Assembly (NCBI RefSeq): GCF_000143845.1
Contig: NC_014363.1
Coordinates: forward strand, 1,101,186-1,165,185
Direction: 5' to 3'
Source: Olsenella uli DSM 7084
GTDB taxonomy: Bacteria; Actinomycetota; Coriobacteriia; Coriobacteriales; Atopobiaceae
DNA: 64,000 nt
Part shown: positions 1 to 64,000 of the stretch, piece after piece
How positions within the stretch are numbered: the stretch's first letter is position 1
Layout: each line of letters opens with the position of its first letter
Notes under the pieces: model-generated
What the model was told of the DNA's origin: nothing
Databases searched by the model: none
The model's input: only the letters and a program-made list of their open reading frames with translations
Translations under genes and position numbers: made by a program

Positions 1-304
1 CAAAGGGGAAGTCTCCAAACGGCGAGCCGCCATAGCCGCCGCCCGCAGAGCCAGCCGGGGAGGCATAGCCCGCAAACGGGGAGCCGGAGCGCAGGGCGTC
101 ATAGCGCCTGCGCTTGGCGTCGTCCGAGAGGACGGCATAGGCCTCGGAGACCTCCTTGAAGCGCTCCTCGGCGCCAGGGTCCTTGTTCACGTCGGGATGG
201 AGCTTGCGCGCCTTCTTCTGAAAGGCCCTCCTGATGTCATCCGTCGTGGCATCCTTGTCCACACCGAGGATGGCGTAGTAGTCCTTTTCGTTCATCGACG
301 CCAT
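1..304 (-). CDS. dnaJ: Chaperone DnaJ (J-domain protein), 3' end outside window
   Basis: This is the N-terminal part of a DnaJ co-chaperone, which stimulates DnaK ATP hydrolysis in the cytoplasm. The reading frame starts [15 protein letters not shown] and carries a full J domain, with the HPD motif in KLHPDVNKD and a YAVLSD helix. A Gly/Ser/Phe-rich linker follows and runs off the left edge of the window, so the zinc-finger and C-terminal domains cannot be checked. A second in-frame ATG at 295 (MNEKDYY) is an equally good start. It lies 43 nt downstream of hemW and is probably the last gene seen of a lepA-dus-hemW-dnaJ run. A DnaJ-like CbpA protein is possible, since the diagnostic zinc finger is not visible. 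Confidence 0.85.
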
Positions 305-347
305 ATGGGCGGCACCCTACTTCCCCAGCCGCGCATTGCGCGGGTCG

Positions 348-1631
348 TCAGCATGCAAACGTCGCGATTGTACCCTCCGAGAGGCCCCACAATTCCCCGT
401 AGAGCTCGTTTCCCAGAAGCCATCCACGACGGGTCGGCACGAGGGAGCCGCCCTCGCGCGTGGCCAGCCCCGACCGATGCACGCGTCCGAGGGCGGCGTC
501 AAGCGCATCTGCGCCGACGACTCCCCGCGCGCGGGACAGCAGGTCCTCCCCGATGCCGCGCGCGAGGCGTGCCCCCAGCATGAGGTCCTCGGCCACGGCC
601 TGCCGCTCGGTGAGCATCTCACCGGAGAAGTGCAGGTCTGCGCAGGAGGAGGAGGCGAGGAATGCGTCCAGGTCGTCTTTGACCACGAGCCGGACGCGCG
701 CGATGCCGGGCAGGGGGACGGGGAGCTGCGGACAGGCTCGCCTCAGAGACTCGTATCCCGTGCGATCGAGCATGCCTGCCGCCGCGACGCCGATTCCGAG
801 GTAGCTCCGCCCTTCCCAGTACGTCTGGTTGTGACGGCACTCACGACCGGGACGTGCGTAGCTTGCGACTTCGTAGCGCCGCAGCCCGGCGGCGGCGAGC
901 GCGTCGCACGCGATCTCCATGCGCCGCGCCTGCACGGCCTCATCGTTGAAGTCCGGGCGAGTGCCTGCGTAGCGCGCCCCGAAGGGGGTCTTCTCCTCGA
1001 TGGAGAGCGGGTACACGCTCACGTGGGTCGCCCCGGCCGAGAGGACGTCGGCAAGGGAGCGCCTCCAGGTGGCATCGCTCTGGTGGGGAATCGCGCACAT
1101 CAGGTCGCAGGAGACGGCAAGGCCCGAGGACGCCACCGACTCCACCGCCGCCAGGGCGTCCCGTGCGCCGTGGGTCCTGCCCAAGGCCGCAAGCTCGACG
1201 TCGTCCGTGCTCTGCACGCCGAGCGAGACGCGGGTCAAAGGCGTCTGGGCAAGCTCCCCCACCAGGTCCGCAGGCAGCGACTCGGGGTTCGCCTCCATCG
1301 AGAACTCGCTCAGGGTGCCCAGCTCGCCGATGGCGAGGCTCAGATCGACCAGCCCCCCACCCAGCATCGGGGGTGTTCCCCCACCGACATAGGCCGTATC
1401 GCAACCCTCAAGCAACCCCACGCTTCGCAGCTCGGAGTACTGTTCGAGGATTTTCCCGAGGTAGGGCAGCATGCGCGCGTCGTTGCGCGCGGTGGCCCTC
1501 GACGCAAAGTCGCAATAGGGGCATTTGTGGGCACAGAAGGGGATGTGGACGTAGAGTGCGGCCACGGTGCCAGGACCCGAAGGGACCCCCGGCGCGTTGG
1601 TCGCCCGGACGTGACGGACGGCGCCAGTCAT
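348..1631 (-). CDS. hemW: Radical SAM protein HemW
   Basis: HemW family (formerly HemN-like), now regarded as a heme chaperone that binds SAM and a [4Fe-4S] cluster. The 427-residue protein has the radical SAM motif C33-x3-C37-x2-C40 in CAHKCPYC right after the first strand, then the SAM-contacting YVGGGTP motif. The C-terminal HemN-type domain is present. It lacks the extra N-terminal cysteine of true coproporphyrinogen III dehydrogenase HemN, which favours HemW. The ATG overlaps the upstream dus stop codon in an ATGA arrangement, which implies translational coupling. The lepA-hemW-dnaJ neighbourhood is typical for this gene in Gram-positive bacteria. Confidence 0.93.
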   Translation of the reverse strand: MTGAVRHVRATNAPGVPSGPGTVAALYVHIPFCAHKCPYCDFASRATARNDARMLPYLGKILEQYSELRSVGLLEGCDTAYVGGGTPPMLGGGLVDLSLAIGELGTLSEFSMEANPESLPADLVGELAQTPLTRVSLGVQSTDDVELAALGRTHGARDALAAVESVASSGLAVSCDLMCAIPHQSDATWRRSLADVLSAGATHVSVYPLSIEEKTPFGARYAGTRPDFNDEAVQARRMEIACDALAAAGLRRYEVASYARPGRECRHNQTYWEGRSYLGIGVAAAGMLDRTGYESLRRACPQLPVPLPGIARVRLVVKDDLDAFLASSSCADLHFSGEMLTERQAVAEDLMLGARLARGIGEDLLSRARGVVGADALDAALGRVHRSGLATREGGSLVPTRRGWLLGNELYGELWGLSEGTIATFAC

Positions 1632-2676
1632 CGGTCACGTCTCCCGGGGGACTGGGCAAGGAGCGTGCGCAGCTCTTCGATGACGTGCAGGTAGTCCCCC
1701 AGGTCCGCGCAATGCATGGAGCGCTCGCGCCAGGCTGCGGCATGGGGTAGCCCCCTGAAGTACCAGCCGGCAAGGCTGCGGGCCCGGGCCATGTGGGCAC
1801 CGGTGGCCTCCAGGAGGCGCAGGTGGCACTCGAACGCCGAGAGTCGAGACGACGGCGTACCGGACGCGGCAGAGATGCCCCGCGCCTGGGCGAAGAGCCA
1901 GGGGTTGCCATAGCTTCCCCGAGCCACCATCACGGCTGCGGCACCCGTCTCGGCAAGCATCCTGCGGGCAGTCGCCGCGTCTGTCACGTCACCCGACCCG
2001 ATCACGGGAACGTCCACGGCCCGGGCCACACGAGAGACGGTGCCCCAGTCGGCCTCTCCCCGATAGAGCTGGCTCGCGGTCCTTCCGTGCACGGCGATGG
2101 CAGATGCCCCAGCCTGCTCCATGGCGCGCGCGAACTCGGGGGCGACCTCCTCCCCCGCCCTGCGGCCGCGACGTATCTTGCAGGTCACGTCCACTGTGGC
2201 CTCGGCCTTGCAGGCCCTCACGATGCTGGCGGCGAGGGCGGGGTCGTCCAACAATGCCGACCCCTCGCCCTTGCGGGTGACCTTGGGCACGGGACAGGCC
2301 ATGTTGACGTCGATGAGCGCCAGGCGCCTGCCCAGGCGCTCCTGGACTCTCGCGGCAGCCTCGCGGAACTGCTCGGGCTTCGAGCCGAACAGCTGGACCG
2401 CCAGCTCGCTCTCGCCGTCCCGGGGACAGACGAGATCCCAGGTCTTCTCCCCGCCGTAATGGATGCCCGCGACCGACACCATCTCGCTGTAGGCGAGTCC
2501 CGCACCACCCGCACGAGCCATGAGGCGGTAGGCGGCGTCCGTGACGCCCGCCATGGGCGCCATCAAGTAGGGGTTGCGCGAAAGGCGCTCGGAGAGGCTC
2601 CCCGTCGGGGGGAAGGGGCTGACCCTTGCGGTCAGGCCCGCCGCGGGGCCCCAGGCCGCAAGGACCTCCGAGGGCG

Positions 2677-2680
<4 letters not shown>
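1628..2680 (-). CDS. dus: tRNA-dihydrouridine synthase
   Basis: Reduces uridines in the tRNA D-loop with FMN and NADPH. The TIM-barrel start is seen as [14 protein letters not shown], the catalytic cysteine lies in VNMACPVPK, and FMN-phosphate-binding loops follow ([20 protein letters not shown]). I place the start at the GTG at 2680, which gives [10 protein letters not shown] (350 aa) and overlaps the lepA stop by 4 nt (GTGA). A longer frame upstream would only run back through the end of lepA. The length fits bacterial DusB-like enzymes. It is coupled at both ends to lepA and hemW. Specificity for a particular D-loop position cannot be read from sequence alone. Confidence 0.9.
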
Positions 2681-4488
<1,808 letters not shown>

Positions 4489-4520
4489 GGCGATGATGAT
4501 AGCCCATCTTGGGCGCAGCA

Positions 4521-4529
4521 TGCTATACT
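4521..4529 (+). promoter_or_regulatory. Extended -10 promoter of rpsT
   Basis: TGCTATACT matches an extended -10 element (TGn plus TATACT). No good -35 hexamer is present at 16-18 bp. Transcription would begin near 4536, leaving a leader of about 88 nt before rpsT. It lies in the short region divergent from lepA. Confidence 0.55.
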
Positions 4530-4623
4530 TGCGAACCGACCTTGCCGTGTCAGGTGTTGGATTCCCCACATCCTTCACCTCAAATACAGGGGCCTCAGGG
4601 ATAAGAACCGAAAGGAATCGCAC

Positions 4624-4887
4624 GTGGCTAACATCAAGTCTCAGAAGAAGCGCATCATCACCGCCGAGAAGGCGCGCGTCCGCAACAGGGCCGTCCGCTC
4701 GGAGCTGAAGACCGCGGTCAAGGATGTTCGCAAGGCCGTCGAGGCAAAGGATGCCGACACGGCCCAGGCTGCGGCCTGCAAGGCCAATCGCCTGCTCGAC
4801 AAGGCCGCTTCCAAGGGAATCATCCACAAGAACCAGGCGGCGGAGCGCAAGAGCGGCGTGCAGAGGCTTGTCAACACCCTCGGCTAG
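4624..4887 (+). CDS. rpsT: 30S ribosomal protein S20
   Basis: Primary 16S rRNA-binding protein of the small subunit. The 87-residue lysine/arginine/alanine-rich sequence begins [18 protein letters not shown] and ends [10 protein letters not shown], matching bacterial S20 over its full length. The start codon is GTG, preceded by GAAAGGA. It is the only plus-strand gene in the first 39 kb and is monocistronic, with its own promoter and a strong terminator. Its position beside holA and lepA is conserved in many Gram-positive genomes. The 88-nt leader could host autogenous control, as known for S20 elsewhere, but no binding site was identified. Confidence 0.96.
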
Positions 4888-4924
4888 CTCCTTCCAAGGC
4901 AGACAAGATTGCGGCATGCAGGAC

Positions 4925-4952
4925 GACGGCCCTCGGGTCGCCGTCTTTTTTT
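4925..4952 (+). terminator. Rho-independent terminator of rpsT
   Basis: GACGGC (4925-4930) pairs with GCCGTC (4940-4945) and is followed directly by seven T residues (4946-4952). It lies 38 nt past the rpsT stop codon. Confidence 0.88.
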
Positions 4953-4996
4953 GGACGGTCGCGATTGGGCGCCTGTCGGACGCCGACAGATGGGCG

Positions 4997-5965
4997 TCAG
5001 GCGTAGCCGCATAGCTGTACCACGAGCCGCACGAAGGCGAGGTCGGGTTCCGATGCGCTCTTCAATGACCGGTCGCAGCGGGCACAGAGCACGAGGCCCC
5101 TCTCAAGCTCGCCGGCGGCAAAACCCCGCGCCCAGACCAGATGCCTCTTCACCTGCCAGCCCTGCTTGCCCAAGGCGCTCGGGAGGAGCGACCCTTCGCC
5201 CCGTTCGTCAAGCGCCCGGGCACAGATAAGCTCGCGAAGCCTCCCCGTCAGCAGGGAGAGGAGCGCCACCTGGGACGGCTTCCGCATCATTGTGTAGAGC
5301 ACCAGGGCCTTGCGCCCATCCCGTGCCGAGACGGCATCGAGAAAGTCCCAGGGCTTGACCTCCGCCGTCCGGGCGACGTGGGCCTCGACGTCGGAGAGCG
5401 TGATGGCGCCCGTCTCACGACAGAGTGCTGCCAGGGTCTTCACCTGGGTATCGAGCAAAGTGGTCGACTCCCCCACCCTGCTCACGAGCTCCCGGGCGGC
5501 CTCCTCGCCCATTCTCATCCCATAGCGGGCGGCCATGCGCCCTACGGTAGGGGCCAGCTCCCAGCGCTTCTTGGGAGTGCAGTCGACTATCGTGCGCTCC
5601 CCCGCAGACTTGACCGCCTTGTAGAGGCGGGTCGACTTGGCGAGCGATGACGCGACGAGGCAGAGGACGCAGGCGGGGTTAGGGTCCCTGAGGTAGGCGA
5701 CGATGGCTTCCGAGGCCGCCTTGGGGAGTCTCTCGGCATTCTCCACCAGTACGAGCCTGAAGCCGTTCCCAACAGGAAGCGTGTTGAGCGAGGCCACGAT
5801 GTCCGCGGGCACCATGTCGGCCTTGGCGGCCCGCTCGTCCAGATTGAACGCGGCCAGACCCGCGTCGAGGTGACCCTTGAGCCGCGTGACGGCCTGCCGG
5901 CTCTTCAGCTCGTCAGAGCCAACGACGAGGTACGCAGGTGCGAGCACGGTTTTTTTGGAAGCCAA
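4997..5965 (-). CDS. holA: DNA polymerase III delta subunit
   Basis: Clamp-loader subunit that opens the sliding clamp at replication forks. The protein has the HolA N-terminal pattern [13 protein letters not shown] and the arrangement of a degenerate AAA+ module followed by a C-terminal helical collar domain ending [11 protein letters not shown] prefer the TTG at 5965 ([15 protein letters not shown], 322 aa) because GAGAGGA lies 7 nt upstream. The alternative GTG at 6013 overlaps the comEC stop but has no ribosome binding site. It follows comEC, a widespread comEC-holA-rpsT arrangement. Assignment is by family pattern and context. Confidence 0.9.
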
Positions 5966-6012
5966 GGCGCATCCTCTCGCGACGGCATGGCGTGCACTTC
6001 TGACACTCCCCA

Positions 6013-8409
6013 CTATGCCACATCAGGGGCCAGCCGGGGGCGCGCCGTGCGCACGAGAAAGCCGCCGTCTTCCGGCAGCAGTTCCACCGTCCCCACGTCC
6101 TTGGTGCAGAGGAAGCGCGAGCCGACGCGCTCGAGGGTGTCGACGCAGGTTGCGCTGGGATGGCCATAGCGGTTGCCCTCCCCCGCGCTCGCCACTGACA
6201 GCTCGGGGCTGATGGTGCGCGCCGTCCCGTCACCGATTGACACCTCGGAACCATGGTGCCCAACCTTCAGGAAGTCAAGTTTTCCCAGATGGGCGTGGGA
6301 GACGGCCGGGCCCGTCTCGTCCCTCTCGGCATCGCCCGTCAATAGGCCCGTGAGGATGCGGTCCCCGTCCCGGTAGCTGAGGTACAGCTCTATCGAGTCG
6401 GCGTTATGTGATCCGTCGACGTCTTGCTCGGGCCAGATGACCCTCAGGCCGAAGTTACCCACACGCAGTCCGTCCCCCCATGAGACCTCCTCCACGCGAT
6501 CGCCCACCAGGCGGCGGACGGCCTCTGCCGCCTCTCCTGACAGGTGCTCCCGCACGCCCCGTGCGACGATGACCCTGTCGCACCGCACGACGCCACACAG
6601 CGACGACAGCCCACCGTAGTGATCGTCATGCAGATGGGTGAGTACGACGGCGTCCAGGCGAAAGACATGCAGGCGGGCAAGTTCGTCCGCCACGCGCTCG
6701 TCGGGTCCGCTGTCGACCAGGACGGCCGACGGCCCGTCCTGGACGAGTATGGCGTCGCCCTGTCCCACATCCAAGATGCGCACGCTGGGCGGCGCGAAGA
6801 GCGCCCAGCGAACAAGCAGGACGGAGAGCACGGCAGCGGCTCCCCCGAGAGCGATCCTGACCTTGCGCGGATTCACCTTTGGCCACCTCCAGACCAACAG
6901 GGCAGAGGCGGTCACCACGACAAGCCAGAGCACCCATCCGGGAACGTCCACGCGCAGGGAGGCAAGGGGAATGCGTGACATGCGCCTCACCGCATCAGCC
7001 GCAAGGGATCCCGAACCATCGCAGACCAGCAAGGCGCCCACGCGCACGGGAGCGAGGGGGGCGACGCACGCCAGGAGCCCCGCAGTGATGAGCAGCTCGA
7101 ACAGTGGCCCCAGCACCAGGTTCGCCACAGTGGACACCAGCGCGAAGGACCCGAAGGCAGGGCCTACGATCGGCAGGGTCACCACCTGGGCGACGAGCGT
7201 CGCGGCCGTGATGTCGGCAAAGGCGTCGAAGGCGCGAGAGAGAGCGCGACCGCAGGGCAGGCGCCATGGCACAGATTGGGGCCGGCGGGGCAGAAGGGCC
7301 CTGAGGGCATATGCCGCGTAGGGGGAGAACAGACAGAGCCCGACGACCGAGGAGACGGAGAGGAGGAACCCCAGCTGCCCAGCGGCAAAGGGGTCGACGA
7401 GCACCATGCTCGCCGCGACGACGCAGGCACAGGAAAGGGAATGGTTCCGCCTGCCAACGAGCTGGGCCCCGGATGACGCCAGGACCATGAGAAGGGCCCT
7501 GACGGCAGACACAGGGGCCCCGCAGAACACGACGAAGAGCACGTCGCAGGCAAGGAGGAGGACGGCGCGCGCGGAAGGGGCGAGCGCCGTCAGGGCAAGC
7601 AGGCGCGCGGCCACCGATGACACGATGGCGAGATGGCCGCCCGAGACTGCGACGAGATGGGCGACGCCGCAGGTCGCGAAGTCGTCCGTCAGCCCTCGCG
7701 CGTCCATGGCCCTTCGGGATCCACATATGCTGCCGGCGACGATCGCCCGGGCGTCGTCGGCATCCGGGTCGATCAGCCTGAGTGCTCCCTCCCTGGCCGC
7801 CATGACCAGGGCGTAGACGCCTTCCGGCTCCCTTGTCTCCTGGACCCTGACCATGCGCACGCTCCCAGCGATGCCCCTGAGGCGGTTCGAGCGCGAGGAC
7901 TCGTCATTGGCGTTGGGAGAGAAGCGACCCACGCCTCGGATCGTCATTCCGATGCCATACTCATCCTGGGTCGTCACCCACACGTCACCGCGGCACACTC
8001 CGTCAACGCTGACGCTGGCCTGGCATCGCTGTCCGCCGACCGTCGCGCGTCCCTCCGTGGTGATGCGCAGCTCCCACTCGCTCACAGGTCTCTCTGACAG
8101 CAGGGACTCGCAGGCGTCCAGGCGCCCAAGCGCCGTGGTCGCCACCAGCACGGCAAGCAGTGAGGACAGCGCCAGGACACAGACCATGCGCGCCATCGTG
8201 CCCATGTGGCCACCTTTGTGGCGATGGTGGCGCGCGACGAGGGTAAGTCCCGCCCCGGCAATCGTCCCCAGACAGGCGATGACGCCAAGGGCCCTCCACC
8301 CATCACCCCTCGACAGTACGAGACGGACGAGGAGGATGTCCGTCACCATCAGGTAGAACGTGAAGGGGACGTAGGGACGCGCAGGCAGCGGGGCCTTCGT
8401 CTCAGACAC
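6013..8409 (-). CDS. comEC: DNA internalization competence protein ComEC/Rec2
   Basis: Polytopic membrane channel that takes single-stranded DNA across the cytoplasmic membrane during transformation. The 798 residues contain an N-terminal hydrophobic segment, an OB-like extracellular region, the Competence domain with many membrane segments (conserved VAHLVAVSGGHLA), and a C-terminal metallo-beta-lactamase domain. That domain has the motif THLHDDHYGG and a later GHHGSE. The full domain order and length match intact ComEC, so the gene looks functional. It overlaps comEA by 8 nt and abuts holA. Pilus and ComFA-type components are not in this window. Confidence 0.95.
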   Translation of the reverse strand: MSETKAPLPARPYVPFTFYLMVTDILLVRLVLSRGDGWRALGVIACLGTIAGAGLTLVARHHRHKGGHMGTMARMVCVLALSSLLAVLVATTALGRLDACESLLSERPVSEWELRITTEGRATVGGQRCQASVSVDGVCRGDVWVTTQDEYGIGMTIRGVGRFSPNANDESSRSNRLRGIAGSVRMVRVQETREPEGVYALVMAAREGALRLIDPDADDARAIVAGSICGSRRAMDARGLTDDFATCGVAHLVAVSGGHLAIVSSVAARLLALTALAPSARAVLLLACDVLFVVFCGAPVSAVRALLMVLASSGAQLVGRRNHSLSCACVVAASMVLVDPFAAGQLGFLLSVSSVVGLCLFSPYAAYALRALLPRRPQSVPWRLPCGRALSRAFDAFADITAATLVAQVVTLPIVGPAFGSFALVSTVANLVLGPLFELLITAGLLACVAPLAPVRVGALLVCDGSGSLAADAVRRMSRIPLASLRVDVPGWVLWLVVVTASALLVWRWPKVNPRKVRIALGGAAAVLSVLLVRWALFAPPSVRILDVGQGDAILVQDGPSAVLVDSGPDERVADELARLHVFRLDAVVLTHLHDDHYGGLSSLCGVVRCDRVIVARGVREHLSGEAAEAVRRLVGDRVEEVSWGDGLRVGNFGLRVIWPEQDVDGSHNADSIELYLSYRDGDRILTGLLTGDAERDETGPAVSHAHLGKLDFLKVGHHGSEVSIGDGTARTISPELSVASAGEGNRYGHPSATCVDTLERVGSRFLCTKDVGTVELLPEDGGFLVRTARPRLAPDVA

Positions 8410-9091
8410 AGATCTGGTCCCGGACCTTCTCGAATTTCTTCTCCCCTATGCCGGACACCCGCATGAGATCCTCGGGTGACGAGAAGGGTCCGTTCTTGCC
8501 GCGATCCTCCACGATGCTTTTGGCGGTCGCCTCCCCAACCCCGCTGAGACCCTTGAGCTCGTCCACACCTGCGGAGTTTATGTTCACGAGCCCGCTTGCC
8601 GACGGAGTGGCATCCTCGGCTCCCGATGGCCCCTCCGGGGCCGACGCCTCCCCTGCGGCCGTCACATGGACCTTGCTTCCGTCGGTCACGGGCGCCGCAA
8701 GGTTCAACGCGGCGGTGTCGGCATCCTCACGCAGCCCACCCGCCGCCTCAATGGCATCGTTGACACGAGGGGACTCCGCATGTATCTGGTAGACTCCCGG
8801 GCTCTCGACCGCACCGTCGACATGAACGAGGACCTCCTTCATCGAGGCGTCGCCCGTCCCCCTCCCGTCGTCTGACGATGCGGTCGGATCGAGCTCCTCT
8901 GCGGCAGGTGGCGTGAGACCCTCCCCCCGCACCACCTCGAAGCTGCTGCCAGACAGCTGCCGATATGCCCCCACGGCCACAAGGACGGCGGCAAAGAGCA
9001 CAAAGGCAACCAAGGCCGTCACAGGTGGAGCGAACCCCAAGAGCGACAGGGCTTTTTTCGACTGATGCCTACGTCGCGCGATCTGAGCCAA
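8402..9091 (-). CDS. comEA: Competence DNA receptor ComEA (SLBB plus helix-hairpin-helix)
   Basis: Membrane-anchored DNA-binding protein that captures DNA for ComEC. The 229 residues hold a basic N-terminal cytoplasmic tail, one transmembrane segment (about residues 20-42), an acidic linker, an SLBB domain (VHVDGAVESPGVYQI), a second linker, and a tandem helix-hairpin-helix domain (VNINSAGVDELKGLSGVGE, then MRVSGIGEKKFEKV). The start is TTG at 9091; no later in-frame start keeps the tail and membrane segment. Its only G-rich upstream sequence lies inside the hairpin at 9098-9130. It is coupled to comEC by an 8-nt overlap. Confidence 0.92.
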   Translation of the reverse strand: MAQIARRRHQSKKALSLLGFAPPVTALVAFVLFAAVLVAVGAYRQLSGSSFEVVRGEGLTPPAAEELDPTASSDDGRGTGDASMKEVLVHVDGAVESPGVYQIHAESPRVNDAIEAAGGLREDADTAALNLAAPVTDGSKVHVTAAGEASAPEGPSGAEDATPSASGLVNINSAGVDELKGLSGVGEATAKSIVEDRGKNGPFSSPEDLMRVSGIGEKKFEKVRDQICV

Positions 9092-9097
9092 AGCAAA

Positions 9098-9130
9098 CTA
9101 CCCCCACCCCCATTCTCGGGGCAGGGGTAG
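9098..9130 (-). promoter_or_regulatory. Hairpin between thiI and comEA
   Basis: CTACCCC (9098-9104) pairs with GGGGTAG (9124-9130), and an inner CCCC/GGGG stem closes on ATTCTC. On the minus strand it is followed by TTTGCTTTGG, so it could be a weak terminator after thiI. It also buries the only G-rich stretch before the comEA start, so translational control is another reading. The rest of the 132-nt thiI-comEA gap holds nothing recognisable. Confidence 0.5.
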
Positions 9131-9223
9131 CGATCAGGCGGGCGAATCCAAGATTGCTCCGCACGAAGATCGCGCATGTATTGCACGAAGCACGCGGCCA
9201 GGGCAAAGCCGGCCTGCCAGGCC

Positions 9224-10456
9224 CTACTGCGAGCGCGGCCCGAGCACGTGATGCCTCCGGCGCAGCATGCGGGGCGGGCGGTAGGACGGACACTGGTCGT
9301 AGTCGACGTATTCGATGCCATTGACCAGCTCCTCGATCATGGCGTCGTGGTCAAAGCTCTCCCAAGCCTCGTGGACCTGGTCGAGGCGGGCATGCGTCTC
9401 GGGACGACGAGGCATGAAGAGGGTGCAGCAGTCCGGTGCCGTCTCGCAGCTGATGTCATAGGTGCCGATCTGCTCGGCACGACGCATGATCTCCTGCTTG
9501 TCAGAGCCGATGAGGGGCCTCAGGACGGGAAGGGAGACGACCTCGTTGACGGCGGCGATGTTATCGAGGGTCTGCGAGGCGACCTGACCGAGCGACTCGC
9601 CCGTGACGATCGCCTTGGCACCCTCGAGCTGGGCGATGCGCTCCGCCACGGAGAACATGACGCGCCGGTAGCTGATGATGCGCAGGCTTTGGGGCACCGC
9701 GAGGGAGATCTCGCGCTGCCTCGCCCCGAAGGGGACCACGTAGAGCCTTCCGACCACGCCCGAGGGGGCCAGTGCGCGCACGATGTCCTGTGTGAGGTAC
9801 TCGCTCGTATCGGGGGTCATGGGACGACCCGAGAAGTGGACCGGGACGCAGGTCGCTCCCCGGCGTCCGACCATCCATGTCGCGACGGGAGAGTCGAACC
9901 CGCTCGAGAGGAGCGTGACGACCTTGCCCGCCGTCCCCACGGGAAGGCCACCGACACCGGGCTCGGAGGCAGCGTAAACGTAGACGCTTCCGTTGACCAC
10001 GACGACCATCACCGTGACGTCCGGCTTGTGCATCTCGACCCGCCTGTCAGGGAACTCCTCGCAGAGGGCGGCGCCGACGAGGCGGTTAATGTCGAGGGTA
10101 TGGAGCCCATAGGTCGTGGACGACCTGCGGGCATGCACCTTGAAGGAGACGAAGTCACCCGCCTCGCGCAGGGCTTGGACGGCAGCTGCGCAATACTCCC
10201 CCTCGTCGAGCCCGCAGAGGTATGCCAGCGAGACCCGAGCGACGCCGGGCACGCGGGAGATGGCATGCGCCTCCTCGACAGTGGCCTCACCCTCGAAGGT
10301 GACGAGGACATGGCCCGAGATGCGCCTGACGCCCTCAACGGGATAGTCGCCGAGCGAGCGGCGGAGGTTGGTCACGAGCCGGTTCTCGAAGGTCGAGCGA
10401 TTCTTCCCCTTGAGACCGATCTCGTGATAGTGGACCAGGCAGACCTTGCGCGCCAT
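9224..10456 (-). CDS. thiI: tRNA 4-thiouridine synthase ThiI
   Basis: Transfers sulfur to U8 of tRNA and can supply sulfur for the thiazole of thiamine. The 410-residue protein has an N-terminal ferredoxin-like fold and THUMP domain, then the PP-loop motif LSSGFDSPVA for ATP, and the C-terminal region with CETAPDCCTLFMPRRP. No C-terminal rhodanese domain is present, as in many Gram-positive ThiI proteins, so a partner cysteine desulfurase must deliver the sulfur. It starts 3 nt after the rpoZ stop and ends the mihF-gmk-rpoZ-thiI run. Confidence 0.94.
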   Translation of the reverse strand: MARKVCLVHYHEIGLKGKNRSTFENRLVTNLRRSLGDYPVEGVRRISGHVLVTFEGEATVEEAHAISRVPGVARVSLAYLCGLDEGEYCAAAVQALREAGDFVSFKVHARRSSTTYGLHTLDINRLVGAALCEEFPDRRVEMHKPDVTVMVVVVNGSVYVYAASEPGVGGLPVGTAGKVVTLLSSGFDSPVATWMVGRRGATCVPVHFSGRPMTPDTSEYLTQDIVRALAPSGVVGRLYVVPFGARQREISLAVPQSLRIISYRRVMFSVAERIAQLEGAKAIVTGESLGQVASQTLDNIAAVNEVVSLPVLRPLIGSDKQEIMRRAEQIGTYDISCETAPDCCTLFMPRRPETHARLDQVHEAWESFDHDAMIEELVNGIEYVDYDQCPSYRPPRMLRRRHHVLGPRSQ

Positions 10457-10459
10457 GGC

Positions 10460-10753
10460 CTACAGGTTGTGCTCGACGCGCGCGTTGGAGCCCTTGATCT
10501 CCTCGTCGAAGTCCTCCTTGACGAAGCCCAGGGTCCCCTCATCGATCTCTTCCATGGCGACGGAAACGGGGTCGGTGCCGGACACGACGGTCGTGATGTC
10601 ATCAAAGTCCTGGATGGCCGTGACGCGCAGGTGCTGGCCACGCACCATGTTGTTGATGTCGCAGGCACGTTTGGACGCGACGGCGCAGAGGAGGAACGGG
10701 TTGTGCTCGGTCTTGTCGAGCAGGTTGTCGATCTCGGGCTCAGTGACTGCCAT
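10460..10753 (-). CDS. rpoZ: RNA polymerase omega subunit
   Basis: Small subunit that helps beta-prime fold and assemble. The 97-residue protein starts MAVTEPEIDNLLDKTEHNPF and contains the omega signature of a conserved helix followed by the KRACDINNMVRG box. I chose the ATG at 10753 because GAGGGG lies 8 nt upstream and this matches the family N terminus; the longer upstream frame is the tail of gmk read in another phase. It overlaps gmk by 14 nt. The acidic C-terminal tail is longer than the core fold. The gmk-rpoZ pairing is conserved widely. Confidence 0.93.
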   Translation of the reverse strand: MAVTEPEIDNLLDKTEHNPFLLCAVASKRACDINNMVRGQHLRVTAIQDFDDITTVVSGTDPVSVAMEEIDEGTLGFVKEDFDEEIKGSNARVEHNL

Positions 10754-11333
10754 TGTAGGAGTCCCCTCCGTTCGTTTCGAATGCTTCAAGAAGGCCGGAG
10801 AGCTCGCCTGCCGCAACGTCAAGGTCATCGTTGACGACGCGAGCGTCGTATTTGTCGGCAAGCTCCATCTCGTGGCGTGCGTTGGAAAGGCGCAGGGCCA
10901 GCGAGGACTCGTCTTCCGTGCCGCGGGCGCGCAGTCGCTGCTCTAGGGCCTCCATCGAAGGCGGCTCGATGAAGATGAGCACCGCGTCGGGATAGACCCT
11001 TCGTACGTTCAGGGCACCCTGGACGTCAATCTCGAGGATGACGGACCGGCCAGCGGCCACCCTCTCGTCAACCTCGCTCCTGAGAGTCCCGTATCGGTGG
11101 CCATGGACGCTGGCCCACTCCAGGAACTCCCCGCGCGCGAGACGGTCTGCGAAGTCCGACTCGGTGAGGAAATGGTAGGAGGTACCGTCCACCTCGCCAG
11201 GACGGGGACTCCTGGTGGTAGCCGAAACCGTCAGGCCCAAGCCCGGGCGCTGGTTGCGAACAACCGCAACCAGCGTGCCCTTGCCTGCACCTGACGGTCC
11301 GGAAATGACGAATAGACGAGGAGTCCTAGACAC
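10740..11333 (-). CDS. gmk: Guanylate kinase
   Basis: Phosphorylates GMP to GDP with ATP. The 197-residue sequence has the Walker A loop SGPSGAGKGT at residues 11-20, the GMP-binding SATTRSPRPGEVDGTSYHF region and the EIDVQGA strand, all in the order and spacing of the family. The start codon is GTG at 11333, immediately after the mihF stop, so the two genes abut. It overlaps rpoZ at its 3' end. Nothing in the active-site motifs is missing. Confidence 0.96.
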   Translation of the reverse strand: MSRTPRLFVISGPSGAGKGTLVAVVRNQRPGLGLTVSATTRSPRPGEVDGTSYHFLTESDFADRLARGEFLEWASVHGHRYGTLRSEVDERVAAGRSVILEIDVQGALNVRRVYPDAVLIFIEPPSMEALEQRLRARGTEDESSLALRLSNARHEMELADKYDARVVNDDLDVAAGELSGLLEAFETNGGDSYNGSH

Positions 11334-11642
11334 TTACTTGGAAAGCACCTCAATGAGCTGCTCGCGCTGACGGGCACCCAAGCCCTTGACGCGACGCGTG
11401 GAGGAGATGCCCAGCTCGTCCATGATCTTGGAGGCCTTGGCCTTGCCATAGCCGGGAAGGGACTCGATGAGGGCGGAGACCTTCATGCGGCTTGCGATGG
11501 GATCATCGGAGTTGAGGACGTCCTCGAGCGTGGTCTCGCCCCTCTTGATCTTCTCGCGAAGCTCAGCGCGCTCGTGACGGGCGGCCGCGGCCTTCTCGAG
11601 GGCTGCCTTGCGCTGCTCGTCGGTAAGCTGAGGTAGTGTCAT
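11334..11642 (-). CDS. mihF: Actinobacterial integration host factor (mIHF)
   Basis: Small nucleoid-associated DNA-binding protein found in Actinobacteria, where it is required for integrase action and chromosome organisation. The sequence has the long basic N-terminal helix (LTDEQRKAALEKAAAARHER) and the helix-two-turn-helix core LPGYGKAKASKIMDELGIS, followed by RRVKGLGARQREQLIE. I place the start at MTLPQLT (102 aa), just behind GGAGGA; an upstream ATG at 11657 has no ribosome binding site. It heads the gmk-rpoZ-thiI run. It is the clearest single actinobacterial marker in the window. Confidence 0.92.
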   Translation of the reverse strand: MTLPQLTDEQRKAALEKAAAARHERAELREKIKRGETTLEDVLNSDDPIASRMKVSALIESLPGYGKAKASKIMDELGISSTRRVKGLGARQREQLIEVLSK

Positions 11643-11820
11643 GGTTCCTCCAAACATCGTTATCTTGCTGAGTATGATTCTGCAAAATAGCAGGTCACAA
11701 ACTGGCAGTCACATAGTTTGCCAATTGAGCGGCCGTTTTACAAGTACTTCTTCCCAAATCAGCATGTCAAAGGCGGCCATCCACACAAAACGACCCTTTT
11801 GGATGCCCCAAATTGGTCGT
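11643..11820 (-). promoter_or_regulatory. AT-richer promoter region of mihF
   Basis: This gap is noticeably richer in A and T than its surroundings. On the minus strand it holds TTTGACATGCTG (a good -35 match), TTGTGA 17 bp before TCATAC, and the perfect inverted repeat CAAACT/AGTTTG. One or more promoters for mihF-gmk-rpoZ-thiI probably lie here, but the exact one cannot be picked. No clear terminator for pyrF is visible. Confidence 0.45.
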
Positions 11821-12543
11821 TCATGCCCCCAAAAGCTCCCCGACGAGGGCTTCGAAGGTACGGACGGGATCGGTCGCCTGCGTGATGGGCCGGCCGACGA
11901 CGAGCTTGGTGGCACCTGCGGCAATGGCCGCAGACGGGGTGGCGATGCGCTTCTGGTCCCCCACGGAGGCGCCCTTGGGGCGAATGCCGGGAGTGACGAT
12001 GAGGGCCCCCTCGCCCAGCAGGGCACGCATGGCAGAGGCCTCCTGGGGAGAGCACACGACGCCGTCGGAGCCGGCCCGCACGGACAGGCCCGCGAGGCGG
12101 GACACCTCCTCGGCAACCGTGCCACAGACGCCTATCTCGGCCAGGGAATCCTGATCCATGCTCGTCAGGACCGAGATGGCGACGAGCCGGGCGCGACCGC
12201 CGCGCACCTGGGCCGCGTCCTCCACACCGGCACGGGCTTGCGCGACCATGTCCGCAGATCCCATGGCATGGATGGAGAGGATGTCGGCACCAGCAAGGGA
12301 TGCGGCGCGCGCGGCGCCCCTGACCTGAAAGGGGATGTCGTGGAGCTTGAGGTCGAGAAACACCTTCAGGCCCCTCTCGCGCATCTCGTGCACGATGGAG
12401 GGTCCCTCGGCATAGAAGAGCGTCATGCCGACCTTTACCCAGCGAGCCTTCCCACGAAGCTTGTCAGCCAGCCCGAGCGCGTCGCCACGGTCGAGGTCGA
12501 GCGCAACGACGAGGGACTCGCGTGCTTGTTCGTCTGTCAGCAT
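11821..12543 (-). CDS. pyrF: Orotidine 5'-phosphate decarboxylase
   Basis: Last step of UMP synthesis: orotidine monophosphate to UMP and CO2. The 240-residue TIM barrel shows VVALDLDRGDAL with the first substrate contacts, the catalytic DLKLHDIP motif (about residues 63-70), and the phosphate-binding end with TPGIRP and VVGRPIT. These are features of the short group I enzyme. The ATG lies inside the last codons of pyrD (7-nt overlap), so translation is coupled. It is the last gene of the pyr operon. Confidence 0.95.
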   Translation of the reverse strand: MLTDEQARESLVVALDLDRGDALGLADKLRGKARWVKVGMTLFYAEGPSIVHEMRERGLKVFLDLKLHDIPFQVRGAARAASLAGADILSIHAMGSADMVAQARAGVEDAAQVRGGRARLVAISVLTSMDQDSLAEIGVCGTVAEEVSRLAGLSVRAGSDGVVCSPQEASAMRALLGEGALIVTPGIRPKGASVGDQKRIATPSAAIAAGATKLVVGRPITQATDPVRTFEALVGELLGA

Positions 12544-13460
12544 TCCACGGCTCCAATCAACTCTCTGATGTCATTGGCGCCCTGTTCGGACGCCCATTGC
12601 CTCAGCTCGGACAGGATGCGCGGGGCGCAGCGGGGATCACAGAGGTTTGCCGTTCCGACAGACACGGCCGTCGCACCCGCAAGGATGAACTCTGCGGCGT
12701 CCTCACCCGTCGTGACGCCTCCGATGCCGCACAGGGGGATCCTTACCGCATGGTAGGCCTCCCAGACCATGCGAACGGCCATGTGGTGCACGACAGGGCC
12801 CGATATGCCGGCCGTCGCGCGTGACAGCCTGCTCCTTCTCGTGCGCACGTCGATCGCCATGCCCGGTATGGTGTTGATCAGCGAGAGGGCGTCGGCTCCC
12901 TCCGCCTCGAGCGCGCGTGCGGTCTCGCCCACGTCATGCGGCGCCATCTTGACGATGACCGGCAGTTTGGTGTGCGGCCTCACGGCACGCATGACCTCGG
13001 CTGCGGCGGCGGGCGTGGCCCCCAACGCCGCCCCGCCCCTGCTCACGTTGGGACAGCTGATGTTGAGCTCAAGGCCCGAGGCGAATGGCGCAAGGTCGTC
13101 GTAGAGTTCGACGGCGCGCGTGCACTCCTCGACGGAGTGGCCCACGACCTGGCATATGACCTGGCAGCCCCGCTCACGTAGGCCCTGGAGGTACTCCCCG
13201 TCCTGCCGCACGAACTCTGAGATGCCCGGGTTCTGGAGTCCGACTGAGTTCATCAGCCCCGAAGCGATCTCGGCCATGCGTGGGGCGGGGTTGCCGTCCC
13301 AGGGATCGATCGAGCAGCCCTTGGTCGTTATGGCACCCAGCTGAGCCACGTCGTAGAAGCCCTCGAACTGCCAGCCGTAGCCAAAGGTGCCCGAGGCGGT
13401 GTTGATGGGGTTTCTCATCTTGATTCCGCCGAGGTCGACGAACATGCTCACGTCACTCAC
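12537..13460 (-). CDS. pyrD: Dihydroorotate dehydrogenase, class 1B catalytic subunit
   Basis: Oxidises dihydroorotate to orotate with FMN and passes electrons to the PyrK subunit and NAD. The 307-residue barrel has NPINTASGTFGYG, the catalytic cysteine in ELNISCPNVSRGG, the FMN-phosphate loop GIGGVTTGEDAAEF, and SVGTAN near the end. A cysteine rather than a serine base, together with an adjacent pyrK, marks class 1B. It overlaps pyrK by 4 nt and pyrF by 7 nt. The NAD-linked type suits an anaerobe without quinone dependence. Confidence 0.95.
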   Translation of the reverse strand: MSDVSMFVDLGGIKMRNPINTASGTFGYGWQFEGFYDVAQLGAITTKGCSIDPWDGNPAPRMAEIASGLMNSVGLQNPGISEFVRQDGEYLQGLRERGCQVICQVVGHSVEECTRAVELYDDLAPFASGLELNISCPNVSRGGAALGATPAAAAEVMRAVRPHTKLPVIVKMAPHDVGETARALEAEGADALSLINTIPGMAIDVRTRRSRLSRATAGISGPVVHHMAVRMVWEAYHAVRIPLCGIGGVTTGEDAAEFILAGATAVSVGTANLCDPRCAPRILSELRQWASEQGANDIRELIGAVEC

Positions 13461-14251
13461 CAGAGGACCTCCCGGGCATCGAAGACGGGACCATCCGTGC
13501 AGCAGGCCTTGTAGCCGCCCGACACCATGGCGACGTTGCAGGTGTTGCAGGCGCCAAAGCCGCAGGTCATCATCCTCTCCAGCGAGACCTGGCAGGCGAT
13601 TTCCGCCTTGGCCGCCAGTCGCGCGACGGACGCCATCATGGGAGCCGGTCCACAGGCGTAGGCCATCCCATACGCCCTCCTTCCGAGGAGGGCGCCCATG
13701 GCGTCGGTCGTGAGTCCCCTCATGCCCGCCGAACCGTCGTCGGTCGTGACGACGACCTCGCCGCCGTCCAGCTCGCGCGCCCTTTCGACGCCCCAGAGCC
13801 GTCGTGCGTCCTGGGCTCCGATCACGACGTCGAAGGGCACGCCCCTCTCGGCCAGCATGCGCGACGCCGCCATGATGGGTGCTATGCCGGCGCCCCCCGA
13901 GACCAGAAGGCAGCGCCGGGCGTCCGTCGGCGTCTGCCAGCCGTGGCCACAGGGCCCGACGACGTCGGAGGAGTCACCGGGGCGCATCGTGGAGAGGCGA
14001 CGGGTGCCCTCCCCCACCACGGCGTAGACCAGCTCGACTGTTCCCACCCGGGCATCGGAGCGCGAGAAGGATAGCGGCAGACGCACGATGTGCGAGGCGT
14101 CGCCAGGGACGTTCAGGTTCATGAACTGTCCCGGCTCGATGGTCCGGGCCAGGGCGGGGGCCTCCATGACGAGGCGAAAGACCGAATCGGCCTCTTCGTC
14201 GTTCGAGGCGACCCTGAAGTCATGGAGCCGTACGGAGGAAGTGGGAATCAC
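13457..14251 (-). CDS. pyrK: Dihydroorotate dehydrogenase electron-transfer subunit PyrK
   Basis: FAD and [2Fe-2S] subunit that links PyrD to NAD. The 264 residues show a ferredoxin-reductase-like beta barrel with RLPLSFSR for FAD, a nucleotide-binding half with LVSGGAGIAPIMAASRML, and a C-terminal cysteine set CGFGACNTC plus a later KACC for the iron-sulfur cluster. All expected ligands are present. It is translated just upstream of pyrD with a 4-nt overlap. It is separated from pyrC by 74 nt that contain an 11-bp hairpin. Confidence 0.94.
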   Translation of the reverse strand: MIPTSSVRLHDFRVASNDEEADSVFRLVMEAPALARTIEPGQFMNLNVPGDASHIVRLPLSFSRSDARVGTVELVYAVVGEGTRRLSTMRPGDSSDVVGPCGHGWQTPTDARRCLLVSGGAGIAPIMAASRMLAERGVPFDVVIGAQDARRLWGVERARELDGGEVVVTTDDGSAGMRGLTTDAMGALLGRRAYGMAYACGPAPMMASVARLAAKAEIACQVSLERMMTCGFGACNTCNVAMVSGGYKACCTDGPVFDAREVLW

Positions 14252-14274
14252 GCGTGCCCCCTGATCAAGACGAT

Positions 14275-14311
14275 GGGACGGCGCGCCGGTCAGCTGCCGC
14301 CGCGCCGTCCC
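14275..14311 (-). promoter_or_regulatory. Intercistronic hairpin between pyrC and pyrK
   Basis: GGGACGGCGCG (14275-14285) and CGCGCCGTCCC (14301-14311) form a perfect 11-bp stem. No T run follows on the minus strand, so it is more likely an mRNA-stability or weak attenuation element than a full terminator. Confidence 0.5.
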
Positions 14312-14325
14312 GTTCGGACGAACGG

Positions 14326-15618
14326 TTAGGCGACGAGGCCGCCCTCGAGCACGCGCCTGCCGTCGACGAAGACGTCGGTGGCGGCGCCCACGAGGGTCTC
14401 GCCCATAAACGCCGAGTTCTTCGAGAGGCTCTCGAAGTAGTCGGTCGTGACCCTCACCTCACGGTCGGGATCGATGAGCGTGAGGTCGGCGCGCGAGCCG
14501 GCCTCGATGCTAACGGGCCGCAGCCTGAGGACGGAGCGGGGGTTTACGGCCATGACCTCAACCAGACGCTGCCAGGACATGAGACCGGTGCGGACCATGT
14601 TGTTGAGCATGAGGGGAAGCGAGGTCTCCAGGCCGATGGTGCCGAAGAAGGCGATCTCCCACTCGCAGTCCTTCTCGTGCTGGGCGTGGGGAGCATGGTC
14701 GGTGACGACGCAGTCGACGGACCCGTCCAGAATGCCCCGGCGCAGCGCCTCGGCATCGGAGGGAAGGCGCAGCGGTGGGTTCATCTTGAGGCTGGTGTCG
14801 AAGGCGTCCGTGATGTCCTCCTCGCTCAGGAAGAGGTGGTGTGGCGTGACCTCGCAGGTGACGGGCAGCCCCTCGGCCTTGGCGGCCTTGACGAGCTCGA
14901 GGCCCTTGGCCGTGGAGATGTGCGCGATGTGCAGCGGGCAGCCGGTCAGGCGGCAGAGCTCGATGTCGCGATAGATCTCCATCTCCTCGCCCAGCGCCGG
15001 CCAGCCGAACATGCCCAGCCGCGTCGACGCCCTGCCCTCGTTGATGACGCCATGCGACGAGAGGGACTCGTCCTCGCAATGGGCGATCGCCACGCGGTCG
15101 AACTGGGAGACGTAGTCCATGCAGGTACGCATCATGCCGGCGCTCTGCACGCCATGGCCATCGTCGGAGAAGGCGCAGGCACCCTCCATGACCATGTCAC
15201 CGATCTCGGCCAGGGCCTCGCCCCTCTGTCCGCGCGTCAGCGCGCCGATGGGACGCACGTGGCAGAGGTTGGCGGCACGCGCACGGTCGATCTGGTAGCG
15301 GATGCCGGTCCCCGTGTCAGTCACGGGATCCGTGTTGGGCATCGTCGCCACGTCGGTGAAGCCTCCGTGGACTGCGGCGCGGCTGCCGGTCTCGATGGTC
15401 TCCTTGTACTCGAAGCCTGGGTCGCGGAAGTGGACGTGCATGTCAACGAGGCCGGGAACGAGGTACTTGCCCGTGGCGTCGATGACCTCGACGCCATCGG
15501 CGGGCGCCAGCCCCGCGCCCACCTCGACGATGTCGCTTCCCTCCACGAGGATGTCGGTCATGCCGTCCAGGCCGACCTGTGGATCCACGGCATGGGCGCC
15601 CTTAAGCAGAAATGCCAT
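14326..15618 (-). CDS. pyrC: Dihydroorotase
   Basis: Cyclises N-carbamoyl-aspartate to dihydroorotate; zinc amidohydrolase. The 430-residue protein has the metal-binding motif VDMHVHFRDPGFEYKE, then the further ligands in AHCEDE and HIAHISTA, and the catalytic region VTDHAPHAQHEK. This is the class I bacterial form. The start at 15618 (MAFLLKGAHAVDP) is backed by GGAGGAGAG 7 nt upstream, and it overlaps the pyrB 3' end by 17 nt. Neighbouring pyrB is intact, so this is an active dihydroorotase rather than a structural pseudo-DHOase. Confidence 0.95.
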   Translation of the reverse strand: MAFLLKGAHAVDPQVGLDGMTDILVEGSDIVEVGAGLAPADGVEVIDATGKYLVPGLVDMHVHFRDPGFEYKETIETGSRAAVHGGFTDVATMPNTDPVTDTGTGIRYQIDRARAANLCHVRPIGALTRGQRGEALAEIGDMVMEGACAFSDDGHGVQSAGMMRTCMDYVSQFDRVAIAHCEDESLSSHGVINEGRASTRLGMFGWPALGEEMEIYRDIELCRLTGCPLHIAHISTAKGLELVKAAKAEGLPVTCEVTPHHLFLSEEDITDAFDTSLKMNPPLRLPSDAEALRRGILDGSVDCVVTDHAPHAQHEKDCEWEIAFFGTIGLETSLPLMLNNMVRTGLMSWQRLVEVMAVNPRSVLRLRPVSIEAGSRADLTLIDPDREVRVTTDYFESLSKNSAFMGETLVGAATDVFVDGRRVLEGGLVA

Positions 15619-16537
15619 TGTTCTCTCCTCCCAGAAGCAGGTACATCTCGGCCATGCGGGTGAGAACGCCAGCATTGACCTGGTCAAGGATCCTCGAGCG
15701 CGCGCAGTCGGCAACGTCGGCGTTGATCTCCATGCCCCGGTTCATGGGACCCGGGTGGCAGATGATGGCGTTGTCCTTCATCCTGCCCACGCGCCTCACG
15801 TCAAGGCCGTAGAGGCGATTGTACTCGCGACGGGACGGGATGGCGGCGCCCTCCATGCGCTCCAGTTGGACGCGCAGCATGTAGACGACGTCCATGTCCT
15901 CGATGACCTCGTCGAGGCTGGAGGTCTGCGGGCAGCCGAACCAATCGGGGTCGTCCACCTGGAAGGTCGGGGGGCCCACCAGGGTGACGTCGGCGCCCAT
16001 GGTCTTGAGGGCCGGCGCAAGGGAGCCGCAGACGCGGCTGTGCGCGAGGTCGCCGACGATGGCGACCTTGAGGCCCGCAAGATGGCCGAAGTGCTTGCGG
16101 ATGGTGTAGAGGTCGAGCATGGCCTGCGTGGGATGCTGGTGCTTGCCGTCGCCCGCGTTTATGACGATGGCATCGGTGTTCTCGGTGATCTTCCGCGGGG
16201 TCCCGGCAAGGCGGGCTCGGCAGACGAACATGTCGACGTTCATGGCGTCGATGGTCTGGATGGTGTCGGCGAGGGATTCCCCCTTGACGACCGAGGAGGT
16301 GGAGCCGCCCATGCTCAGGCTGTCTGCGGACAGGCGCTTCTCGGCGAGCTCGAAGGAGCTCTTGGTGCGCGTGGAGGGCTCGAGGAAGAGGTTCACGATG
16401 GTTCGTCCGCGCAGGGCGGGGACCTTCTTGATGGCGCGCCTGTTGACCTCCTCGAACGATGCGGCGGTGTCGAGTATCTGGGTGATGTCGTCAGCCGTGA
16501 GGCTGTAGGTGTCGATGAGGTGTTTGACAGAGAGCAT
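15602..16537 (-). CDS. pyrB: Aspartate carbamoyltransferase catalytic subunit
   Basis: Makes N-carbamoyl-aspartate from carbamoyl phosphate and aspartate. The 311 residues include the carbamoyl-phosphate loop FLEPSTRTKSSFE, the second contact GDGKHQHPTQAMLD, and the C-terminal HPGPMNRG. No pyrI regulatory subunit gene is beside it, as expected for PyrR-controlled operons. Its ATG follows the TAA of pyrR with no gap. Carbamoyl phosphate synthase genes are not in this window. Confidence 0.96.
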   Translation of the reverse strand: MLSVKHLIDTYSLTADDITQILDTAASFEEVNRRAIKKVPALRGRTIVNLFLEPSTRTKSSFELAEKRLSADSLSMGGSTSSVVKGESLADTIQTIDAMNVDMFVCRARLAGTPRKITENTDAIVINAGDGKHQHPTQAMLDLYTIRKHFGHLAGLKVAIVGDLAHSRVCGSLAPALKTMGADVTLVGPPTFQVDDPDWFGCPQTSSLDEVIEDMDVVYMLRVQLERMEGAAIPSRREYNRLYGLDVRRVGRMKDNAIICHPGPMNRGMEINADVADCARSRILDQVNAGVLTRMAEMYLLLGGENNGISA

Positions 16538-17110
16538 TTAGTTCGCGCCTCCCGCGTTCTTCTCGGTGTTGACGTCCCAGATCTCGACGGCGTCGTGGTC
16601 GTCGAGGGGCCGGATGCAGACGCGCACGTCCTCCTCGTGAGACGACGGGACGTTCTTGCCCACGAAGTCGGCGCGGATCGGCAGCTCGCGATGGCCGCGG
16701 TCAACCATAACGGCAAGCCGCACCGTTTTGGGACGCCCGTAGTCCATGAGGGCGTTGAGGGCCGAGCGCACCGTACGGCCCGTATAGAGCACGTCGTCCA
16801 CCAGGACGATGTTGGCGCCATCGATGACGAAGGGGATGTTGGTGGCATGGAGCACGGGAGCGATGGCGCGCGTCACATCATCACGATAGAAGCTGATGTC
16901 GAGCGAGCCCATCTGGGGGCGCGTGCCCTCGATCCGCTCGATCGCATCCGCCAGGAGGTTGGCAAGGGTCTCCCCACGGCGGATGATCCCCACGAGGGCG
17001 ATGCCATCCGCCCCCTCGTTGCGTTCGATGACCTCATGGGCGATGCGTGTCACCGCCCTCTCCATAGCCTGGCCATCCATGATGACCGCCTTGAGCCCGG
17101 ACTGTCCCAT
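16538..17110 (-). CDS. pyrR: Pyrimidine operon attenuator PyrR / uracil phosphoribosyltransferase-like
   Basis: RNA-binding regulator that senses UMP and controls attenuation of pyr operons, usually with some uracil phosphoribosyltransferase activity. The 190-residue type I PRTase fold is shown by the PRPP motif NIVLVDDVLYTGRTVRSAL. GIIRRGETLANLL and MGSLDISFYRDDV match PyrR closely. GGAAGGAG precedes the ATG. It is first in pyrR-B-C-K-D-F and sits directly behind a leader hairpin with a T run, the expected target of PyrR. Confidence 0.95.
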   Translation of the reverse strand: MGQSGLKAVIMDGQAMERAVTRIAHEVIERNEGADGIALVGIIRRGETLANLLADAIERIEGTRPQMGSLDISFYRDDVTRAIAPVLHATNIPFVIDGANIVLVDDVLYTGRTVRSALNALMDYGRPKTVRLAVMVDRGHRELPIRADFVGKNVPSSHEEDVRVCIRPLDDHDAVEIWDVNTEKNAGGAN

Positions 17111-17124
17111 GACGCTCCTTCCTC

Positions 17125-17240
17125 AACAAAAGTGCCCTGCCCGCACGCGCGGACAGGGCACCGGAAGAAACCTGTGTTTGGCCCTGCGGGACCCATCCAC
17201 CTTACCGGTATCTCGTACCGCGCTTAAAGGCTATCTCGCG
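17125..17240 (-). promoter_or_regulatory. Candidate PyrR-dependent attenuator in the pyr leader
   Basis: Reading the minus strand, the leader can fold as GGTCCCGCAGGGCC (17180-17193), then a strong terminator of GTGCCCTG (17154-17161) with CAGGGCAC (17132-17139) followed by TTTTGTT. CAGGGC of the first hairpin (17181-17186) can instead pair with GCCCTG of the terminator arm (17154-17159), giving an antiterminator. A further small hairpin, CGGTA/TACCG, lies upstream (17206-17220). Three mutually exclusive structures ahead of pyrR are the hallmark of PyrR attenuation. The exact PyrR binding loop is only loosely like the Bacillus consensus. Confidence 0.65.
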
Positions 17241-17244
17241 TCAC

Positions 17245-17273
17245 AGTACAGCACAGGTGCCCGCCAGTGGCAA
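17245..17273 (-). promoter_or_regulatory. Candidate pyr operon promoter
   Basis: On the minus strand TTGCCA (17268-17273) and TGTACT (17245-17250) are 17 bp apart, matching the -35 box at 5 of 6 and the -10 box at 4 of 6 positions. Transcription would start near 17238, about 128 nt before pyrR. Confidence 0.5.
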
Positions 17274-17329
17274 TACCCAAGACGCAAGCGGCACAAGATG
17301 GCACGAGCGAGCGCCGATGGGACGAAGCC

Positions 17330-18457
17330 CTAGATGGATGCCGACTTGGTCGAGGTCGGCTTGATCAGGCCCCTCTCGGCGGCGCGGCGGCTGACGAACA
17401 GGCCCACGCGCGAGAAGGCGAAGCCCGGCCCGTTGGTCTTCCAGCTGTAGAGGAACTCGGACATGAGGGCCCGACGGTAGGGCCAGTCCGAGAACGGAAC
17501 GGGGTCGTAGCCAGTGAGCTCGAAGAAGGTCCGCTTGAACGACCCCGAGAGCGTCGCGATCCGGACGACGACCTGCGGGTCCATGCGCCTGAACATTCGC
17601 GTGACCCAAGTCCGGCACCGCTCGTCCCCAAGCCCAAGCTCGCCGATCGCCGCACCGGCGTAGCGAAATCCTATGACGTAGAGGCTGCCGAGGATGCCCG
17701 CGTCGGTGACCCCGCAACGCTCGATGACGTCAGCCATGTCGTTCCAGCGTTCGAACGAGAGGCCAGCCGTGCGCAAGACCGACGAGCTGCCAGGCAGGTC
17801 CTCGCGATAGCAGTAGTAGGCCTGGTCGGTATAGACGATGGAGGAGGCCTGGACGCAGGTCTCGATCAGGAACGGATTGTCGACCCAGCCGGCACCAGGG
17901 ACCTCCTTGAAGAGGATGCCCCGCTCGTCCAGGAACCCCTTGCGATAGATGGCCGACCAGATGGATGGGTGGTGCTGGATGACACGAGGGCAGTCGCGCA
18001 GCGTGAAGGGAGTCCCGACCGGTCTGACGCGCTTGTAATACGCACAGTGGTAGAGGCGCTCCCGGGGGGTGCCCGGCATCCAGACGCGCCAGTAGGACGA
18101 CTTGACCATGTCGGGGCAGGCGTTTGACCTCGCGAGATCGAAGAGGTCATCATACATGTGAGGCAGCACGTAGTCGTCCGGCTCGAGGATGGCGACGTAG
18201 GTGCCACGCGCTTCAAGGAAGCCACGGTTGACAGCCTGCCCATAGCCGCCGTTAGGCTTGTCGATGACCCGGACCCGATGATCGCGCGCCTCGTGCCGAC
18301 GCATGATGGCAAGCGAGCCGTCAGTCGAGCCGTCGTTCACCACGATGATCTCGAGGGCGATGCGATCGTTCCTCTCGGCGGAGGAGAGCGCCTGGTCGAG
18401 GTACCTCTCAGTGTTATAGCAGGGCACCACGACGGTGACGTCAGGCTGGTAAGACAT
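17330..18457 (-). CDS. Family 2 glycosyltransferase
   Basis: Inverting GT-A glycosyltransferase, probably adding a sugar to a cell-surface glycan at the inner membrane face. The 375-residue protein starts MSYQPDVTVVVPCYNTERYL and shows NDGSTDGS, the metal-binding region ILEPDDYVLP in place of a classic DxD, and an acceptor-side helix-rich C-terminal half. No membrane helix is evident. GGGAGGT precedes the start. It follows an ABC exporter pair with a 5-nt gap, so it likely builds or modifies the glycan they export. The sugar and acceptor cannot be inferred. Confidence 0.85.
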   Translation of the reverse strand: MSYQPDVTVVVPCYNTERYLDQALSSAERNDRIALEIIVVNDGSTDGSLAIMRRHEARDHRVRVIDKPNGGYGQAVNRGFLEARGTYVAILEPDDYVLPHMYDDLFDLARSNACPDMVKSSYWRVWMPGTPRERLYHCAYYKRVRPVGTPFTLRDCPRVIQHHPSIWSAIYRKGFLDERGILFKEVPGAGWVDNPFLIETCVQASSIVYTDQAYYCYREDLPGSSSVLRTAGLSFERWNDMADVIERCGVTDAGILGSLYVIGFRYAGAAIGELGLGDERCRTWVTRMFRRMDPQVVVRIATLSGSFKRTFFELTGYDPVPFSDWPYRRALMSEFLYSWKTNGPGFAFSRVGLFVSRRAAERGLIKPTSTKSASI

Positions 18458-18462
18458 GGGAC

Positions 18463-19272
18463 CTACCTCCCGAGGCCCTTGTAGGCCGCACACACCTCGT
18501 CGGTGGGACCGAGCATGCGCTGCTGGCCGTGCTCGATCCAACAGACGCGGTCACACATGCGCTCGACGAGGTCGATGCTGTGGCTGACGAGCAGGACGGT
18601 GACGTTGTCGCTCTCGACGAGCTCCTTGATGCGCTGCTCGCACTTCTGCTGGAAGAGGAAGTCGCCGACGGAAAGCGTCTCGTCGACGATGAGGATGTCG
18701 GGCTCGGTGATGGTGGCGATGGCGAAGGCGATGCGGGCGACCATGCCGGAGGAATAGTTCTTGAGCGGCATCTCCATGAAGTCCTCGAGCTCGGCGAAGC
18801 GGACGATGTCATCGAAGTGGGTGTCGATGAACTCCTTCCTGTAGCCGAGGAGCGCCCCGTTGAGGTAGATGTTCTCCTGGGCCGTGAGCTCCATGTCGAA
18901 GCCCGCCCCCAGCTCGATCAAAGGCGCGATGGTCCCCTTGACCGTGCAGCTCCCCTCCGACGCCTCGAGGACGCCCGCGATGATCTTGAGCATGGTGGAC
19001 TTGCCGGACCCGTTGGTCCCCACCAACCCGAAGGCCTCGCCCCGCTTGACCTGGAAGCTGATGTCGTTCAGCGCACGAAACTCCTTGAAGGCCAGTTCGT
19101 GGCGCATGAGCGCTATGAAGTACTCCTTGAGCGAGTTGAACTGCTCGGAGGCGATGTTGAAGATCATGGAGACGCCGTCGACGTCGATGATGGTCTCGGC
19201 GTCGTCGCCCGGGTAGATCGGGCGGGTGAGCTTCTGGCTGTCGTTGGACTCTGCCACACGGACTCCTGTCAT
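18463..19272 (-). CDS. Polysaccharide/teichoic-acid export ABC transporter ATPase (TagH/Wzt-like)
   Basis: ATP-binding subunit of an ABC-2 type glycan exporter. The 269-residue protein has Walker A LVGTNGSGKST, the exporter-type stretch ELGAGFDMELTAQENIYLNG that is characteristic of TagH/RfbE/Wzt proteins, the signature YSSGM, and Walker B DILIVDETLSVGD. A C-terminal carbohydrate-binding domain as in Wzt is missing, so substrate choice must rest on the permease. It lies 21 nt downstream of the permease gene and 5 nt upstream of the glycosyltransferase gene. Confidence 0.9.
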   Translation of the reverse strand: MTGVRVAESNDSQKLTRPIYPGDDAETIIDVDGVSMIFNIASEQFNSLKEYFIALMRHELAFKEFRALNDISFQVKRGEAFGLVGTNGSGKSTMLKIIAGVLEASEGSCTVKGTIAPLIELGAGFDMELTAQENIYLNGALLGYRKEFIDTHFDDIVRFAELEDFMEMPLKNYSSGMVARIAFAIATITEPDILIVDETLSVGDFLFQQKCEQRIKELVESDNVTVLLVSHSIDLVERMCDRVCWIEHGQQRMLGPTDEVCAAYKGLGR

Positions 19273-19293
19273 GGGGCTTGGCGCTGGACGGGG

Positions 19294-20133
19294 CTAGATG
19301 TAGAGGATGAACTTGTGCTCGTTCTTGCGGAAGACCACATAGCCGAGCGCAAGGAAGAACAGCGCGAAGAAGGCGCAGGCGAGAAAGGCGTTGGGATTGG
19401 GCATGCGCCCATAGAGAACGAGGTCTCGCACCACGTTGACGTAGTGGTACATGGGGTTGGCCAGCTCGACCTCGAGCATCCAGGGCGGGAGGAGCTCCTG
19501 CGTGTAGAACAGCGGCGTGGCATAGGTCCACGCGGTCAGGACGACGCCCCAGAGGTGGATGACATCACGGAAGAACACCGAGGCCGTCGAGAGGAACAGG
19601 GAGAGACCGGCACAGAAGATGCCGACGAGGGCGAGCCAGAGGGGAAGCAGCAGCATGCAGGGCGTGGGCGCGACGCCGGCCACGACCATGACGAGGATGA
19701 CGGCGACGAACGAGAAGGCGAAGTTCACCATGGCGAAGAGGACCTTCTCCACCGGGAACACCCAACGGTTGATGCGCACCTTCTTGAGAAGCGAGGACGC
19801 CCCGATGATGGAGGTCATGCCCTGGCTCGTGGAGTCGCTCATGAGCTGGAACGTGATGTTGCCCAGGATGATATAGAGCGGATAGCTGGGGATGCTGTCG
19901 GACGAGAAGCGCATCAGGGTGGAGAAGACCACCGACATGACGATCATCATGAGCAGCGGGTTGAGCACGCTCCAGACGACACCGAGGGCGCTGCGGCGAT
20001 ACTTGAGCTTGAAGTCTTTGGCGACGAGCTGCCTGAGGATGAAGGCATCGCGCTTTGACGAGGTGTACCAGGCGTCCTCCCGCTTGTGTGACTGCGTTGG
20101 AGGGACCTCTCCCCTGACGACGTCTGCTTCCAA
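19294..20133 (-). CDS. Polysaccharide export ABC transporter permease (TagG/Wzm-like)
   Basis: Membrane subunit of the ABC-2 family. The 279-residue protein has the amphipathic entry FILRQLVAKDFKLKYRRSALG, followed by about six membrane segments and the conserved PLFYTQELLPPWM and NPMYHYVNVVRDLVLYG of glycan exporters. I use the TTG start at 20133, which has GGGAGGG 6 nt upstream. It is the first gene of a three-gene unit with the ATPase and the glycosyltransferase. The exported glycan is unknown. A teichoic-acid or rhamnan-type wall polymer would fit an actinobacterium. Confidence 0.9.
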   Translation of the reverse strand: MEADVVRGEVPPTQSHKREDAWYTSSKRDAFILRQLVAKDFKLKYRRSALGVVWSVLNPLLMMIVMSVVFSTLMRFSSDSIPSYPLYIILGNITFQLMSDSTSQGMTSIIGASSLLKKVRINRWVFPVEKVLFAMVNFAFSFVAVILVMVVAGVAPTPCMLLLPLWLALVGIFCAGLSLFLSTASVFFRDVIHLWGVVLTAWTYATPLFYTQELLPPWMLEVELANPMYHYVNVVRDLVLYGRMPNPNAFLACAFFALFFLALGYVVFRKNEHKFILYI

Positions 20134-20299
20134 GAAACCCTCCCAAGGGACCGGACCGGTGACATGCGTCCGTCCGATACGCCCGCCAGACAGACCCTGC
20201 CCATCCTAGCACAGGCCCCCTCCCAGCCATCTTGCCCATACAAACGGCAGAGCCGCAAAGGGTCCCCGGGACGGCCTTCGCCGGATGGCAGCCCGTGTG

Positions 20300-20329
20300 A
20301 AAAAAGGGCCCACCTTGCGGTGGGCCCTT
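20300..20329 (-). terminator. Terminator of tRNA-Asn
   Basis: GGGCCCACC (20306-20314) pairs perfectly with GGTGGGCCC (20319-20327). On the minus strand the stem is followed by six T residues (A run at 20300-20305). It begins 8 nt after the tRNA 3' end. Confidence 0.9.
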
Positions 20330-20336
20330 GGGCCGT

Positions 20337-20411
20337 TGGCTCCCCGGGCAGGATTCGAACCTGCGACACGCTGATTAACAGTCAGCTGCGCTACCACTGC
20401 GCCACCGGGGA
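20337..20411 (-). tRNA. tRNA-Asn (GTT)
   Basis: The minus strand folds as a cloverleaf: acceptor stem TCCCCGG/CCGGGGA, D-arm with TAGCGCAG, anticodon loop CTGTTAATC giving anticodon GTT, T-loop GGTTCGAATCC, discriminator G and an encoded CCA (20337-20339). It has its own promoter and terminator. No integrase or att-like repeat is seen beside it. Confidence 0.96.
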
Positions 20412-20430
20412 ATGGTTTAGTGCGCTAGAA

Positions 20431-20458
20431 ACTATAACAGACCTCACTGATTGTGCAA
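20431..20458 (-). promoter_or_regulatory. Promoter of tRNA-Asn
   Basis: On the minus strand TTGCAC (20453-20458) and TATAGT (20431-20436) are 16 bp apart, and the predicted start is about 12 nt before the tRNA. The remaining gap to rpoD (20459-20621) holds only a CCCCAGG/CCTGGGG hairpin near 20562-20580 with no T run. Confidence 0.75.
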
Positions 20459-20621
20459 CCCAAAAAATCAGGCGCTTTCGCGACCGAGGAGCCTTCACAC
20501 ACCGTCGCAGGCGCCCGAAGTCCCGCTCCACGCCGGTCATGCGGCTCCATCATGCCCCAGGAAGAGCCTGGGGACGCTCCTCCCACGCCCCCGGACGCAT
20601 GACGCATAGGAAGGGGGCGGC

Positions 20622-21983
20622 CTAGTCCTCCATGTAGTCCTTCAGGCGCCCAGAGCGCGACGGATGACGGAGCTTGGCCAGCGTCTTGCTCTCGATCTGG
20701 CGGATTCGCTCGCGCGTGACGCCAAACTCGCGACCGACCTCCTCGAGCGTACGGGGATGGCCGTCCTCCAGGCCGAAGCGGAACTTGATGACCTTGCGCT
20801 CGCGGTCTGCCAGGCTGTCGAGGACCTGTTCGAGCTGCTCGCGAAGCATGGAGTCGCTCGCGGCCTCGGGAGGGGCGACGGCCGAGGAGTCCTCGATGAA
20901 GTCACCGAGCGAGGAGTCCTCCTCCTCGCCGATGGGGGTCTCGAGCGAGACGGGTTCCTGGCTGATCTTCTGGATTTCGCGCACGCGGTCCGCAGAGATG
21001 CCCATTTCGGCACCGATCTCCTCGGGCGTAGGATCGCGGCCCAGGTCCTGGAGCAGCTGGCGCTGGACACGGACGAGCTTGTTGATGGTCTCGACCATAT
21101 GGACCGGGATGCGGATCGTGCGTGCCTGGTCGGCGATGGCGCGTGTGATGGCCTGACGGATCCACCACGTCGCGTAGGTGGAGAACTTGAAGCCCTTGGT
21201 GTAGTCGAACTTCTCGACCGCACGGATCAGACCGAGATTCCCCTCCTGGATGAGGTCCAGGAAGAGCATGCCGCGCCCCACGTAGCGCTTGGCGATGGAG
21301 ACCGTGAGGCGGAGGTTCGCGCTGATGAGGGCCTGCTTTGCCTCCAGGCCGACCTGCTCGATGCGCATGAGGCGCCTCTGCTCGGCGCGGGTGAGCTCGA
21401 TCTCACCGCGATCGGCGGCCTCAAGGCGCTCCGTGGCCTCGGTGCCAGCCTCGATCTTCATGGCGAGATGGACCTCCTCCGAGGCGGTCAGCAGGTCGAC
21501 CTTGCCGATCTCCTTGAGGTACATGCGGACGGGGTCGCCCGTGAGCATGACGGCCGAGCTGTCGAGCTTGTGGGCTCGTGCGCGTGAAGAGCGCTTGCGA
21601 CCCTTGGGCTTTGGCACGGACCGCAGGACCTCGTTGGCGACGCGCGCCTCCTTGCGTGCCTTGGAAATCTCATCGTCCTCGTCATCCTCATCGTCGAGGG
21701 CGGCCTTCCCGTCGGCCTCGAGGGCATCGAGGCCGTCCTCATCGTCGACGGCAGAGACGGGCTGGCTCTCCCCGGAGGCGACGATGCTCACGCCCCGCGC
21801 GCGAACGGCCTCGTAGATGTCCGAGAGCTCGTCGTCATCGACATCCATCTCGGCGATGGCGACCTGTATGTCATCCTCGGTGATGGAACTGTCGGACGAG
21901 GAGGCGGACCTGATCAGCTTCGTAACGACCACCTGGAGCTCGTCGGAGAACTCAAGGTCGCTGGCAGCCTTGTTAGTTGTCAC
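20622..21983 (-). CDS. rpoD: Primary sigma factor RpoD (sigma-70 / SigA)
   Basis: Housekeeping sigma factor. The 453-residue protein has a divergent acidic and lysine-rich N-terminal third, then region 1.2 ([16 protein letters not shown]), region 2 ([20 protein letters not shown] and [13 protein letters not shown]), region 3, and region 4.2 with the helix-turn-helix [20 protein letters not shown]. The start is the GTG at 21983 ([12 protein letters not shown]), with AAAGGA 7 nt upstream; the upstream open frame is not conserved. It lies 43 nt after dnaG, the classic dnaG-rpoD pair of the macromolecular synthesis operon. Confidence 0.97.
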
Positions 21984-22026
21984 GGATTTCCTTTCGACGC
22001 ACGTGCGGTTGGAATGATACCCATTT

Positions 22027-23967
22027 TCAGGCCGAGACAACAGATGAGAGCCTATTTGTCAGCTCGCCTATGCGTCGCTGAAGCCCGGTCGCCCTCTGGA
22101 AGAGCCCGATGGCCGCGGCGTCGGGCGTGGACGTCGAGGCGGAACGCAGGCGCGCCTTGATCTCGCGAACCTCGCGTCGCTTGGACCAGAGCTCCACCGT
22201 GTCAAGCAAGAACGACACCTTGTCGGCATTGGACAGCCTCGAGGTGACCTCGAGGCTGCCTGACGCCAGGATGCGCGGCGCATCCGCGACGACACCCGAC
22301 GCGGCCGCCACCACGTCGGCGGGAGGGGTGCCCTCGGGCGTCGCGAGCATGGCCCACGCCATGGACTCGTAACGTGCATCAGTCCAGGTGAAGCCTGCGA
22401 TCCTCTCGGCATGGGGCCTGATGGCGTCTGGGTGCGACGCGAGCATCGACAGAAGCTCGCGCTCGGCAACCACCCGCATGCGCTCGTCGCTCGAGAGCAT
22501 CGCGAGCGAGGGCACGGGTGCGCCGGTCGCCTCCCCCCCATCATCGAAGGGCTGATGGTCGTAAGGCTGCTCCCCTCCGGAGGCGTGGATCGCGACGTGC
22601 TCTGACGAAGGCGGGGGGGGAGGCACGGCCAAGGCGTCCGCGCGGCGCATCCCCTGCGATCGCCCGCCTGCGCGTGGGGATGCGACAGGCTTCTCTCGCA
22701 CGAGGCGCTTCACCTCGCCGAGGTCCGCGCCAAGCATGTCCGCAAGCTGGGTGGCATAGCCATCGAGGAGGATGGAGCCCTTGAGCGGCGCGAGGAGCGC
22801 GGCCATGTCGTCCATCGCCTGGACGCGCCTTCCAGGAACCGAGAGGTCGTAGGTTGCCATGCGCTTGTCGAAGACGAACTCCATGAGGGGGCGGGCGGCG
22901 TCGATGATGGGGCGCAGGGCGCCCGCCCCCTTGTCCGCGAGGAACTCGGCAGGGTCCTGGTTGTCGGGAAGCGTGACACACAGGAGGTCGGCCCCCGTCT
23001 TGTCGACGAACTGAACGGCGCGCTCCGCAGCCTTCTGACCTGCGGCATCACCGTCGAACATGCAGACGATGCGACTCTTGGCAAAGCGCTCGATCATCTT
23101 GACGTGATCGAGCGTGAGCGCCGTACCGAGCGCGGCAACGACGTTGGTGAAGCCCGCCTCGTGCATGGAGATGACATCGGTGTAACCCTCACAGACGATG
23201 GCCTCCCCCGTTGCGACCATGGAGTCCTTCGCACGGTCGAACGCGAAGAGGTGCTTCCCCTTGTGGAAGACGGCCGTCTCCTTGGTGTTGAGGTACTTGG
23301 GCTTGGCATCGGCGAGCACGCGACCGCCAAAGCCGATGGAACGCCCTAGCTCGTCGTGGATGGGAAACATCACGCGGTCGAAGAAGCGGTCTCGGACGCC
23401 GCTGCGGCCCTCTAATGCGAGGTCTGCGGCGACCATCTCCTGGCGCGTGAAGCCCCTCCCGAGCAGGTGTGCCGCAAGGGCACCGTGGCCGGGGGCAAAT
23501 CCCAGGCCCCACCTGCGGCAGACCGCCGATCCGAACCCGCGCCCCGCAAGGTAGCCCCGTGCCACGCCAGCCCCTTCCGAACGCCCACGCAGCAGCTGGG
23601 TCGTATAGAACGCCTCGGCCTCGGCAAGGCACTCCACCAAGCGGTTGCGCTTGGGGCCGTGTCCTGCGGCGCCGCGCTCCTCCTGGAGCTCGATGCCCGC
23701 ACGGTCGGCCAGGTAGCGGATGGCATCCGGGAAGTCCAGGCCCTCGCGCTTCATGACGTAGGCAAACAGGTCGCCTCCCTCGCCACAGCCGAAGCACTTC
23801 CAGAGCCCGGTGGCGGGGTTGACGTGAAACGACGGGCTCTTCTCGTGATGGAAGGGACAGCAACCCCAGAAGTCGCCACGGCGCTCGCGAAGCTCCACCG
23901 TCTCGCCCACGAGCCGCACGATGTCGGTCGCCTGGCGGACCCGCTCCCTGTCCTCGTCCGTGATCAC
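22027..23967 (-). CDS. dnaG: DNA primase
   Basis: Makes RNA primers for replication. The 646-residue protein has the N-terminal CHC2 zinc motif ([14 protein letters not shown] and CFGCGEGGD), the TOPRIM core ([15 protein letters not shown] and [15 protein letters not shown]), and a C-terminal DnaB-interacting helical domain preceded by a proline-rich linker with a run of five prolines. The GTG at 23967 ([12 protein letters not shown]) overlaps the ribF stop as GTGA and has GGAGG 8 nt upstream. This start places the CHC2 motif where the family has it. Confidence 0.96.
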
Positions 23968-25031
23968 GCGCTCACCTCCGCCCCGCCGACGCCTATGTTG
24001 GTACGTACCCAGTCGATGTCGCCCAAGACGACGCGTTCGAGCTCTTCGGTGGAATCGAACGGCCGAGAGGCGCGCAGCCATCTCACGAAGATGACCGTCG
24101 CCTCGCTTCCGTACAGATCGCCGTCGAAGCCGATGAGGTTGGCCTCGAGGAAGGAGGGGTCGGGGTCGGCGAACGTGGGAGGTGAGCCAACGTTGACGGC
24201 AGCGGGCCATGCCCGCCCTCCCTCGATGTAGAGGCAGGCGTAGACGCCCTCCGCCGGCATGCAGGCCTCGGGGCGCACCCGTACGTTCGCAGTGGGAAAG
24301 CCCAGGGAACTCCCCTCTCCCCTGCCATGCGTGACGACGCCACGCACGAAGTGGCAGCGCCCGAGCAGCTGTGCCGCGCGCTCGACGCGACCCTCGTGGA
24401 GGAGGTTCCTGACGCGCGTGGACGAGACCTTCACGTCACCCTCAGCGACCAGGTCGTGCCCGAAGACGTCCATGCCGCAGAACCTCCCCAGCTCCCGTAG
24501 GGCCGAGACGTCACCCGCACCCTGGGCACCGAGCCTGAAGTCGCTGCCCACGTGCAGCGAGACGGGTCTCAGGGCCTCCCCCAGCACATCCGAGAAGAAC
24601 GCCCGGTAGCTGGTCGCAGACAGCTCCTCTGTGAAGTCGAGCACGAGAATCGCATCGGGTGCCGCCGCGGCAAGCGCCCTCACGCGGTCGCGTGCGGAGA
24701 GGAGCTCCGTGGAGATCGCCTTGTGACCCAAGACCGACGCGGGATCGGGGTCGAACGTCACGACGGCGGAAAGACAGCCTCGCGCGCGGGCGTCGGCGAT
24801 CGTCGTGGCGACAAGCGCCTGGTGCCCCCGGTGAAAGCCATCGAATACCCCGATGACGCAGCAAGCTGCGACATCGGGCCCCAGATCGACGCCCTCCGCG
24901 ACGAGCGCGCGGCCGCCGCCGAGACCCTTGGCCTCGTAGCGCCGCGCAGGTCGTCCGAGAAGCGCCGCAGACGCCAGACGGGCGACGTCCTCGGCAGGGA
25001 GGGGCCCTGGCCATGCCAGACGCAGGCTCAT
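23964..25031 (-). CDS. ribF: Bifunctional riboflavin kinase / FAD synthetase
   Basis: Converts riboflavin to FMN and FAD. The 355-residue protein has an N-terminal FMN adenylyltransferase with IGVFDGFHRGHQALV and VSSTRVRNLL, and a C-terminal riboflavin kinase with LGFPTANVR and a conserved ENL-like FLEANLIGFDGDLYG. It carries about 55 residues before the nucleotide-binding motif, somewhat longer than usual. It is coupled to truB by an ATGA overlap and to dnaG by GTGA. The truB-ribF order is common in bacteria. Confidence 0.94.
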   Translation of the reverse strand: MSLRLAWPGPLPAEDVARLASAALLGRPARRYEAKGLGGGRALVAEGVDLGPDVAACCVIGVFDGFHRGHQALVATTIADARARGCLSAVVTFDPDPASVLGHKAISTELLSARDRVRALAAAAPDAILVLDFTEELSATSYRAFFSDVLGEALRPVSLHVGSDFRLGAQGAGDVSALRELGRFCGMDVFGHDLVAEGDVKVSSTRVRNLLHEGRVERAAQLLGRCHFVRGVVTHGRGEGSSLGFPTANVRVRPEACMPAEGVYACLYIEGGRAWPAAVNVGSPPTFADPDPSFLEANLIGFDGDLYGSEATVIFVRWLRASRPFDSTEELERVVLGDIDWVRTNIGVGGAEVSA

Positions 25032-25984
25032 AAGCAGACTCCCGCGATGCCCGCCGGAAAGTTGACGTCACAACGCAGGAGGTGGCCAGAGCGACGCCAG
25101 ATGCCCACGAGGGCAGCGTCTCGGACGAGCGCGACGCGCTCGCAGGAAGAGGCGGGCCCCTGCACCCCTCCGCCTCCCGCGCGGGAGGCGCCTGCGGGAA
25201 GCGCCCTGCCGCACAGGACCGACGCGAGCTCGGCATCGCCCACCTGGCGCACGGGCAGGCCCAGCAGCGACGCGGGATCGAGCATGCCGCCCGAGAGGGC
25301 GCGGGCGCCGTGTTTCTGCAGCTCGTCAAGGGACAGGCAGTTCCCGAGGCCGACGGCGCCGGATGCGGTGCGACGCAGCGCGCTCAGGTGCGCCGCCGTC
25401 CCCTGCTCGCGTCCCAGGTCACGGGCGATGCTGCGTATGTAGGTGCCCTTGGAGACCGTAAGCGCGACGCGCCACGTGAGCGCCTCGGCAGACTCGACCG
25501 CGAGCAGGTCCGCCCCAAGGATCTCTATGTGTCGCGGCGCGATCCTGACCGTCTGGCCCGAGCGGGCGCGGCGATAGGCGCGCTCGCCATTGACCGATAT
25601 GGCCGAGAAGGATGGTGGCACCTGGTCGTGAGGTCCCACGAGGTCCCGGACGATGGCTTCCGCGACCTCGGCCGAGCGCAGTCGCCTAGGGACGGCGGCG
25701 CGGCGCGTCACCTCCCCCTCGGCGTCATCGGTGTCCGTCTCGGCACCAAACGCGATGAGGGCCTCATAGGACTTGGCCTCACAGCTGAGCAGCCCCATCA
25801 GGCGCGTACCCTGGCCGACGCCCACCACCAGCACGCCCGAGGCGGCGGGATCGAGCGTGCCGGCATGCCCGACCCGACGCTCGCCCAGTGAGCGGCGAAC
25901 GCGATTCACCACGTCGTGGCTTGACATGCCGACGGGCTTGTCGATGGCCACGAGACAGTTGATGCCGCTCTGCCCACGCTTCAC
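25028..25984 (-). CDS. truB: tRNA pseudouridine-55 synthase TruB
   Basis: Makes pseudouridine 55 in the T-loop of tRNA. The 318-residue protein shows VAIDKPVGMSSHDVVNRVR, the catalytic aspartate in HAGTLDPAASGVL, the SKGTYIRSIARDLG strand, and a C-terminal PUA-like region. The GTG at 25984 overlaps the nrnA stop (GTGA), which supports it over an internal start at VAIDKP. It belongs to the long rimP-rpoD operon, between nrnA and ribF. Confidence 0.95.
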   Translation of the reverse strand: MKRGQSGINCLVAIDKPVGMSSHDVVNRVRRSLGERRVGHAGTLDPAASGVLVVGVGQGTRLMGLLSCEAKSYEALIAFGAETDTDDAEGEVTRRAAVPRRLRSAEVAEAIVRDLVGPHDQVPPSFSAISVNGERAYRRARSGQTVRIAPRHIEILGADLLAVESAEALTWRVALTVSKGTYIRSIARDLGREQGTAAHLSALRRTASGAVGLGNCLSLDELQKHGARALSGGMLDPASLLGLPVRQVGDAELASVLCGRALPAGASRAGGGGVQGPASSCERVALVRDAALVGIWRRSGHLLRCDVNFPAGIAGVCL

Positions 25985-27000
25985 GAGACGGCTGTCCCGT
26001 TCTCGAACAATGCACGTAGCTGGGGCAGGACGGACGAGAGGGCCTCGTCTAGGTCTCCGTCGAGAGTGAAGCCGGCGGCAGCACGATGGCCTCCCCCGCC
26101 CAAGCCGCGGGCGATGGCCGCGACGTCGTGATCGGCCTTGGAGCGCAGGTTGCCCCTGACGCGGCCTCCCGGAACCTCCTTGAGAAAGAGTGCGACCTCG
26201 GAGCCGGCAACGCTGCGCACGACATCTATGAGGCCGTCGCACTCGTCTAGGCTTGCGCCAGTGCGCTCCAGGTCGGAGGCGGTCGCATAGCTGTAGGCGA
26301 TCCGACCGCCTGCGAAGGTGGCGATGCGCCCCATGACCGCAGACTCCAGGTGCAGATACGAGAGGCTGAAGTTCTGGTAGACGTTGAGGGAGACCTCGCA
26401 GGGCGAGGCGCCGGCATCGACCAAAAGCGACGCGACCGAGAAGGCCTCGGCATCGGCGTTCTGGTACTGGAAGCGCCCGGTGTCGGTCGCAACCGCACAG
26501 TAGAGGCACTGGGCGATCTCGGGGGTGATGTCCACGCCCAGATGGAGCGCGAACTCGGCCACGATGACGCCTACGGCGGCGGCGTCGGGTCGTATCAGGT
26601 TCACCTCGGCGTAGGGGTCGTCACAGGGATGGTGGTCCATGATGGCCGTGTGGCGGGCGCGGCGCATGACCGCCTCTCCGTCGCTGAGGCGATGCGCGAC
26701 CGAGAGGTCCACGCTCACGAAGAGGTCGGGATCCTCCGTGTAGTCACGGGCGCTGACCAGGCGCTCGCAACCCGGCAGGAACCGGTAGATGCGTGGCACG
26801 GGGGCAAAGTCGGCGAGCAGGCTGGTGACGCGCTTGCCCGGCCAGCGCGCCTCGATGACCCCACACAGTCCCAAGCACGAACCCAGGGCGTCTCCGTCCG
26901 GACTCGTGTGGGCGCAGAGCGCGACGCTGTCGCTGCCCTCGATGAGGGCCGCTATGGCATCGAACTTCTCCTCTTGCTCCGGATGTGCGATCAGGCCCAT
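25981..27000 (-). CDS. nrnA: DHH/DHHA1 phosphoesterase (NrnA-like oligoribonuclease / pAp phosphatase)
   Basis: Probably degrades short RNA oligonucleotides and 3'-phosphoadenosine 5'-phosphate. The 339-residue protein has the DHH-family motifs HTSPDGDALGS, VDLSVAHRLSD, the signature IMDHHPCDDPYAE, and a C-terminal DHHA1 domain with GLGGGGHRAAAGF that binds the substrate. The start is the ATG at 27000; the preceding SD-like GAGGAG is rather far away (13 nt). Its location between rbfA and truB is the standard position of this gene in Gram-positive operons. The substrate is inferred from the family. Confidence 0.9.
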   Translation of the reverse strand: MGLIAHPEQEEKFDAIAALIEGSDSVALCAHTSPDGDALGSCLGLCGVIEARWPGKRVTSLLADFAPVPRIYRFLPGCERLVSARDYTEDPDLFVSVDLSVAHRLSDGEAVMRRARHTAIMDHHPCDDPYAEVNLIRPDAAAVGVIVAEFALHLGVDITPEIAQCLYCAVATDTGRFQYQNADAEAFSVASLLVDAGASPCEVSLNVYQNFSLSYLHLESAVMGRIATFAGGRIAYSYATASDLERTGASLDECDGLIDVVRSVAGSEVALFLKEVPGGRVRGNLRSKADHDVAAIARGLGGGGHRAAAGFTLDGDLDEALSSVLPQLRALFENGTAVS

Positions 27001-27010
27001 GGCAGCTGCG

Positions 27011-27412
27011 CTACTCCTCGTCCCCAGGTGTGTCACCGACGGGGTAGCCCGCATCGTCCTTCTCGACGGAGAGGGTCGGAGGGACGTTTTCCAGCGCGAT
27101 GGAGATGCGCTCGGCCTCGTCGGCAGTCGTGTCTATCTCGAAGATAAGCTCTGGCGTGACCCGCCAGCCAAGGGCGTGTCCAAGCAGGGCCCGGATGCGG
27201 CCCCTGGCACGCTCGAGCGCGTCGGCGACGGAGTCGTAGCGATCCCTCTCGCAGCTCACGTATGCCTTGAGCACGGACTTGTCGACCGAGACCTCGACGC
27301 CCGTGAGGGTCACGAGCGCCAGGTCGGGATCGGCCACCTCGAAGAGGAGGATGCTGGCGAGCTTCTCGCGCGCGATCTGGTTGTTCCGCCGGGAGTTCCT
27401 GTTCTGCTTCAT
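27011..27412 (-). CDS. rbfA: Ribosome-binding factor A
   Basis: Assists late maturation of the 30S subunit and 16S rRNA 5' end. The 133-residue protein has the single KH-like fold, with NNQIAREKLASILLFEV at the start, VTLTGVEVSVDKSVLKAYVS in the core, and ELIFEIDTTADEAERI toward the end. The acidic C-terminal tail is typical. It starts 6 nt beyond the infB stop and precedes nrnA by 10 nt. The infB-rbfA-truB order is widely conserved. Confidence 0.94.
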   Translation of the reverse strand: MKQNRNSRRNNQIAREKLASILLFEVADPDLALVTLTGVEVSVDKSVLKAYVSCERDRYDSVADALERARGRIRALLGHALGWRVTPELIFEIDTTADEAERISIALENVPPTLSVEKDDAGYPVGDTPGDEE

Positions 27413-27418
27413 GTCAGC

Positions 27419-30043
27419 CTACTCAGTGCGGGCGACCTGCTCGACGCGATACGCCTCGATGATGTCGCCGACGTGGATGTCCTGGAAGTTCTCGAGGCCG
27501 ACGCCGCACTCGAAGCCGGCCTTGACCGTCTTGACGTCATCCTTGAAACGACGCAGCGATGCAAGCCTGCCCTCGTAGACGACGATGCCATCGCGGACGA
27601 GACGGCAGAGGTCATCCCGGGAGACCTCGCCGTCCTGGACCATACAGCCCGCCGCGATGCCGACCTTGGGGACCTTGAAGGTGTTACGAACTTCGACGGA
27701 GGCCGTCTGGCGCTCCTCCTCGGTCGGCTTGAGCATGCCGATGCGGGCTGCATCGATGTCCTCGATGGCCTTGTAGATGACGCTGTAGGTCCTGATCTCG
27801 ACACCCTGCTGCTCGGCGGCGGTGCGCGCCTTGGCCTCGGGGCGAACGCCAAAGCCGATGATGATGGCGTTCGATGCGTCGGCGAGGACGACGTCGGTCT
27901 CGGAGATGGCGCCGACGGCAGAGTGGATCGTGTTGATGCGGACCTCGGATTGGTCCATCTTGTCCAGCGAGTCCTGGAGCGCCTCGATGGAGCCCTGGAC
28001 ATCGGCCTTGATGATGAGGTTGAGCTCCTTGACGTCGGCGTCGGCCATGGTGTCGAAGAGGTTCTCGAGGGTCACGTGCTTGACCCGGTTCTGCTCCTCG
28101 ATGCGGGCCTTCAGCTGGCGCTGCTCGGCCAGGCCGCGCGCATCGCGCTCGTCCTGGAACACGCGGAACTCGTCACCGGCCATCGGCACGCTCGAGAGGC
28201 CGAGGACCTCGACCGGATCGGCGGGTCCCGCCTCGGTGACGCTGTTGCCACGGGGGTCGACCATGGCACGAATCTTGCCGAAGGCCAGGCCCGCGACGAT
28301 GGCGTCGCCGACATGCAGGGTGCCTCGGCTGACCAGCAGCGTGGCGACGGAGCCACGGCCACGGTCCAGCTTGGCCTCGAGGACGTTGCCCGACGCGAAG
28401 GTGTCGGGGTTGGCCTTGAGCTCGAGGACGTCCGCCTCGAGCAGGACGCTCTCGAGCAGGGTGTCGATGCCCTGGTTCTGCCTGGCGGATATGTCCACGA
28501 ACATGTTCTCGCCACCCCATTCCTCGGGGATGACGCCGTACTCGGTGAGCTCCTGGCGAACCCTCGTGGGGTCGGCGCCGGGCTTGTCGATCTTGTTGAC
28601 GGCGACGATGATGGGCACGCCGGCAGCCTTGGCATGGTTGATGGACTCGATGGTCTGTGGCATGACGCCGTCGTCGGCGGCGACGATCAGGATGACTATG
28701 TCGGTCACCTTGGCGCCGCGGGCGCGCATGGCGGTGAAGGTCTCGTGACCGGGCGTGTCGATGAAGGTAATGATGCGCCCGTTGATCTTGACCTGCGAGG
28801 CGCCGATGGCCTGGGTGATGCCACCGGCCTCCCCTGCGGCGACGCCCGTGTGGCGGATGGCGTCGAGAAGCGACGTCTTGCCGTGGTCGACATGGCCCAT
28901 GACCGTGACGACGGGGGGACGGGACACCAGGTCCTCGGGGTTGTCGAAGAAGGTGAAGGAGTTCTCCTCCTCCTTGGTCATGACCTTGACGTCCCGGCCG
29001 AGGTCATCGGCGACCAGCTCGATAAGCTCGTCGGACATGGACTCGGTCAGGGTCAGGGGCGTGCCCAGCAGGAACAGGCGCTTGATGATGTCGTTGGCGG
29101 GGACGCCGAGGAGCCCGGCCAGCTGCGTGACCGTGGAGCCCTGTGGGACCCTGACGGTGTCGAGCTGCGAGACGTCCTGGTCGTTGGCGATGGCCTCCTC
29201 GATGCGCTGCTGCTCGGCGGCCTGCTCGGCCTGCTGCTTCCTGCGCTCCTTGCGCTTCTTGCGACGACCGGTGGACTCGCGGGTGGCCTCCTCGACGGCC
29301 ACACGGGCCTCCTCGAGGACGTGGGAGCGGTTGTACTCCTCCGCCTCGCGGGCCATGCGGCTGTAGCGGTCCTCCTCCTGGCCTCCCCTGCGAGTGGTCT
29401 TGCGTCCCCTGCCCCTGCCCTTGCGGCCCTCGTCTCCGGGCGAGGGGGCGCCGGCACCCTCGGAGGGGCGGGGCGCGGCGCTGCGACGGGGACGGTGCTG
29501 GTCGTCACGTTTGCCGCCACGGGCCTCGTCCTTCTTCTTGGAGGCCTCCTCCGCCTGCTGCTGCAGGACCTTCTCCTGTTGGGCGATCTGGTCGAGCAGG
29601 CTGGTGAAGGACGGGACCGACTTGGGGGCGGTGTCCTTCACGCGATTGCGCTCGGCCTCCTCGGCGGCAAGGCGCTCCGCCTCCAGGCGCTCCTCCTCGG
29701 CCCTCTTGCGCGCGGCCTCGGCGGCGGCGCGCTTGCGCTCCTCCTCGGCTCGCTCGCGCTCGCGACGGGCCTCCGCCTCGATGCGCTCCCGCTCGGCCTT
29801 CTCCGCCTCGACGCGCTCCCGCTCGGCCTCGGCCTCGGCCTCGGCCCTCTTGGCGGCCTCGATCTCCGCCGCACGGGCCTCGAGGATGGGCTTGAGCTTC
29901 TTGCGCACGATGGAGACGTAGGCATCCTCCAAAGTCGAGGACGGGGACTTGGCCGGGATCTTCATGTCTGCGAGATGGCCGAGCATCTCCTTGCTGGTCA
30001 TGCCATATTCCTTGGCGAGGTCATGTACGCGCGTCTTTGCCAT
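27419..30043 (-). CDS. infB: Translation initiation factor IF-2
   Basis: GTPase that brings initiator tRNA to the ribosome. The 874-residue protein has an N-terminal IF2_N domain ([18 protein letters not shown]), a very long charged Glu/Ala/Arg-rich coiled segment (about residues 55-280), a second IF2_N-like domain, the G domain ([28 protein letters not shown]), and C-terminal beta-barrel and IF2-C domains. The length and charged linker fit actinobacterial IF-2. The antisense strand of the linker reads open over a very long stretch, which is only a by-product of the codon pattern. Confidence 0.97.
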
Positions 30044-30098
30044 GTGACCAACCTTTCTGGGACGAGGGTCTTGGGGACTACGAGGTGGGACCCTCGTG

Positions 30099-31343
30099 CT
30101 AGATCAGGGAGTCGGGGTCGTCGCTGACGGAATCCGCGGGCATCGAGGCGAGCTTCTCGTGCACGCCGCAATAGCGCGACCCAGGGCGGGCCATGTTGCG
30201 GCATTGGACCCCGTTGGCCCCGACGTACTCGCAGCGGTACTCGCCGTCCTCCCCGGCAAGCTCGACCTCCTTGGGCATGTCACGCAGGATGTCGGCCGCC
30301 AGGGACTCGTTCTTGATGTCGATGTGCATGCCGGTCAGGCGCGCGGCGAGGCGGGCGTTCTGCCCCTCCTTGCCGATGGCCAGGGAGAGCTGGTCGTCGG
30401 GGACGATGACCGTGGCGTAGTTGTTCTCGGGATCGACGATGACGCGTGAGACGCGCGCCGGCGAGAGAGCGTTGGCGACGCAACGTGAGGGGTCGTCGCT
30501 CCACAGCACGACGTCGACACGCTCCCCACGCAGCTCGGAGACGACGGTGCGCACGCGGCTGCCCTTGGGGCCGACGCAGGCACCCACGGGGTCGAGACGG
30601 TCGTCCAGCGAGGACACGGCGACCTTGGAGCGCACGCCCGCCTCGCGCGCGACGGAACGGACCTCGACGACACCCTCGTAGACCTCGGGAACCTCGAGCT
30701 CGAAGAGCCTGCGGATGAGGTCGGGGTGGGTACGGGAGACGACGATCGAGGGACGCTGGCGCTCGCCGCGGATGGGCGGCTGGTTGCTGTTGGGGTCGCG
30801 CACGTCGACTATGATCGCACGGATGCGCTGGTTGTGGATGTAGCGCTCGCCTACAGGCCGCTCGTTGCGCTCGTCTGGGTAGCGGCGCTGATCGAAGTAG
30901 GGCAGCTCGGCCTCGACGCCCTCGCGGATCTTGATGAAGGCGAAGTCGGGGGTGGTCTGCAGCACGGTGCCGGTGATGATGTCGCCCACTCGCTGAGAGA
31001 ACTCCTCGAAGATCTGCTGACGGGCAGAGTTGCGCACGATCTCGGCAATCTCGGACTTGGCGTGCTGCGCGGCGATGCGCGAGGCGTCCTTGGGCGTGAC
31101 GTCGACCTCCTCGAAGTTGTCGAACTCGCCAGTCTCGTCGTTGATGTCCCCCTCGGGAACGAGCTTGTAGACGTAGACGCGTCCGGTCGCACGGTCAATG
31201 GTGACGCGTGCTCCGAAGTCGAGGTGCAGGATCTCGGCGTAACTCTTGGCCAGGGATTGCTCGAGGCGGTCGATGAGGTAGAGCTCGTCGATGTGCTTCT
31301 CCTGGCAGAGCGCCATCAGTGCTTCCATCATTTCGGATGCCAT
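30099..31343 (-). CDS. nusA: Transcription termination/antitermination protein NusA with C-terminal Cys/His motif
   Basis: Binds RNA polymerase and nascent RNA to control pausing, termination and antitermination. The 414-residue protein has the N-terminal polymerase-binding domain, an S1 domain ([18 protein letters not shown]), and two KH domains ([17 protein letters not shown] and [17 protein letters not shown]). Past the second KH domain it has an unusual tail with C-x8-C-x9-C-x2-H spacing ([12 protein letters not shown], then SRYCGVH), which looks like a small metal site. The ylxR/rnpM gene normally found between nusA and infB is absent: only 55 nt separate the two genes. GGAAGGAAG precedes the ATG. 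Confidence 0.95.
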
Positions 31344-31392
31344 GTTTCTTCCTTCCCGGGAGGGGCGAACGGATTCTCGAGACGCCTTGCGG

Positions 31393-31866
31393 CTAGTCGA
31401 AGTCGGGTCTGACGTGGCAGGACTTTATGTCGTCGAGGGCGAGGGAGACGCGCTCTTCGCCGCACTCGACGACGACCCTGCCTCCCTCGACGCCCAGCAG
31501 CCTGCCCGTGAAGCGGCGGCGACCCTCGCGAGCGAAGGTCTTGAGGGAGACGTCACTGCCCGCAAAGCGCTCGAAGTCGCGCTCCTTGCGCAGCGGTCGC
31601 GCGAGACCCGGCGAGGACACCTCGAGGACGTAGGATCCCGCGATGGGATCCGCGTCGTCCAGGACCTCGTTGATCCAGCCGCTCTGGGCGGCAACCTCGT
31701 CGAGCGAGATCGTGGGGACCCCCTCGTCCGCATGGTCGATCCTCACGCGCACGACGGGGGCCTTGCTCGAGCCCACGACCTCGACGTCCACGACGTCGAT
31801 GCCATGCGACCGAGCCGCATCTTCGAGCGCGGTCACCAGTTGCCTCTCAAGGTCGGTCGTTGCCAC
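31393..31866 (-). CDS. rimP: Ribosome maturation factor RimP
   Basis: Needed for 30S subunit maturation. The 157-residue protein has the N-terminal alpha/beta domain (ALEDAARSHGIDVVDVEVVG) with the signature LEVSSPGLARPLRKERDFERFAG, and a C-terminal SH3-like barrel ending LALDDIKSCHVRPDF. I choose the GTG at 31866 (VATTDLERQLV) because GGGAGGAG lies 8 nt upstream and the family N terminus matches. It is the first gene of the rimP-nusA-infB-rbfA-nrnA-truB-ribF-dnaG-rpoD series and has a strong promoter about 100 bp upstream. Confidence 0.93.
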   Translation of the reverse strand: MATTDLERQLVTALEDAARSHGIDVVDVEVVGSSKAPVVRVRIDHADEGVPTISLDEVAAQSGWINEVLDDADPIAGSYVLEVSSPGLARPLRKERDFERFAGSDVSLKTFAREGRRRFTGRLLGVEGGRVVVECGEERVSLALDDIKSCHVRPDFD

Positions 31867-31965
31867 GCGATACTCCTCCCGGCAGACGGACCGTCTGCAT
31901 ACCAAAAGGAAGCAGGGCAAAGGAGCTGCCCCACTTCCTCGTACGTTCACAATTGAGCTTCACAT

Positions 31966-31994
31966 AATATAGCCAACGTCGCCACCGGTGGCAA
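31966..31994 (-). promoter_or_regulatory. Promoter of the rimP-nusA-infB operon
   Basis: On the minus strand TTGCCA (31989-31994) and TATATT (31966-31971) are exactly 17 bp apart. The predicted start near 31959 leaves a leader of about 93 nt before rimP. It is the best-matching sigma-70 promoter in the window and would serve about 11 kb of genes down to rpoD. Confidence 0.75.
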
Positions 31995-32055
31995 GGGGGA
32001 ATCACGCACATATTACCCGCACGAGCGATGGCATTCGGGACCGACGGCCATGCCC

Positions 32056-33123
32056 CTAGCTCCGTTTGCAGGGGATGGGGCGTGGCGGCGTCTTGGGCTT
32101 CCTGGCACCCGCCATCACGACGGCGCCCTCCCCGCAAGCCTCCAGGCACCTGCCGCACTGGATGCAGGCCTTCTGGTCAATGACGTGGACGAACTTGTCC
32201 TTGCCCGTGATCGCGTCCTCCTCACAGGCGGCGAGGCAGTCACCGCAGCCGGTGCAGCGCGACACGAGGATGTGGTAGGTCATGAACGCCTTGCACTCGC
32301 CCGCAGGGCAGCTCCTCTTGCTGACGTGCCGATCGAGCTCGTCGCCAAAGAGGTCGATGCCCTCTTGCACGGTACGCGCCATGATGCGCCCCAGCTCGCA
32401 GAGCGACTGGGTGGACATGGTCGGGCAGAGGTCGCGCATGAGGTCGAGGTCGCCCATGCGGCCCCTCTTCCCCACCGCGTCACCCAGGATCGTTTCGAGC
32501 TGATAGCCGCCCTCGTAGCCAAAGACGCAGCGCCCACAGCACTCCCGGTGGAAGGTTGTGGCGATCTCGTGCAGGGCGTTCGCCATGCAGTTGGCATCGG
32601 TGTAGACGCACATGTAGTCGCAGGAGAGCTCCATAGGCTCGTCCAGCTCGCCGGGCACCAGAAAACGGCTCTGCGGATATCCTAAGTAGACGGCCCTGAG
32701 CCCCTCGGTGGGGACGGCGGTGACCGAGAGGAGACCCGCAGCCGTGGTCGTAGCATCCACCTCGACGGGGTCATTCGCGCCTTCCAGCCACACACGCTTG
32801 GTGCCGTCCTGGCCGCAAAGCCACGCCTCACCCGAGACGACCTCGTCCTCGGCCGCACCCGTCACGGAAGATGGTACGGGCTTCTCGCCCGAAAGCAGCT
32901 TGGCAGCCGCCGTGTCGTTGCCATAGAGGAAGCCGATCGTCTCGTCCGCAAGGACCACCTTGCCTTCGCCGAAGCGGCTCGCAAGGTCGGTGCGGCCCTT
33001 GGGCAGGATGAGCGTGACGTCCTCGGATGCCGCCCGCTCGACGGCCTCGTCGAGGCGCTCCTCGAGCAGCCTCAGGGAGACGGGGGCCTGGCGGTAGACG
33101 GGCATGAAGTTGATGATGGTCAT
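32056..33123 (-). CDS. NuoF-C-terminal-domain / ferredoxin iron-sulfur protein
   Basis: Cytosolic electron carrier related to the iron-sulfur end of NuoF/HndC subunits. The 355 residues have a unique N-terminal region, an SLBB-like segment, and then the NuoF tail with cysteines in ECCGRCVFGYEGG and a later MSTQSLCELGR, which bind a [4Fe-4S] cluster. A C-terminal two-cluster ferredoxin follows (CTGCGDCLAAC and CIQCGRCLEAC). The Rossmann FMN/NADH-binding half of NuoF is missing, so it probably takes electrons from the partner encoded 16 nt upstream rather than from NADH itself. No hydrogenase gene is nearby. Its exact reaction is unknown. Confidence 0.75.
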   Translation of the reverse strand: MTIINFMPVYRQAPVSLRLLEERLDEAVERAASEDVTLILPKGRTDLASRFGEGKVVLADETIGFLYGNDTAAAKLLSGEKPVPSSVTGAAEDEVVSGEAWLCGQDGTKRVWLEGANDPVEVDATTTAAGLLSVTAVPTEGLRAVYLGYPQSRFLVPGELDEPMELSCDYMCVYTDANCMANALHEIATTFHRECCGRCVFGYEGGYQLETILGDAVGKRGRMGDLDLMRDLCPTMSTQSLCELGRIMARTVQEGIDLFGDELDRHVSKRSCPAGECKAFMTYHILVSRCTGCGDCLAACEEDAITGKDKFVHVIDQKACIQCGRCLEACGEGAVVMAGARKPKTPPRPIPCKRS

Positions 33124-33139
33124 GTGGTCCGTCCCCTCC

Positions 33140-35266
33140 CTAGTATTCGTTCCAGAGACGCGGCTTCTCGAGGGTCAGGCGCAGGTCGCACTGCAGGCAG
33201 CGGCTCGCCTCGCGCTTGGCCTCGGACTCGCTGAACGGGCACTCGAACGGCTCGAGGGCGCCCTTGCGCTCGGATGCCGGAACGAACTGGGGAAGGACCG
33301 GGCTGTCATAGAAGCCGGGGGCGGCCTTGCCGATACGCTGTTCGCCCTCCTCGCGGTCCAGCAGTTCCTCGCTGATGTCGCCGTCGCCTCCCAGGAAGCG
33401 GTCGATGGAGCTGGCGGCCTCGCGGCCCTGGGCGATGGCGGCGATCACGGACTTGGTACCGGTGACGTCATCGCCAGCGGAGAAGACGCCCTCGACGGAG
33501 GTCATGAGGCAACCGTCCGCGACGACGTAGGGACCGTGTGTGAGCGCGAGGCCCATGACCGGCGTATCCTCGGGCTTCTGGCCCACGGCGAAGATGACGT
33601 AGTCTGCCGGGAGCGTGAGCTCGGAGCCCTCCACGAGCTCGGTCACGGCGCGGTGGTTCTCGTCGAAGTAGAAGCGGGAGATCTTCTGGATAGTCATTCC
33701 TCCCACGAATCCCGGCTTCTCGGGGGACTCGTCGATGGAGTTGAAGGCGTGGGCGTCATGCAGGACGATACCCTCCTCGGCCGCCTCCTTGCGCTCCTCG
33801 GGGGTGGAGGTCATCCTGTCCTCGGCCTCGAGGCACGCCACGTCGACGCTCTTGGCGCCCAGGCGAACCGCCGTGCGTGCGCAGTCATAGGCGACGTTGC
33901 CCCCACCGAGGACGACGACGCGGCCCTCCTCGACGGGAAGGGGTTTGCCTTCGCGAGCGGCCTTCAGGAAGGCGGTATTAACGTAGACGTTCTTGAGGCC
34001 ATGTCCCTTCATGGGAAGCACGATACCCTGGTGGGTCCCCACCGTGACGAGGACGGCGTCGAAGTCGCCCCTGAGCGAGACGGGGTCAACAACGCGCTCG
34101 CCCAGCCTGAGGTCGATGCGCGGCCGAGGGTCTGTGCCCTGGGAGACCTCGAGGATCGTATCGATCTCTCTGTCGATGGCCTCGTCGGGCAGGCGGTAGG
34201 CCGGAATGCCATAGCGCAGCTGGCCGCCGGCCTTCTGATTGGCCTCGAACACGGTGACGCGATGGCCCTTCTCGGCGAGGTAGAGTGCGGCGGTGAGGCC
34301 TGCGGGGCCTGCGCCGATGACGGCAACCGACTTGCCCGTGAGGGGATCGTGGCGCACGCGGCTCTTCCAGGCGCCGTTGTCGCGCACTGCTGCCGCACGC
34401 TTCAGGCGGCAGATGGAGAGCGGTCCGTGCAGGTCGTTGCGCTTGCACTCGCCCTGGCAGTTGTGGGTGCAGATGGAACCCAGCGTCTCGGGGAAGGGGA
34501 CCCTCTCGCGCACGACGGCCGTGGCCTTCTCCCACTCTCCCTGCTTGATGTAGCGCAGGTAGCGCGGGATCTCGATGTGCGCAGGACAGCCGAAACGACA
34601 GGGGACGACGTTGTCCTCGCTGGAGCGCTCGGGCTTCGCCAGGCCGAGGGCATCGACAATCGAGCCGGTCGGGCATACCTCGACGCAGGCCCCGCAGAAG
34701 CGGCAGCCCGCCTCCTCGAGAGAGACGCCCCCGTCGATGCCGATGCGGATGCCGCTCTCGGTGCGCTGGTAGTCAAGGACACCCACGCCGCGCAGGTCGC
34801 GGCAGGCGCGCACGCAGCGGCCGCAGCGGATGCAGCGGGTGAACATGTGCGTGATGAGCGGGTTGGAGTCGTCCGTCGGGACGGAGCGGATCTTGCAGCG
34901 CCAGCGCGCGGGCGAGACGCCCATGTATTGGTACATGGACTGCAGCTCGCACACACCGTACTTGGGGCAGCCCGTGCAGTCGGCGGGATGTGTGGCGAGG
35001 ATGAGTTCCATCGCCATGCGACGGACCTTGTCGGCCACCACGCTCTCGGCGTCGACGGACATGCCCTCGCGCACCGTGGTCTTGCAGGCCGGCACAGCCT
35101 CGCCGTCACCGTCGACCTCGACCACGCAGAGACGACAGCCGCCCACCGCCTCGAGGTCGGGGTGCTTGCACAGGTGCGGGATGAAGATGCCGTTGTCCAG
35201 GGCCGCATCCAGAACGGAGGTGCCCCCCTCGGCCTTGACCTCCCGGCCGTTGATAGTCAGCTTCAC
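33140..35266 (-). CDS. NuoG-like iron-sulfur / GltD-like FAD-NAD(P)H oxidoreductase fusion
   Basis: Predicted to pass electrons between NAD(P)H, FAD and iron-sulfur clusters. The 708-residue protein starts with a [2Fe-2S] domain (CGGCRLC-type ligands in LEAVGGCRLCVVE), a His-Cys cluster region (HPADCTGCPKYGVC), and two ferredoxin clusters (CIRCGRCVRAC, CRFCGACVEVC). A GltD-like half follows, with a cysteine-rich bridge, an FAD site AVIGAGPAGLTAALYLAEKG and an NAD(P) site VVLGGGNVAYDCARTA. The GTG start has AGGAGAG 7 nt upstream. With the downstream ferredoxin protein it resembles an electron-input module for the flavoprotein genes upstream. The acceptor is not known. Confidence 0.82.
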   Translation of the reverse strand: MKLTINGREVKAEGGTSVLDAALDNGIFIPHLCKHPDLEAVGGCRLCVVEVDGDGEAVPACKTTVREGMSVDAESVVADKVRRMAMELILATHPADCTGCPKYGVCELQSMYQYMGVSPARWRCKIRSVPTDDSNPLITHMFTRCIRCGRCVRACRDLRGVGVLDYQRTESGIRIGIDGGVSLEEAGCRFCGACVEVCPTGSIVDALGLAKPERSSEDNVVPCRFGCPAHIEIPRYLRYIKQGEWEKATAVVRERVPFPETLGSICTHNCQGECKRNDLHGPLSICRLKRAAAVRDNGAWKSRVRHDPLTGKSVAVIGAGPAGLTAALYLAEKGHRVTVFEANQKAGGQLRYGIPAYRLPDEAIDREIDTILEVSQGTDPRPRIDLRLGERVVDPVSLRGDFDAVLVTVGTHQGIVLPMKGHGLKNVYVNTAFLKAAREGKPLPVEEGRVVVLGGGNVAYDCARTAVRLGAKSVDVACLEAEDRMTSTPEERKEAAEEGIVLHDAHAFNSIDESPEKPGFVGGMTIQKISRFYFDENHRAVTELVEGSELTLPADYVIFAVGQKPEDTPVMGLALTHGPYVVADGCLMTSVEGVFSAGDDVTGTKSVIAAIAQGREAASSIDRFLGGDGDISEELLDREEGEQRIGKAAPGFYDSPVLPQFVPASERKGALEPFECPFSESEAKREASRCLQCDLRLTLEKPRLWNEY

Positions 35267-35288
35267 GTTATGTCTCTCCTAGGGTCGA

Positions 35289-35354
35289 GCCCTGTGCGCT
35301 CCCTTCCCCTGAGGCGCGCACAGGGCAAGACGGGACCCTCGAGCGAGGGTCCCG
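35289..35354 (-). promoter_or_regulatory. Tandem perfect hairpins in an intercistronic gap
   Basis: GCCCTGTGCGC (35289-35299) pairs with GCGCACAGGGC (35316-35326), and CGGGACCCTC (35331-35340) pairs with GAGGGTCCCG (35345-35354). Neither is followed by a T run on the minus strand. They lie between the flavoprotein gene and the NuoG/GltD-like gene and may set their relative expression or protect mRNA ends. Confidence 0.55.
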
Positions 35355-35376
35355 CTCAGACGAGGCGTGCTGGGAG

Positions 35377-36906
35377 CTAGTCCCACTCCTCCTCGTCTCC
35401 ATCCGCGTAATCGAACGCTGCCATGGAGGCGTTCTCGCCTGCGATGCGACCGGAGTTGAGGCAGAAGCCCATGGTGTTGCCGGGGATGGAGTAGTTGTAG
35501 GAGTCACCGTAGATGGTGCAGGCGTCGGTGCCGACGCAGTAGAGGCCCGGAATGACCTTGTACTCGTCGTTCATGACCTCCATGCGGTCGTTGACCAGCA
35601 CGCCGCCCAGGGTGCCGTAGGCGCCCATGTACTGGCGGCAGGCGTAGAACGGGCCGCTCTCGAGCGGCTGCATGAACTGGCGCTCCTTCTCGAAGAGCTC
35701 ATCGTAGCCTGCGTGGCACATCTCGTTGTAGGCCTCGACGTTCTTGGACAGGCCCTCGGGGTCGATACCGATCTTCTCGGCGAGCTCCTCGAGCGTGTCG
35801 GCGCGGGCGATGACATGGTCGCCGTTGCCGTCGACATAGGTGTCGAGATCCTGCTCGAACTGCTCCTCGAAGTGCTCGTAGAGGTCGTGCGGGTGGACGT
35901 GAGAGACGATGTCAGGCCCGTTCTTCTTCCAGTTCTTGAGCATCCTGGAGTCGAAGAGGGCGAAGCCCACCTTACCCGGCAGGTGGTTGATGGCGTTGCC
36001 GACGAAGGTGGTGTTGAAGATGTCGTCCTCGGGCATGAAGCGCTCGCCGTTGCGGTCGCACCAATAGGTGGGCTGGCGGAAGGCGCCCTCGACGTAGAAG
36101 TGGTTCATGTTGTCAGGAAGCTGGTACATCATCTCCATGGTGACGGGCGTGCGGCCGGCGCCGACGGCGTGGCACATGTTGTAACCGTCGCCGTCCATGC
36201 CGGGCACGGCGAAGGAGTAGAGGTTCTTACCCCAGTCGAGGCCGATCTTCTCCTGGATCATCTTGGCGTTGGCGCCGAAGCCGCCGGTGGCGACGATGAC
36301 CGCCTTGCAGGAGACCTCGACCTCCCCGCCGTCCTTGTCGGCGGCGCGCACTCCTACGACGGCACCCCCGCCGTCGACGACGAGGCTCTTGCCGGGGGTC
36401 TCGAACAGGAACTCGACGCCGAGCTCCTGGGCGCGCTCGGTCATGCGCTTGGTCATCGTGGTCGCGGCGCGCGGGCCCGGCTCGGAGCCGTCCTCGGGCT
36501 GGACGACATGCCAGGTGTATTCGCCGTCGGCGTAGGCGCGGGTGCGCTCGCGGGCGCGGAACGCCGGGCGCACGGAGTTGAAGACGACGCCCATGTCCTG
36601 CAGCCATGAGATGGTGTCGCCGCTCTTGAAGTAGTATGCGCGCACCAAGCGGGGATCGACCTGATAGTGCGTATAGAACATGTGGCGGCGGAAGAGCTCG
36701 CCGGGCGTGACCTCGATCATGGACGCGCGCTGCACGGGCGAGCCGGCCGCACAGGGGCCCATGCCCATGTTGGCGGCGCCGCCGGTGTTGGAGGCCTTCT
36801 CCAGCGTGATGACGCTCGCGCCGCCCTCGGCCGCCGCGATGGAGGCCGCCAGGCCCGAGAGGCCCGCGGCAACGACGACGACGTCGCACTCAAGCTGCTT
36901 TGCCAT
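35377..36906 (-). CDS. Fumarate-reductase-like FAD-dependent oxidoreductase
   Basis: Member of the FAD-binding-2 family (fumarate reductase, urocanate reductase, 3-ketosteroid dehydrogenase). The 509-residue protein has an N-terminal FAD site, VVVAAGLSGLAASIAAAEGG, with TLEKASNTGGAANMGMG, and a C-terminal half with GTLGGVLVNDRMEV, IPGLYCVGTDA and SIPGNTMGFCLNSGRIAGENA, as in family members. The first Gly of the GxGxxG motif is Ala. There is no signal peptide, heme-binding or covalent-FMN domain, so it is cytosolic and must receive electrons from partner proteins. AGGAGGAG precedes the ATG. An alkene or enone reductase role is inferred; the substrate is unknown. Confidence 0.82.
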   Translation of the reverse strand: MAKQLECDVVVVAAGLSGLAASIAAAEGGASVITLEKASNTGGAANMGMGPCAAGSPVQRASMIEVTPGELFRRHMFYTHYQVDPRLVRAYYFKSGDTISWLQDMGVVFNSVRPAFRARERTRAYADGEYTWHVVQPEDGSEPGPRAATTMTKRMTERAQELGVEFLFETPGKSLVVDGGGAVVGVRAADKDGGEVEVSCKAVIVATGGFGANAKMIQEKIGLDWGKNLYSFAVPGMDGDGYNMCHAVGAGRTPVTMEMMYQLPDNMNHFYVEGAFRQPTYWCDRNGERFMPEDDIFNTTFVGNAINHLPGKVGFALFDSRMLKNWKKNGPDIVSHVHPHDLYEHFEEQFEQDLDTYVDGNGDHVIARADTLEELAEKIGIDPEGLSKNVEAYNEMCHAGYDELFEKERQFMQPLESGPFYACRQYMGAYGTLGGVLVNDRMEVMNDEYKVIPGLYCVGTDACTIYGDSYNYSIPGNTMGFCLNSGRIAGENASMAAFDYADGDEEEWD

Positions 36907-37057
36907 GTACTCCTCCTGATGTGTCTGCCTACCTGAAGCCGCCCACCTCGTGGCGAACGGCAGCGTTGCTGTCTACCTTCCCAGAATGCCGTCAGCGGGG
37001 CCATGTGCAATCGGACAAAGCTCGCGGTTCTGTCCCGCCCGCTCCCTGTGTGGGCAG

Positions 37058-38035
37058 CTAGGCGCGCACGGGCATGCTGGCCGAGACAAACGCCTTGTAG
37101 CGCGCGACGCGACGCTTGTACTCGTCGCCCTTCTGGAGCTGGGAAAGCTCGCCCTCCATGCGACCGATGTCCTCGCCGTGGATCTGCTTGCCCTCGGCGG
37201 TGTCGTGGGCGCGGAAGAGCCCACGCTCGTCGTGGGTTTCCTCGTCGAGGTAGACCACCTTGACGACGCCGCCTTCGAGCGTGACATGGCCCTCGAGGCC
37301 GCAGACCGAGCAGATGGCCTTGTCCGTGTCGGGGACCAGGTAGTAGTCGTTGGCATGGCAGTGCGGGCAGGTGCCGTCCTCGCCCTGGTACGCCGCGTGC
37401 TCGGGATCCTTTGCGGCGTTGGCCATGTTGGTGCCGATCTGATGGGCGCGCGCGACGACCTCGTCGTCGAGCAGCGCGCGCTTGGACCAGGGCACCCACT
37501 CGTTATCGATGACGCGCCAGGTGGGGGTCATGGCCTGGATGGCATGGTCGGACTGGACGTGCGTGCCCCAGTCGGACCCGCCGATGCCGATGTAGGAGAT
37601 GGGCTTGCCCGGACAGATGATGCGCGGGTCGGGCAGCTTCGCCTTGCCTCCCTCGGCGATGATCTTCTGGGCTATCTGGGTCGAGATGACGTTGTTGCCG
37701 GTGTCCATGCGGGGCCCGAAGCGGTCCATGATGGTGTGGAACAGGCCCGACGCGCCGGTCTCGAAGATGGGGTCGCAGATGACGATGCCATCGGCCTCGG
37801 CCATCTTGAAGAAGAGCCAATCGAAGTCGTCCTTGTGAATGCACATGTTGCCGCGGCCGCTCATCAGCATCTTGACGCAGGTGATACAGCCCGTGCAGTG
37901 TTTGATGTCCAGGTCCATCGCACGGATGAACTCGACCTCGCAGCCCCGCTCGGCAGCGCCCATCAGGGCCTCCTTGCAGATGCTGTCGTTGTTGCCGTTT
38001 TTGGTGCCGAAGGAAATGCCCAGAACCTTGGTCAT
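37058..38035 (-). CDS. Iron-sulfur flavoprotein / NAD(P)H-dependent FMN reductase family
   Basis: Flavodoxin-like FMN protein that could shuttle electrons or reduce small molecules. The 325-residue protein begins MTKVLGISFGTKNGNND, the FMN-phosphate loop, and then has CTGCITCVKML with a further cysteine (GNMCIHKDD), like the compact [4Fe-4S] motif of Isf proteins. Past the flavodoxin domain it has a zinc-ribbon-like CPHCHANDYYLV plus AICSVCGLEG, unusual for the family. The ATG at 38035 gives the family N terminus. It is first of the minus-strand redox genes, 187 nt below the pucR stop codon and 151 nt above the FAD protein gene. Confidence 0.8.
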   Translation of the reverse strand: MTKVLGISFGTKNGNNDSICKEALMGAAERGCEVEFIRAMDLDIKHCTGCITCVKMLMSGRGNMCIHKDDFDWLFFKMAEADGIVICDPIFETGASGLFHTIMDRFGPRMDTGNNVISTQIAQKIIAEGGKAKLPDPRIICPGKPISYIGIGGSDWGTHVQSDHAIQAMTPTWRVIDNEWVPWSKRALLDDEVVARAHQIGTNMANAAKDPEHAAYQGEDGTCPHCHANDYYLVPDTDKAICSVCGLEGHVTLEGGVVKVVYLDEETHDERGLFRAHDTAEGKQIHGEDIGRMEGELSQLQKGDEYKRRVARYKAFVSASMPVRA

Positions 38036-38222
38036 GGCGATCAGCTTCCTCTCCCGAACGGTGCGGCGAGCGACATCCCCCTGACGTCGCCCTTGCCATA
38101 CAGGGTAGATTTCGGGAGTGTTTCTGCCGTTATGCGAATGCCCAGTAAACGTGCGAGAAGAAATCACGTGCATTGTGCTCGTTGACAAACATGCAGGCAG
38201 GCATGTTAGCCATGACTCAGGG

Positions 38223-39779
38223 CTAATGCCCCACGCCCTCCATGAGCGAGGCGGAGAAGCTGAGCGCCAGCCGGTCGTCGCCGTCCTTGAGGTCGACGAA
38301 GAACAGCTCGCGTATCTTGTTCACGCGATAGAAGTACGTGTTGCGATGCACGCTCAGCGCCGCCGCGGCGTCGGCCGGGCTTCCCGGGTGACGCACGCTC
38401 ATGATGGCCGTCCGCAGGTAGGAGGTGCCATGATCGCGATCGTAGTCGGCCATTGCGACCACGCGCTTGTCCAGCAGCATCTCGAGCCGTTCGGGAGAGC
38501 CCACAATGGCTGCGAGGGCGGCGAAGCGGTGTTCCCAGTAGAAGAACATCCTGCCAGGCCCCGGCTCGCGGATGGTCTCGCCGAGGTCAAGCGCCTCCTG
38601 CAGGCGCTCCGGACACTTGGAGAGGTCGTCGAAGGGCTCGCTCACGAAGGCCGAGAGCCCGTTATTCTGGAGCATGGAAACGAAGGCCTCGTTGGTCCGG
38701 AGTTGCCTCTGGGCGCGAGCGTAGTCATCGTAGCCCACAGCTTCATTCCTCCCGATGGGCGCAAGCACCACGAGGCAGTCCTCGCGGGCATACCACAGGC
38801 AGTTGCACAGCGCGCGCACGGCCATCGCGCCCACGCGGGCGTGGTATTCCTTGTCGGCGTTACGCTGGCCCGTGAGGGCGAGCAGCACGTAGGACTCCCC
38901 GATGGGCAGGCGCGTGAGCAGGATCTGGGCACGCATGGTCCGCTCGTTGACGAAGGAGCCCTCCACGAGATCGTGCAGCACCGAGGAACCGGCACCCACG
39001 CGCTCCCCTGCAGCACCAAGACGCTCGATCATCACACCCGCAAGCTGACCTGCATAGTCGATGAGCTCTAGATCGAAGCCCGTGATGGGGCTGTCCTTCT
39101 CGAGGACGTCATAGCGACCCATCTCAAGGTGATGGTAGTAGATGATCGACGTGACCCACCGGCGGCCGTAGCGCTGGGTCCCGCTCATGATAGAGTGGCG
39201 CGCATGGCGCACGGAAGCCAGCGTGCCGTCACCTTCGAGCGCCGAGTTGACCTCCTCGGTGAGATAGCCCTGCGAGAGGACCTCCTGGACGTCGGGCGCG
39301 TCGGCCGGGAACTCACCCGCCGTGGCGAGCAGCCGCATATCCGCGTTGGCGATGATCACGGGGTTACCAAGGACGGCCGAGGAGCGGCGCGCGAACTGCG
39401 CAAGGTCGTAGCTGGAGAGGAACGCATCGAACATGCGGTCCCGTCGGAGCTCCAGCACAGCCGCCTTCGCAGGCAAGTCGAGGAAGGCCGCACGGAAATC
39501 GTCGTAGCTTGCGCTATGCGCCACCGCCACGAAGTCGCCCATCACGCGAAGGTCCACCGGGATCTGGGACCCGGCATGGACGAGCATGATATGGCGCTGA
39601 CCAGGACGCACGCTGCCCGCGCGGAAGTCGAAGAGGCGCACCACCCTCAGCAGCCTCGCCTTAGGTGGGACGTTCGTCTCGTACTCGGGGGTGAGCAGGA
39701 CGTCCTCGTCGAGGATCCCTTCCCTGCCTATGCGCCAGTCGGCGCAGGCAAGCTCGTACAGGACCGTCCTCAGCTTCAT
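38223..39779 (-). CDS. PucR-type transcriptional regulator
   Basis: Probable activator or repressor of the genes on either side. The 518-residue protein has a variable N-terminal sensory region, a GGDEF-like CdaR central region, and a C-terminal PucR helix-turn-helix with PADAAAALSVHRNTYFYRVNKIRELF, which matches the HTH_30 pattern. The start at 39779 (MKLRTVLYELACADW) has GAGGGGG 6 nt upstream. It is divergent from the CocE-like gene, and a perfect inverted repeat GGCACAA/TTGTGCC brackets its likely -10 box. The effector is unknown; in the family it is often a nitrogen- or carbon-source metabolite. Confidence 0.85.
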   Translation of the reverse strand: MKLRTVLYELACADWRIGREGILDEDVLLTPEYETNVPPKARLLRVVRLFDFRAGSVRPGQRHIMLVHAGSQIPVDLRVMGDFVAVAHSASYDDFRAAFLDLPAKAAVLELRRDRMFDAFLSSYDLAQFARRSSAVLGNPVIIANADMRLLATAGEFPADAPDVQEVLSQGYLTEEVNSALEGDGTLASVRHARHSIMSGTQRYGRRWVTSIIYYHHLEMGRYDVLEKDSPITGFDLELIDYAGQLAGVMIERLGAAGERVGAGSSVLHDLVEGSFVNERTMRAQILLTRLPIGESYVLLALTGQRNADKEYHARVGAMAVRALCNCLWYAREDCLVVLAPIGRNEAVGYDDYARAQRQLRTNEAFVSMLQNNGLSAFVSEPFDDLSKCPERLQEALDLGETIREPGPGRMFFYWEHRFAALAAIVGSPERLEMLLDKRVVAMADYDRDHGTSYLRTAIMSVRHPGSPADAAAALSVHRNTYFYRVNKIRELFFVDLKDGDDRLALSFSASLMEGVGH

Positions 39780-39798
39780 GGGTACCCCCTCATGCGAT

Positions 39799-39839
39799 GG
39801 CACAAATCATCATACCCCTGAGGATGCACCCATTGTGCC
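39799..39839. promoter_or_regulatory. Inverted repeat around the pucR promoter, candidate operator
   Basis: GGCACAA (39799-39805) and TTGTGCC (39833-39839) are perfect inverted copies with 27 bp between them. The minus strand has TATGAT between the two arms, a good -10 for the pucR-like gene. The arrangement fits an autoregulatory operator that could also act on the divergent hydrolase gene. Confidence 0.5.
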
Positions 39840-39990
39840 GCCGTTGGTCACGGGTACCGGCAGACGTCCGCGTTCGCACCAAAGTTTGTCACCTAGTCCA
39901 ATGACCCCGGGAGCGCAAGACCGGATACTTTTCCATGACGGAGACGGCGCCCGCAGTGCGTCGAGAGAGGTTCCCGAGAGGAGCGTTTCC

Positions 39991-41799
39991 ATGGCCGAAG
40001 AGAAGGAGTACAAGGGCATCTACAAGAAGATGACCTTTGGCGGCGAGGAGTTCGAGGTGCCCTTCGCCAAGGGCAACCCGGGCAAGTCCCGCGAGGAGCT
40101 CGACGAGATCAAGCGACGCCTCGCCGAGGACCCTGACGCGGGCGACGGAGAGATGGTCGCCACCATGGGCTTCTGCGCCAAGTACGATCCCCACACCTAC
40201 ATGACCGACATCCCGGGCGTGCTGTGCGATCGTGACGTGGCGTGCGTCCTGCGCGATGGCGTGACCATCTACGCAGACGTCTACCGCCCGGCAAACATCG
40301 GCGAGAAGGTGCCTGTCATCTGCGTCTTCGCCCCCTTTGGCAAGAACCCATCTGAGGGCATGGACTCCTGGCAGCTTATGGGCGTCCCGCCCAAGACCGT
40401 CTCTCAGTACGCCAAGTTCGAGGCCCCCGACCCCGGCTACTGGTGCCACCATGGCTATGCCGTGGCCAACGTCGACCCGCGCGGCGTCGGCAACTCCGAG
40501 GGCGACGTCTACCTCTGGGGGTCCCAGGACGCCCAGGACGGCTATGACTTCATCGAGTGGGTCACGGCCCAGGAGTGGTGCAACGGTCGTGCTACGATGA
40601 TCGGCAACTCCGGCGTCTGCATGGCCCACTGGCGCATCGCCGCAACCCGTCCGCCCCATCTCGCCTGTCTCGCAGCCTGGGAGGGTCAGGGCGACCTCTA
40701 CCGCGAGTCCTACTACTGCGGAGGCATCCCCAACCCCGACTACGAGACCCACATCATCCAGGCGCTCGCCGTGAACAACTACATCGAGGACACCCCGGCG
40801 ATGGTCGCCAAATACCCTCTCATGAACGCCTATTACAGGGACAAGGTCGTCGACTGGAACAAGATCCGCGTCCCAACCTATGTCACTGCCGGCTGGGTCC
40901 ACCACCACCTCCGCGGTGCCTTCGAGGGCTTCCGCCGCATCCGCACCCCCAAGAAATGGATGCGCGCCCACCGCGACTTCGAGTGGCCTGACACCTATAC
41001 GCCCGCCAACCTGGAGGACGTACGCAAGTTCTTTGACCGCTACTGCAAGGAGATCCACAACGGTTGGGAGATGACGCCACGCGTTCGTCTCGACGTCATG
41101 GACGCCTACGATTATGACTACGCCAACAAGCGCGCCGAGGACACCTTCCCGCTGAAGCGCACCGAGTACAAGAGGCTCTACCTCGACGCCGAGAACGGCG
41201 CTGCGGGCTTCGATGAGTTCGAGAGCGAGGCCGAGGTCGTCTACGATCCCAAGGCCGAGACCACCACGTTCACCTACGAGTTCACCGAGGACACCGAGAT
41301 CACCGGCTTCATGAAGCTGCACCTTAACGTCGAGTGCCGTGGCTACGATAACATGGACCTCTTTCCCTGGGTCATCAAGCTCGATCACGAAGGCAACTAC
41401 GTGCCCATCCGCGTCATGGGCGCTCCGTACCGCGGTGCATGGGGCTTCCTGCGCTGCAGCCACCGCGATCTCGATCCCAAGTACGCAAGTGACTTCCAGC
41501 CCGTGCACAGCCATGAGAAGGAGGAGCGCATGCAGCCCGGTGAGATCGTTCCCGTCGACGTCGAGATGTACCCGCACTCACGTTTCTGGCACAAGGGCGA
41601 GAAGCTCCAGGTCGTTATCGCCGGCCGTTTCATCAAGACCGAGTGGTTCCATGACAACGATATGAACCACAAGACCGATAACGGTGACGGCATGCACGTC
41701 ATCCACACCGGTGGGCGCCATCAGTCCTACCTGCAGATTCCGGTCGTTCCGCCCAAATACCAGGTTGGCGACTATATCTGGCGTGGCGATTGCCGCTAG
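39991..41799 (+). CDS. CocE/NonD-family alpha/beta hydrolase (X-Pro dipeptidyl-peptidase-like)
   Basis: Predicted serine hydrolase of an ester or amide. The 602-residue protein has an extra N-terminal region of about 70 residues, then the CocE fold (DVACVLRDGVTIYADVYRP), a nucleophile elbow in TMIGNSGVCMAHW, and a C-terminal jelly-roll domain ending with HTGGRHQSYLQIPVVP, as in CocE/NonD members. There is no signal peptide, so it is cytosolic. AGAGGAG lies 8 nt before the ATG. It is first in a plus-strand series with an MFS carrier, ACP, phosphate acyltransferase and acyl kinase, which suggests the substrate is imported and hydrolysed inside the cell. The substrate is unknown. Confidence 0.85.
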   Translation: MAEEKEYKGIYKKMTFGGEEFEVPFAKGNPGKSREELDEIKRRLAEDPDAGDGEMVATMGFCAKYDPHTYMTDIPGVLCDRDVACVLRDGVTIYADVYRPANIGEKVPVICVFAPFGKNPSEGMDSWQLMGVPPKTVSQYAKFEAPDPGYWCHHGYAVANVDPRGVGNSEGDVYLWGSQDAQDGYDFIEWVTAQEWCNGRATMIGNSGVCMAHWRIAATRPPHLACLAAWEGQGDLYRESYYCGGIPNPDYETHIIQALAVNNYIEDTPAMVAKYPLMNAYYRDKVVDWNKIRVPTYVTAGWVHHHLRGAFEGFRRIRTPKKWMRAHRDFEWPDTYTPANLEDVRKFFDRYCKEIHNGWEMTPRVRLDVMDAYDYDYANKRAEDTFPLKRTEYKRLYLDAENGAAGFDEFESEAEVVYDPKAETTTFTYEFTEDTEITGFMKLHLNVECRGYDNMDLFPWVIKLDHEGNYVPIRVMGAPYRGAWGFLRCSHRDLDPKYASDFQPVHSHEKEERMQPGEIVPVDVEMYPHSRFWHKGEKLQVVIAGRFIKTEWFHDNDMNHKTDNGDGMHVIHTGGRHQSYLQIPVVPPKYQVGDYIWRGDCR

Positions 41800-41930
41800 T
41801 CCACTGCGGCTCAATCGTCTGTATACCGGGGTGTGTCCCCTAAAGGCACGCCCATCGGTCCCGTCATCGGAGCGACGACAGCGGGAGTTCTGACCCCTCT
41901 CCACCTCCCACCCCCTCTAGGGAGCCAACA

Positions 41931-43223
41931 ATGTCTGACCAAAAGAAATTCAACGCCTGGTTGCCGAACTTCGGTGCCAAGGGCTGGGGCATCACCATCG
42001 CCTGCTTTGTGTTCTTCTACTTCTACTCGTTCTGGAACGCGGCGACCAACACGCTGTTCGGCCTGTACACCGAGATGTACGGCTGGCAGCAGACTGACAT
42101 GTCCTATGTCATCACCGTTGCGGGTTGGATTAGCCTGATCGCCGTCGTGCTGTTCGGCACGCTTGGCCGCAAGATCGGTGCCAGGATGGTTTCGACCATT
42201 GGCCTTGCGGGTTCCGCCCTTGGGTTTGCCGCACTTGCCTGCGCCAGTACGTTCGAGCTGTTCGTGGCCGGCGTTGTCATCTTCAACTTCTCGATGGTTG
42301 CCTACGCGACCATCGGTACGGGCCTTCTGGGCTCTGCCTGGTTCCCGCGCACCAAGGGCGCCTTCATGGGCATCGCCACCATGGGCATGACCATCTCGTC
42401 CGCCACGCTGAACCCTATCATCTTGGGGTTCGCCAGCAGTGCCTTCGGTATCTCCGGATTCTTCTGGGCTATGGCAGCCATCGTTGCCATTACCGCCATC
42501 GTGGTGTTCCTGTTCGTCAAGGACAATCCCGAGGAAGCCGGTGCGTATCCCGATAACAATCAGTCTGTGAGCCGCGAGGAGCTCGAGGGCGAGTTTAGGG
42601 CCGCGCTTGAGTACAAGAAGACAAGTCCCTGGACCACCGTTCGCGTGCTCAAGACCCCGCAGACTTGGCTTATCGGTCTCGGAACCGGTCTTCCCATGAT
42701 GGTCGGCGCCGGTACTATCGCCCTGCTCGTCCCGACGCTCGCGTCCTACGGCCAAGATTCCATGTTTGGCGTCGTGCTGTTGTCATCCATGTGGCCGATC
42801 GGTCTTCTGGGTCACTACCTCATCGGTGTGCTCGACCAGAAGCTCGGCACCAAGAAGACCACGCTCGTCGTGATCTGCGTGCTCGGACTCGGCAGCCTGT
42901 TCGTGAAGATGGGCGGTACCAGCTCCGTGGTGTGCGCCATTGCGACCGGCATGTTCATGTTCGGTCTTTCGGGTGCTGCAAACGTCTGCATGTCGCTGAC
43001 GGCTTCCATCTACGGTCGCGCCGACTTCGAGGTCGCTTACACGCCCATCCAGGTGATTTTCAACGTATTGAACTTCGCCGGCGTCTCCGTCATGTCCACG
43101 GTATCCGCCGTTGCCGGTCCGCAGAACGTCATGCTCGCCGTATTCACCATCTGCCTTATCGCGCTCGTCCCGGTGATTGTGCTGCCGTACAAGCAGATCG
43201 CATCCAACATCTGCGGAGAGTAG
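41931..43223 (+). CDS. MFS transporter
   Basis: Twelve-segment major facilitator carrier of 430 residues. The N-terminal half has the loop between segments 2 and 3 with LFGTLGRKIGARMVSTIG, close to the MFS A-motif, and there is a central hydrophilic loop around residues 195-230. AGGGAG precedes the ATG. It lies 131 nt after the CocE-like gene and before the acyl carrier protein, so it probably imports the substrate of this cluster. GTT, GGT and ATT codons are more frequent here than in the strongly GC-biased housekeeping genes, which may reflect transfer. Substrate unknown. Confidence 0.85.
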   Translation: MSDQKKFNAWLPNFGAKGWGITIACFVFFYFYSFWNAATNTLFGLYTEMYGWQQTDMSYVITVAGWISLIAVVLFGTLGRKIGARMVSTIGLAGSALGFAALACASTFELFVAGVVIFNFSMVAYATIGTGLLGSAWFPRTKGAFMGIATMGMTISSATLNPIILGFASSAFGISGFFWAMAAIVAITAIVVFLFVKDNPEEAGAYPDNNQSVSREELEGEFRAALEYKKTSPWTTVRVLKTPQTWLIGLGTGLPMMVGAGTIALLVPTLASYGQDSMFGVVLLSSMWPIGLLGHYLIGVLDQKLGTKKTTLVVICVLGLGSLFVKMGGTSSVVCAIATGMFMFGLSGAANVCMSLTASIYGRADFEVAYTPIQVIFNVLNFAGVSVMSTVSAVAGPQNVMLAVFTICLIALVPVIVLPYKQIASNICGE

Positions 43224-43340
43224 CCGTCCGGCAGCTGCGCGTCCTTTTTTGGGCCGGGGCGCCGCAGCCGTCAGACAGACCTTCGGTGACTCGGCCGAGC
43301 CTGGGCCCAGCAGCAACCACCCGATCGAAAGGATTGCATC

Positions 43341-43592
43341 ATGAACGAATTCCAGGAAGAAGTCGTCGACGTCCTCAAGGACAAGGCCGTCGAGATCTTC
43401 GGTGTTGACCGTGACGGTCTCTCCGGTGAGACTTCCTTCGTCGACGACCTGCACTGCAAGTCCGTCAACATCGTCCAGTTCGCTTCTGCCCTCGAGGACG
43501 AGTACGAGGTTGAGATCCCCTTCATGGAGCTGAACAAGAAGAGGACCTTCGCCGAGGCTGCCCAGTTCGTGGATGACGCTCTGTCCATGTAG
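43341..43592 (+). CDS. Stand-alone acyl carrier protein
   Basis: Small acidic carrier of 83 residues that would hold an acyl group on phosphopantetheine. It has the four-helix ACP pattern: FQEEVVDVLKDKAVEIFG, then SFVDDLHCKSVNIVQF with the probable attachment serine, then ALEDEYEVEIPFMEL and a final helix. The usual DSL at the prosthetic-group site is here KSV, preceded by a cysteine, so it is a divergent ACP rather than the fatty-acid AcpP. No acyltransferase or ketosynthase gene is near. It lies directly upstream of a phosphate acyltransferase, separated by a strong hairpin, which suggests it supplies the acyl substrate or was fixed with that enzyme. Confidence 0.88.
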   Translation: MNEFQEEVVDVLKDKAVEIFGVDRDGLSGETSFVDDLHCKSVNIVQFASALEDEYEVEIPFMELNKKRTFAEAAQFVDDALSM

Positions 43593-43603
43593 TCTTACCC
43601 TCC

Positions 43604-43642
43604 GGGGCGGCCGTGAGCGACTCACGTCCGCCCCCTCTTCTT
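43604..43642 (+). terminator. Strong hairpin with T-rich tail between acp and the acyltransferase gene
   Basis: GGGGCGG (43604-43610) pairs with CCGCCCC (43628-43634), and the inner CGTGAG pairs with CTCACG around a CGA loop; TCTTCTTT follows. It begins 11 nt after the acp stop codon. Read-through would give a lower dose of the downstream enzymes than of the carrier. Confidence 0.8.
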
Positions 43643-43665
43643 TAACGAGAAAGGATGATGCCGGC

Positions 43666-44661
43666 ATGGCAACCCTGATCGATAAGCTCATCCAGGATGC
43701 CCAGGGTGCGCCCAAGCGAGTTGCGCTGCCCGAGTGCGAGGCCGAGAAGACGTTGCTCGCTGCCCGCCATGTGCTCGACGAGGGCATCGGTATGCCTGTG
43801 CTCGTGAGCCCGCGTTCCGTGATCGAGGAGACGGCCGCTCGGGCTGGCGTGTCGCTCGAGGGCATGGAGATCGTCGATAACGCCGACGAGGCCGCGGCCG
43901 ATGCGCTCGCCGAGCGCTACATGTCTAGTGGCCCGCGCCTCATCAGCGCCAAGGGCAGCCGCCGCAAGATAAAGAACCCCATGTATTACGCCATGATGAA
44001 GGAGGAGCTGGGCGATGTGGACTGCACGTTCTGCGGTCACGTCAACACCACGGGCGACGTACTCATGGCGGCGCAGACGGTGATCGGCCTAGCCGAGGGC
44101 GTCGATGTCCCGAGCATCCTGGCGCTTGTGGACACGCCGGCGTTCGAAGGTCCCGAGGGCAGCGTCATCGCCTTTACCGACTGCGGCCTGAACCCTGAGC
44201 CGACGGCTACCGAGCTGGCCTCGATTGCCATCTCCGCTGCCGATAACGTCCGCTCCATCATGGGCTGGGAGCCGCGCGTGGCGTTCCTGTCATTCTCCAC
44301 GGACGGTTCCGGTGCGGGTACGTCCGTCGACCGCGTGAGGGAGGCCATCGAGCTGGCTCGCGGGCGTCGTGCCGATCTGGCGATCGATGGCGAGTTCCAG
44401 CTCGACGCTGCCATCGACCCGGCCGTTGCCGCCAAGAAGGTCAAGCACGAGAGCGGCGTGGCCGGACGCGCCAACGTGCTTGTGTTCCCCGATCTGAACG
44501 CCGCCAACATCGCCGTCAAGCTCATCCAGCGCTTTGCCCACGGTGCCGCGTATGGTCATAACCTTTCCGGCTTTAAATGCCCGGTCGCCGACTCGTCACG
44601 CGGTGCCACAGTCGACGAGATCGTCGGCGACATCGCGATGCTCGTCCTTTCCGCCCGCTAG
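43666..44661 (+). CDS. Phosphate acetyl/butyryltransferase family enzyme
   Basis: Exchanges a thioester for an acyl phosphate: acyl-CoA (or possibly acyl-ACP) plus phosphate gives acyl phosphate. The 331-residue protein has the PTA_PTB fold, with VALPECEAEKTLLAARHVLD at the start, GPRLISAKGSRRKIKNPMYYAMMK, FLSFSTDGSGAG, and the C-terminal LVFPDLNAANIAVKLIQRFA with AYGHNLSGFKCPVADSSRGA. These are all characteristic. The length is that of a single-domain enzyme. It pairs with the butyrate-kinase-like gene downstream; the ACP gene just upstream is unusual for this family. Acyl chain and carrier are not determined by sequence. Confidence 0.88.
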   Translation: MATLIDKLIQDAQGAPKRVALPECEAEKTLLAARHVLDEGIGMPVLVSPRSVIEETAARAGVSLEGMEIVDNADEAAADALAERYMSSGPRLISAKGSRRKIKNPMYYAMMKEELGDVDCTFCGHVNTTGDVLMAAQTVIGLAEGVDVPSILALVDTPAFEGPEGSVIAFTDCGLNPEPTATELASIAISAADNVRSIMGWEPRVAFLSFSTDGSGAGTSVDRVREAIELARGRRADLAIDGEFQLDAAIDPAVAAKKVKHESGVAGRANVLVFPDLNAANIAVKLIQRFAHGAAYGHNLSGFKCPVADSSRGATVDEIVGDIAMLVLSAR

Positions 44662-44843
44662 GTTCTGCGGTGGCTGCCACTGAGTTTGGTTCGCTGGGTC
44701 GTCGCGGGCGATGAAGTTGTCGTCGGATCCTGGTGGCGCTGTGCCTATGGGCTGCAGTGCTGGAGCCAACCTTGCCGCGGTCCATGCTCGGGCTTGTCGT
44801 GCACGACGTGTCGTCTCCAGGTCTGGAAGAAGGGAAGCAACCC

Positions 44844-45242
44844 ATGTGCGAATGGAATATCGATACCATCCTGTGCGACCTGGTGCTCTCCCTTGTCATC
44901 AACACGTCGGCCATGCTGCTCGGCAGCGCGGTCTTCACCTTCCAGGCATGGTATCCGGGTGTGGCATCCGCTTTTTTCACCAACGTGCTGTTGCAACTGG
45001 TACTGCCCGTACCGGGTATTGCGGCTGCCGTAACGGCGTGGGTGGGCGAGCATCGCTGGCGCCCCATCGTGCGGGTGTTCGTCGAGAACCTCATCTTTGT
45101 GACGTGCATCTCGCTCACCATGGCGTTCATCCAGGCCCCGGCGGGCGGCGACGTCATTGCCGCCTGGCTCTCGACGTACGTTTGCCTCGTGCTGATTGGC
45201 TACGTGACGTCCCTCATCCTCTTCGCTGTCCAAAGCCGATAA
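44844..45242 (+). CDS. Small four-helix membrane protein, DUF2798-like
   Basis: A 132-residue hydrophobic protein with about four membrane segments in two similar halves, the second beginning IVRVFVENLIFVTCISLTMAF. The pattern is like the DUF2798 type, but this is by eye only and no function is known for that family. GAAGGGAAG lies upstream of the ATG at 44844. It is sandwiched between the acyl phosphate-forming and acyl kinase genes, and ends 25 nt before the kinase start. It may help move the acid product or a cation. A second protein of similar type is encoded at 48796-49317. The 182-nt gap before it holds nothing recognisable. Confidence 0.7.
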   Translation: MCEWNIDTILCDLVLSLVINTSAMLLGSAVFTFQAWYPGVASAFFTNVLLQLVLPVPGIAAAVTAWVGEHRWRPIVRVFVENLIFVTCISLTMAFIQAPAGGDVIAAWLSTYVCLVLIGYVTSLILFAVQSR

Positions 45243-45267
45243 CTCATTCCGATGCAAGGAGTCCGCT

Positions 45268-46392
45268 ATGAGCTACAAGATCCTGACCCTCTCCCCCGGC
45301 TCGACGTCCACCAAAGTCGCCGTGTTCGACGGCACCGAGGCGCTCTTTCGCCTGAACGTTACCCATCCCTCCGAGGAGCTCGCCAAGTACGACATGGCGG
45401 CCGACCAGTTCGAGTACCGCAAGGGGACGATCCTCTCCGCCCTCGAGGGCAACGGCGTCAGGCTCGCCGACATCGACGCATTCTCCGGCTACTGCGGGGC
45501 CATGGGACCCACTGTCGGCGGCATCTTCGCCATCGACCGGAAGGTCTGCGACCACGTGCTGGACGCCGGCGTGAACCACCCGGCAATCCTCGGCGCCCCG
45601 CTCCTCTACGCCTTTGCGCGGGAGGTGGGACGCCCTGCCTACGCCGTCAACCAGCCCGACACCGACGAGCTCTGCGACGTGGCGCGCATCACCGGCTGGC
45701 CGGGCGTTTACCGTAAGAGCCACGTCCACTGCCTCAACCAGAAGGAGTGCGCCATCCGCTGCGCCGCCGAGCTGGGCATGGGCTACGAGGACGGCAACTT
45801 CATCGTCGCGCACGTAGGCGGCGGCCTCTCCGTCGCATGCCACGAGCGGGGGCGCATGGTCGATACCAACGACGTCCTCGAGGGCGCCGGCCCCTTCGCG
45901 CCCAACCGCTGCGGCGACGTTCCCGCGAAGCCCGTGGTCAGGATGGCCTTTGCCGAGGGCGCCCAGAGGAAGCAGATGGACGGCGTGGTCGGCAAGACGG
46001 GCGGCCTCGTCGGCCTGCTGGGAACCGACGACGCCCGCAAGATCCTCGCACGTATCGAGCAGGGCGACGCATGGGCCGAAGTCGTCTATGACGCCATGGC
46101 CTACCAGGTCTCCAAGTATGTCGCGGGTTTCGCGGCCGTCCTCAAGGGCAAGGTCGACGGCATCGTCCTGACCGGCGGCGTCTCCCATGACCCGCGCTTC
46201 GTTTCCTACGTGACCGAGCGGGTCGAGTGGATCGCGCCCGTGAAGGTCTACGCGGGCGACTTCGAGATGGACGCCCTGGCCTCTGGTGCCATCCGGGCGC
46301 TTGACGGTGAGGAGCCCGTGATGGCCTTCACCGGCGAACCCTCCTGGAAGGGCTTCTCGATGGACGGCGCGATCGCGGACGTGGAGGCGTAG
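45268..46392 (+). CDS. buk: Butyrate kinase family acyl kinase
   Basis: Transfers phosphate from butyryl (or another short acyl) phosphate to ADP, making ATP and the free acid. The 374-residue ASKHA-fold protein starts YKILTLSPGSTSTKVAVFDG, has HPAILGAPLLYAFAREVG, the adenosine/phosphate motif FIVAHVGGGLSVACHERGR, and DGIVLTGGVSHDPRFV near the end. GAGGAP-like LEGAGPFAPNRCGDVP is the expected substrate loop. It is slightly longer than the typical 355 residues. It follows ptb and the small membrane protein. Chain-length preference cannot be read; branched or aryl acids are possible. Confidence 0.9.
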   Translation: MSYKILTLSPGSTSTKVAVFDGTEALFRLNVTHPSEELAKYDMAADQFEYRKGTILSALEGNGVRLADIDAFSGYCGAMGPTVGGIFAIDRKVCDHVLDAGVNHPAILGAPLLYAFAREVGRPAYAVNQPDTDELCDVARITGWPGVYRKSHVHCLNQKECAIRCAAELGMGYEDGNFIVAHVGGGLSVACHERGRMVDTNDVLEGAGPFAPNRCGDVPAKPVVRMAFAEGAQRKQMDGVVGKTGGLVGLLGTDDARKILARIEQGDAWAEVVYDAMAYQVSKYVAGFAAVLKGKVDGIVLTGGVSHDPRFVSYVTERVEWIAPVKVYAGDFEMDALASGAIRALDGEEPVMAFTGEPSWKGFSMDGAIADVEA

Positions 46393-46394
46393 AC

Positions 46395-47696
46395 GTGGGG
46401 TCCTCTTCGCAGCGGGCCGTCGCCAGCGTGACGCGCGGCTTCCACTACGCCTTCGCCATCGTCGCGTCGTGTGTCGCGATCACCTGCCTGCCATGCGCGC
46501 TCGTGCTCAGCTGCGCAGGCATCTTCTTCACGCCGGTCTCGGCCTTCTTCGGCGTGCCCAAGGCCACCTTCACGCTGTACTTCTCCATCGTGAACCTCGC
46601 GATGATGGTCACGCTGCCCGTATGGGGCAAGCTCCTCTCCAGGCTGGACCTGCGCGTCGCCCTCTCCGCCGCAGTCGTCGCGACTGGCGTAGGTTGCCTT
46701 GGGATGTCCGCCTGCCAGGAGATGTGGCAGTTCTACGTCTGCGGGGCCATCATGGGCATCGGCGTCGCACCCTGCATCTACCTGGCCGTTCCCACGCTCA
46801 TCAACGCGTGGTGCGTCAAACGCGTGGGTTTCTTCGTGGGCCTGTGCATGGCATTCACGGGCATCGGCGGCGTGATCTTCAACCCCATCGGTACCGCGCT
46901 CATCAACGCTGGCGCCGAGGGCTGGCGGACCGCCTACCTCGTGTTCGGCGTGGTCATCCTCGTGGGCACGCTACCCTTCACCACCCTTGTGGTGAGGAGC
47001 CGCCCCGCCGACAAGGGGCTTCTCCCCTATGGCGCGGACGAGGCCGACGAGAGCGCTCCCTCCGCCACAGACGGCGCCTCTCCGGAACCCGACGACAGCA
47101 TGGAGGCCTCCGCCGCCATGAGGACCTCGGCGTTCTTCGCACTCGCAGCCTTCAGCGGCCTCATCACGCTCAACCAGACGATCTACCAGTACCTCGCCGG
47201 CTACGCGCAGTCCTTCGCACAGACGCTGCCTGCCGTCGCCGCGGCCTCTGGCATCGTGGCTTCGGCGGCCATGGCAGGCCAGGCCATCGGCAAGGTGCTG
47301 CTCGGCGTCGTCAACGACAGGTCCGTCAAGCTCGGAGCCGTCATGGGTATCGGCGCGGGCGTCGCGGGCGTCACCCTCATGTGGCTGCTGCCCGGCCAGC
47401 TCGCGCTGCTGCTCGTAGGAGCCTTCCTCTTTGGCATCGCCTACGCAGAGACCACGGTCCAGACACCGCTACTGGTCCGCACCGTCTTCGGAAGCGCCGA
47501 CTACACGAACGTCTACTCGTGCGTGAGCATGGTCGGGTCGTTCATGGGCACCTTCGCCGCCGTGTTCTGGAGCCTCGTGGTCGACTCGGCAGGCGGCTAT
47601 CCGCTCATGTTCGCCCTTGGCTACGTCTGCATGGTCGGCTGCCTTGCGCTCGCGCTCTTTTCGCTGCACTGGAAGGCGAGGCGAAACGCCACGTAA
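46395..47696 (+). CDS. MFS transporter
   Basis: Twelve-segment major facilitator carrier of 433 residues with a central acidic loop (about residues 205-240). The start is GTG at 46395, and its Shine-Dalgarno GGAGG overlaps the end of the buk gene, so the two are translationally coupled. This link suggests export of the acid made by Buk, or exchange of it for the substrate. It is not closely similar to the MFS carrier at 41931-43223; this one uses more GC-ending codons. A strong terminator lies about 60 nt past the stop. Confidence 0.86.
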   Translation: MGSSSQRAVASVTRGFHYAFAIVASCVAITCLPCALVLSCAGIFFTPVSAFFGVPKATFTLYFSIVNLAMMVTLPVWGKLLSRLDLRVALSAAVVATGVGCLGMSACQEMWQFYVCGAIMGIGVAPCIYLAVPTLINAWCVKRVGFFVGLCMAFTGIGGVIFNPIGTALINAGAEGWRTAYLVFGVVILVGTLPFTTLVVRSRPADKGLLPYGADEADESAPSATDGASPEPDDSMEASAAMRTSAFFALAAFSGLITLNQTIYQYLAGYAQSFAQTLPAVAAASGIVASAAMAGQAIGKVLLGVVNDRSVKLGAVMGIGAGVAGVTLMWLLPGQLALLLVGAFLFGIAYAETTVQTPLLVRTVFGSADYTNVYSCVSMVGSFMGTFAAVFWSLVVDSAGGYPLMFALGYVCMVGCLALALFSLHWKARRNAT

Positions 47697-47758
47697 GGGA
47701 CTGCCCGCAAGGCGGCCTCTGTGCCGCCGCCTCCGACTGTGCTTGGCCGTACGAAGGA

Positions 47759-47797
47759 GGCCGCCCTCGGCTTGGCTAGGCCGGGGGCGGCCTTCTT
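47759..47797 (+). terminator. Rho-independent terminator after the buk-MFS genes
   Basis: GGCCGCCC (47759-47766) pairs with GGGCGGCC (47785-47792), with an inner CGGC/GCCG extension, and TTCTT follows. It closes the plus-strand run before the convergent hydrolase gene. Confidence 0.8.
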
Positions 47798-47872
47798 GGA
47801 CGACGTGGCGCGCGGGCAGCGCCGGGAGCATCTACGGACAGGGTCGTTTTGCGCAGACCTCGTCTTGCGACG

Positions 47873-48745
47873 CTACGTCCGCACGCGTCGCGCCTGGCGT
47901 GTGCGTACGGGTGGCAGGCCCCGGGTGATCACGGCGCGAAAGTCGCAGCTGTCGGGGTCGCTTGTCGGGCAGGGACAGAGGTGCAGTGTGCCCTCCCAGT
48001 CGCTCACGAGCATGTGGTGCCAGCTGTGCCCGCGGTCCGTCCGTGTGAAGGCGGCGGCCTCCTCGAAGGAGGCGAGGTCTGCATTGGTGAAGTCATGGCG
48101 GTGGTGGCCCGTCCAGAAGCGCTCGAAGGACAGCTTCTCCATCTTGTGCAGGGTCGCGAGCCAGCCGTCAAGGCCAAGCGACTCGGGAAAGCATAGGCAC
48201 ATGATGGGTGTGACGGCATCTCCAGAAAAGAGGATCCCCAGCTCGGGACACAGATACCCCACCGAGTCCGCGGTATGCCCCGGCAGCTCGACCGCCGCAA
48301 GCGTGCGCCCGCCAAGGTCGAAGGAGGTGCCTTCCGCCACGCGGCGCACGACGGGGCGAACGCCGTCACGAGGCCCGAACGGCACACCCGCCTCGTCGGC
48401 CATGCCTGCCACGAGCTCGAGGCCTTGCCTCTCGCAGGCATTCCACGCGCCCGCGCACGCCGAACCCACCCAGCACTCGCGCGCAAAGTAGGCGCCTCCC
48501 ACATGATCGGGATGGCAATGCGTGAGCAGCACGCGCAGCTGCTTCTTCTCGCCCACAAGGCCGCGCGCGAGGGAGACGACGTCTCCCAGGCCCGCCAGCG
48601 TGTCGACGAGCGCTGCCTCGCGCTCGCCCTCGACAAGGTAGCATAGGTCTCCGAGCGCATCCCCGATGCGCCAGAGCCTCTCGCCCAGCTCCTCGACCTC
48701 AAAGAGTCCGCCAGCCACCGCCGTCCCTTCCATACGGGCTTCCAT
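47873..48745 (-). CDS. Metallo-beta-lactamase-fold hydrolase (glyoxalase II-like)
   Basis: Predicted zinc-dependent thioester, ester or lactone hydrolase. The 290-residue protein has the metal motif LTHCHPDHVGGAYFA, then VELPGHTADSVGYLCPELG and LFSGDAVTPIM, giving the expected His, Asp and His ligands. The C terminus has an extra CPCPTSDPDSCDF cysteine cluster and a basic tail. Two starts are possible: 48745 (MEARMEGTA), used here, or 48733 (MEGTAVAGG). It lies 50 nt after a small membrane protein gene and is convergent with the buk-MFS series. The substrate is unknown. Confidence 0.82.
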   Translation of the reverse strand: MEARMEGTAVAGGLFEVEELGERLWRIGDALGDLCYLVEGEREAALVDTLAGLGDVVSLARGLVGEKKQLRVLLTHCHPDHVGGAYFARECWVGSACAGAWNACERQGLELVAGMADEAGVPFGPRDGVRPVVRRVAEGTSFDLGGRTLAAVELPGHTADSVGYLCPELGILFSGDAVTPIMCLCFPESLGLDGWLATLHKMEKLSFERFWTGHHRHDFTNADLASFEEAAAFTRTDRGHSWHHMLVSDWEGTLHLCPCPTSDPDSCDFRAVITRGLPPVRTRQARRVRT

Positions 48746-48795
48746 ATAAAAGCCTGCCTGCGCACGCAGGTCGACCAGGCCGTTGCCGGCTGATT

Positions 48796-49317
48796 CTAGT
48801 GCATGTCGCCCTCGGGCGCAGGATCGCTGCAAACAGTGCGGGCAAGGCTCTCGATCGGGCCCTGCGTGAGGAAGGTCACGATGTAGCAGGCAACCCAAAC
48901 GGGGATGATGCTCTGCGCCCAGCCGATGAAGAGCACCGGAAAGACGGGGGCGCCGCCCAGCACGACGGAGTCGAGCAGCGTCATCACGATGTTCAGGATG
49001 ACCGCATACCAGGTGTTGATGTAGGCGTTGACCCACAGGCCGAACTTTGCGCCATCGGAGGGCTTCGCGTGCCTCATGCCGAACGCAAACCCCGCATCGG
49101 GAATGTAAGGGACCATGCCGATGACGGTGGCACAGGCCCAGGCGACCACGAAGTTAATGGCAAACATCGGCCAGCTCCAACCAGCGGCGATGACATCCGC
49201 GGGGGCCTGCTTCCAGACGTAGATGGCCAACCACTCACAGAGCGCGCACAGCACGCAGGCCGTGAGGATGTTCAGCAGCGCTGCCTTGACGAAGCGTGTG
49301 GACCATTTCATGGGCAT
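48796..49317 (-). CDS. Small four-helix membrane protein, DUF2798-like
   Basis: A 173-residue hydrophobic protein with about four membrane segments in two loosely similar halves (VKAALLNILTACVLCALCEW, and VNAYINTWYAVILNIVMTLL). It has a cytoplasmic acidic C-terminal tail (DPAPEGDMH). GGAGG is 8 nt before the ATG at 49317. It resembles the protein encoded at 44844-45242 in layout. It is followed by the metallo-beta-lactamase-fold gene, so the two may work together. No function can be assigned. Confidence 0.72.
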   Translation of the reverse strand: MPMKWSTRFVKAALLNILTACVLCALCEWLAIYVWKQAPADVIAAGWSWPMFAINFVVAWACATVIGMVPYIPDAGFAFGMRHAKPSDGAKFGLWVNAYINTWYAVILNIVMTLLDSVVLGGAPVFPVLFIGWAQSIIPVWVACYIVTFLTQGPIESLARTVCSDPAPEGDMH

Positions 49318-49829
49318 GGCGGAAACCTCCTGTGTATCAAGTCCTCTCCAAAGCGTGCGCTTCCCACGCACTCCCCTGCCTGCCGCTGCCGGTGGCAAGC
49401 AGGTCCAAGCTGCTGCTAGCTTACAGAGAGATCCATGACCCCTTCATATTCCCTGGCACAAAAAAGAGGGCGTCACAGGTCATCTGTTGTGCGCCCATAC
49501 AATGACAGCCACCAATCGCTTGCGTCGATGCCCTCCATCTCTGGCAGGCCGATCGTCTCCGTCCATATGAACGCATCAGTAAATCGACAGTCGGTCACAT
49601 ACATTCGGCAGACGGGTTTTCTTCTCGCACATCTTGTATAGATATGAAGTAAGTGTGAAGAAAGTTAACTAAGGTCGCCCTTCGCTTAGGGGAAGGCGAG
49701 AGCCGTCTCCCCTTACAGCCATGTGCGTCCGCAGCATCGAATTCGCAGCGCTATTCTCGGCTTCAACTTGAAGGCCCCCCGGGCCGACGCCTCCATCTGC
49801 CGGCCCAGGCATACAGGGAAGGGACTGGC
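49318..49829. other. Gene-free intergenic region
   Basis: About 510 bp between divergent genes. It is AT-richer than its flanks around 49560-49675. On the plus strand CTTGTATAGATATGAAG near 49635 has -10-like TATAGA, which may serve the dehydrogenase gene, but no convincing -35 is seen. The approximate hairpin CGCCCTTCGCTTAGGGGAAGGCG lies near 49676-49698. No conserved coding frame, tRNA or repeat was found. Confidence 0.6.
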
Positions 49830-50585
49830 ATGGCGTTTGACTTCACAGGCAAGACCGCCATCGTCACCGGCGGAGCCGGTGGCATCGGCAGCGAGATCGC
49901 CAAGGGCATCGTCGAGGGCGGCGGCCACGTCGTCGTGACCGACATCAACGAGGAAGCCGGCAGGGAGTTCGTCTCGTCCCTGGGCGAGGGCAGCCACTTC
50001 TACAAACTCAACATCGCCGATGCGGACGAGGTCCGTTCGACCGTGGGGCGGATCGTCAGTGACATCCCGGGTATCAACGTCCTCATCAACGTCGCGGGCA
50101 TCATCTCGGCCAAGCCCTTCGAGGACATCGACGACGCCGAATGGAACCGCACCATCGGCATCAACCTCACAGGCACCTTCACCATGTGCAGTGCCATCTT
50201 CCCCCACCTCAGGGAGATTGGCGGAGGGCGCATCGTCAACGTCTCGTCCGTGGCCGGCAAGCTCGGCGGCGGCCTTCTGGGCACCGCGGCCTATGCGTCT
50301 TCCAAGGCCGGCGTCAACGGCCTCACCAAGGCAATCGCCAAGGAGGGCGGCGAGTACGGCATCTCCTGCAACGCCGTGTGCCCCTCGTTCACCATCACGG
50401 GCATGACCACCGCACTCCAAGATGACCCCGAGAAGAACGCCAAGGTCATCGGTATGATTCCCCTCGGTCGCGCCGCATGCCCGTCCGAGCCTGCCCAAAT
50501 GGTGCTGTTCTTCGCGTACGACCTTGCCAGCTTCGTCAACGGCGAGATCGGCGACTGCGACGGCGGCATCGTGATGGACGGCTAA
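49830..50585 (+). CDS. Short-chain dehydrogenase/reductase (KduD/FabG-like)
   Basis: NAD(P)-dependent oxidoreductase of 251 residues. It has the classical SDR cofactor motif TGGAGGIGSEIA, the NVAG-type INVAGIIS, the catalytic serine in VNVSSVAG and the YASSK active site. The C-terminal region ends GDCDGGIVMDG. An acidic residue after the second strand (VTDINEE) suggests preference for NAD. It precedes the remnant of a KdgT-type permease, so a role as 2-keto-3-deoxygluconate or gluconate dehydrogenase (KduD) is plausible but unproven. A hairpin lies 23 nt after the stop. Confidence 0.88.
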   Translation: MAFDFTGKTAIVTGGAGGIGSEIAKGIVEGGGHVVVTDINEEAGREFVSSLGEGSHFYKLNIADADEVRSTVGRIVSDIPGINVLINVAGIISAKPFEDIDDAEWNRTIGINLTGTFTMCSAIFPHLREIGGGRIVNVSSVAGKLGGGLLGTAAYASSKAGVNGLTKAIAKEGGEYGISCNAVCPSFTITGMTTALQDDPEKNAKVIGMIPLGRAACPSEPAQMVLFFAYDLASFVNGEIGDCDGGIVMDG

Positions 50586-50607
50586 GTCCCATCCCGGATC
50601 TCCCTGT

Positions 50608-50637
50608 GGGACCCGGAACCAGATGGCTCCGGGTCCC
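50608..50637 (+). promoter_or_regulatory. Hairpin after the short-chain dehydrogenase gene
   Basis: GGGACCCGGA (50608-50617) and TCCGGGTCCC (50628-50637) form a perfect 10-bp stem with a 10-nt loop. No T run follows, so it is a weak terminator or an mRNA-stability element before the kdgT-like remnant. Confidence 0.55.
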
Positions 50638-50749
50638 ATCCTCGTACGGGTTCGCCCAGGAGGCGCCGACCCAGGGAGACGCGCGGCGTCCCCGGCGTCC
50701 TGGGTTGCCCGACCACCTCCGTTTCCCGCATACAGAAAGGCATCACCTC

Positions 50750-51450
50750 ATGCCAGAAGCAACCGCCGTACTCCAGCAGAGGGGAGGCTTCTTCAAGAAG
50801 CTCGGCAAGATTCCCGGGGCCAACATCCTCGTCCCCTTGCTCAGCGCCTGCGTCATCAACACCTTCTTCCCCCAGGCGTTCGCGCTGGGTGACAACCTGC
50901 TGGGCCTCTCCTCCATGGTCATCCTCGCCGCCTGCTCGGGAGCCAACAACTCGCTCTACGCCGGTCTCATGGGCGACTATGGCACCGAGGTCGAGCGTGG
51001 TGCCGTGGCCATCACCACGCTGGTCGTCGGGCCTCCGGTCACCATGATCGCCCTCGGAGCCGCCGGACAGGCGCCCCTTGGTTGGAGCCTTCTGGGAGCC
51101 GTGCTACCGATCATCGTGGGCATCATCCTTGGCAACGCCTTCCCCAGCCTCAAGAAGACCCTCTCGGCAGCGCTGCCTGGCATCATCATGATCGTCTTCT
51201 TCGCCATGGGATCGACCATGACCCTGGGCCAGATCGCCGATGTCGGCCTGCCCGGCATCCTGCTGGGCGTCATCTGCTCCGTGGGCGGCGCCATCATCAA
51301 CGTCTGCGCCGACCGCCTCACGGGGGTACGGGCGTCGCGGGAGCAGCCATCTCGAGCTGCACGGGCGCCAACGTGGCAACCCCCGCAGCCATGGCGACGG
51401 TCAACGCCGAGAAGTTCGGCGGCGCCGTCCTCGCTGCCGCAAGTGCATAA
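50750..51450 (+). pseudogene. kdgT: Degraded 2-keto-3-deoxygluconate permease (KdgT-like)
   Basis: The frame begins MPEATAVLQQRGGFFKKLGKIPGANILVPLL and resembles KdgT, a proton-linked carrier. Compared with my memory of full-length KdgT (about 320 residues), about 60 residues are missing after the first membrane segment, and the C-terminal segment is absent. At a run of five G (51322-51326) the frame breaks: CADRLTG continues as GTGVAGAAISSCTGANVATP only in the next frame, and six G would restore it. The second frame stops at 51448-51450. The whole remnant is about 233 codons. A sequencing error could explain the frameshift but not the missing segments. Confidence 0.75.
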
Positions 51451-51473
51451 GGCTCGCCTCGCCCCTATGGCAT

Positions 51474-51513
51474 GGGACCGGGTCCGAGAGTTCTCTCGGG
51501 TCCGGTCCCTTTC
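51474..51513 (+). terminator. Hairpin terminator after the kdgT remnant
   Basis: GGGACCGG (51474-51481) pairs with CCGGTCCC (51502-51509), with an inner CCGAGAG/CTCTCGG stem, followed by TTTC. It separates the plus-strand genes from the convergent leuS gene. Confidence 0.7.
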
Positions 51514-51562
51514 ATCACCTCAGGGGCCTCAAGCTCGAGGTAAATGACGTACCTGACAAAGC

Positions 51563-54127
51563 TTACACGGCGACGATGTTCACCAGGCGACCGGGGACGA
51601 CGATGACCTTGCGCACGTCCTTGCCCTCGATCTGGCTGGAAACGGCCTCGCGGGCAGCAGCCTCGAGCTCGTCCTTGGAGGAGTCAGCCGCAACCTGGAT
51701 TCGTGCGCGGACCTTGCCCTTGACCTGGACGGCAATCTCGATGGTGTCACTCTTCGCCTGCTCGGCGTCAAAGGAGGGCCAAGGCTCGTTGTAGACGGAG
51801 CCCGCAAGGCCCAGCGCCTCATGGTGGAGCTCCTCGGCCCAGTGCGGACAGATGGGTGCGAGCATGGCAACGATGTCGTGGGCGACGCGCCAGCAGAGGG
51901 CTCCGTCACGCCTCTCGGCGGAGACCTCGTTGGCGTACTTGGAGGCAGCGTTCACGAGTTCCATGACGGCCGAGATGGCGGTGTTGAACTGGCCGCGGTC
52001 GAAGTCTGACGTGCACCGCAGGCCCATCTCGTGCAAGACGCGGTTGAGCTCGCGCGCCTGTGGGCCGAGGGCGGCGGCATCGAGGACTACGCCCCTGTCG
52101 GCCGATCGGGCGAGCGTCCAGACAACGCGCCAGGCGCGCTTGATGAAGCGGTTGGCACCCGCCACGGCCTCGGGGTCCCAGTCGAAGTCCTTCTCTGGCG
52201 GGGCGATGAACAGGATGGCCAGGCGCATCGTGTCCGCGCCGTAGGGCTCGATGACGCTGGAGGGCGGCACGACATTGCCCTTGGACTTGGACATGGTGTC
52301 GCCATGCTCGTCCTTGACCATGCCTTGGCAGAGCAGGTTGGTGAAGGGCTCGTCCACGTCGAGCATGCCCAGGTCGCGCATGACCTTGGTCCAGAAGCGC
52401 GAGTAGAGCAGGTGCAGGATGGCATGCTCGATGCCGCCGATGTAGTTGTCGACGGGCATCCAGCGACGGGCGGCCTCGCGCGAGAAGGGCAGATTGTCGT
52501 TGTGAGGGTCGGCGTAGCGCAGGTAATACCAGCTGGAGCAGGTAAAGGTGTCCATCGTGTCTGTGACGCGCCGGGCTGGCCTGCCGCACCTGGGACAGGT
52601 CGTCTCATAGAACGGCGCATACTCGGCCAGGGTCTCCCCTGCCCCCAGGTCGAGGTCGTCGGGCAGGAGCACCGGCAGGTCCTCCTCGGGCACGGGCACG
52701 TCACCGCAGTCATCGCAGTGGATCATGGGGATGGGGTTGCCCCAGTAGCGCTGGCGGCTGATGAGCCAGTCGCGCAGGCGGAACTGCACCGTCTCGCGGC
52801 CGCAGCCATGCTCGCCAAGCCATTTGACGACCGCGTCCACCGCCTCGGAGTGCTTGCCGCCCTTGAGGCCGGTGAATTCGCCGGACTGGACCAGGTAGCC
52901 CTCGGCGACCATGGCGCGGTCCCAGTCGACGGAGCGGATGCGCAGCTCGCGCTCGTCTCCGAGCTCGGCGTAGAGAGGGTCGTCCTTCTCGCAGATGATG
53001 GGGGCGATCTCCAAGCCGTACTTCTTTGCGAAGTCGAAGTCACGCTGGTCACCGCAGGGGACGCCCATGACCGCACCGGTGCCGTAGTCCATCAGGACGT
53101 AGTCGGCGACCCAGATGGGGACTGGGCGGCCGTTGACGGGGTTGATGACGTAGCGACCGGTGGGCACGCCGTGCTTCTCGCGCTCGGACCCCTGGCGCTC
53201 GACGCTGGAGACCTTCTCGGTAGCCGCCCTGAGCTCCTTGAAGGCCACCTCGCACTGCGTGCCCGCAACCAGCTCCGCCGCAAGCGCGGACTCCGGCGGC
53301 AGTAGCATGAACGAGACGCCAAAGAGCGTGTCCGCACGCGTGGTGAAGACCGTCACCTTACGATCCGTGGGCGTCACGCCGTCCTCGGCGGCAAGCGCGA
53401 AGTCGATCTCGGCACCCTCGGAGCGACCGATCCAGTTGCGCTGCTGGGCCTTGACGTTCTCAGGCCAGCCATCGAGCCGGTCGAGGTCGCCCAGGAGCTC
53501 CTGGGCGTAGTCGGTGATGCGCAGGTACCACTGGGAGAGCTCGCGCTTCTCGGGTACGGAACCACAGCGCCAGCACCTGCCGTCCACGACCTGCTCGTTG
53601 GCAAGGACCGTCTGGCAGGTGGGGCACCAGTTGACGGGGGACGTGGCGCGGTACGCCAGGCCCCTCTCCCACATCTTGATGAACATCCACTGGCCCCACC
53701 TGTAGTACTCGGGATCGCAGGTGTTGAACATGCGGTCGTAGTCGTAGCTGAAGCCCATGCGCCTCATGGTCTTGACCGTCTGGGCGATGTTCTGGTGCGT
53801 CCACCTGGAGGCCTGCGTGTGGTGCTTGATGGCGGCGTTCTCCGCAGGAAGGCCGAAGGCGTCGAAGCCCATGGGGTGCAGCACGTCGAAGCCCCGCATG
53901 CGGGCCTGGCGGGCCATCGCGTCGCCGATGGTGTAGTTGCGCGCGTGACCCATGTGCAGGTCGCCCGAGGGATACGGGAACATCTCGAGCACATACCTCT
54001 TGGGCTTGGCGGGGTCCTCGTCGGTCTTGTAGAGGCCCTCGTCCTCCCAGACGCGCTGCCACTTGGTCTCGATGGCCTCGGCATCGTAGGCAGGGTAGCT
54101 GCTGTTGTCGGTCTTGCCCTCGCTCAT
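51563..54127 (-). CDS. leuS: Leucyl-tRNA synthetase
   Basis: Charges tRNA-Leu with leucine. The 854-residue class Ia enzyme has the HIGH-type motif [15 protein letters not shown], zinc-ligand-like cysteines in [10 protein letters not shown] and GRCWRCG, the CP1 editing domain ([11 protein letters not shown]), the catalytic KMSKS motif as TMSKSKGN, and the C-terminal domain. I choose the ATG at 54127 ([10 protein letters not shown]) with GAGGAG 8 nt upstream; the 10 upstream residues are not family-like. It is monocistronic, with no T-box element visible in the leader. An extended -10 lies about 45 bp upstream. Confidence 0.97.
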
Positions 54128-54171
54128 GGTGGAAGCTCCTCGCTGCATGCGTCGCATCTTGTGACCGCATG

Positions 54172-54180
54172 ATTCTAGCA
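54172..54180 (-). promoter_or_regulatory. Extended -10 promoter of leuS
   Basis: On the minus strand TGCTAGAAT is an extended -10 element. A start near 54165 would leave a leader of about 38 nt. No good -35 hexamer is present, as in the rpsT promoter. Confidence 0.5.
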
Positions 54181-54659
54181 GGTATGCGCCACGGGGACGT
54201 CACCGTTCGATCAAGGCGATCGAGAGAGGGTGCGCACAGATAGTAGCCAAACGACGGTCGCCCACAGGCCTTGGATGGCAAGTGATGTGCGCAGGCACGT
54301 GACAGGCAGTAGGTGGACGGGTTGGACGGCTGATAGCCAGCGAGGCGGCATGTCGCTGTCAGCTGCAACGTATCGCTGCCGCTGCAATGCGCCGCTGTCG
54401 GCTGGACGGCAGGGGAGCTTTTGTGAGTGGTAGTTGCAAAACGTTTCACAAAAATTACTCACCCGTCCGCCGAGTCCTCGAGAGCGGACCTGTGGGCAAC
54501 TTCTGTGAAAACGGGCGGCCGCAGACTCACAAAAACTCGCCAGCTGTCCACAGGCTCCGGAAAACGACCTGCGAGCAGCTCTCGTGCTCGTCTCCCGGTG
54601 CAGCGTTCATCTTTTGTCATGCGCACCAGCCAGGCATGTCACATCGTCCAAGTCGGGCT
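54181..54659. repeat. Gene-free region with repeated TTTTGTGA motifs
   Basis: The stretch between leuS and the carboxypeptidase gene holds no credible gene. Around 54417-54545 the octamer TTTTGTGA or its complement occurs at least three times: GAGCTTTTGTGAGTGG on the plus strand, TTTCACAAAAATTACTCAC nearby, and GACTCACAAAAACTCG further on. TTTTGTGA and TCACAAAA flank a 20-bp centre as a perfect 8-bp inverted repeat, and GTGAGT/ACTCAC repeats extend it. A CTTCTGTGAAAACGG variant lies between. It could be a regulator binding array or the remnant of a small repeat element. Confidence 0.6.
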
Positions 54660-55577
54660 CTACAGCGATCTCATGACGTCCAGCGTGTCGACAATCTGCC
54701 CGTCATCGGGGCTGTCCAGGTCACCTATCGGAGCGCCCATCACGACCACTATGTAGCGGTGGCCGCCCTTCTCCGCCAAGGTCGCCCAGCAGAGCCCCGC
54801 ATCGCCCGTCGTGCCCGACTTGCCGCCCAAGATGGTAAAGCCGCGCGTGTCGTAACGCCCAAGCTTCGAGAGGACCGTGCTCTCGAGCAGGACGCCATCC
54901 GGATGGGCGGTGGTGGGAGAGCTGCCGAACTGCGGCGTGCAGAATAGGGTGCGAAAGTTCCCGTCCTCAAGGGCATGCCTGACAAGCGAGGCGACGTCGC
55001 GCGCCGTCGTGTGCTGCCCCTCGGCGTCCAAGCCCTCCACGTTCCTGTAACTGGTGTCCCTGAGGCCCCACTGCCCTGCCACCTCGTTCATCTCGGCCAC
55101 GCACGCGTCGGTGCTTCCGCATGCGTTCTCGGCCAGGGACATGGCCGCCTCGCCACCACTGACGAGCATGGTCGCATACATGAGGTCCCGGAAGGTCGTC
55201 CGCTCGCCCGGGACGAACCCCGCCATGGAGCAGTTCCCCGTGACGGCACGTGCGTAGGCCTCGCTCGATACCGGCGCCAAGGACGAGAGGTCGTCCACGT
55301 GCCGCAGCGCCACATACGTCGTCATGAGCTTCGCGAGCGAGGCGGGGGCGCGCCTCTGGTCTCCGTTCACGCTGATGACCTCCCTGTCGTCGGTCACGTC
55401 GTACACGTAGACGCTCTGCGACCGCCAGGCACCGGGATGCAGGGGCCGCCGGCCTTCCTGGAGGACTGCAGGCCCGGCGGCACATGCGAGAGCGACCGTC
55501 GACAGGAGGAGGGCGGGGACCTTTCTCGCAAGGCCTCTCCCTGCACGCGTCCCACGGTAGTGTGCGCCAACGCTCAT
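54660..55577 (-). CDS. D-alanyl-D-alanine carboxypeptidase (S11 family)
   Basis: Trims the terminal D-Ala of peptidoglycan stem peptides outside the membrane. The 305-residue protein has an N-terminal signal-type hydrophobic segment (about residues 22-38), the catalytic SLAK tetrad (PASLAKLMTTYVALRH), an SGG at the place of the usual SxN motif (MLVSGGEAAMSLAENA), and the KSGTTGDAG motif. No C-terminal membrane anchor is present. GGAGGGG precedes the ATG at 55577. It is divergent from a VanRS-like pair, suggesting control by that system. Family assignment is firm; the SxN variant may mean altered activity. Confidence 0.87.
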   Translation of the reverse strand: MSVGAHYRGTRAGRGLARKVPALLLSTVALACAAGPAVLQEGRRPLHPGAWRSQSVYVYDVTDDREVISVNGDQRRAPASLAKLMTTYVALRHVDDLSSLAPVSSEAYARAVTGNCSMAGFVPGERTTFRDLMYATMLVSGGEAAMSLAENACGSTDACVAEMNEVAGQWGLRDTSYRNVEGLDAEGQHTTARDVASLVRHALEDGNFRTLFCTPQFGSSPTTAHPDGVLLESTVLSKLGRYDTRGFTILGGKSGTTGDAGLCWATLAEKGGHRYIVVVMGAPIGDLDSPDDGQIVDTLDVMRSL

Positions 55578-55628
55578 GCCAACCCCTCCCAACGGGACCT
55601 CATCGACATCCCCATTGTCAGGAGCTGC

Positions 55629-55657
55629 CCCTTAACTATCTCTCAGCAAGCCCTTAA
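55629..55657. promoter_or_regulatory. CCCTTAA direct repeats, candidate response-regulator site
   Basis: CCCTTAA occurs at 55629-55635 and 55651-55657, exactly 22 bp apart (about two helical turns), in the region divergent between the carboxypeptidase and the response regulator genes. OmpR-type regulators bind such direct repeats. Confidence 0.4.
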
Positions 55658-55791
55658 GCCATTCTGAAGATTGGGGCCACCCCACGGCAGTTCGTGGATA
55701 ATCAGGGCCGTGCGGGTGCTCGGAGCCAGGAGCGACCCTTGGGGTCGCCCGCACCCAGATTGGCAAATACGCAGACCGACAAGGAACCGAT

Positions 55792-56487
55792 ATGTCCGAA
55801 CATGTGCTCGTTGTAGATGACAGCAGGGAGATTGCGGACCTCGTCACCACGCTGCTCGGGGCCGAGGGCATCCATGCCGATGCGTGCCACGACGGGGAGA
55901 GCGCCCTTGAGCGCTTTGCCGAGAGGGGCTATGGCCTCGTGATCCTCGACATCATGATGCCCGGCCTGGACGGGTGGGAGGTCTGTCGGCGCATTCGACG
56001 GACCTCGGCGGTGCCCGTCCTGTTCCTCTCGGCAAAGTCCGAGGAGATGGACGTGGTCAGGGGCTTCTCCCTGGATGCGGACGACTACATCACCAAGCCC
56101 TTCAAGCCGTTCGAACTGATCGCCCGCGTGAAGGCGCGGCTACGCAGGGCCGCCCGGCCCGACGGCATCCTCTGCGCCCAGGGCATCGCGCTCGAACCCC
56201 TGACGCATAGGGCCACCCTGCACGACCTGGAACTCTCGCTCACCCCAAAGGAGTTCGGCATCCTCGAACTCCTGCTCAGGAACGCAGGCAGGCCCGTACC
56301 GAACCGTATGATATACGAGGAGGTATGGCGCGATGCGTACCTCCCCTCGGCCAACAACACGGTCATGGTGCACATCAGGAACCTGAGGCACAAGCTGGCC
56401 GGCATCGATTCCTCGGCACACCCCATCCAGACCGTGTGGGGCGTCGGATACAGGGTCGCTGACGGCAGGCTGGAGGCAGGCGAATGA
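55792..56487 (+). CDS. OmpR-family response regulator (VanR-like)
   Basis: DNA-binding response regulator of 231 residues. The receiver domain has the acidic pocket HVLVVDDSREIADL, the phospho-acceptor aspartate in LVILDIMMPGLDG, the switch FLSAKS and the lysine in DADDYITKPFKPFEL. The winged-helix effector domain has LTPKEFGILELLLRNAG and VHIRNLRHKL plus a GVGYR wing. Similarity in order and motifs to VanR is clear. The kinase gene starts within the last codons (4-nt overlap). It is divergent from the carboxypeptidase gene, its likely target. Confidence 0.92.
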   Translation: MSEHVLVVDDSREIADLVTTLLGAEGIHADACHDGESALERFAERGYGLVILDIMMPGLDGWEVCRRIRRTSAVPVLFLSAKSEEMDVVRGFSLDADDYITKPFKPFELIARVKARLRRAARPDGILCAQGIALEPLTHRATLHDLELSLTPKEFGILELLLRNAGRPVPNRMIYEEVWRDAYLPSANNTVMVHIRNLRHKLAGIDSSAHPIQTVWGVGYRVADGRLEAGE

Positions 56488-57728
56488 GGCAGAGGCTCAA
56501 CCGGCAGTCCCAGCAGCTCTTCAGGAAGACGTTCGTGCGCATGCTCGTTGCACTCGTCGTGTACACGGCGGCGTTTGCCGCGCTCGCGCTCTGGGCAAAC
56601 CTCTCGGTGTTTCCCTCGATCGCGGAGGGCATCGCCGAGAGCGCCCATTGGACCGAGGTCAGCCAGGAGCGCTACCGACAGATCAACGCGATGGGCCAAA
56701 GCACGACACTCGACGCCTGGCCGACGACGGATGGTAGGTACATGGCACGCGACCTTAGCGACTACCGGCGATTCCAGCAGCTGAAGATGCCCGCCGTGTC
56801 CGTCGCATACACGCTTGGCGCCGTAGCCCTCCTGTTTGTCACGCTCCGCCGCTCCTTCTCGTACTTCGACGAGCTCTCGAACGGGGTCACATCCCTTCTG
56901 GGCGATCCCGAAAGGCAGATAGAGCTGTCCGATGACCTTTCCCTCACGCAGGGCGACCTCCTGCGAATCCAACGGAGGGCCCTCTCAGATGCCAAGGCGG
57001 CCAAGATGGCCGAGCAGAGGAAGGACGAGCTCGTCGCCTACATAGCCCATGACATCAGGACGCCTCTCACGACCATCCTCGGCTATCTTGACATCCTGCG
57101 ATCCACGCCAGACCTTCCGAGCGACGCGCGAGGGCGCTACGCCCAGATCAGCTATGACAGCGCGACCAGGCTGAACGATCTGCTCGACGAGTTCTTCGAG
57201 GTGACCCGCTACAACCTGCAGTCAATTCCCCTGAAACGCGAGGACACGGACGTCGCGCTCCTGTGTCGGCAGGTGGAGGAGGAGCTTCATCCGGACTCGC
57301 AGGCAAGGGGGGTCGCCATCGCCCACGGCGGACCGGACGAGCTCGTGTGGTTCATCGACCCCGAGAAGTTTGCCCGCGTGCTCTCTAACGTCCTGAGAAA
57401 CGCCATCGCCTTCGCCTCGCCAGGAACCACGGTCAACGTGGACGCTCGGACCAAGGAAGGGGGGCTCGTGGTCTGCGTCACCGACTGCGGCAGGGAGATA
57501 TCGGCCGAACACCTGGGACTGATCTTCGAGAAGTTCTATCGCGAGGATGGCGCACGCCCGGCAGAGCGTGGCAGGGCCGGATTGGGCCTTGCCATCGCCA
57601 AGGAGCTGGTCGTGGCCCATGGTGGTGACATCCGTGCAGCCAGCAAGCTGGGCGAGACGACCTTCACTATCCGCATCCCGGGCGCAAGGGTCGCATCGGC
57701 GCACGCGATATCCGAGAACGGAACCTGA
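56484..57728 (+). CDS. Sensor histidine kinase (VanS-like)
   Basis: Membrane sensor of 414 residues. It has two membrane segments (about residues 21-41 and 101-121) around an extracytoplasmic loop of about 60 residues, a linker, the H-box LVAYIAHDIRTPLTTILGYL, N-box ARVLSNVLRNAIAFASPG, and the ATP-lid RAGLGLAIAKELVVAHGG. This is the VanS type of kinase. It overlaps the response regulator gene by 4 nt. The small extracellular loop could sense a cell-wall signal; the ligand is unknown. No vanHAX genes are in this window. Confidence 0.92.
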   Translation: MRQRLNRQSQQLFRKTFVRMLVALVVYTAAFAALALWANLSVFPSIAEGIAESAHWTEVSQERYRQINAMGQSTTLDAWPTTDGRYMARDLSDYRRFQQLKMPAVSVAYTLGAVALLFVTLRRSFSYFDELSNGVTSLLGDPERQIELSDDLSLTQGDLLRIQRRALSDAKAAKMAEQRKDELVAYIAHDIRTPLTTILGYLDILRSTPDLPSDARGRYAQISYDSATRLNDLLDEFFEVTRYNLQSIPLKREDTDVALLCRQVEEELHPDSQARGVAIAHGGPDELVWFIDPEKFARVLSNVLRNAIAFASPGTTVNVDARTKEGGLVVCVTDCGREISAEHLGLIFEKFYREDGARPAERGRAGLGLAIAKELVVAHGGDIRAASKLGETTFTIRIPGARVASAHAISENGT

Positions 57729-57756
57729 CGGGACGAGCCCGTTGGACATGGCTGGA

Positions 57757-57797
57757 CCGCCTCCCATTCCTTGGACATGGGAATGGGAGGCGGCTTT
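57757..57797. terminator. Bidirectional terminator-like hairpin
   Basis: CCGCCTCCCATTCC (57757-57770) and GGAATGGGAGGCGG (57780-57793) form a perfect 14-bp stem around a 9-nt loop, followed by CTTTGG on the plus strand. It lies between the convergent sensor kinase and hpd-cluster genes and probably ends both transcripts. Confidence 0.75.
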
Positions 57798-57900
57798 GGG
57801 GCGGTCAAGCTTTTTCCCGACACCTTTTGAGCACCTCTATGCCGCGCACCCTCGGCTGCGGCTGGGAGTCGTGAGGGGCGCTTGGGTCAATTCCGGGTCG

Positions 57901-59238
57901 TCACTCCTCGACCTTGGTCGGGAGGAGAGCACCGCAGAGCAGAGAGACCACGAAGGCGCCCATGCCAAAGAATAGCGTGGAGGACTGGATGCCGGTGGCG
58001 TTGGGCAGGAAGGCGCCCATGAACGTGCCGAACGAGGGCCCGATGCCCATGATGATCAGGGTGGCAAGGCCCCAGATCTTGCCAAGCGAGGCGCCGCCGA
58101 AGACGGTGCCGGCATAGCCGGCCGCACCACCAGGCTCGATGCCCCAGTAGATGGCAAGGATGATCATGCCGAGGCAGACCAGGGGGATGTTGCCGGTGAG
58201 GGCGAGCAGGCAGCCAATGATGCCGCAGGCGGGAGCGATGACGAGCATGATCTTACGGGCGCGACGCTCGTCACCCATCTTGCGGACCAGGTTGTCAGAG
58301 AACTTTCCCGTGAGTGGCATGGCAAAGATGCCCGCCAGGCCGATGAGCATGTAGATGAGGTTGCCCAGGGGGATGGTGCCCAGCAGTGGCGTGCCCTCCA
58401 TCGGGAAGATCTTGTCCCAGCCAAAGTTGTTGGCGAAGAACAGGACGATCTGGGACCAGATCAGGAACTCGCCCATGACGGCAAACATGAACGCAAAGAT
58501 GTCGAGCCACAGGGCCTTGGTCCTGAAGGCCTCGCCAAGGGACCAGGAGCGGGCGGGCTTTGCGGAGGCGGCCTTCTTGGGCAGGGAGTCAAAGCCAAAG
58601 GGCTTGACAGGGCTGCCCCCCTCGTCCTCCAGCTTGTCAGGCATGGGCTTGGCCACCAGCGCGGCGACGATGAGCATGACGGCCATGATGACGGACAGTA
58701 TCTTCATGCCCACGGACCAACCGGCGTCCTTGAGGACAGGCGAGATCACGATGGTGAGGAGAAGCTGGGCCATGGGAGCGCCCATGAAGGCGAGACCCCA
58801 GGCGGAGCCGTACTTTGCGCCGACGTACCACTTACGGCAGGAGATGGTCGAGGAGACCCAGAGCATGCCCGTGCCGATGCCGGCGAAGATGCCATAGGTG
58901 ACCAGGTACACCGGGAAGGCGAACGGGGCGCCCTCTGGTATGAACGAGGTCAGGAAGAAGCCGAGGAAACAGCAGATGGCACCGATGAAGTAGGTGGGAC
59001 GGGTACCGCGAGAGTCGATGAGCCTGCCACTGAAGAAGGCGGTGATGGCGTAGAAGGTCATCATGAAGCAGTAGCCGAGGGAGGCCTGGGTGGAAGTCCA
59101 ACCCATGGCGCCCATGAGGTCCTTCTGCATGATCGAGAAGGAGGAGCGGTATCCAAAGAGGCAGAAGACTGCGAGCCAAGCGGCGATGACGGTAAGGGTA
59201 CCGAACCTCTTCGCGGTCTCCTTGGAAATCTTTTCCAT
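57901..59238 (-). CDS. MFS transporter of the arylacetate decarboxylase cluster
   Basis: Twelve-segment major facilitator carrier of 445 residues, similar in layout to oxalate:formate antiporter (OxlT-like) proteins. It has a cytoplasmic loop of about 45 residues between the halves and MFS loops such as FFSGRLIDSRGTRPTYF. The start at 59238 (MEKISKETAKRFG) has GGACAGGTG upstream. It is the last gene of the hpd unit, 45 nt after the TPR gene, so it probably brings in 4-hydroxyphenylacetate (or a related acid) or exchanges it for a product. In O. scatoligenes an MFS carrier is also clustered with a related decarboxylase. Confidence 0.86.
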   Translation of the reverse strand: MEKISKETAKRFGTLTVIAAWLAVFCLFGYRSSFSIMQKDLMGAMGWTSTQASLGYCFMMTFYAITAFFSGRLIDSRGTRPTYFIGAICCFLGFFLTSFIPEGAPFAFPVYLVTYGIFAGIGTGMLWVSSTISCRKWYVGAKYGSAWGLAFMGAPMAQLLLTIVISPVLKDAGWSVGMKILSVIMAVMLIVAALVAKPMPDKLEDEGGSPVKPFGFDSLPKKAASAKPARSWSLGEAFRTKALWLDIFAFMFAVMGEFLIWSQIVLFFANNFGWDKIFPMEGTPLLGTIPLGNLIYMLIGLAGIFAMPLTGKFSDNLVRKMGDERRARKIMLVIAPACGIIGCLLALTGNIPLVCLGMIILAIYWGIEPGGAAGYAGTVFGGASLGKIWGLATLIIMGIGPSFGTFMGAFLPNATGIQSSTLFFGMGAFVVSLLCGALLPTKVEE

Positions 59239-59283
59239 TGACAACACCTGTCCTTTGGTAATGTTGCGTGACTTTGGGTAAAG

Positions 59284-60234
59284 CTAGCGACCATCAGAGG
59301 AGAGGGCTGCGGCAAGCGAGCTGTACTTGGAGGCGAGCTCCTGGTTGCCAGCACGCTGGTACATCTGGCCGCAGTTGATGCAGAGCATTGGCAGCTGGTC
59401 CTCGAGGGCACCGTTTTGCCGTGCCTGGTCGATCAGGTCGGCGAAGGCGTCCGCCGCCGCCACGAAGTTGCCCATGCGGAAGAAGATCATGGCCCTGAGG
59501 TTCAGCGCCTGATAGAGCAGGTCCCCGCGAAGCGCGTCGGGGGTTCCATCGACCAGGAGCCCCTCAACGGAGTCCAGGGCTTCCTTGGGACTCCCAAGCT
59601 GTGCCAAGGTGGCGGCATGGTTGAGCACCATCGATATGAACTCGCTCGATCCCAGGCCAATCTTGCCCATGGCGTCGACGGACTTCTTGGCGGCGGCACT
59701 TGCGCCCTCCTCGTCACCCTGGCGGGCAAGGATGACCGCCCTTGCGTCGTGGAGCCTGGACACCACCTCGAGCACGTCCTTGTCATTGTCCGTCCTCTCG
59801 GCGATGGACTCGGCGGCGTCCAGGACCTTGGAGGCACCCTCGAGATCATTGGCATCGATGCGAGCGTAGGCCTCGTTCACCTGGACGCGCACCTGCGCGA
59901 AAGTTCCCAGAAGGCCTGCCTGCTCGAGATACCCGCCGATCTCCTTGTAGGTGGAGAGGCACTTGTCCCACAGGGAGAGGCCGCGATAGAGGCTGGCCAG
60001 CTCGCTTGCGCAGCTGATCAGGCCGCTGTAGAGGTTGTGACGGAAGGCGTCATCCTCCCTCTGCATGGTCTCCTCGGACTTCCCACAGGGGCAGGAGGCG
60101 CCACTGCAGGTCATGACCCCACCGTCTTCGAGGCGCTTGATCTCGCCTAGAAGATAGGCTTCCAGAGCGGTGGGATCTCCGGTGGTGGTGTACTTGTTCA
60201 CGGACGCGGCAAAGCTTGTCGGATCAAAGAGCAT
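59284..60234 (-). CDS. TPR-repeat protein with N-terminal cysteine cluster, hpd-associated
   Basis: A 316-residue soluble alpha-helical protein with no known enzyme motif. The sequence is a series of TPR-like helix pairs from about residue 60 on (for example AFRHNLYSGLISCASELASL and LLYQALNLRAMIFFRMGNFV). Before them it has CSGASCPCGKSEE, a C-x4-C-x-C cluster that could bind metal or iron-sulfur, and a lone CINCG near the end. GAGGAG precedes the ATG. It is located between hpdA and the MFS carrier, 66 nt after the activase. A chaperone, assembly or regulatory role for the decarboxylase is only an inference. Confidence 0.78.
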   Translation of the reverse strand: MLFDPTSFAASVNKYTTTGDPTALEAYLLGEIKRLEDGGVMTCSGASCPCGKSEETMQREDDAFRHNLYSGLISCASELASLYRGLSLWDKCLSTYKEIGGYLEQAGLLGTFAQVRVQVNEAYARIDANDLEGASKVLDAAESIAERTDNDKDVLEVVSRLHDARAVILARQGDEEGASAAAKKSVDAMGKIGLGSSEFISMVLNHAATLAQLGSPKEALDSVEGLLVDGTPDALRGDLLYQALNLRAMIFFRMGNFVAAADAFADLIDQARQNGALEDQLPMLCINCGQMYQRAGNQELASKYSSLAAALSSDGR

Positions 60235-60300
60235 GGGAATCAATCTCCTCACGTCCCCGTCGGGGCCTGTCGGCCTAGTGGGCTAGTGGGTCACTCCGCC

Positions 60301-61245
60301 CTAGAACGGAGTGTCGTCGCCAACGTAGCAGGCAATGCCGGCATCGAGATACATGTCCTGGAGCTCGCTCATGCGCTCGTCGTCCATGTCGCCCTTATTG
60401 GCGTATTCGTATTCAAGACCGAGCTGTTCCCACTTGGTCTGGCCCATCCTGTGGAACTTCAGGAGGTTGATCTCATAGAGGTCGTTCTCGTTCATGAAGT
60501 CGATGACCTGCCTGGCGTTCTCGTCGGAGTCGTTGTATCCGGCGATGGTGGGCACGCGCAGAACCAGACGACCCGGCCAGTTTGTCTGGGCCAGGGCAGA
60601 TATGTTCCTGAGGATCTGCTTGTTGCTGACTCCGGTACCCCATACATGAGCCTCGTCGTCCATGTTCTTCATGTCGACGAAAGCGAAGTCGATGCGCTTG
60701 AAAACCTCCAGGAAACGCTCGGTGGAGGTAAAGCCGGAGGTCTCGATCGCGGTGTGTATCCAGGTCTTGCGACAGCCCTTGAGGACTTCGACCAGGAAGT
60801 CCGACTGCATGAGCGGCTCGCCACCGGTGAAGGTGACGCCGCCATCAGAGCCCCAGTTGCTGCGGTCGCGGTCGAGGACCCCAAGGAGCCCGTCCACGGT
60901 CATCTCGCGAACCGGCTGCTTGAGGGCGCCGGCGGCACAGCTGTTGACGCACTCGATGGTCTCGCACTCGAGGCAGGCCTTCCAGTTGAAGGAGGGACCG
61001 GCCTCGTCGGACACCGCCAGGGATCCGTGGGGGCACGCGTCGCGGCATGCCCGACACCCCTGGTCCCACTTGCAGGTACGCTCGGCAAACATAAGCTGCT
61101 TCCTGGGCCTCTGACTCTCCGGGTTGGCACACCAGCGACATTCGAGCGGACAGCCGTCGAGGAAGACGTTGGTTCGGCAGCCAGGTCCGTCATGGACGGA
61201 ATAGCTCTGGATATCAAAGACCATGCCAGTGAGCTGTTCACTCAT
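60301..61245 (-). CDS. hpdA: Glycyl-radical enzyme activase HpdA
   Basis: Radical SAM enzyme that installs the glycyl radical on HpdB. The 314-residue protein has the SAM cluster motif DGCPLECRWCANPES, an inserted two-cluster ferredoxin region (CKWDQGCRACRDACPHG and CLECETIECVNSCAAGA) typical of activases for hydroxyphenylacetate, glycerol and related enzymes, and the GGEPLMQ motif. AGGAG lies 8 nt before the ATG at 61245. It follows hpdC by 101 nt. All cluster cysteines are present. Confidence 0.93.
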   Translation of the reverse strand: MSEQLTGMVFDIQSYSVHDGPGCRTNVFLDGCPLECRWCANPESQRPRKQLMFAERTCKWDQGCRACRDACPHGSLAVSDEAGPSFNWKACLECETIECVNSCAAGALKQPVREMTVDGLLGVLDRDRSNWGSDGGVTFTGGEPLMQSDFLVEVLKGCRKTWIHTAIETSGFTSTERFLEVFKRIDFAFVDMKNMDDEAHVWGTGVSNKQILRNISALAQTNWPGRLVLRVPTIAGYNDSDENARQVIDFMNENDLYEINLLKFHRMGQTKWEQLGLEYEYANKGDMDDERMSELQDMYLDAGIACYVGDDTPF

Positions 61246-61346
61246 GGGAATCGCTCCTGCAGTTCCTCGCAATGGACAAAGGGTAAGGACCAGCGACGCC
61301 CCCTGCCATCGGAACCAGTCCGATGGCAGGGTCGGACGGGGCCTAC

Positions 61347-61607
61347 CTAGTTACGGGCAAACTTCTCGCACGAGAAGGAGCCGCAGTCGCCATAGGCCCA
61401 CTCCTCCTTGTCGAATCCCTTGCAGACGCCAATGCCGTGGGAGTCGGGGTCACAGAAGCACTTGCAGAACTTGCAGAGGAAGCCCTCCTTGAAGGTCTCG
61501 GGGTCGGCCTCGCCATCGTACGGGATAATCTCCCGGGTGCGCAGGTCCATGCCCTTCTCGCAGTCGAGCGGCAGATAGTACAGGCTCTCGTAGTTGTAGT
61601 GCGCCAT
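61347..61607 (-). CDS. hpdC: Arylacetate decarboxylase small iron-sulfur subunit HpdC
   Basis: Small partner of the glycyl radical decarboxylase. The 86-residue protein, by comparison with my memory of the clostridial HpdC (85 residues), keeps the C-terminal [4Fe-4S] ligands (C45, C48, C62 and C80), with the conserved IGVCKGFDKEEWAYG. In the N-terminal half only H3 and C16 are seen, while the first and third cysteines of the known N-terminal cluster are missing. Extra cysteines occur at C50, C52 and C75. The start at 61607 is preferred to 61619 because of length and GGTGA spacing. It lies 48 nt after hpdB. Confidence 0.9.
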   Translation of the reverse strand: MAHYNYESLYYLPLDCEKGMDLRTREIIPYDGEADPETFKEGFLCKFCKCFCDPDSHGIGVCKGFDKEEWAYGDCGSFSCEKFARN

Positions 61608-61655
61608 TATGTTCACCAACCAATCGTCGTAAGCGTCAGATGCGGGTGCGTCTTC

Positions 61656-64000
61656 CTACTGGTCGTACTCGGTGCGGTAGATGACCTCGTCCTGGATGGG
61701 CTTGCCGATCTCGCACCAGTACTGGGTGAAGCCTGCGACGCGGACCATGAGGTCGCGGTACTCCTCGGGCTTCTGCTGGGCAGCGCGCAGCACCTTGGAA
61801 CTGGTGATGTTGAACTGCACATGGAAGCCGCCCTTGCGCATGTAGGCACGGATGACGTCGAGGAGCTTGCGGGTGCCCTGGGCGCCCTTGACGGCCGTCG
61901 GGTGAATCTTGACGTTCATCTGAGCGTTCTGGCACATGGAGTGGTCATAGCAGGTGGCGGACTCGAAGACGGCGTAGATGCCGTTCTTGTCGGTGGCGGC
62001 GGCGGCGGAGACGGAGCCGTCGGAGTAGGTGGTGCCGGCAAGGCGGCCACCGGCGTCGGCCAAGGTGATGGCGCCCTGCGGACCATGCGTGGAGACGGAG
62101 ATCTGGCACATGTAGAGCGGCTTGCCCATGTAGGACTTGCAGGCCGGGACAAGCTTCTTCATGAGGATCTCGTAGTCGACCATGAGGCTGTCGACGTAGG
62201 GGTCGGCGTTGCCGAACTTGGGGGCGTTCACGCAGTCGAAGAAGATCTTCTCGTACTTGGGAGCATCCTCGGTGGCCTCGCGATGGTCGGGCGAGAACAC
62301 GCCGGTCTCGAAGGCGGTCTTGAACCCGAAGTTGTTGAGGAGGGCGTCGGTCATCTCCTCGATGGTGTACTTCTTCTCGTCATAGACATTCTTCTTCAGC
62401 GATGCCATGGCGTTGATGAAGGTGACGGTGCCGCAGGATTCGAAGTTGATGGTGGCGTTATAGCGGCAGCCCATGTTGGAGAGCGTCTGGCCCTTGGCGA
62501 AGCAGTCGGGCTTCAGCAGGGAGGCGACGGTCGGCGGGTTGATCTTGCGCCAGATGTCCATCTGGATGTTGTTGACCCTGTTGGAGATCTCGAGGAGCTC
62601 CTCCATGTAGGCGCTCCAGACATCCCAGACGTCCTGGAGGGTCTCGAGCTTGTTGTTGTGGGGCTCGAAGACCTGGATGCCGGTCCGCACGTCACGTCCG
62701 TTGGTGAGGACGAGCTCGAGCATCTTGGGCAGTCCGGTGAAGTGGATTCCGGTGCCAGCGGTGGGACCAGCGCCACCAGGAACCATGGTGACCTTGCCGT
62801 CATAGTGCAGCGGCAGGAAGGTCCCGGGAGAGGACTCGAGGCAGCCGCCGAGCATCCAGGCGCGGGCGTCCTCGACGGTCATGTCCTCGTCGTGGTAGTT
62901 GCGGAGCATGTAGTTCATGCCGGTCTGGTTGTTCATCCACGCGGGGTAGCCCATGCCACCCTTGCAGCAGCGGGCGGCCTTCATGAGGAAGTCCTCGGGG
63001 GTCTTCTCGTCATAGAGGACGGAGAGCGTGGGCTGGGTGGTCTTGCCGCGCGTGCCGGCCTCGACGATGAGGTACTCGAGCGGGGTCACGGCGGTCAGGC
63101 CGTCAAGGCCCAGGCCACCAAGGCCAAGGTTGTTGAAGGTGTTGCCCGAGAGAACGCCACCGGTGACGCCAGAGGAGGCGAAGCACTCGATCGAGGTGAT
63201 CTTGATGCGGTAGAGCTCGAGCAGCTCGATGGCGTCTTCCTCGGTGATCTTGCCCTCGCGGAGATCCTTGGCGTAGAACGGCTGCAGGACCTGGCCGATG
63301 CGGCCGATGGACTGACCGGACTGGGGGTCCTCGTTGACGACGGCGAGGTGGAGCAGGAAGGTGAGCTGAAGGGCCTCGCGGAAGCTGGAGGGCTGCTTGT
63401 GAGCAATGTTGTGCATCACGACAGCGATATCCTCGTAATCCTTCTTCTGCTGGGGGTCGGTCTCGAGCTCAGCCTGGAAGGTGGCCCTCTTGGCATAGTT
63501 CTCGGCCCACTGGATGAGGCCCTTGATGATCTCCTTCATGGCGATGTAGTAGTAGCCACGGCTCATGCCGAGGACGCCGTCGCCGTTGTCAGCCTCGCCC
63601 AGGAGATCGGCGATCTTCTCGTCGCACATCTCAAGCAGGCGGTCAAAGCCGTACTCGAGAGGCATGTAGTAGTTCATGACCTCGCGGCCCTGAGGGATGG
63701 CCCAGGAGTCGAACATGACCAGGACGGTGTCGCGATAGCTCTTGTACTTGTAGTAATCAGGGATCATCGCAGAGTACTCGGCGGTCTTGACCTCGACGGA
63801 GTTGGTCATCCAGTAACGGGCGACCTTGACGAGGACGGGGATCTCCTCCTTGCGCAGACCGAACTTCTGGGCGATGGAGACGACGTTGCCGAAAGACTTG
63901 GTGACGTTGCCACCGCCGGCACCGACCTGGGAGACGCTGTCGGCGGCGGAGAGGGCGGGGGCGTCGGCCTGGGCGAGAAGGGCCTCGGCCTGGGCGTTGA
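61656..64000 (-). CDS. hpdB: 4-Hydroxyphenylacetate (arylacetate) decarboxylase, large glycyl-radical subunit, 5' end outside window
   Basis: Radical enzyme that decarboxylates 4-hydroxyphenylacetate to p-cresol. About 780 codons are visible and the frame is still open at 64000, so about 120 N-terminal residues lie outside. The thiyl cysteine and its glutamate are in GGCLESSPG (Cys codon 62841-62843, Glu codon 62835-62837). The glycyl-radical glycine lies in VRVAGFTQYW (codon 61731-61733). The His in TGIHF (62742-62744) and the Glu in FESCGT (62439-62441), which contact substrate in characterised enzymes, are kept. The small subunit next door supports this class over indoleacetate decarboxylase, but a broader arylacetate specificity is possible. 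Confidence 0.93.
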   Translation of the reverse strand, partial: NAQAEALLAQADAPALSAADSVSQVGAGGGNVTKSFGNVVSIAQKFGLRKEEIPVLVKVARYWMTNSVEVKTAEYSAMIPDYYKYKSYRDTVLVMFDSWAIPQGREVMNYYMPLEYGFDRLLEMCDEKIADLLGEADNGDGVLGMSRGYYYIAMKEIIKGLIQWAENYAKRATFQAELETDPQQKKDYEDIAVVMHNIAHKQPSSFREALQLTFLLHLAVVNEDPQSGQSIGRIGQVLQPFYAKDLREGKITEEDAIELLELYRIKITSIECFASSGVTGGVLSGNTFNNLGLGGLGLDGLTAVTPLEYLIVEAGTRGKTTQPTLSVLYDEKTPEDFLMKAARCCKGGMGYPAWMNNQTGMNYMLRNYHDEDMTVEDARAWMLGGCLESSPGTFLPLHYDGKVTMVPGGAGPTAGTGIHFTGLPKMLELVLTNGRDVRTGIQVFEPHNNKLETLQDVWDVWSAYMEELLEISNRVNNIQMDIWRKINPPTVASLLKPDCFAKGQTLSNMGCRYNATINFESCGTVTFINAMASLKKNVYDEKKYTIEEMTDALLNNFGFKTAFETGVFSPDHREATEDAPKYEKIFFDCVNAPKFGNADPYVDSLMVDYEILMKKLVPACKSYMGKPLYMCQISVSTHGPQGAITLADAGGRLAGTTYSDGSVSAAAATDKNGIYAVFESATCYDHSMCQNAQMNVKIHPTAVKGAQGTRKLLDVIRAYMRKGGFHVQFNITSSKVLRAAQQKPEEYRDLMVRVAGFTQYWCEIGKPIQDEVIYRTEYDQ

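Follow-up and report, generated by a model that had tools for sequence, protein, structure and literature searches.

We analysed a 64,000-nucleotide stretch of DNA, here called the window, which corresponds to C1:1101186-1165185 of the single-contig genome (2,051,896 bases) of Olsenella uli DSM 7084. Genes for an acyl carrier protein (ACP), a phosphate acyltransferase and an acid kinase, hereafter the cassette, lie there among the following features.

32059..33123, minus strand: NuoF-like 4Fe-4S protein
33143..35266, minus strand: Fe-S pyridine nucleotide oxidoreductase (Fer2_4, 4Fe-4S, Pyr_redox_2)
35380..36906, minus strand: soluble fumarate/urocanate-reductase-like flavoprotein, possible C=C reductase (PF00890, PDB matches)
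37061..38011, minus strand: FMN reductase-like protein (PF03358), recurrent
38223..39803, minus strand: PucR-type regulator, divergent from CocE (PF13556, PF17853), recurrent
39988..41799, plus strand: CocE/NonD alpha/beta hydrolase, predicted acyl-enzyme former loading the ACP (TIGR00976)
41931..43223, plus strand: MFS transporter, recurs in cassettes
43341..43592, plus strand: dedicated ACP, 83 aa, Ser41 in HCKSVN (PF00550)
43604..43634, plus strand: terminator-like hairpin between ACP and acyltransferase (-26.4 kcal/mol, z -3.7)
43666..44661, plus strand: cassette-type phosphate acyltransferase, predicted acyl-ACP:phosphate acyltransferase (PF01515)
44844..45242, plus strand: small predicted membrane protein, no family match, homologues in other cassettes
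45268..46392, plus strand: butyrate-type acid kinase (TIGR02707, 362.4 bits, cut-off 289.1)
46395..47696, plus strand: MFS transporter, distantly L-lactate/bile-salt-like, recurs in cassettes
47876..49036, minus strand: metallo-beta-lactamase-fold hydrolase, read from the sequence by eye without a profile, recurs beside cassettes

Properties of the ACP, acyltransferase and kinase

The gene order given in the original prediction, ACP followed by acyltransferase and kinase, was confirmed; the membrane protein gene between the last two had been missed. The same prediction described the ACP as divergent and the kinase as butyrate-type, and profile searches agree on both. The ACP matches PF00550 at 31.4 bits (cut-off 20.8) yet falls below every NCBIfam ACP cut-off (36.0 versus 70.45 bits for TIGR00517), which marks it as divergent and not of FAS AcpP grade; the kinase passes the butyrate kinase model NF002834 as well as TIGR02707. 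The net charge of the window ACP is -13. Strong acidity is common to the cassette ACPs, with a mean net charge of -9.4, and the attachment-site serine is present in 102 of 102. The cluster in the window lacks a holo-ACP synthase; two PPTase-family genes lie at other sites in the genome.

The acyltransferase starts at the ATG at 43666, not at 43573, and matches PF01515 over its full length (291 bits, cut-off 24). It scores 253.6 bits against the phosphate acetyltransferase model TIGR00651 and 80.1 bits against the phosphate butyryltransferase model TIGR02706, below the equivalog cut-offs of 311.2 and 410.5, respectively. These scores belong to the Pta branch and rule out its identity as a Ptb. 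The Pfam scan returned PF01515 alone, and the PlsX family profile gave no match to this protein. In a tree, the cassette acyltransferases formed one branch apart from the housekeeping Pta proteins (SH-aLRT 98), the tree having been built by a quick method without bootstrap and with L077 and L078 on long branches of unsure placement. Since Actinomycetota, Bacillota, Spirochaetota and Chloroflexota are intermixed within this branch, the tree suggests that the cassette has passed between phyla by transfer.

The hairpin between the ACP and acyltransferase genes is GC-rich, with a T-rich stretch behind the stem. The segment 43604-43634 was not called by a consensus terminator scanner, the T-run being too short for its rule. 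Counterparts in seven relatives (L043, L045, L046, L081, L084, L086 and L094) keep the position and differ in stem sequence, and a similar hairpin was seen by eye near 9901-9932 of L158, a unit from Lachnospiraceae made up solely of an ACP gene and an acyltransferase gene. The predicted hairpin fits an output of ACP in excess of the acyltransferase and may bring that excess about.

Other copies in the same genome

A second run of ACP, acyltransferase and kinase genes is present at C1:584.3-586.7 kb. Where the window has CocE, this run is led by genes for a thiolase-like protein and an OB (DUF35) protein; a TetR regulator gene also precedes the ACP, and the kinase gene is followed by one for an MFS protein. 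The genome as a whole encodes four ACPs, three full PF01515 proteins, one acetate kinase and two butyrate-type kinases. Two of the three PF01515 proteins each sit after an ACP and before a kinase; the strongest one and the acetate kinase, located elsewhere, look like the housekeeping pair. At C1:1195.2-1196.3 kb, a weak PF01515 match adjoins a different ACP, and this is probably the housekeeping plsX-acpP pair. The idea that the cassette is an inherited plsX-acpP neighbourhood is unsupported.

Co-occurrence of the ACP with the acyltransferase

Profiles of the cassette acyltransferases (A1) and ACPs (A2) were searched against 199 genomes of the order. Both score distributions were two-humped. 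Acyltransferase scores were at least 434 bits in 23 genomes and at most 302 bits for housekeeping proteins, with two intermediates, and ACP scores were at least 90 bits in 22 genomes and at most 66 bits otherwise. All 22 genomes with a cassette ACP fell among the 23 with a cassette acyltransferase, and the cassette ACP was found nowhere else; the 23rd acyltransferase genome has a weaker ACP (60.7 bits) 3.2 kb from the acyltransferase. These counts are given without a p-value because related genomes are not independent. The check proposed earlier was whether the KSV-type ACP is strictly conserved together with the acyltransferase; across the 199 genomes it is, and the contrary outcome of an ACP found mostly without the acyltransferase in relatives did not occur.

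A wider scan of one genome per species (84,980 species) yielded 373 relatives of the acyltransferase, and the best 80 loci were inspected. Within 8 kb of the acyltransferase, an ACP was present at 72 of these 80 loci in other genomes and a holo-ACP synthase at 39; an ACP and a kinase were both nearby at 62. As the loci were picked by the acyltransferase, these proportions are silent on ACPs or CocE proteins that occur without it, which are covered by the order-wide ACP and CocE searches. The loci lacking an ACP were mostly at contig ends or in genomes with an ACP farther away. In a separate look-up of ACPs in 19 genomes, 17 hold one at a cassette-like score, the two exceptions being those of L119 and L134. 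At six Lachnospiraceae loci, the ACP and acyltransferase occur with no kinase or loading enzyme nearby; the link between the two persists in the absence of CocE, thiolase and kinase. The cassette ranges over four phyla (Actinomycetota, Bacillota, Spirochaetota and Chloroflexota), with carriers that include Slackia equolifaciens, Collinsella phocaeensis, Agathobacter ruminis, a Flavonifractor, Pseudobutyrivibrio, Anaerobacterium, Treponema and an Anaerolineales bacterium. The ACP, acyltransferase and kinase travel together as a cassette in many anaerobic bacteria of the gut and rumen.

Loss of CoA-phosphate contacts in the acyltransferase

We compared 106 distinct cassette acyltransferases with 24 canonical sequences in MtPta numbering, with residue roles drawn from the literature (PMC6461089, PMC10194888, PMC7902834). 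In PgPta, Arg89 and Lys92 (MtPta Arg87 and Lys90) contact the 3'-phosphate of CoA and Arg135 (MtPta Arg133) contacts the beta-phosphate, and mutation of Arg535, which binds the 3'-phosphate in the Pta domain of MaeB, abolished acetyl-CoA binding (PMC6461089, PMC7902834). Tyr282 is a further listed CoA contact (PMC10194888). Arg87 is found in 23 of the 24 canonical enzymes versus none of the 106 cassette enzymes, Arg133 in 24/24 versus 1/106, and Tyr282 in 24/24 versus 1/106. The window acyltransferase has Ser at site 87 and Met at site 133, and the sole cassette enzyme with Arg133 (L078) is encoded on a short contig that yielded no ACP. The catalytic Ser309 and Arg310 are intact in all 106 cassette enzymes, as are Gln244, Lys257, Asn279, Lys283 and Asp307, the kept residues including both catalytic and pantetheine-site positions. 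The cassette enzymes have gained Lys or Arg at positions 95, 99, 100, 234 and 256: E95 is replaced by K and E99 by R in 102 of the 106 each, A234 by R in 102 and S256 by K or R in 98. This charge switch sets new basic residues against the strongly acidic ACP.

Since an ACP has no nucleotide, a loss of contacts to the CoA phosphates is expected with an ACP as partner. The loop holding Arg87 aligns poorly, and more weight is therefore placed on sites 133 and 282 and on the charge switch. The loss of Arg87 and Arg133 is no proof that CoA use was lost, because the PgPta R89A and R135A variants stay active, with decreases of 58% and 21%, respectively (PMC6461089). Taken with the co-occurrence in 22 of 22 genomes, the lost phosphate contacts and the retained catalytic and pantetheine residues lend support to the earlier suggestion that the carrier may be the ACP. 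Judged from these sequence features, it is highly probable that the acyltransferase uses acyl-ACP, in one direction or the other.

Candidate loading enzymes and neighbouring redox genes

The window CocE scores 186.5 bits against TIGR00976 (cut-off 66.3). Its relatives adjoin the ACP in type A cassettes, and CocE and the thiolase occupy equivalent positions in the two types of cassette. The nucleophilic Ser (in GNSG) and the His of CocE are intact in 58 of 58 cassette CocE proteins; for the acid of the triad, no residue clearly matched the Asp of cocaine esterase in pairwise alignments. Cys97 and His374 of the thiolase are likewise intact in all 35 cassette thiolases. By family assignment, both proteins are predicted to form acyl-enzymes, and the partner that loads the ACP is probably CocE, or the thiolase in the sister cassette. 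CocE is not strictly bound to the ACP: five genomes of the order have a CocE relative without any cassette, and a TetR gene adjoins CocE at all four such cassette-free loci inspected.

The redox genes of the window have counterparts at other loci. Among the best 80 of the 373 acyltransferase relatives, the Fer2_4/4Fe-4S/Pyr_redox_2 architecture was found at 33 loci, flavoproteins of the fumarate/urocanate-reductase-like family at 21 and the NuoF-like architecture at 19.

Discussion

We propose that, in the cassette, a dedicated ACP takes the place of CoA as the carrier of acyl groups, which then feed an ATP-forming step, a scheme that, taken as a whole, we favour with some reserve. In the window cassette, an imported and probably pre-reduced substrate would form an acyl-enzyme on CocE; in the sister cassette, it would do so on a Cys-dependent thiolase that acts together with the OB protein. 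The phosphopantetheine thiol of the ACP would next accept the acyl group. The acyltransferase would then swap the ACP for phosphate to give an acyl phosphate, and the kinase would move the phosphate to ADP, giving ATP and the free acid. The use of the ACP is well supported at the sequence level by the co-conservation, the holo-ACP synthases in many cassettes, the lost CoA-phosphate contacts, the charge switch and the intact catalytic residues; how the ACP is loaded, what the substrate is and that the direction is catabolic are inferences. Because the acyltransferase and kinase reactions are reversible, the direction is not fixed by the sequence; the regulators, transporters and reductive module incline us towards net ATP formation. 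Counting against the scheme are the CocE relatives in five genomes of the order that have no cassette, the six Lachnospiraceae loci with neither kinase nor loading enzyme close by, and a window cluster devoid of its own holo-ACP synthase.

The cassette might instead run in reverse, with the kinase spending ATP on a free acid, the acyltransferase loading the ACP and CocE or the thiolase building an acylated product. This reading, which we consider unlikely, is modelled on the activation of exogenous fatty acids by FakAB, PlsX and AcpB. As the exchange by PlsX with a dedicated ACP is freely reversible, and in Enterococcus faecalis acyl phosphate passes its acyl group preferentially to the dedicated AcpB (PMC6509188, PMC12594616), an ATP-consuming cassette is conceivable, and the thiolase-OB pair resembles the PhlC/PhlB acyltransferases. 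However, the PucR-type regulators, the monocarboxylate-like MFS carriers and the reductive module nearby look catabolic, and an elongating condensing enzyme was not seen in the clusters. Thiolases, moreover, generally favour the cleavage direction.

It is more doubtful still that the acyltransferase follows the ordinary pathway and acts on acyl-CoA, the ACP serving some other task in the cluster, for example with CocE only. All of the enzymes come from families that normally use CoA, and canonical Pta tolerates loss of the equivalent of R87 or R133 (PMC6461089). Against this stand the near-uniform loss of CoA-phosphate contacts together with the basic gains over 106 sequences, the 22/22 co-occurrence, and an ACP that is bound to the acyltransferase even without CocE, thiolase or kinase. 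That a stray ACP merely lies beside an unrelated acid-fermentation operon, as the terminator-like hairpin parting the two genes might hint, is scarcely credible, being contradicted by the co-occurrence counts (22/22, and 72/80 among the best 80 of 373), by the recurrence in four phyla and by the hairpin itself, which is kept in position among relatives.

The proposed ACP-to-ATP route can be set against several known systems. Pta-AckA and Ptb-Buk carry out textbook CoA reactions. The cassette resembles them in its enzyme families, in the step from acyl phosphate to ATP and in the kept catalytic residues. It differs in that its predicted thioester carrier is a protein and its CoA-phosphate contacts are lost, in having its own ACP and often its own holo-ACP synthase, and in an acyltransferase that falls below both the Pta and Ptb equivalog cut-offs. 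Citrate lyase and malonate decarboxylase likewise make catabolic use of an acyl-loaded carrier protein; unlike the cassette, they depend on a special CoA-derived prosthetic group, and we know of no phosphotransacylase or kinase acting on their carriers. The PlsX/FakAB/AcpB system of E. faecalis shares with the cassette the exchange between acyl-ACP and acyl phosphate and a dedicated, atypical ACP (PMC6509188, PMC12594616). In the cassette, however, the acyltransferase belongs to another protein family (PF01515), Buk replaces FakA, CocE or thiolase and redox genes are present, and no link to lipid genes was seen. The PhlC-PhlB and DUF35-thiolase complexes (PDB 5m3k, 6esq) combine, as the sister cassette does, a thiolase having catalytic Cys and His with an OB/DUF35 protein, whereas the cassette pair sits with an ACP, acyltransferase and kinase and its predicted acceptor is the ACP. 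The phloroglucinol pathway uses CoA enzymes (PMC10470551). In the literature searched, which left most subscription papers and preprints outside its scope, no published account of an ACP-acyltransferase-kinase system was found.

As a tentative generalisation, the cassette may represent a widespread form of anaerobic catabolism in which a serine hydrolase fold or a thiolase would capture the energy gained by breaking a C-C, ester or amide bond in an acyl-ACP thioester, to be passed through acyl phosphate to ATP without CoA. If the proposal is true, the acyl groups from which Coriobacteriia, Lachnospiraceae, Oscillospiraceae, Treponema and an Anaerolineales bacterium draw energy would form a pool separate from CoA. 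Hundreds of genes that profiles would call phosphate acetyltransferase, butyrate kinase or CocE hydrolase would gain a testable function, and there would be a handle on which compound the cassette-bearing bacteria ferment.

Variant and reduced cassette loci

The O. uli genome carries a second cassette outside the window, and the loci from other genomes include variants in gene content.

Coordinates and content of the loci:
C1:581524-588108 (L042:7024-13608), second O. uli cassette: TetR, thiolase, OB protein, ACP, acyltransferase, kinase and MFS
L101:5138-5700, tandem pair of ACP genes ahead of CocE; likewise in L102 and L108-L111 (several cassettes, Lachnospiraceae and Eubacterium)
L158:9636-10996, two-gene unit of a KSA/KSV-type ACP and cassette acyltransferase; likewise in L138, L143, L144, L151 and L155 (Lachnospiraceae)
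L077:3-2784, divergent acyltransferase accompanied by genes for an OB protein and a thiolase
L078:923-4230, acyltransferase and a pair of butyrate-type kinases

A hairpin was read between the two genes of the L158 unit, and neither a kinase nor a loading enzyme was present near the unit in any of these six Lachnospiraceae loci. The L077 acyltransferase has Phe at the site of the CoA-phosphate residue Arg133, and no ACP was recognisable at this locus. The L078 enzyme retains Arg133, no ACP was detected on its 4.3-kb contig, and it is possibly a CoA-using relative. In L182, L183, L184 and L185, CocE relatives approximately 50% identical to the window CocE adjoin a TetR gene, with ACP, acyltransferase and kinase all absent at the locus.

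Genes recurrent next to cassettes

Three window features have counterparts that recur beside cassettes.

44844-45242, small predicted membrane protein
48796-49398 (-), small predicted membrane protein
32059-38011, reductive module: NuoF-like protein, Fe-S oxidoreductase, fumarate-reductase-like flavoprotein and FMN reductase

Pfam and NCBIfam gave no match for the first membrane protein. Modules like the reductive one recur next to Bacillota cassettes, and that in the window may hint at the substrate class.
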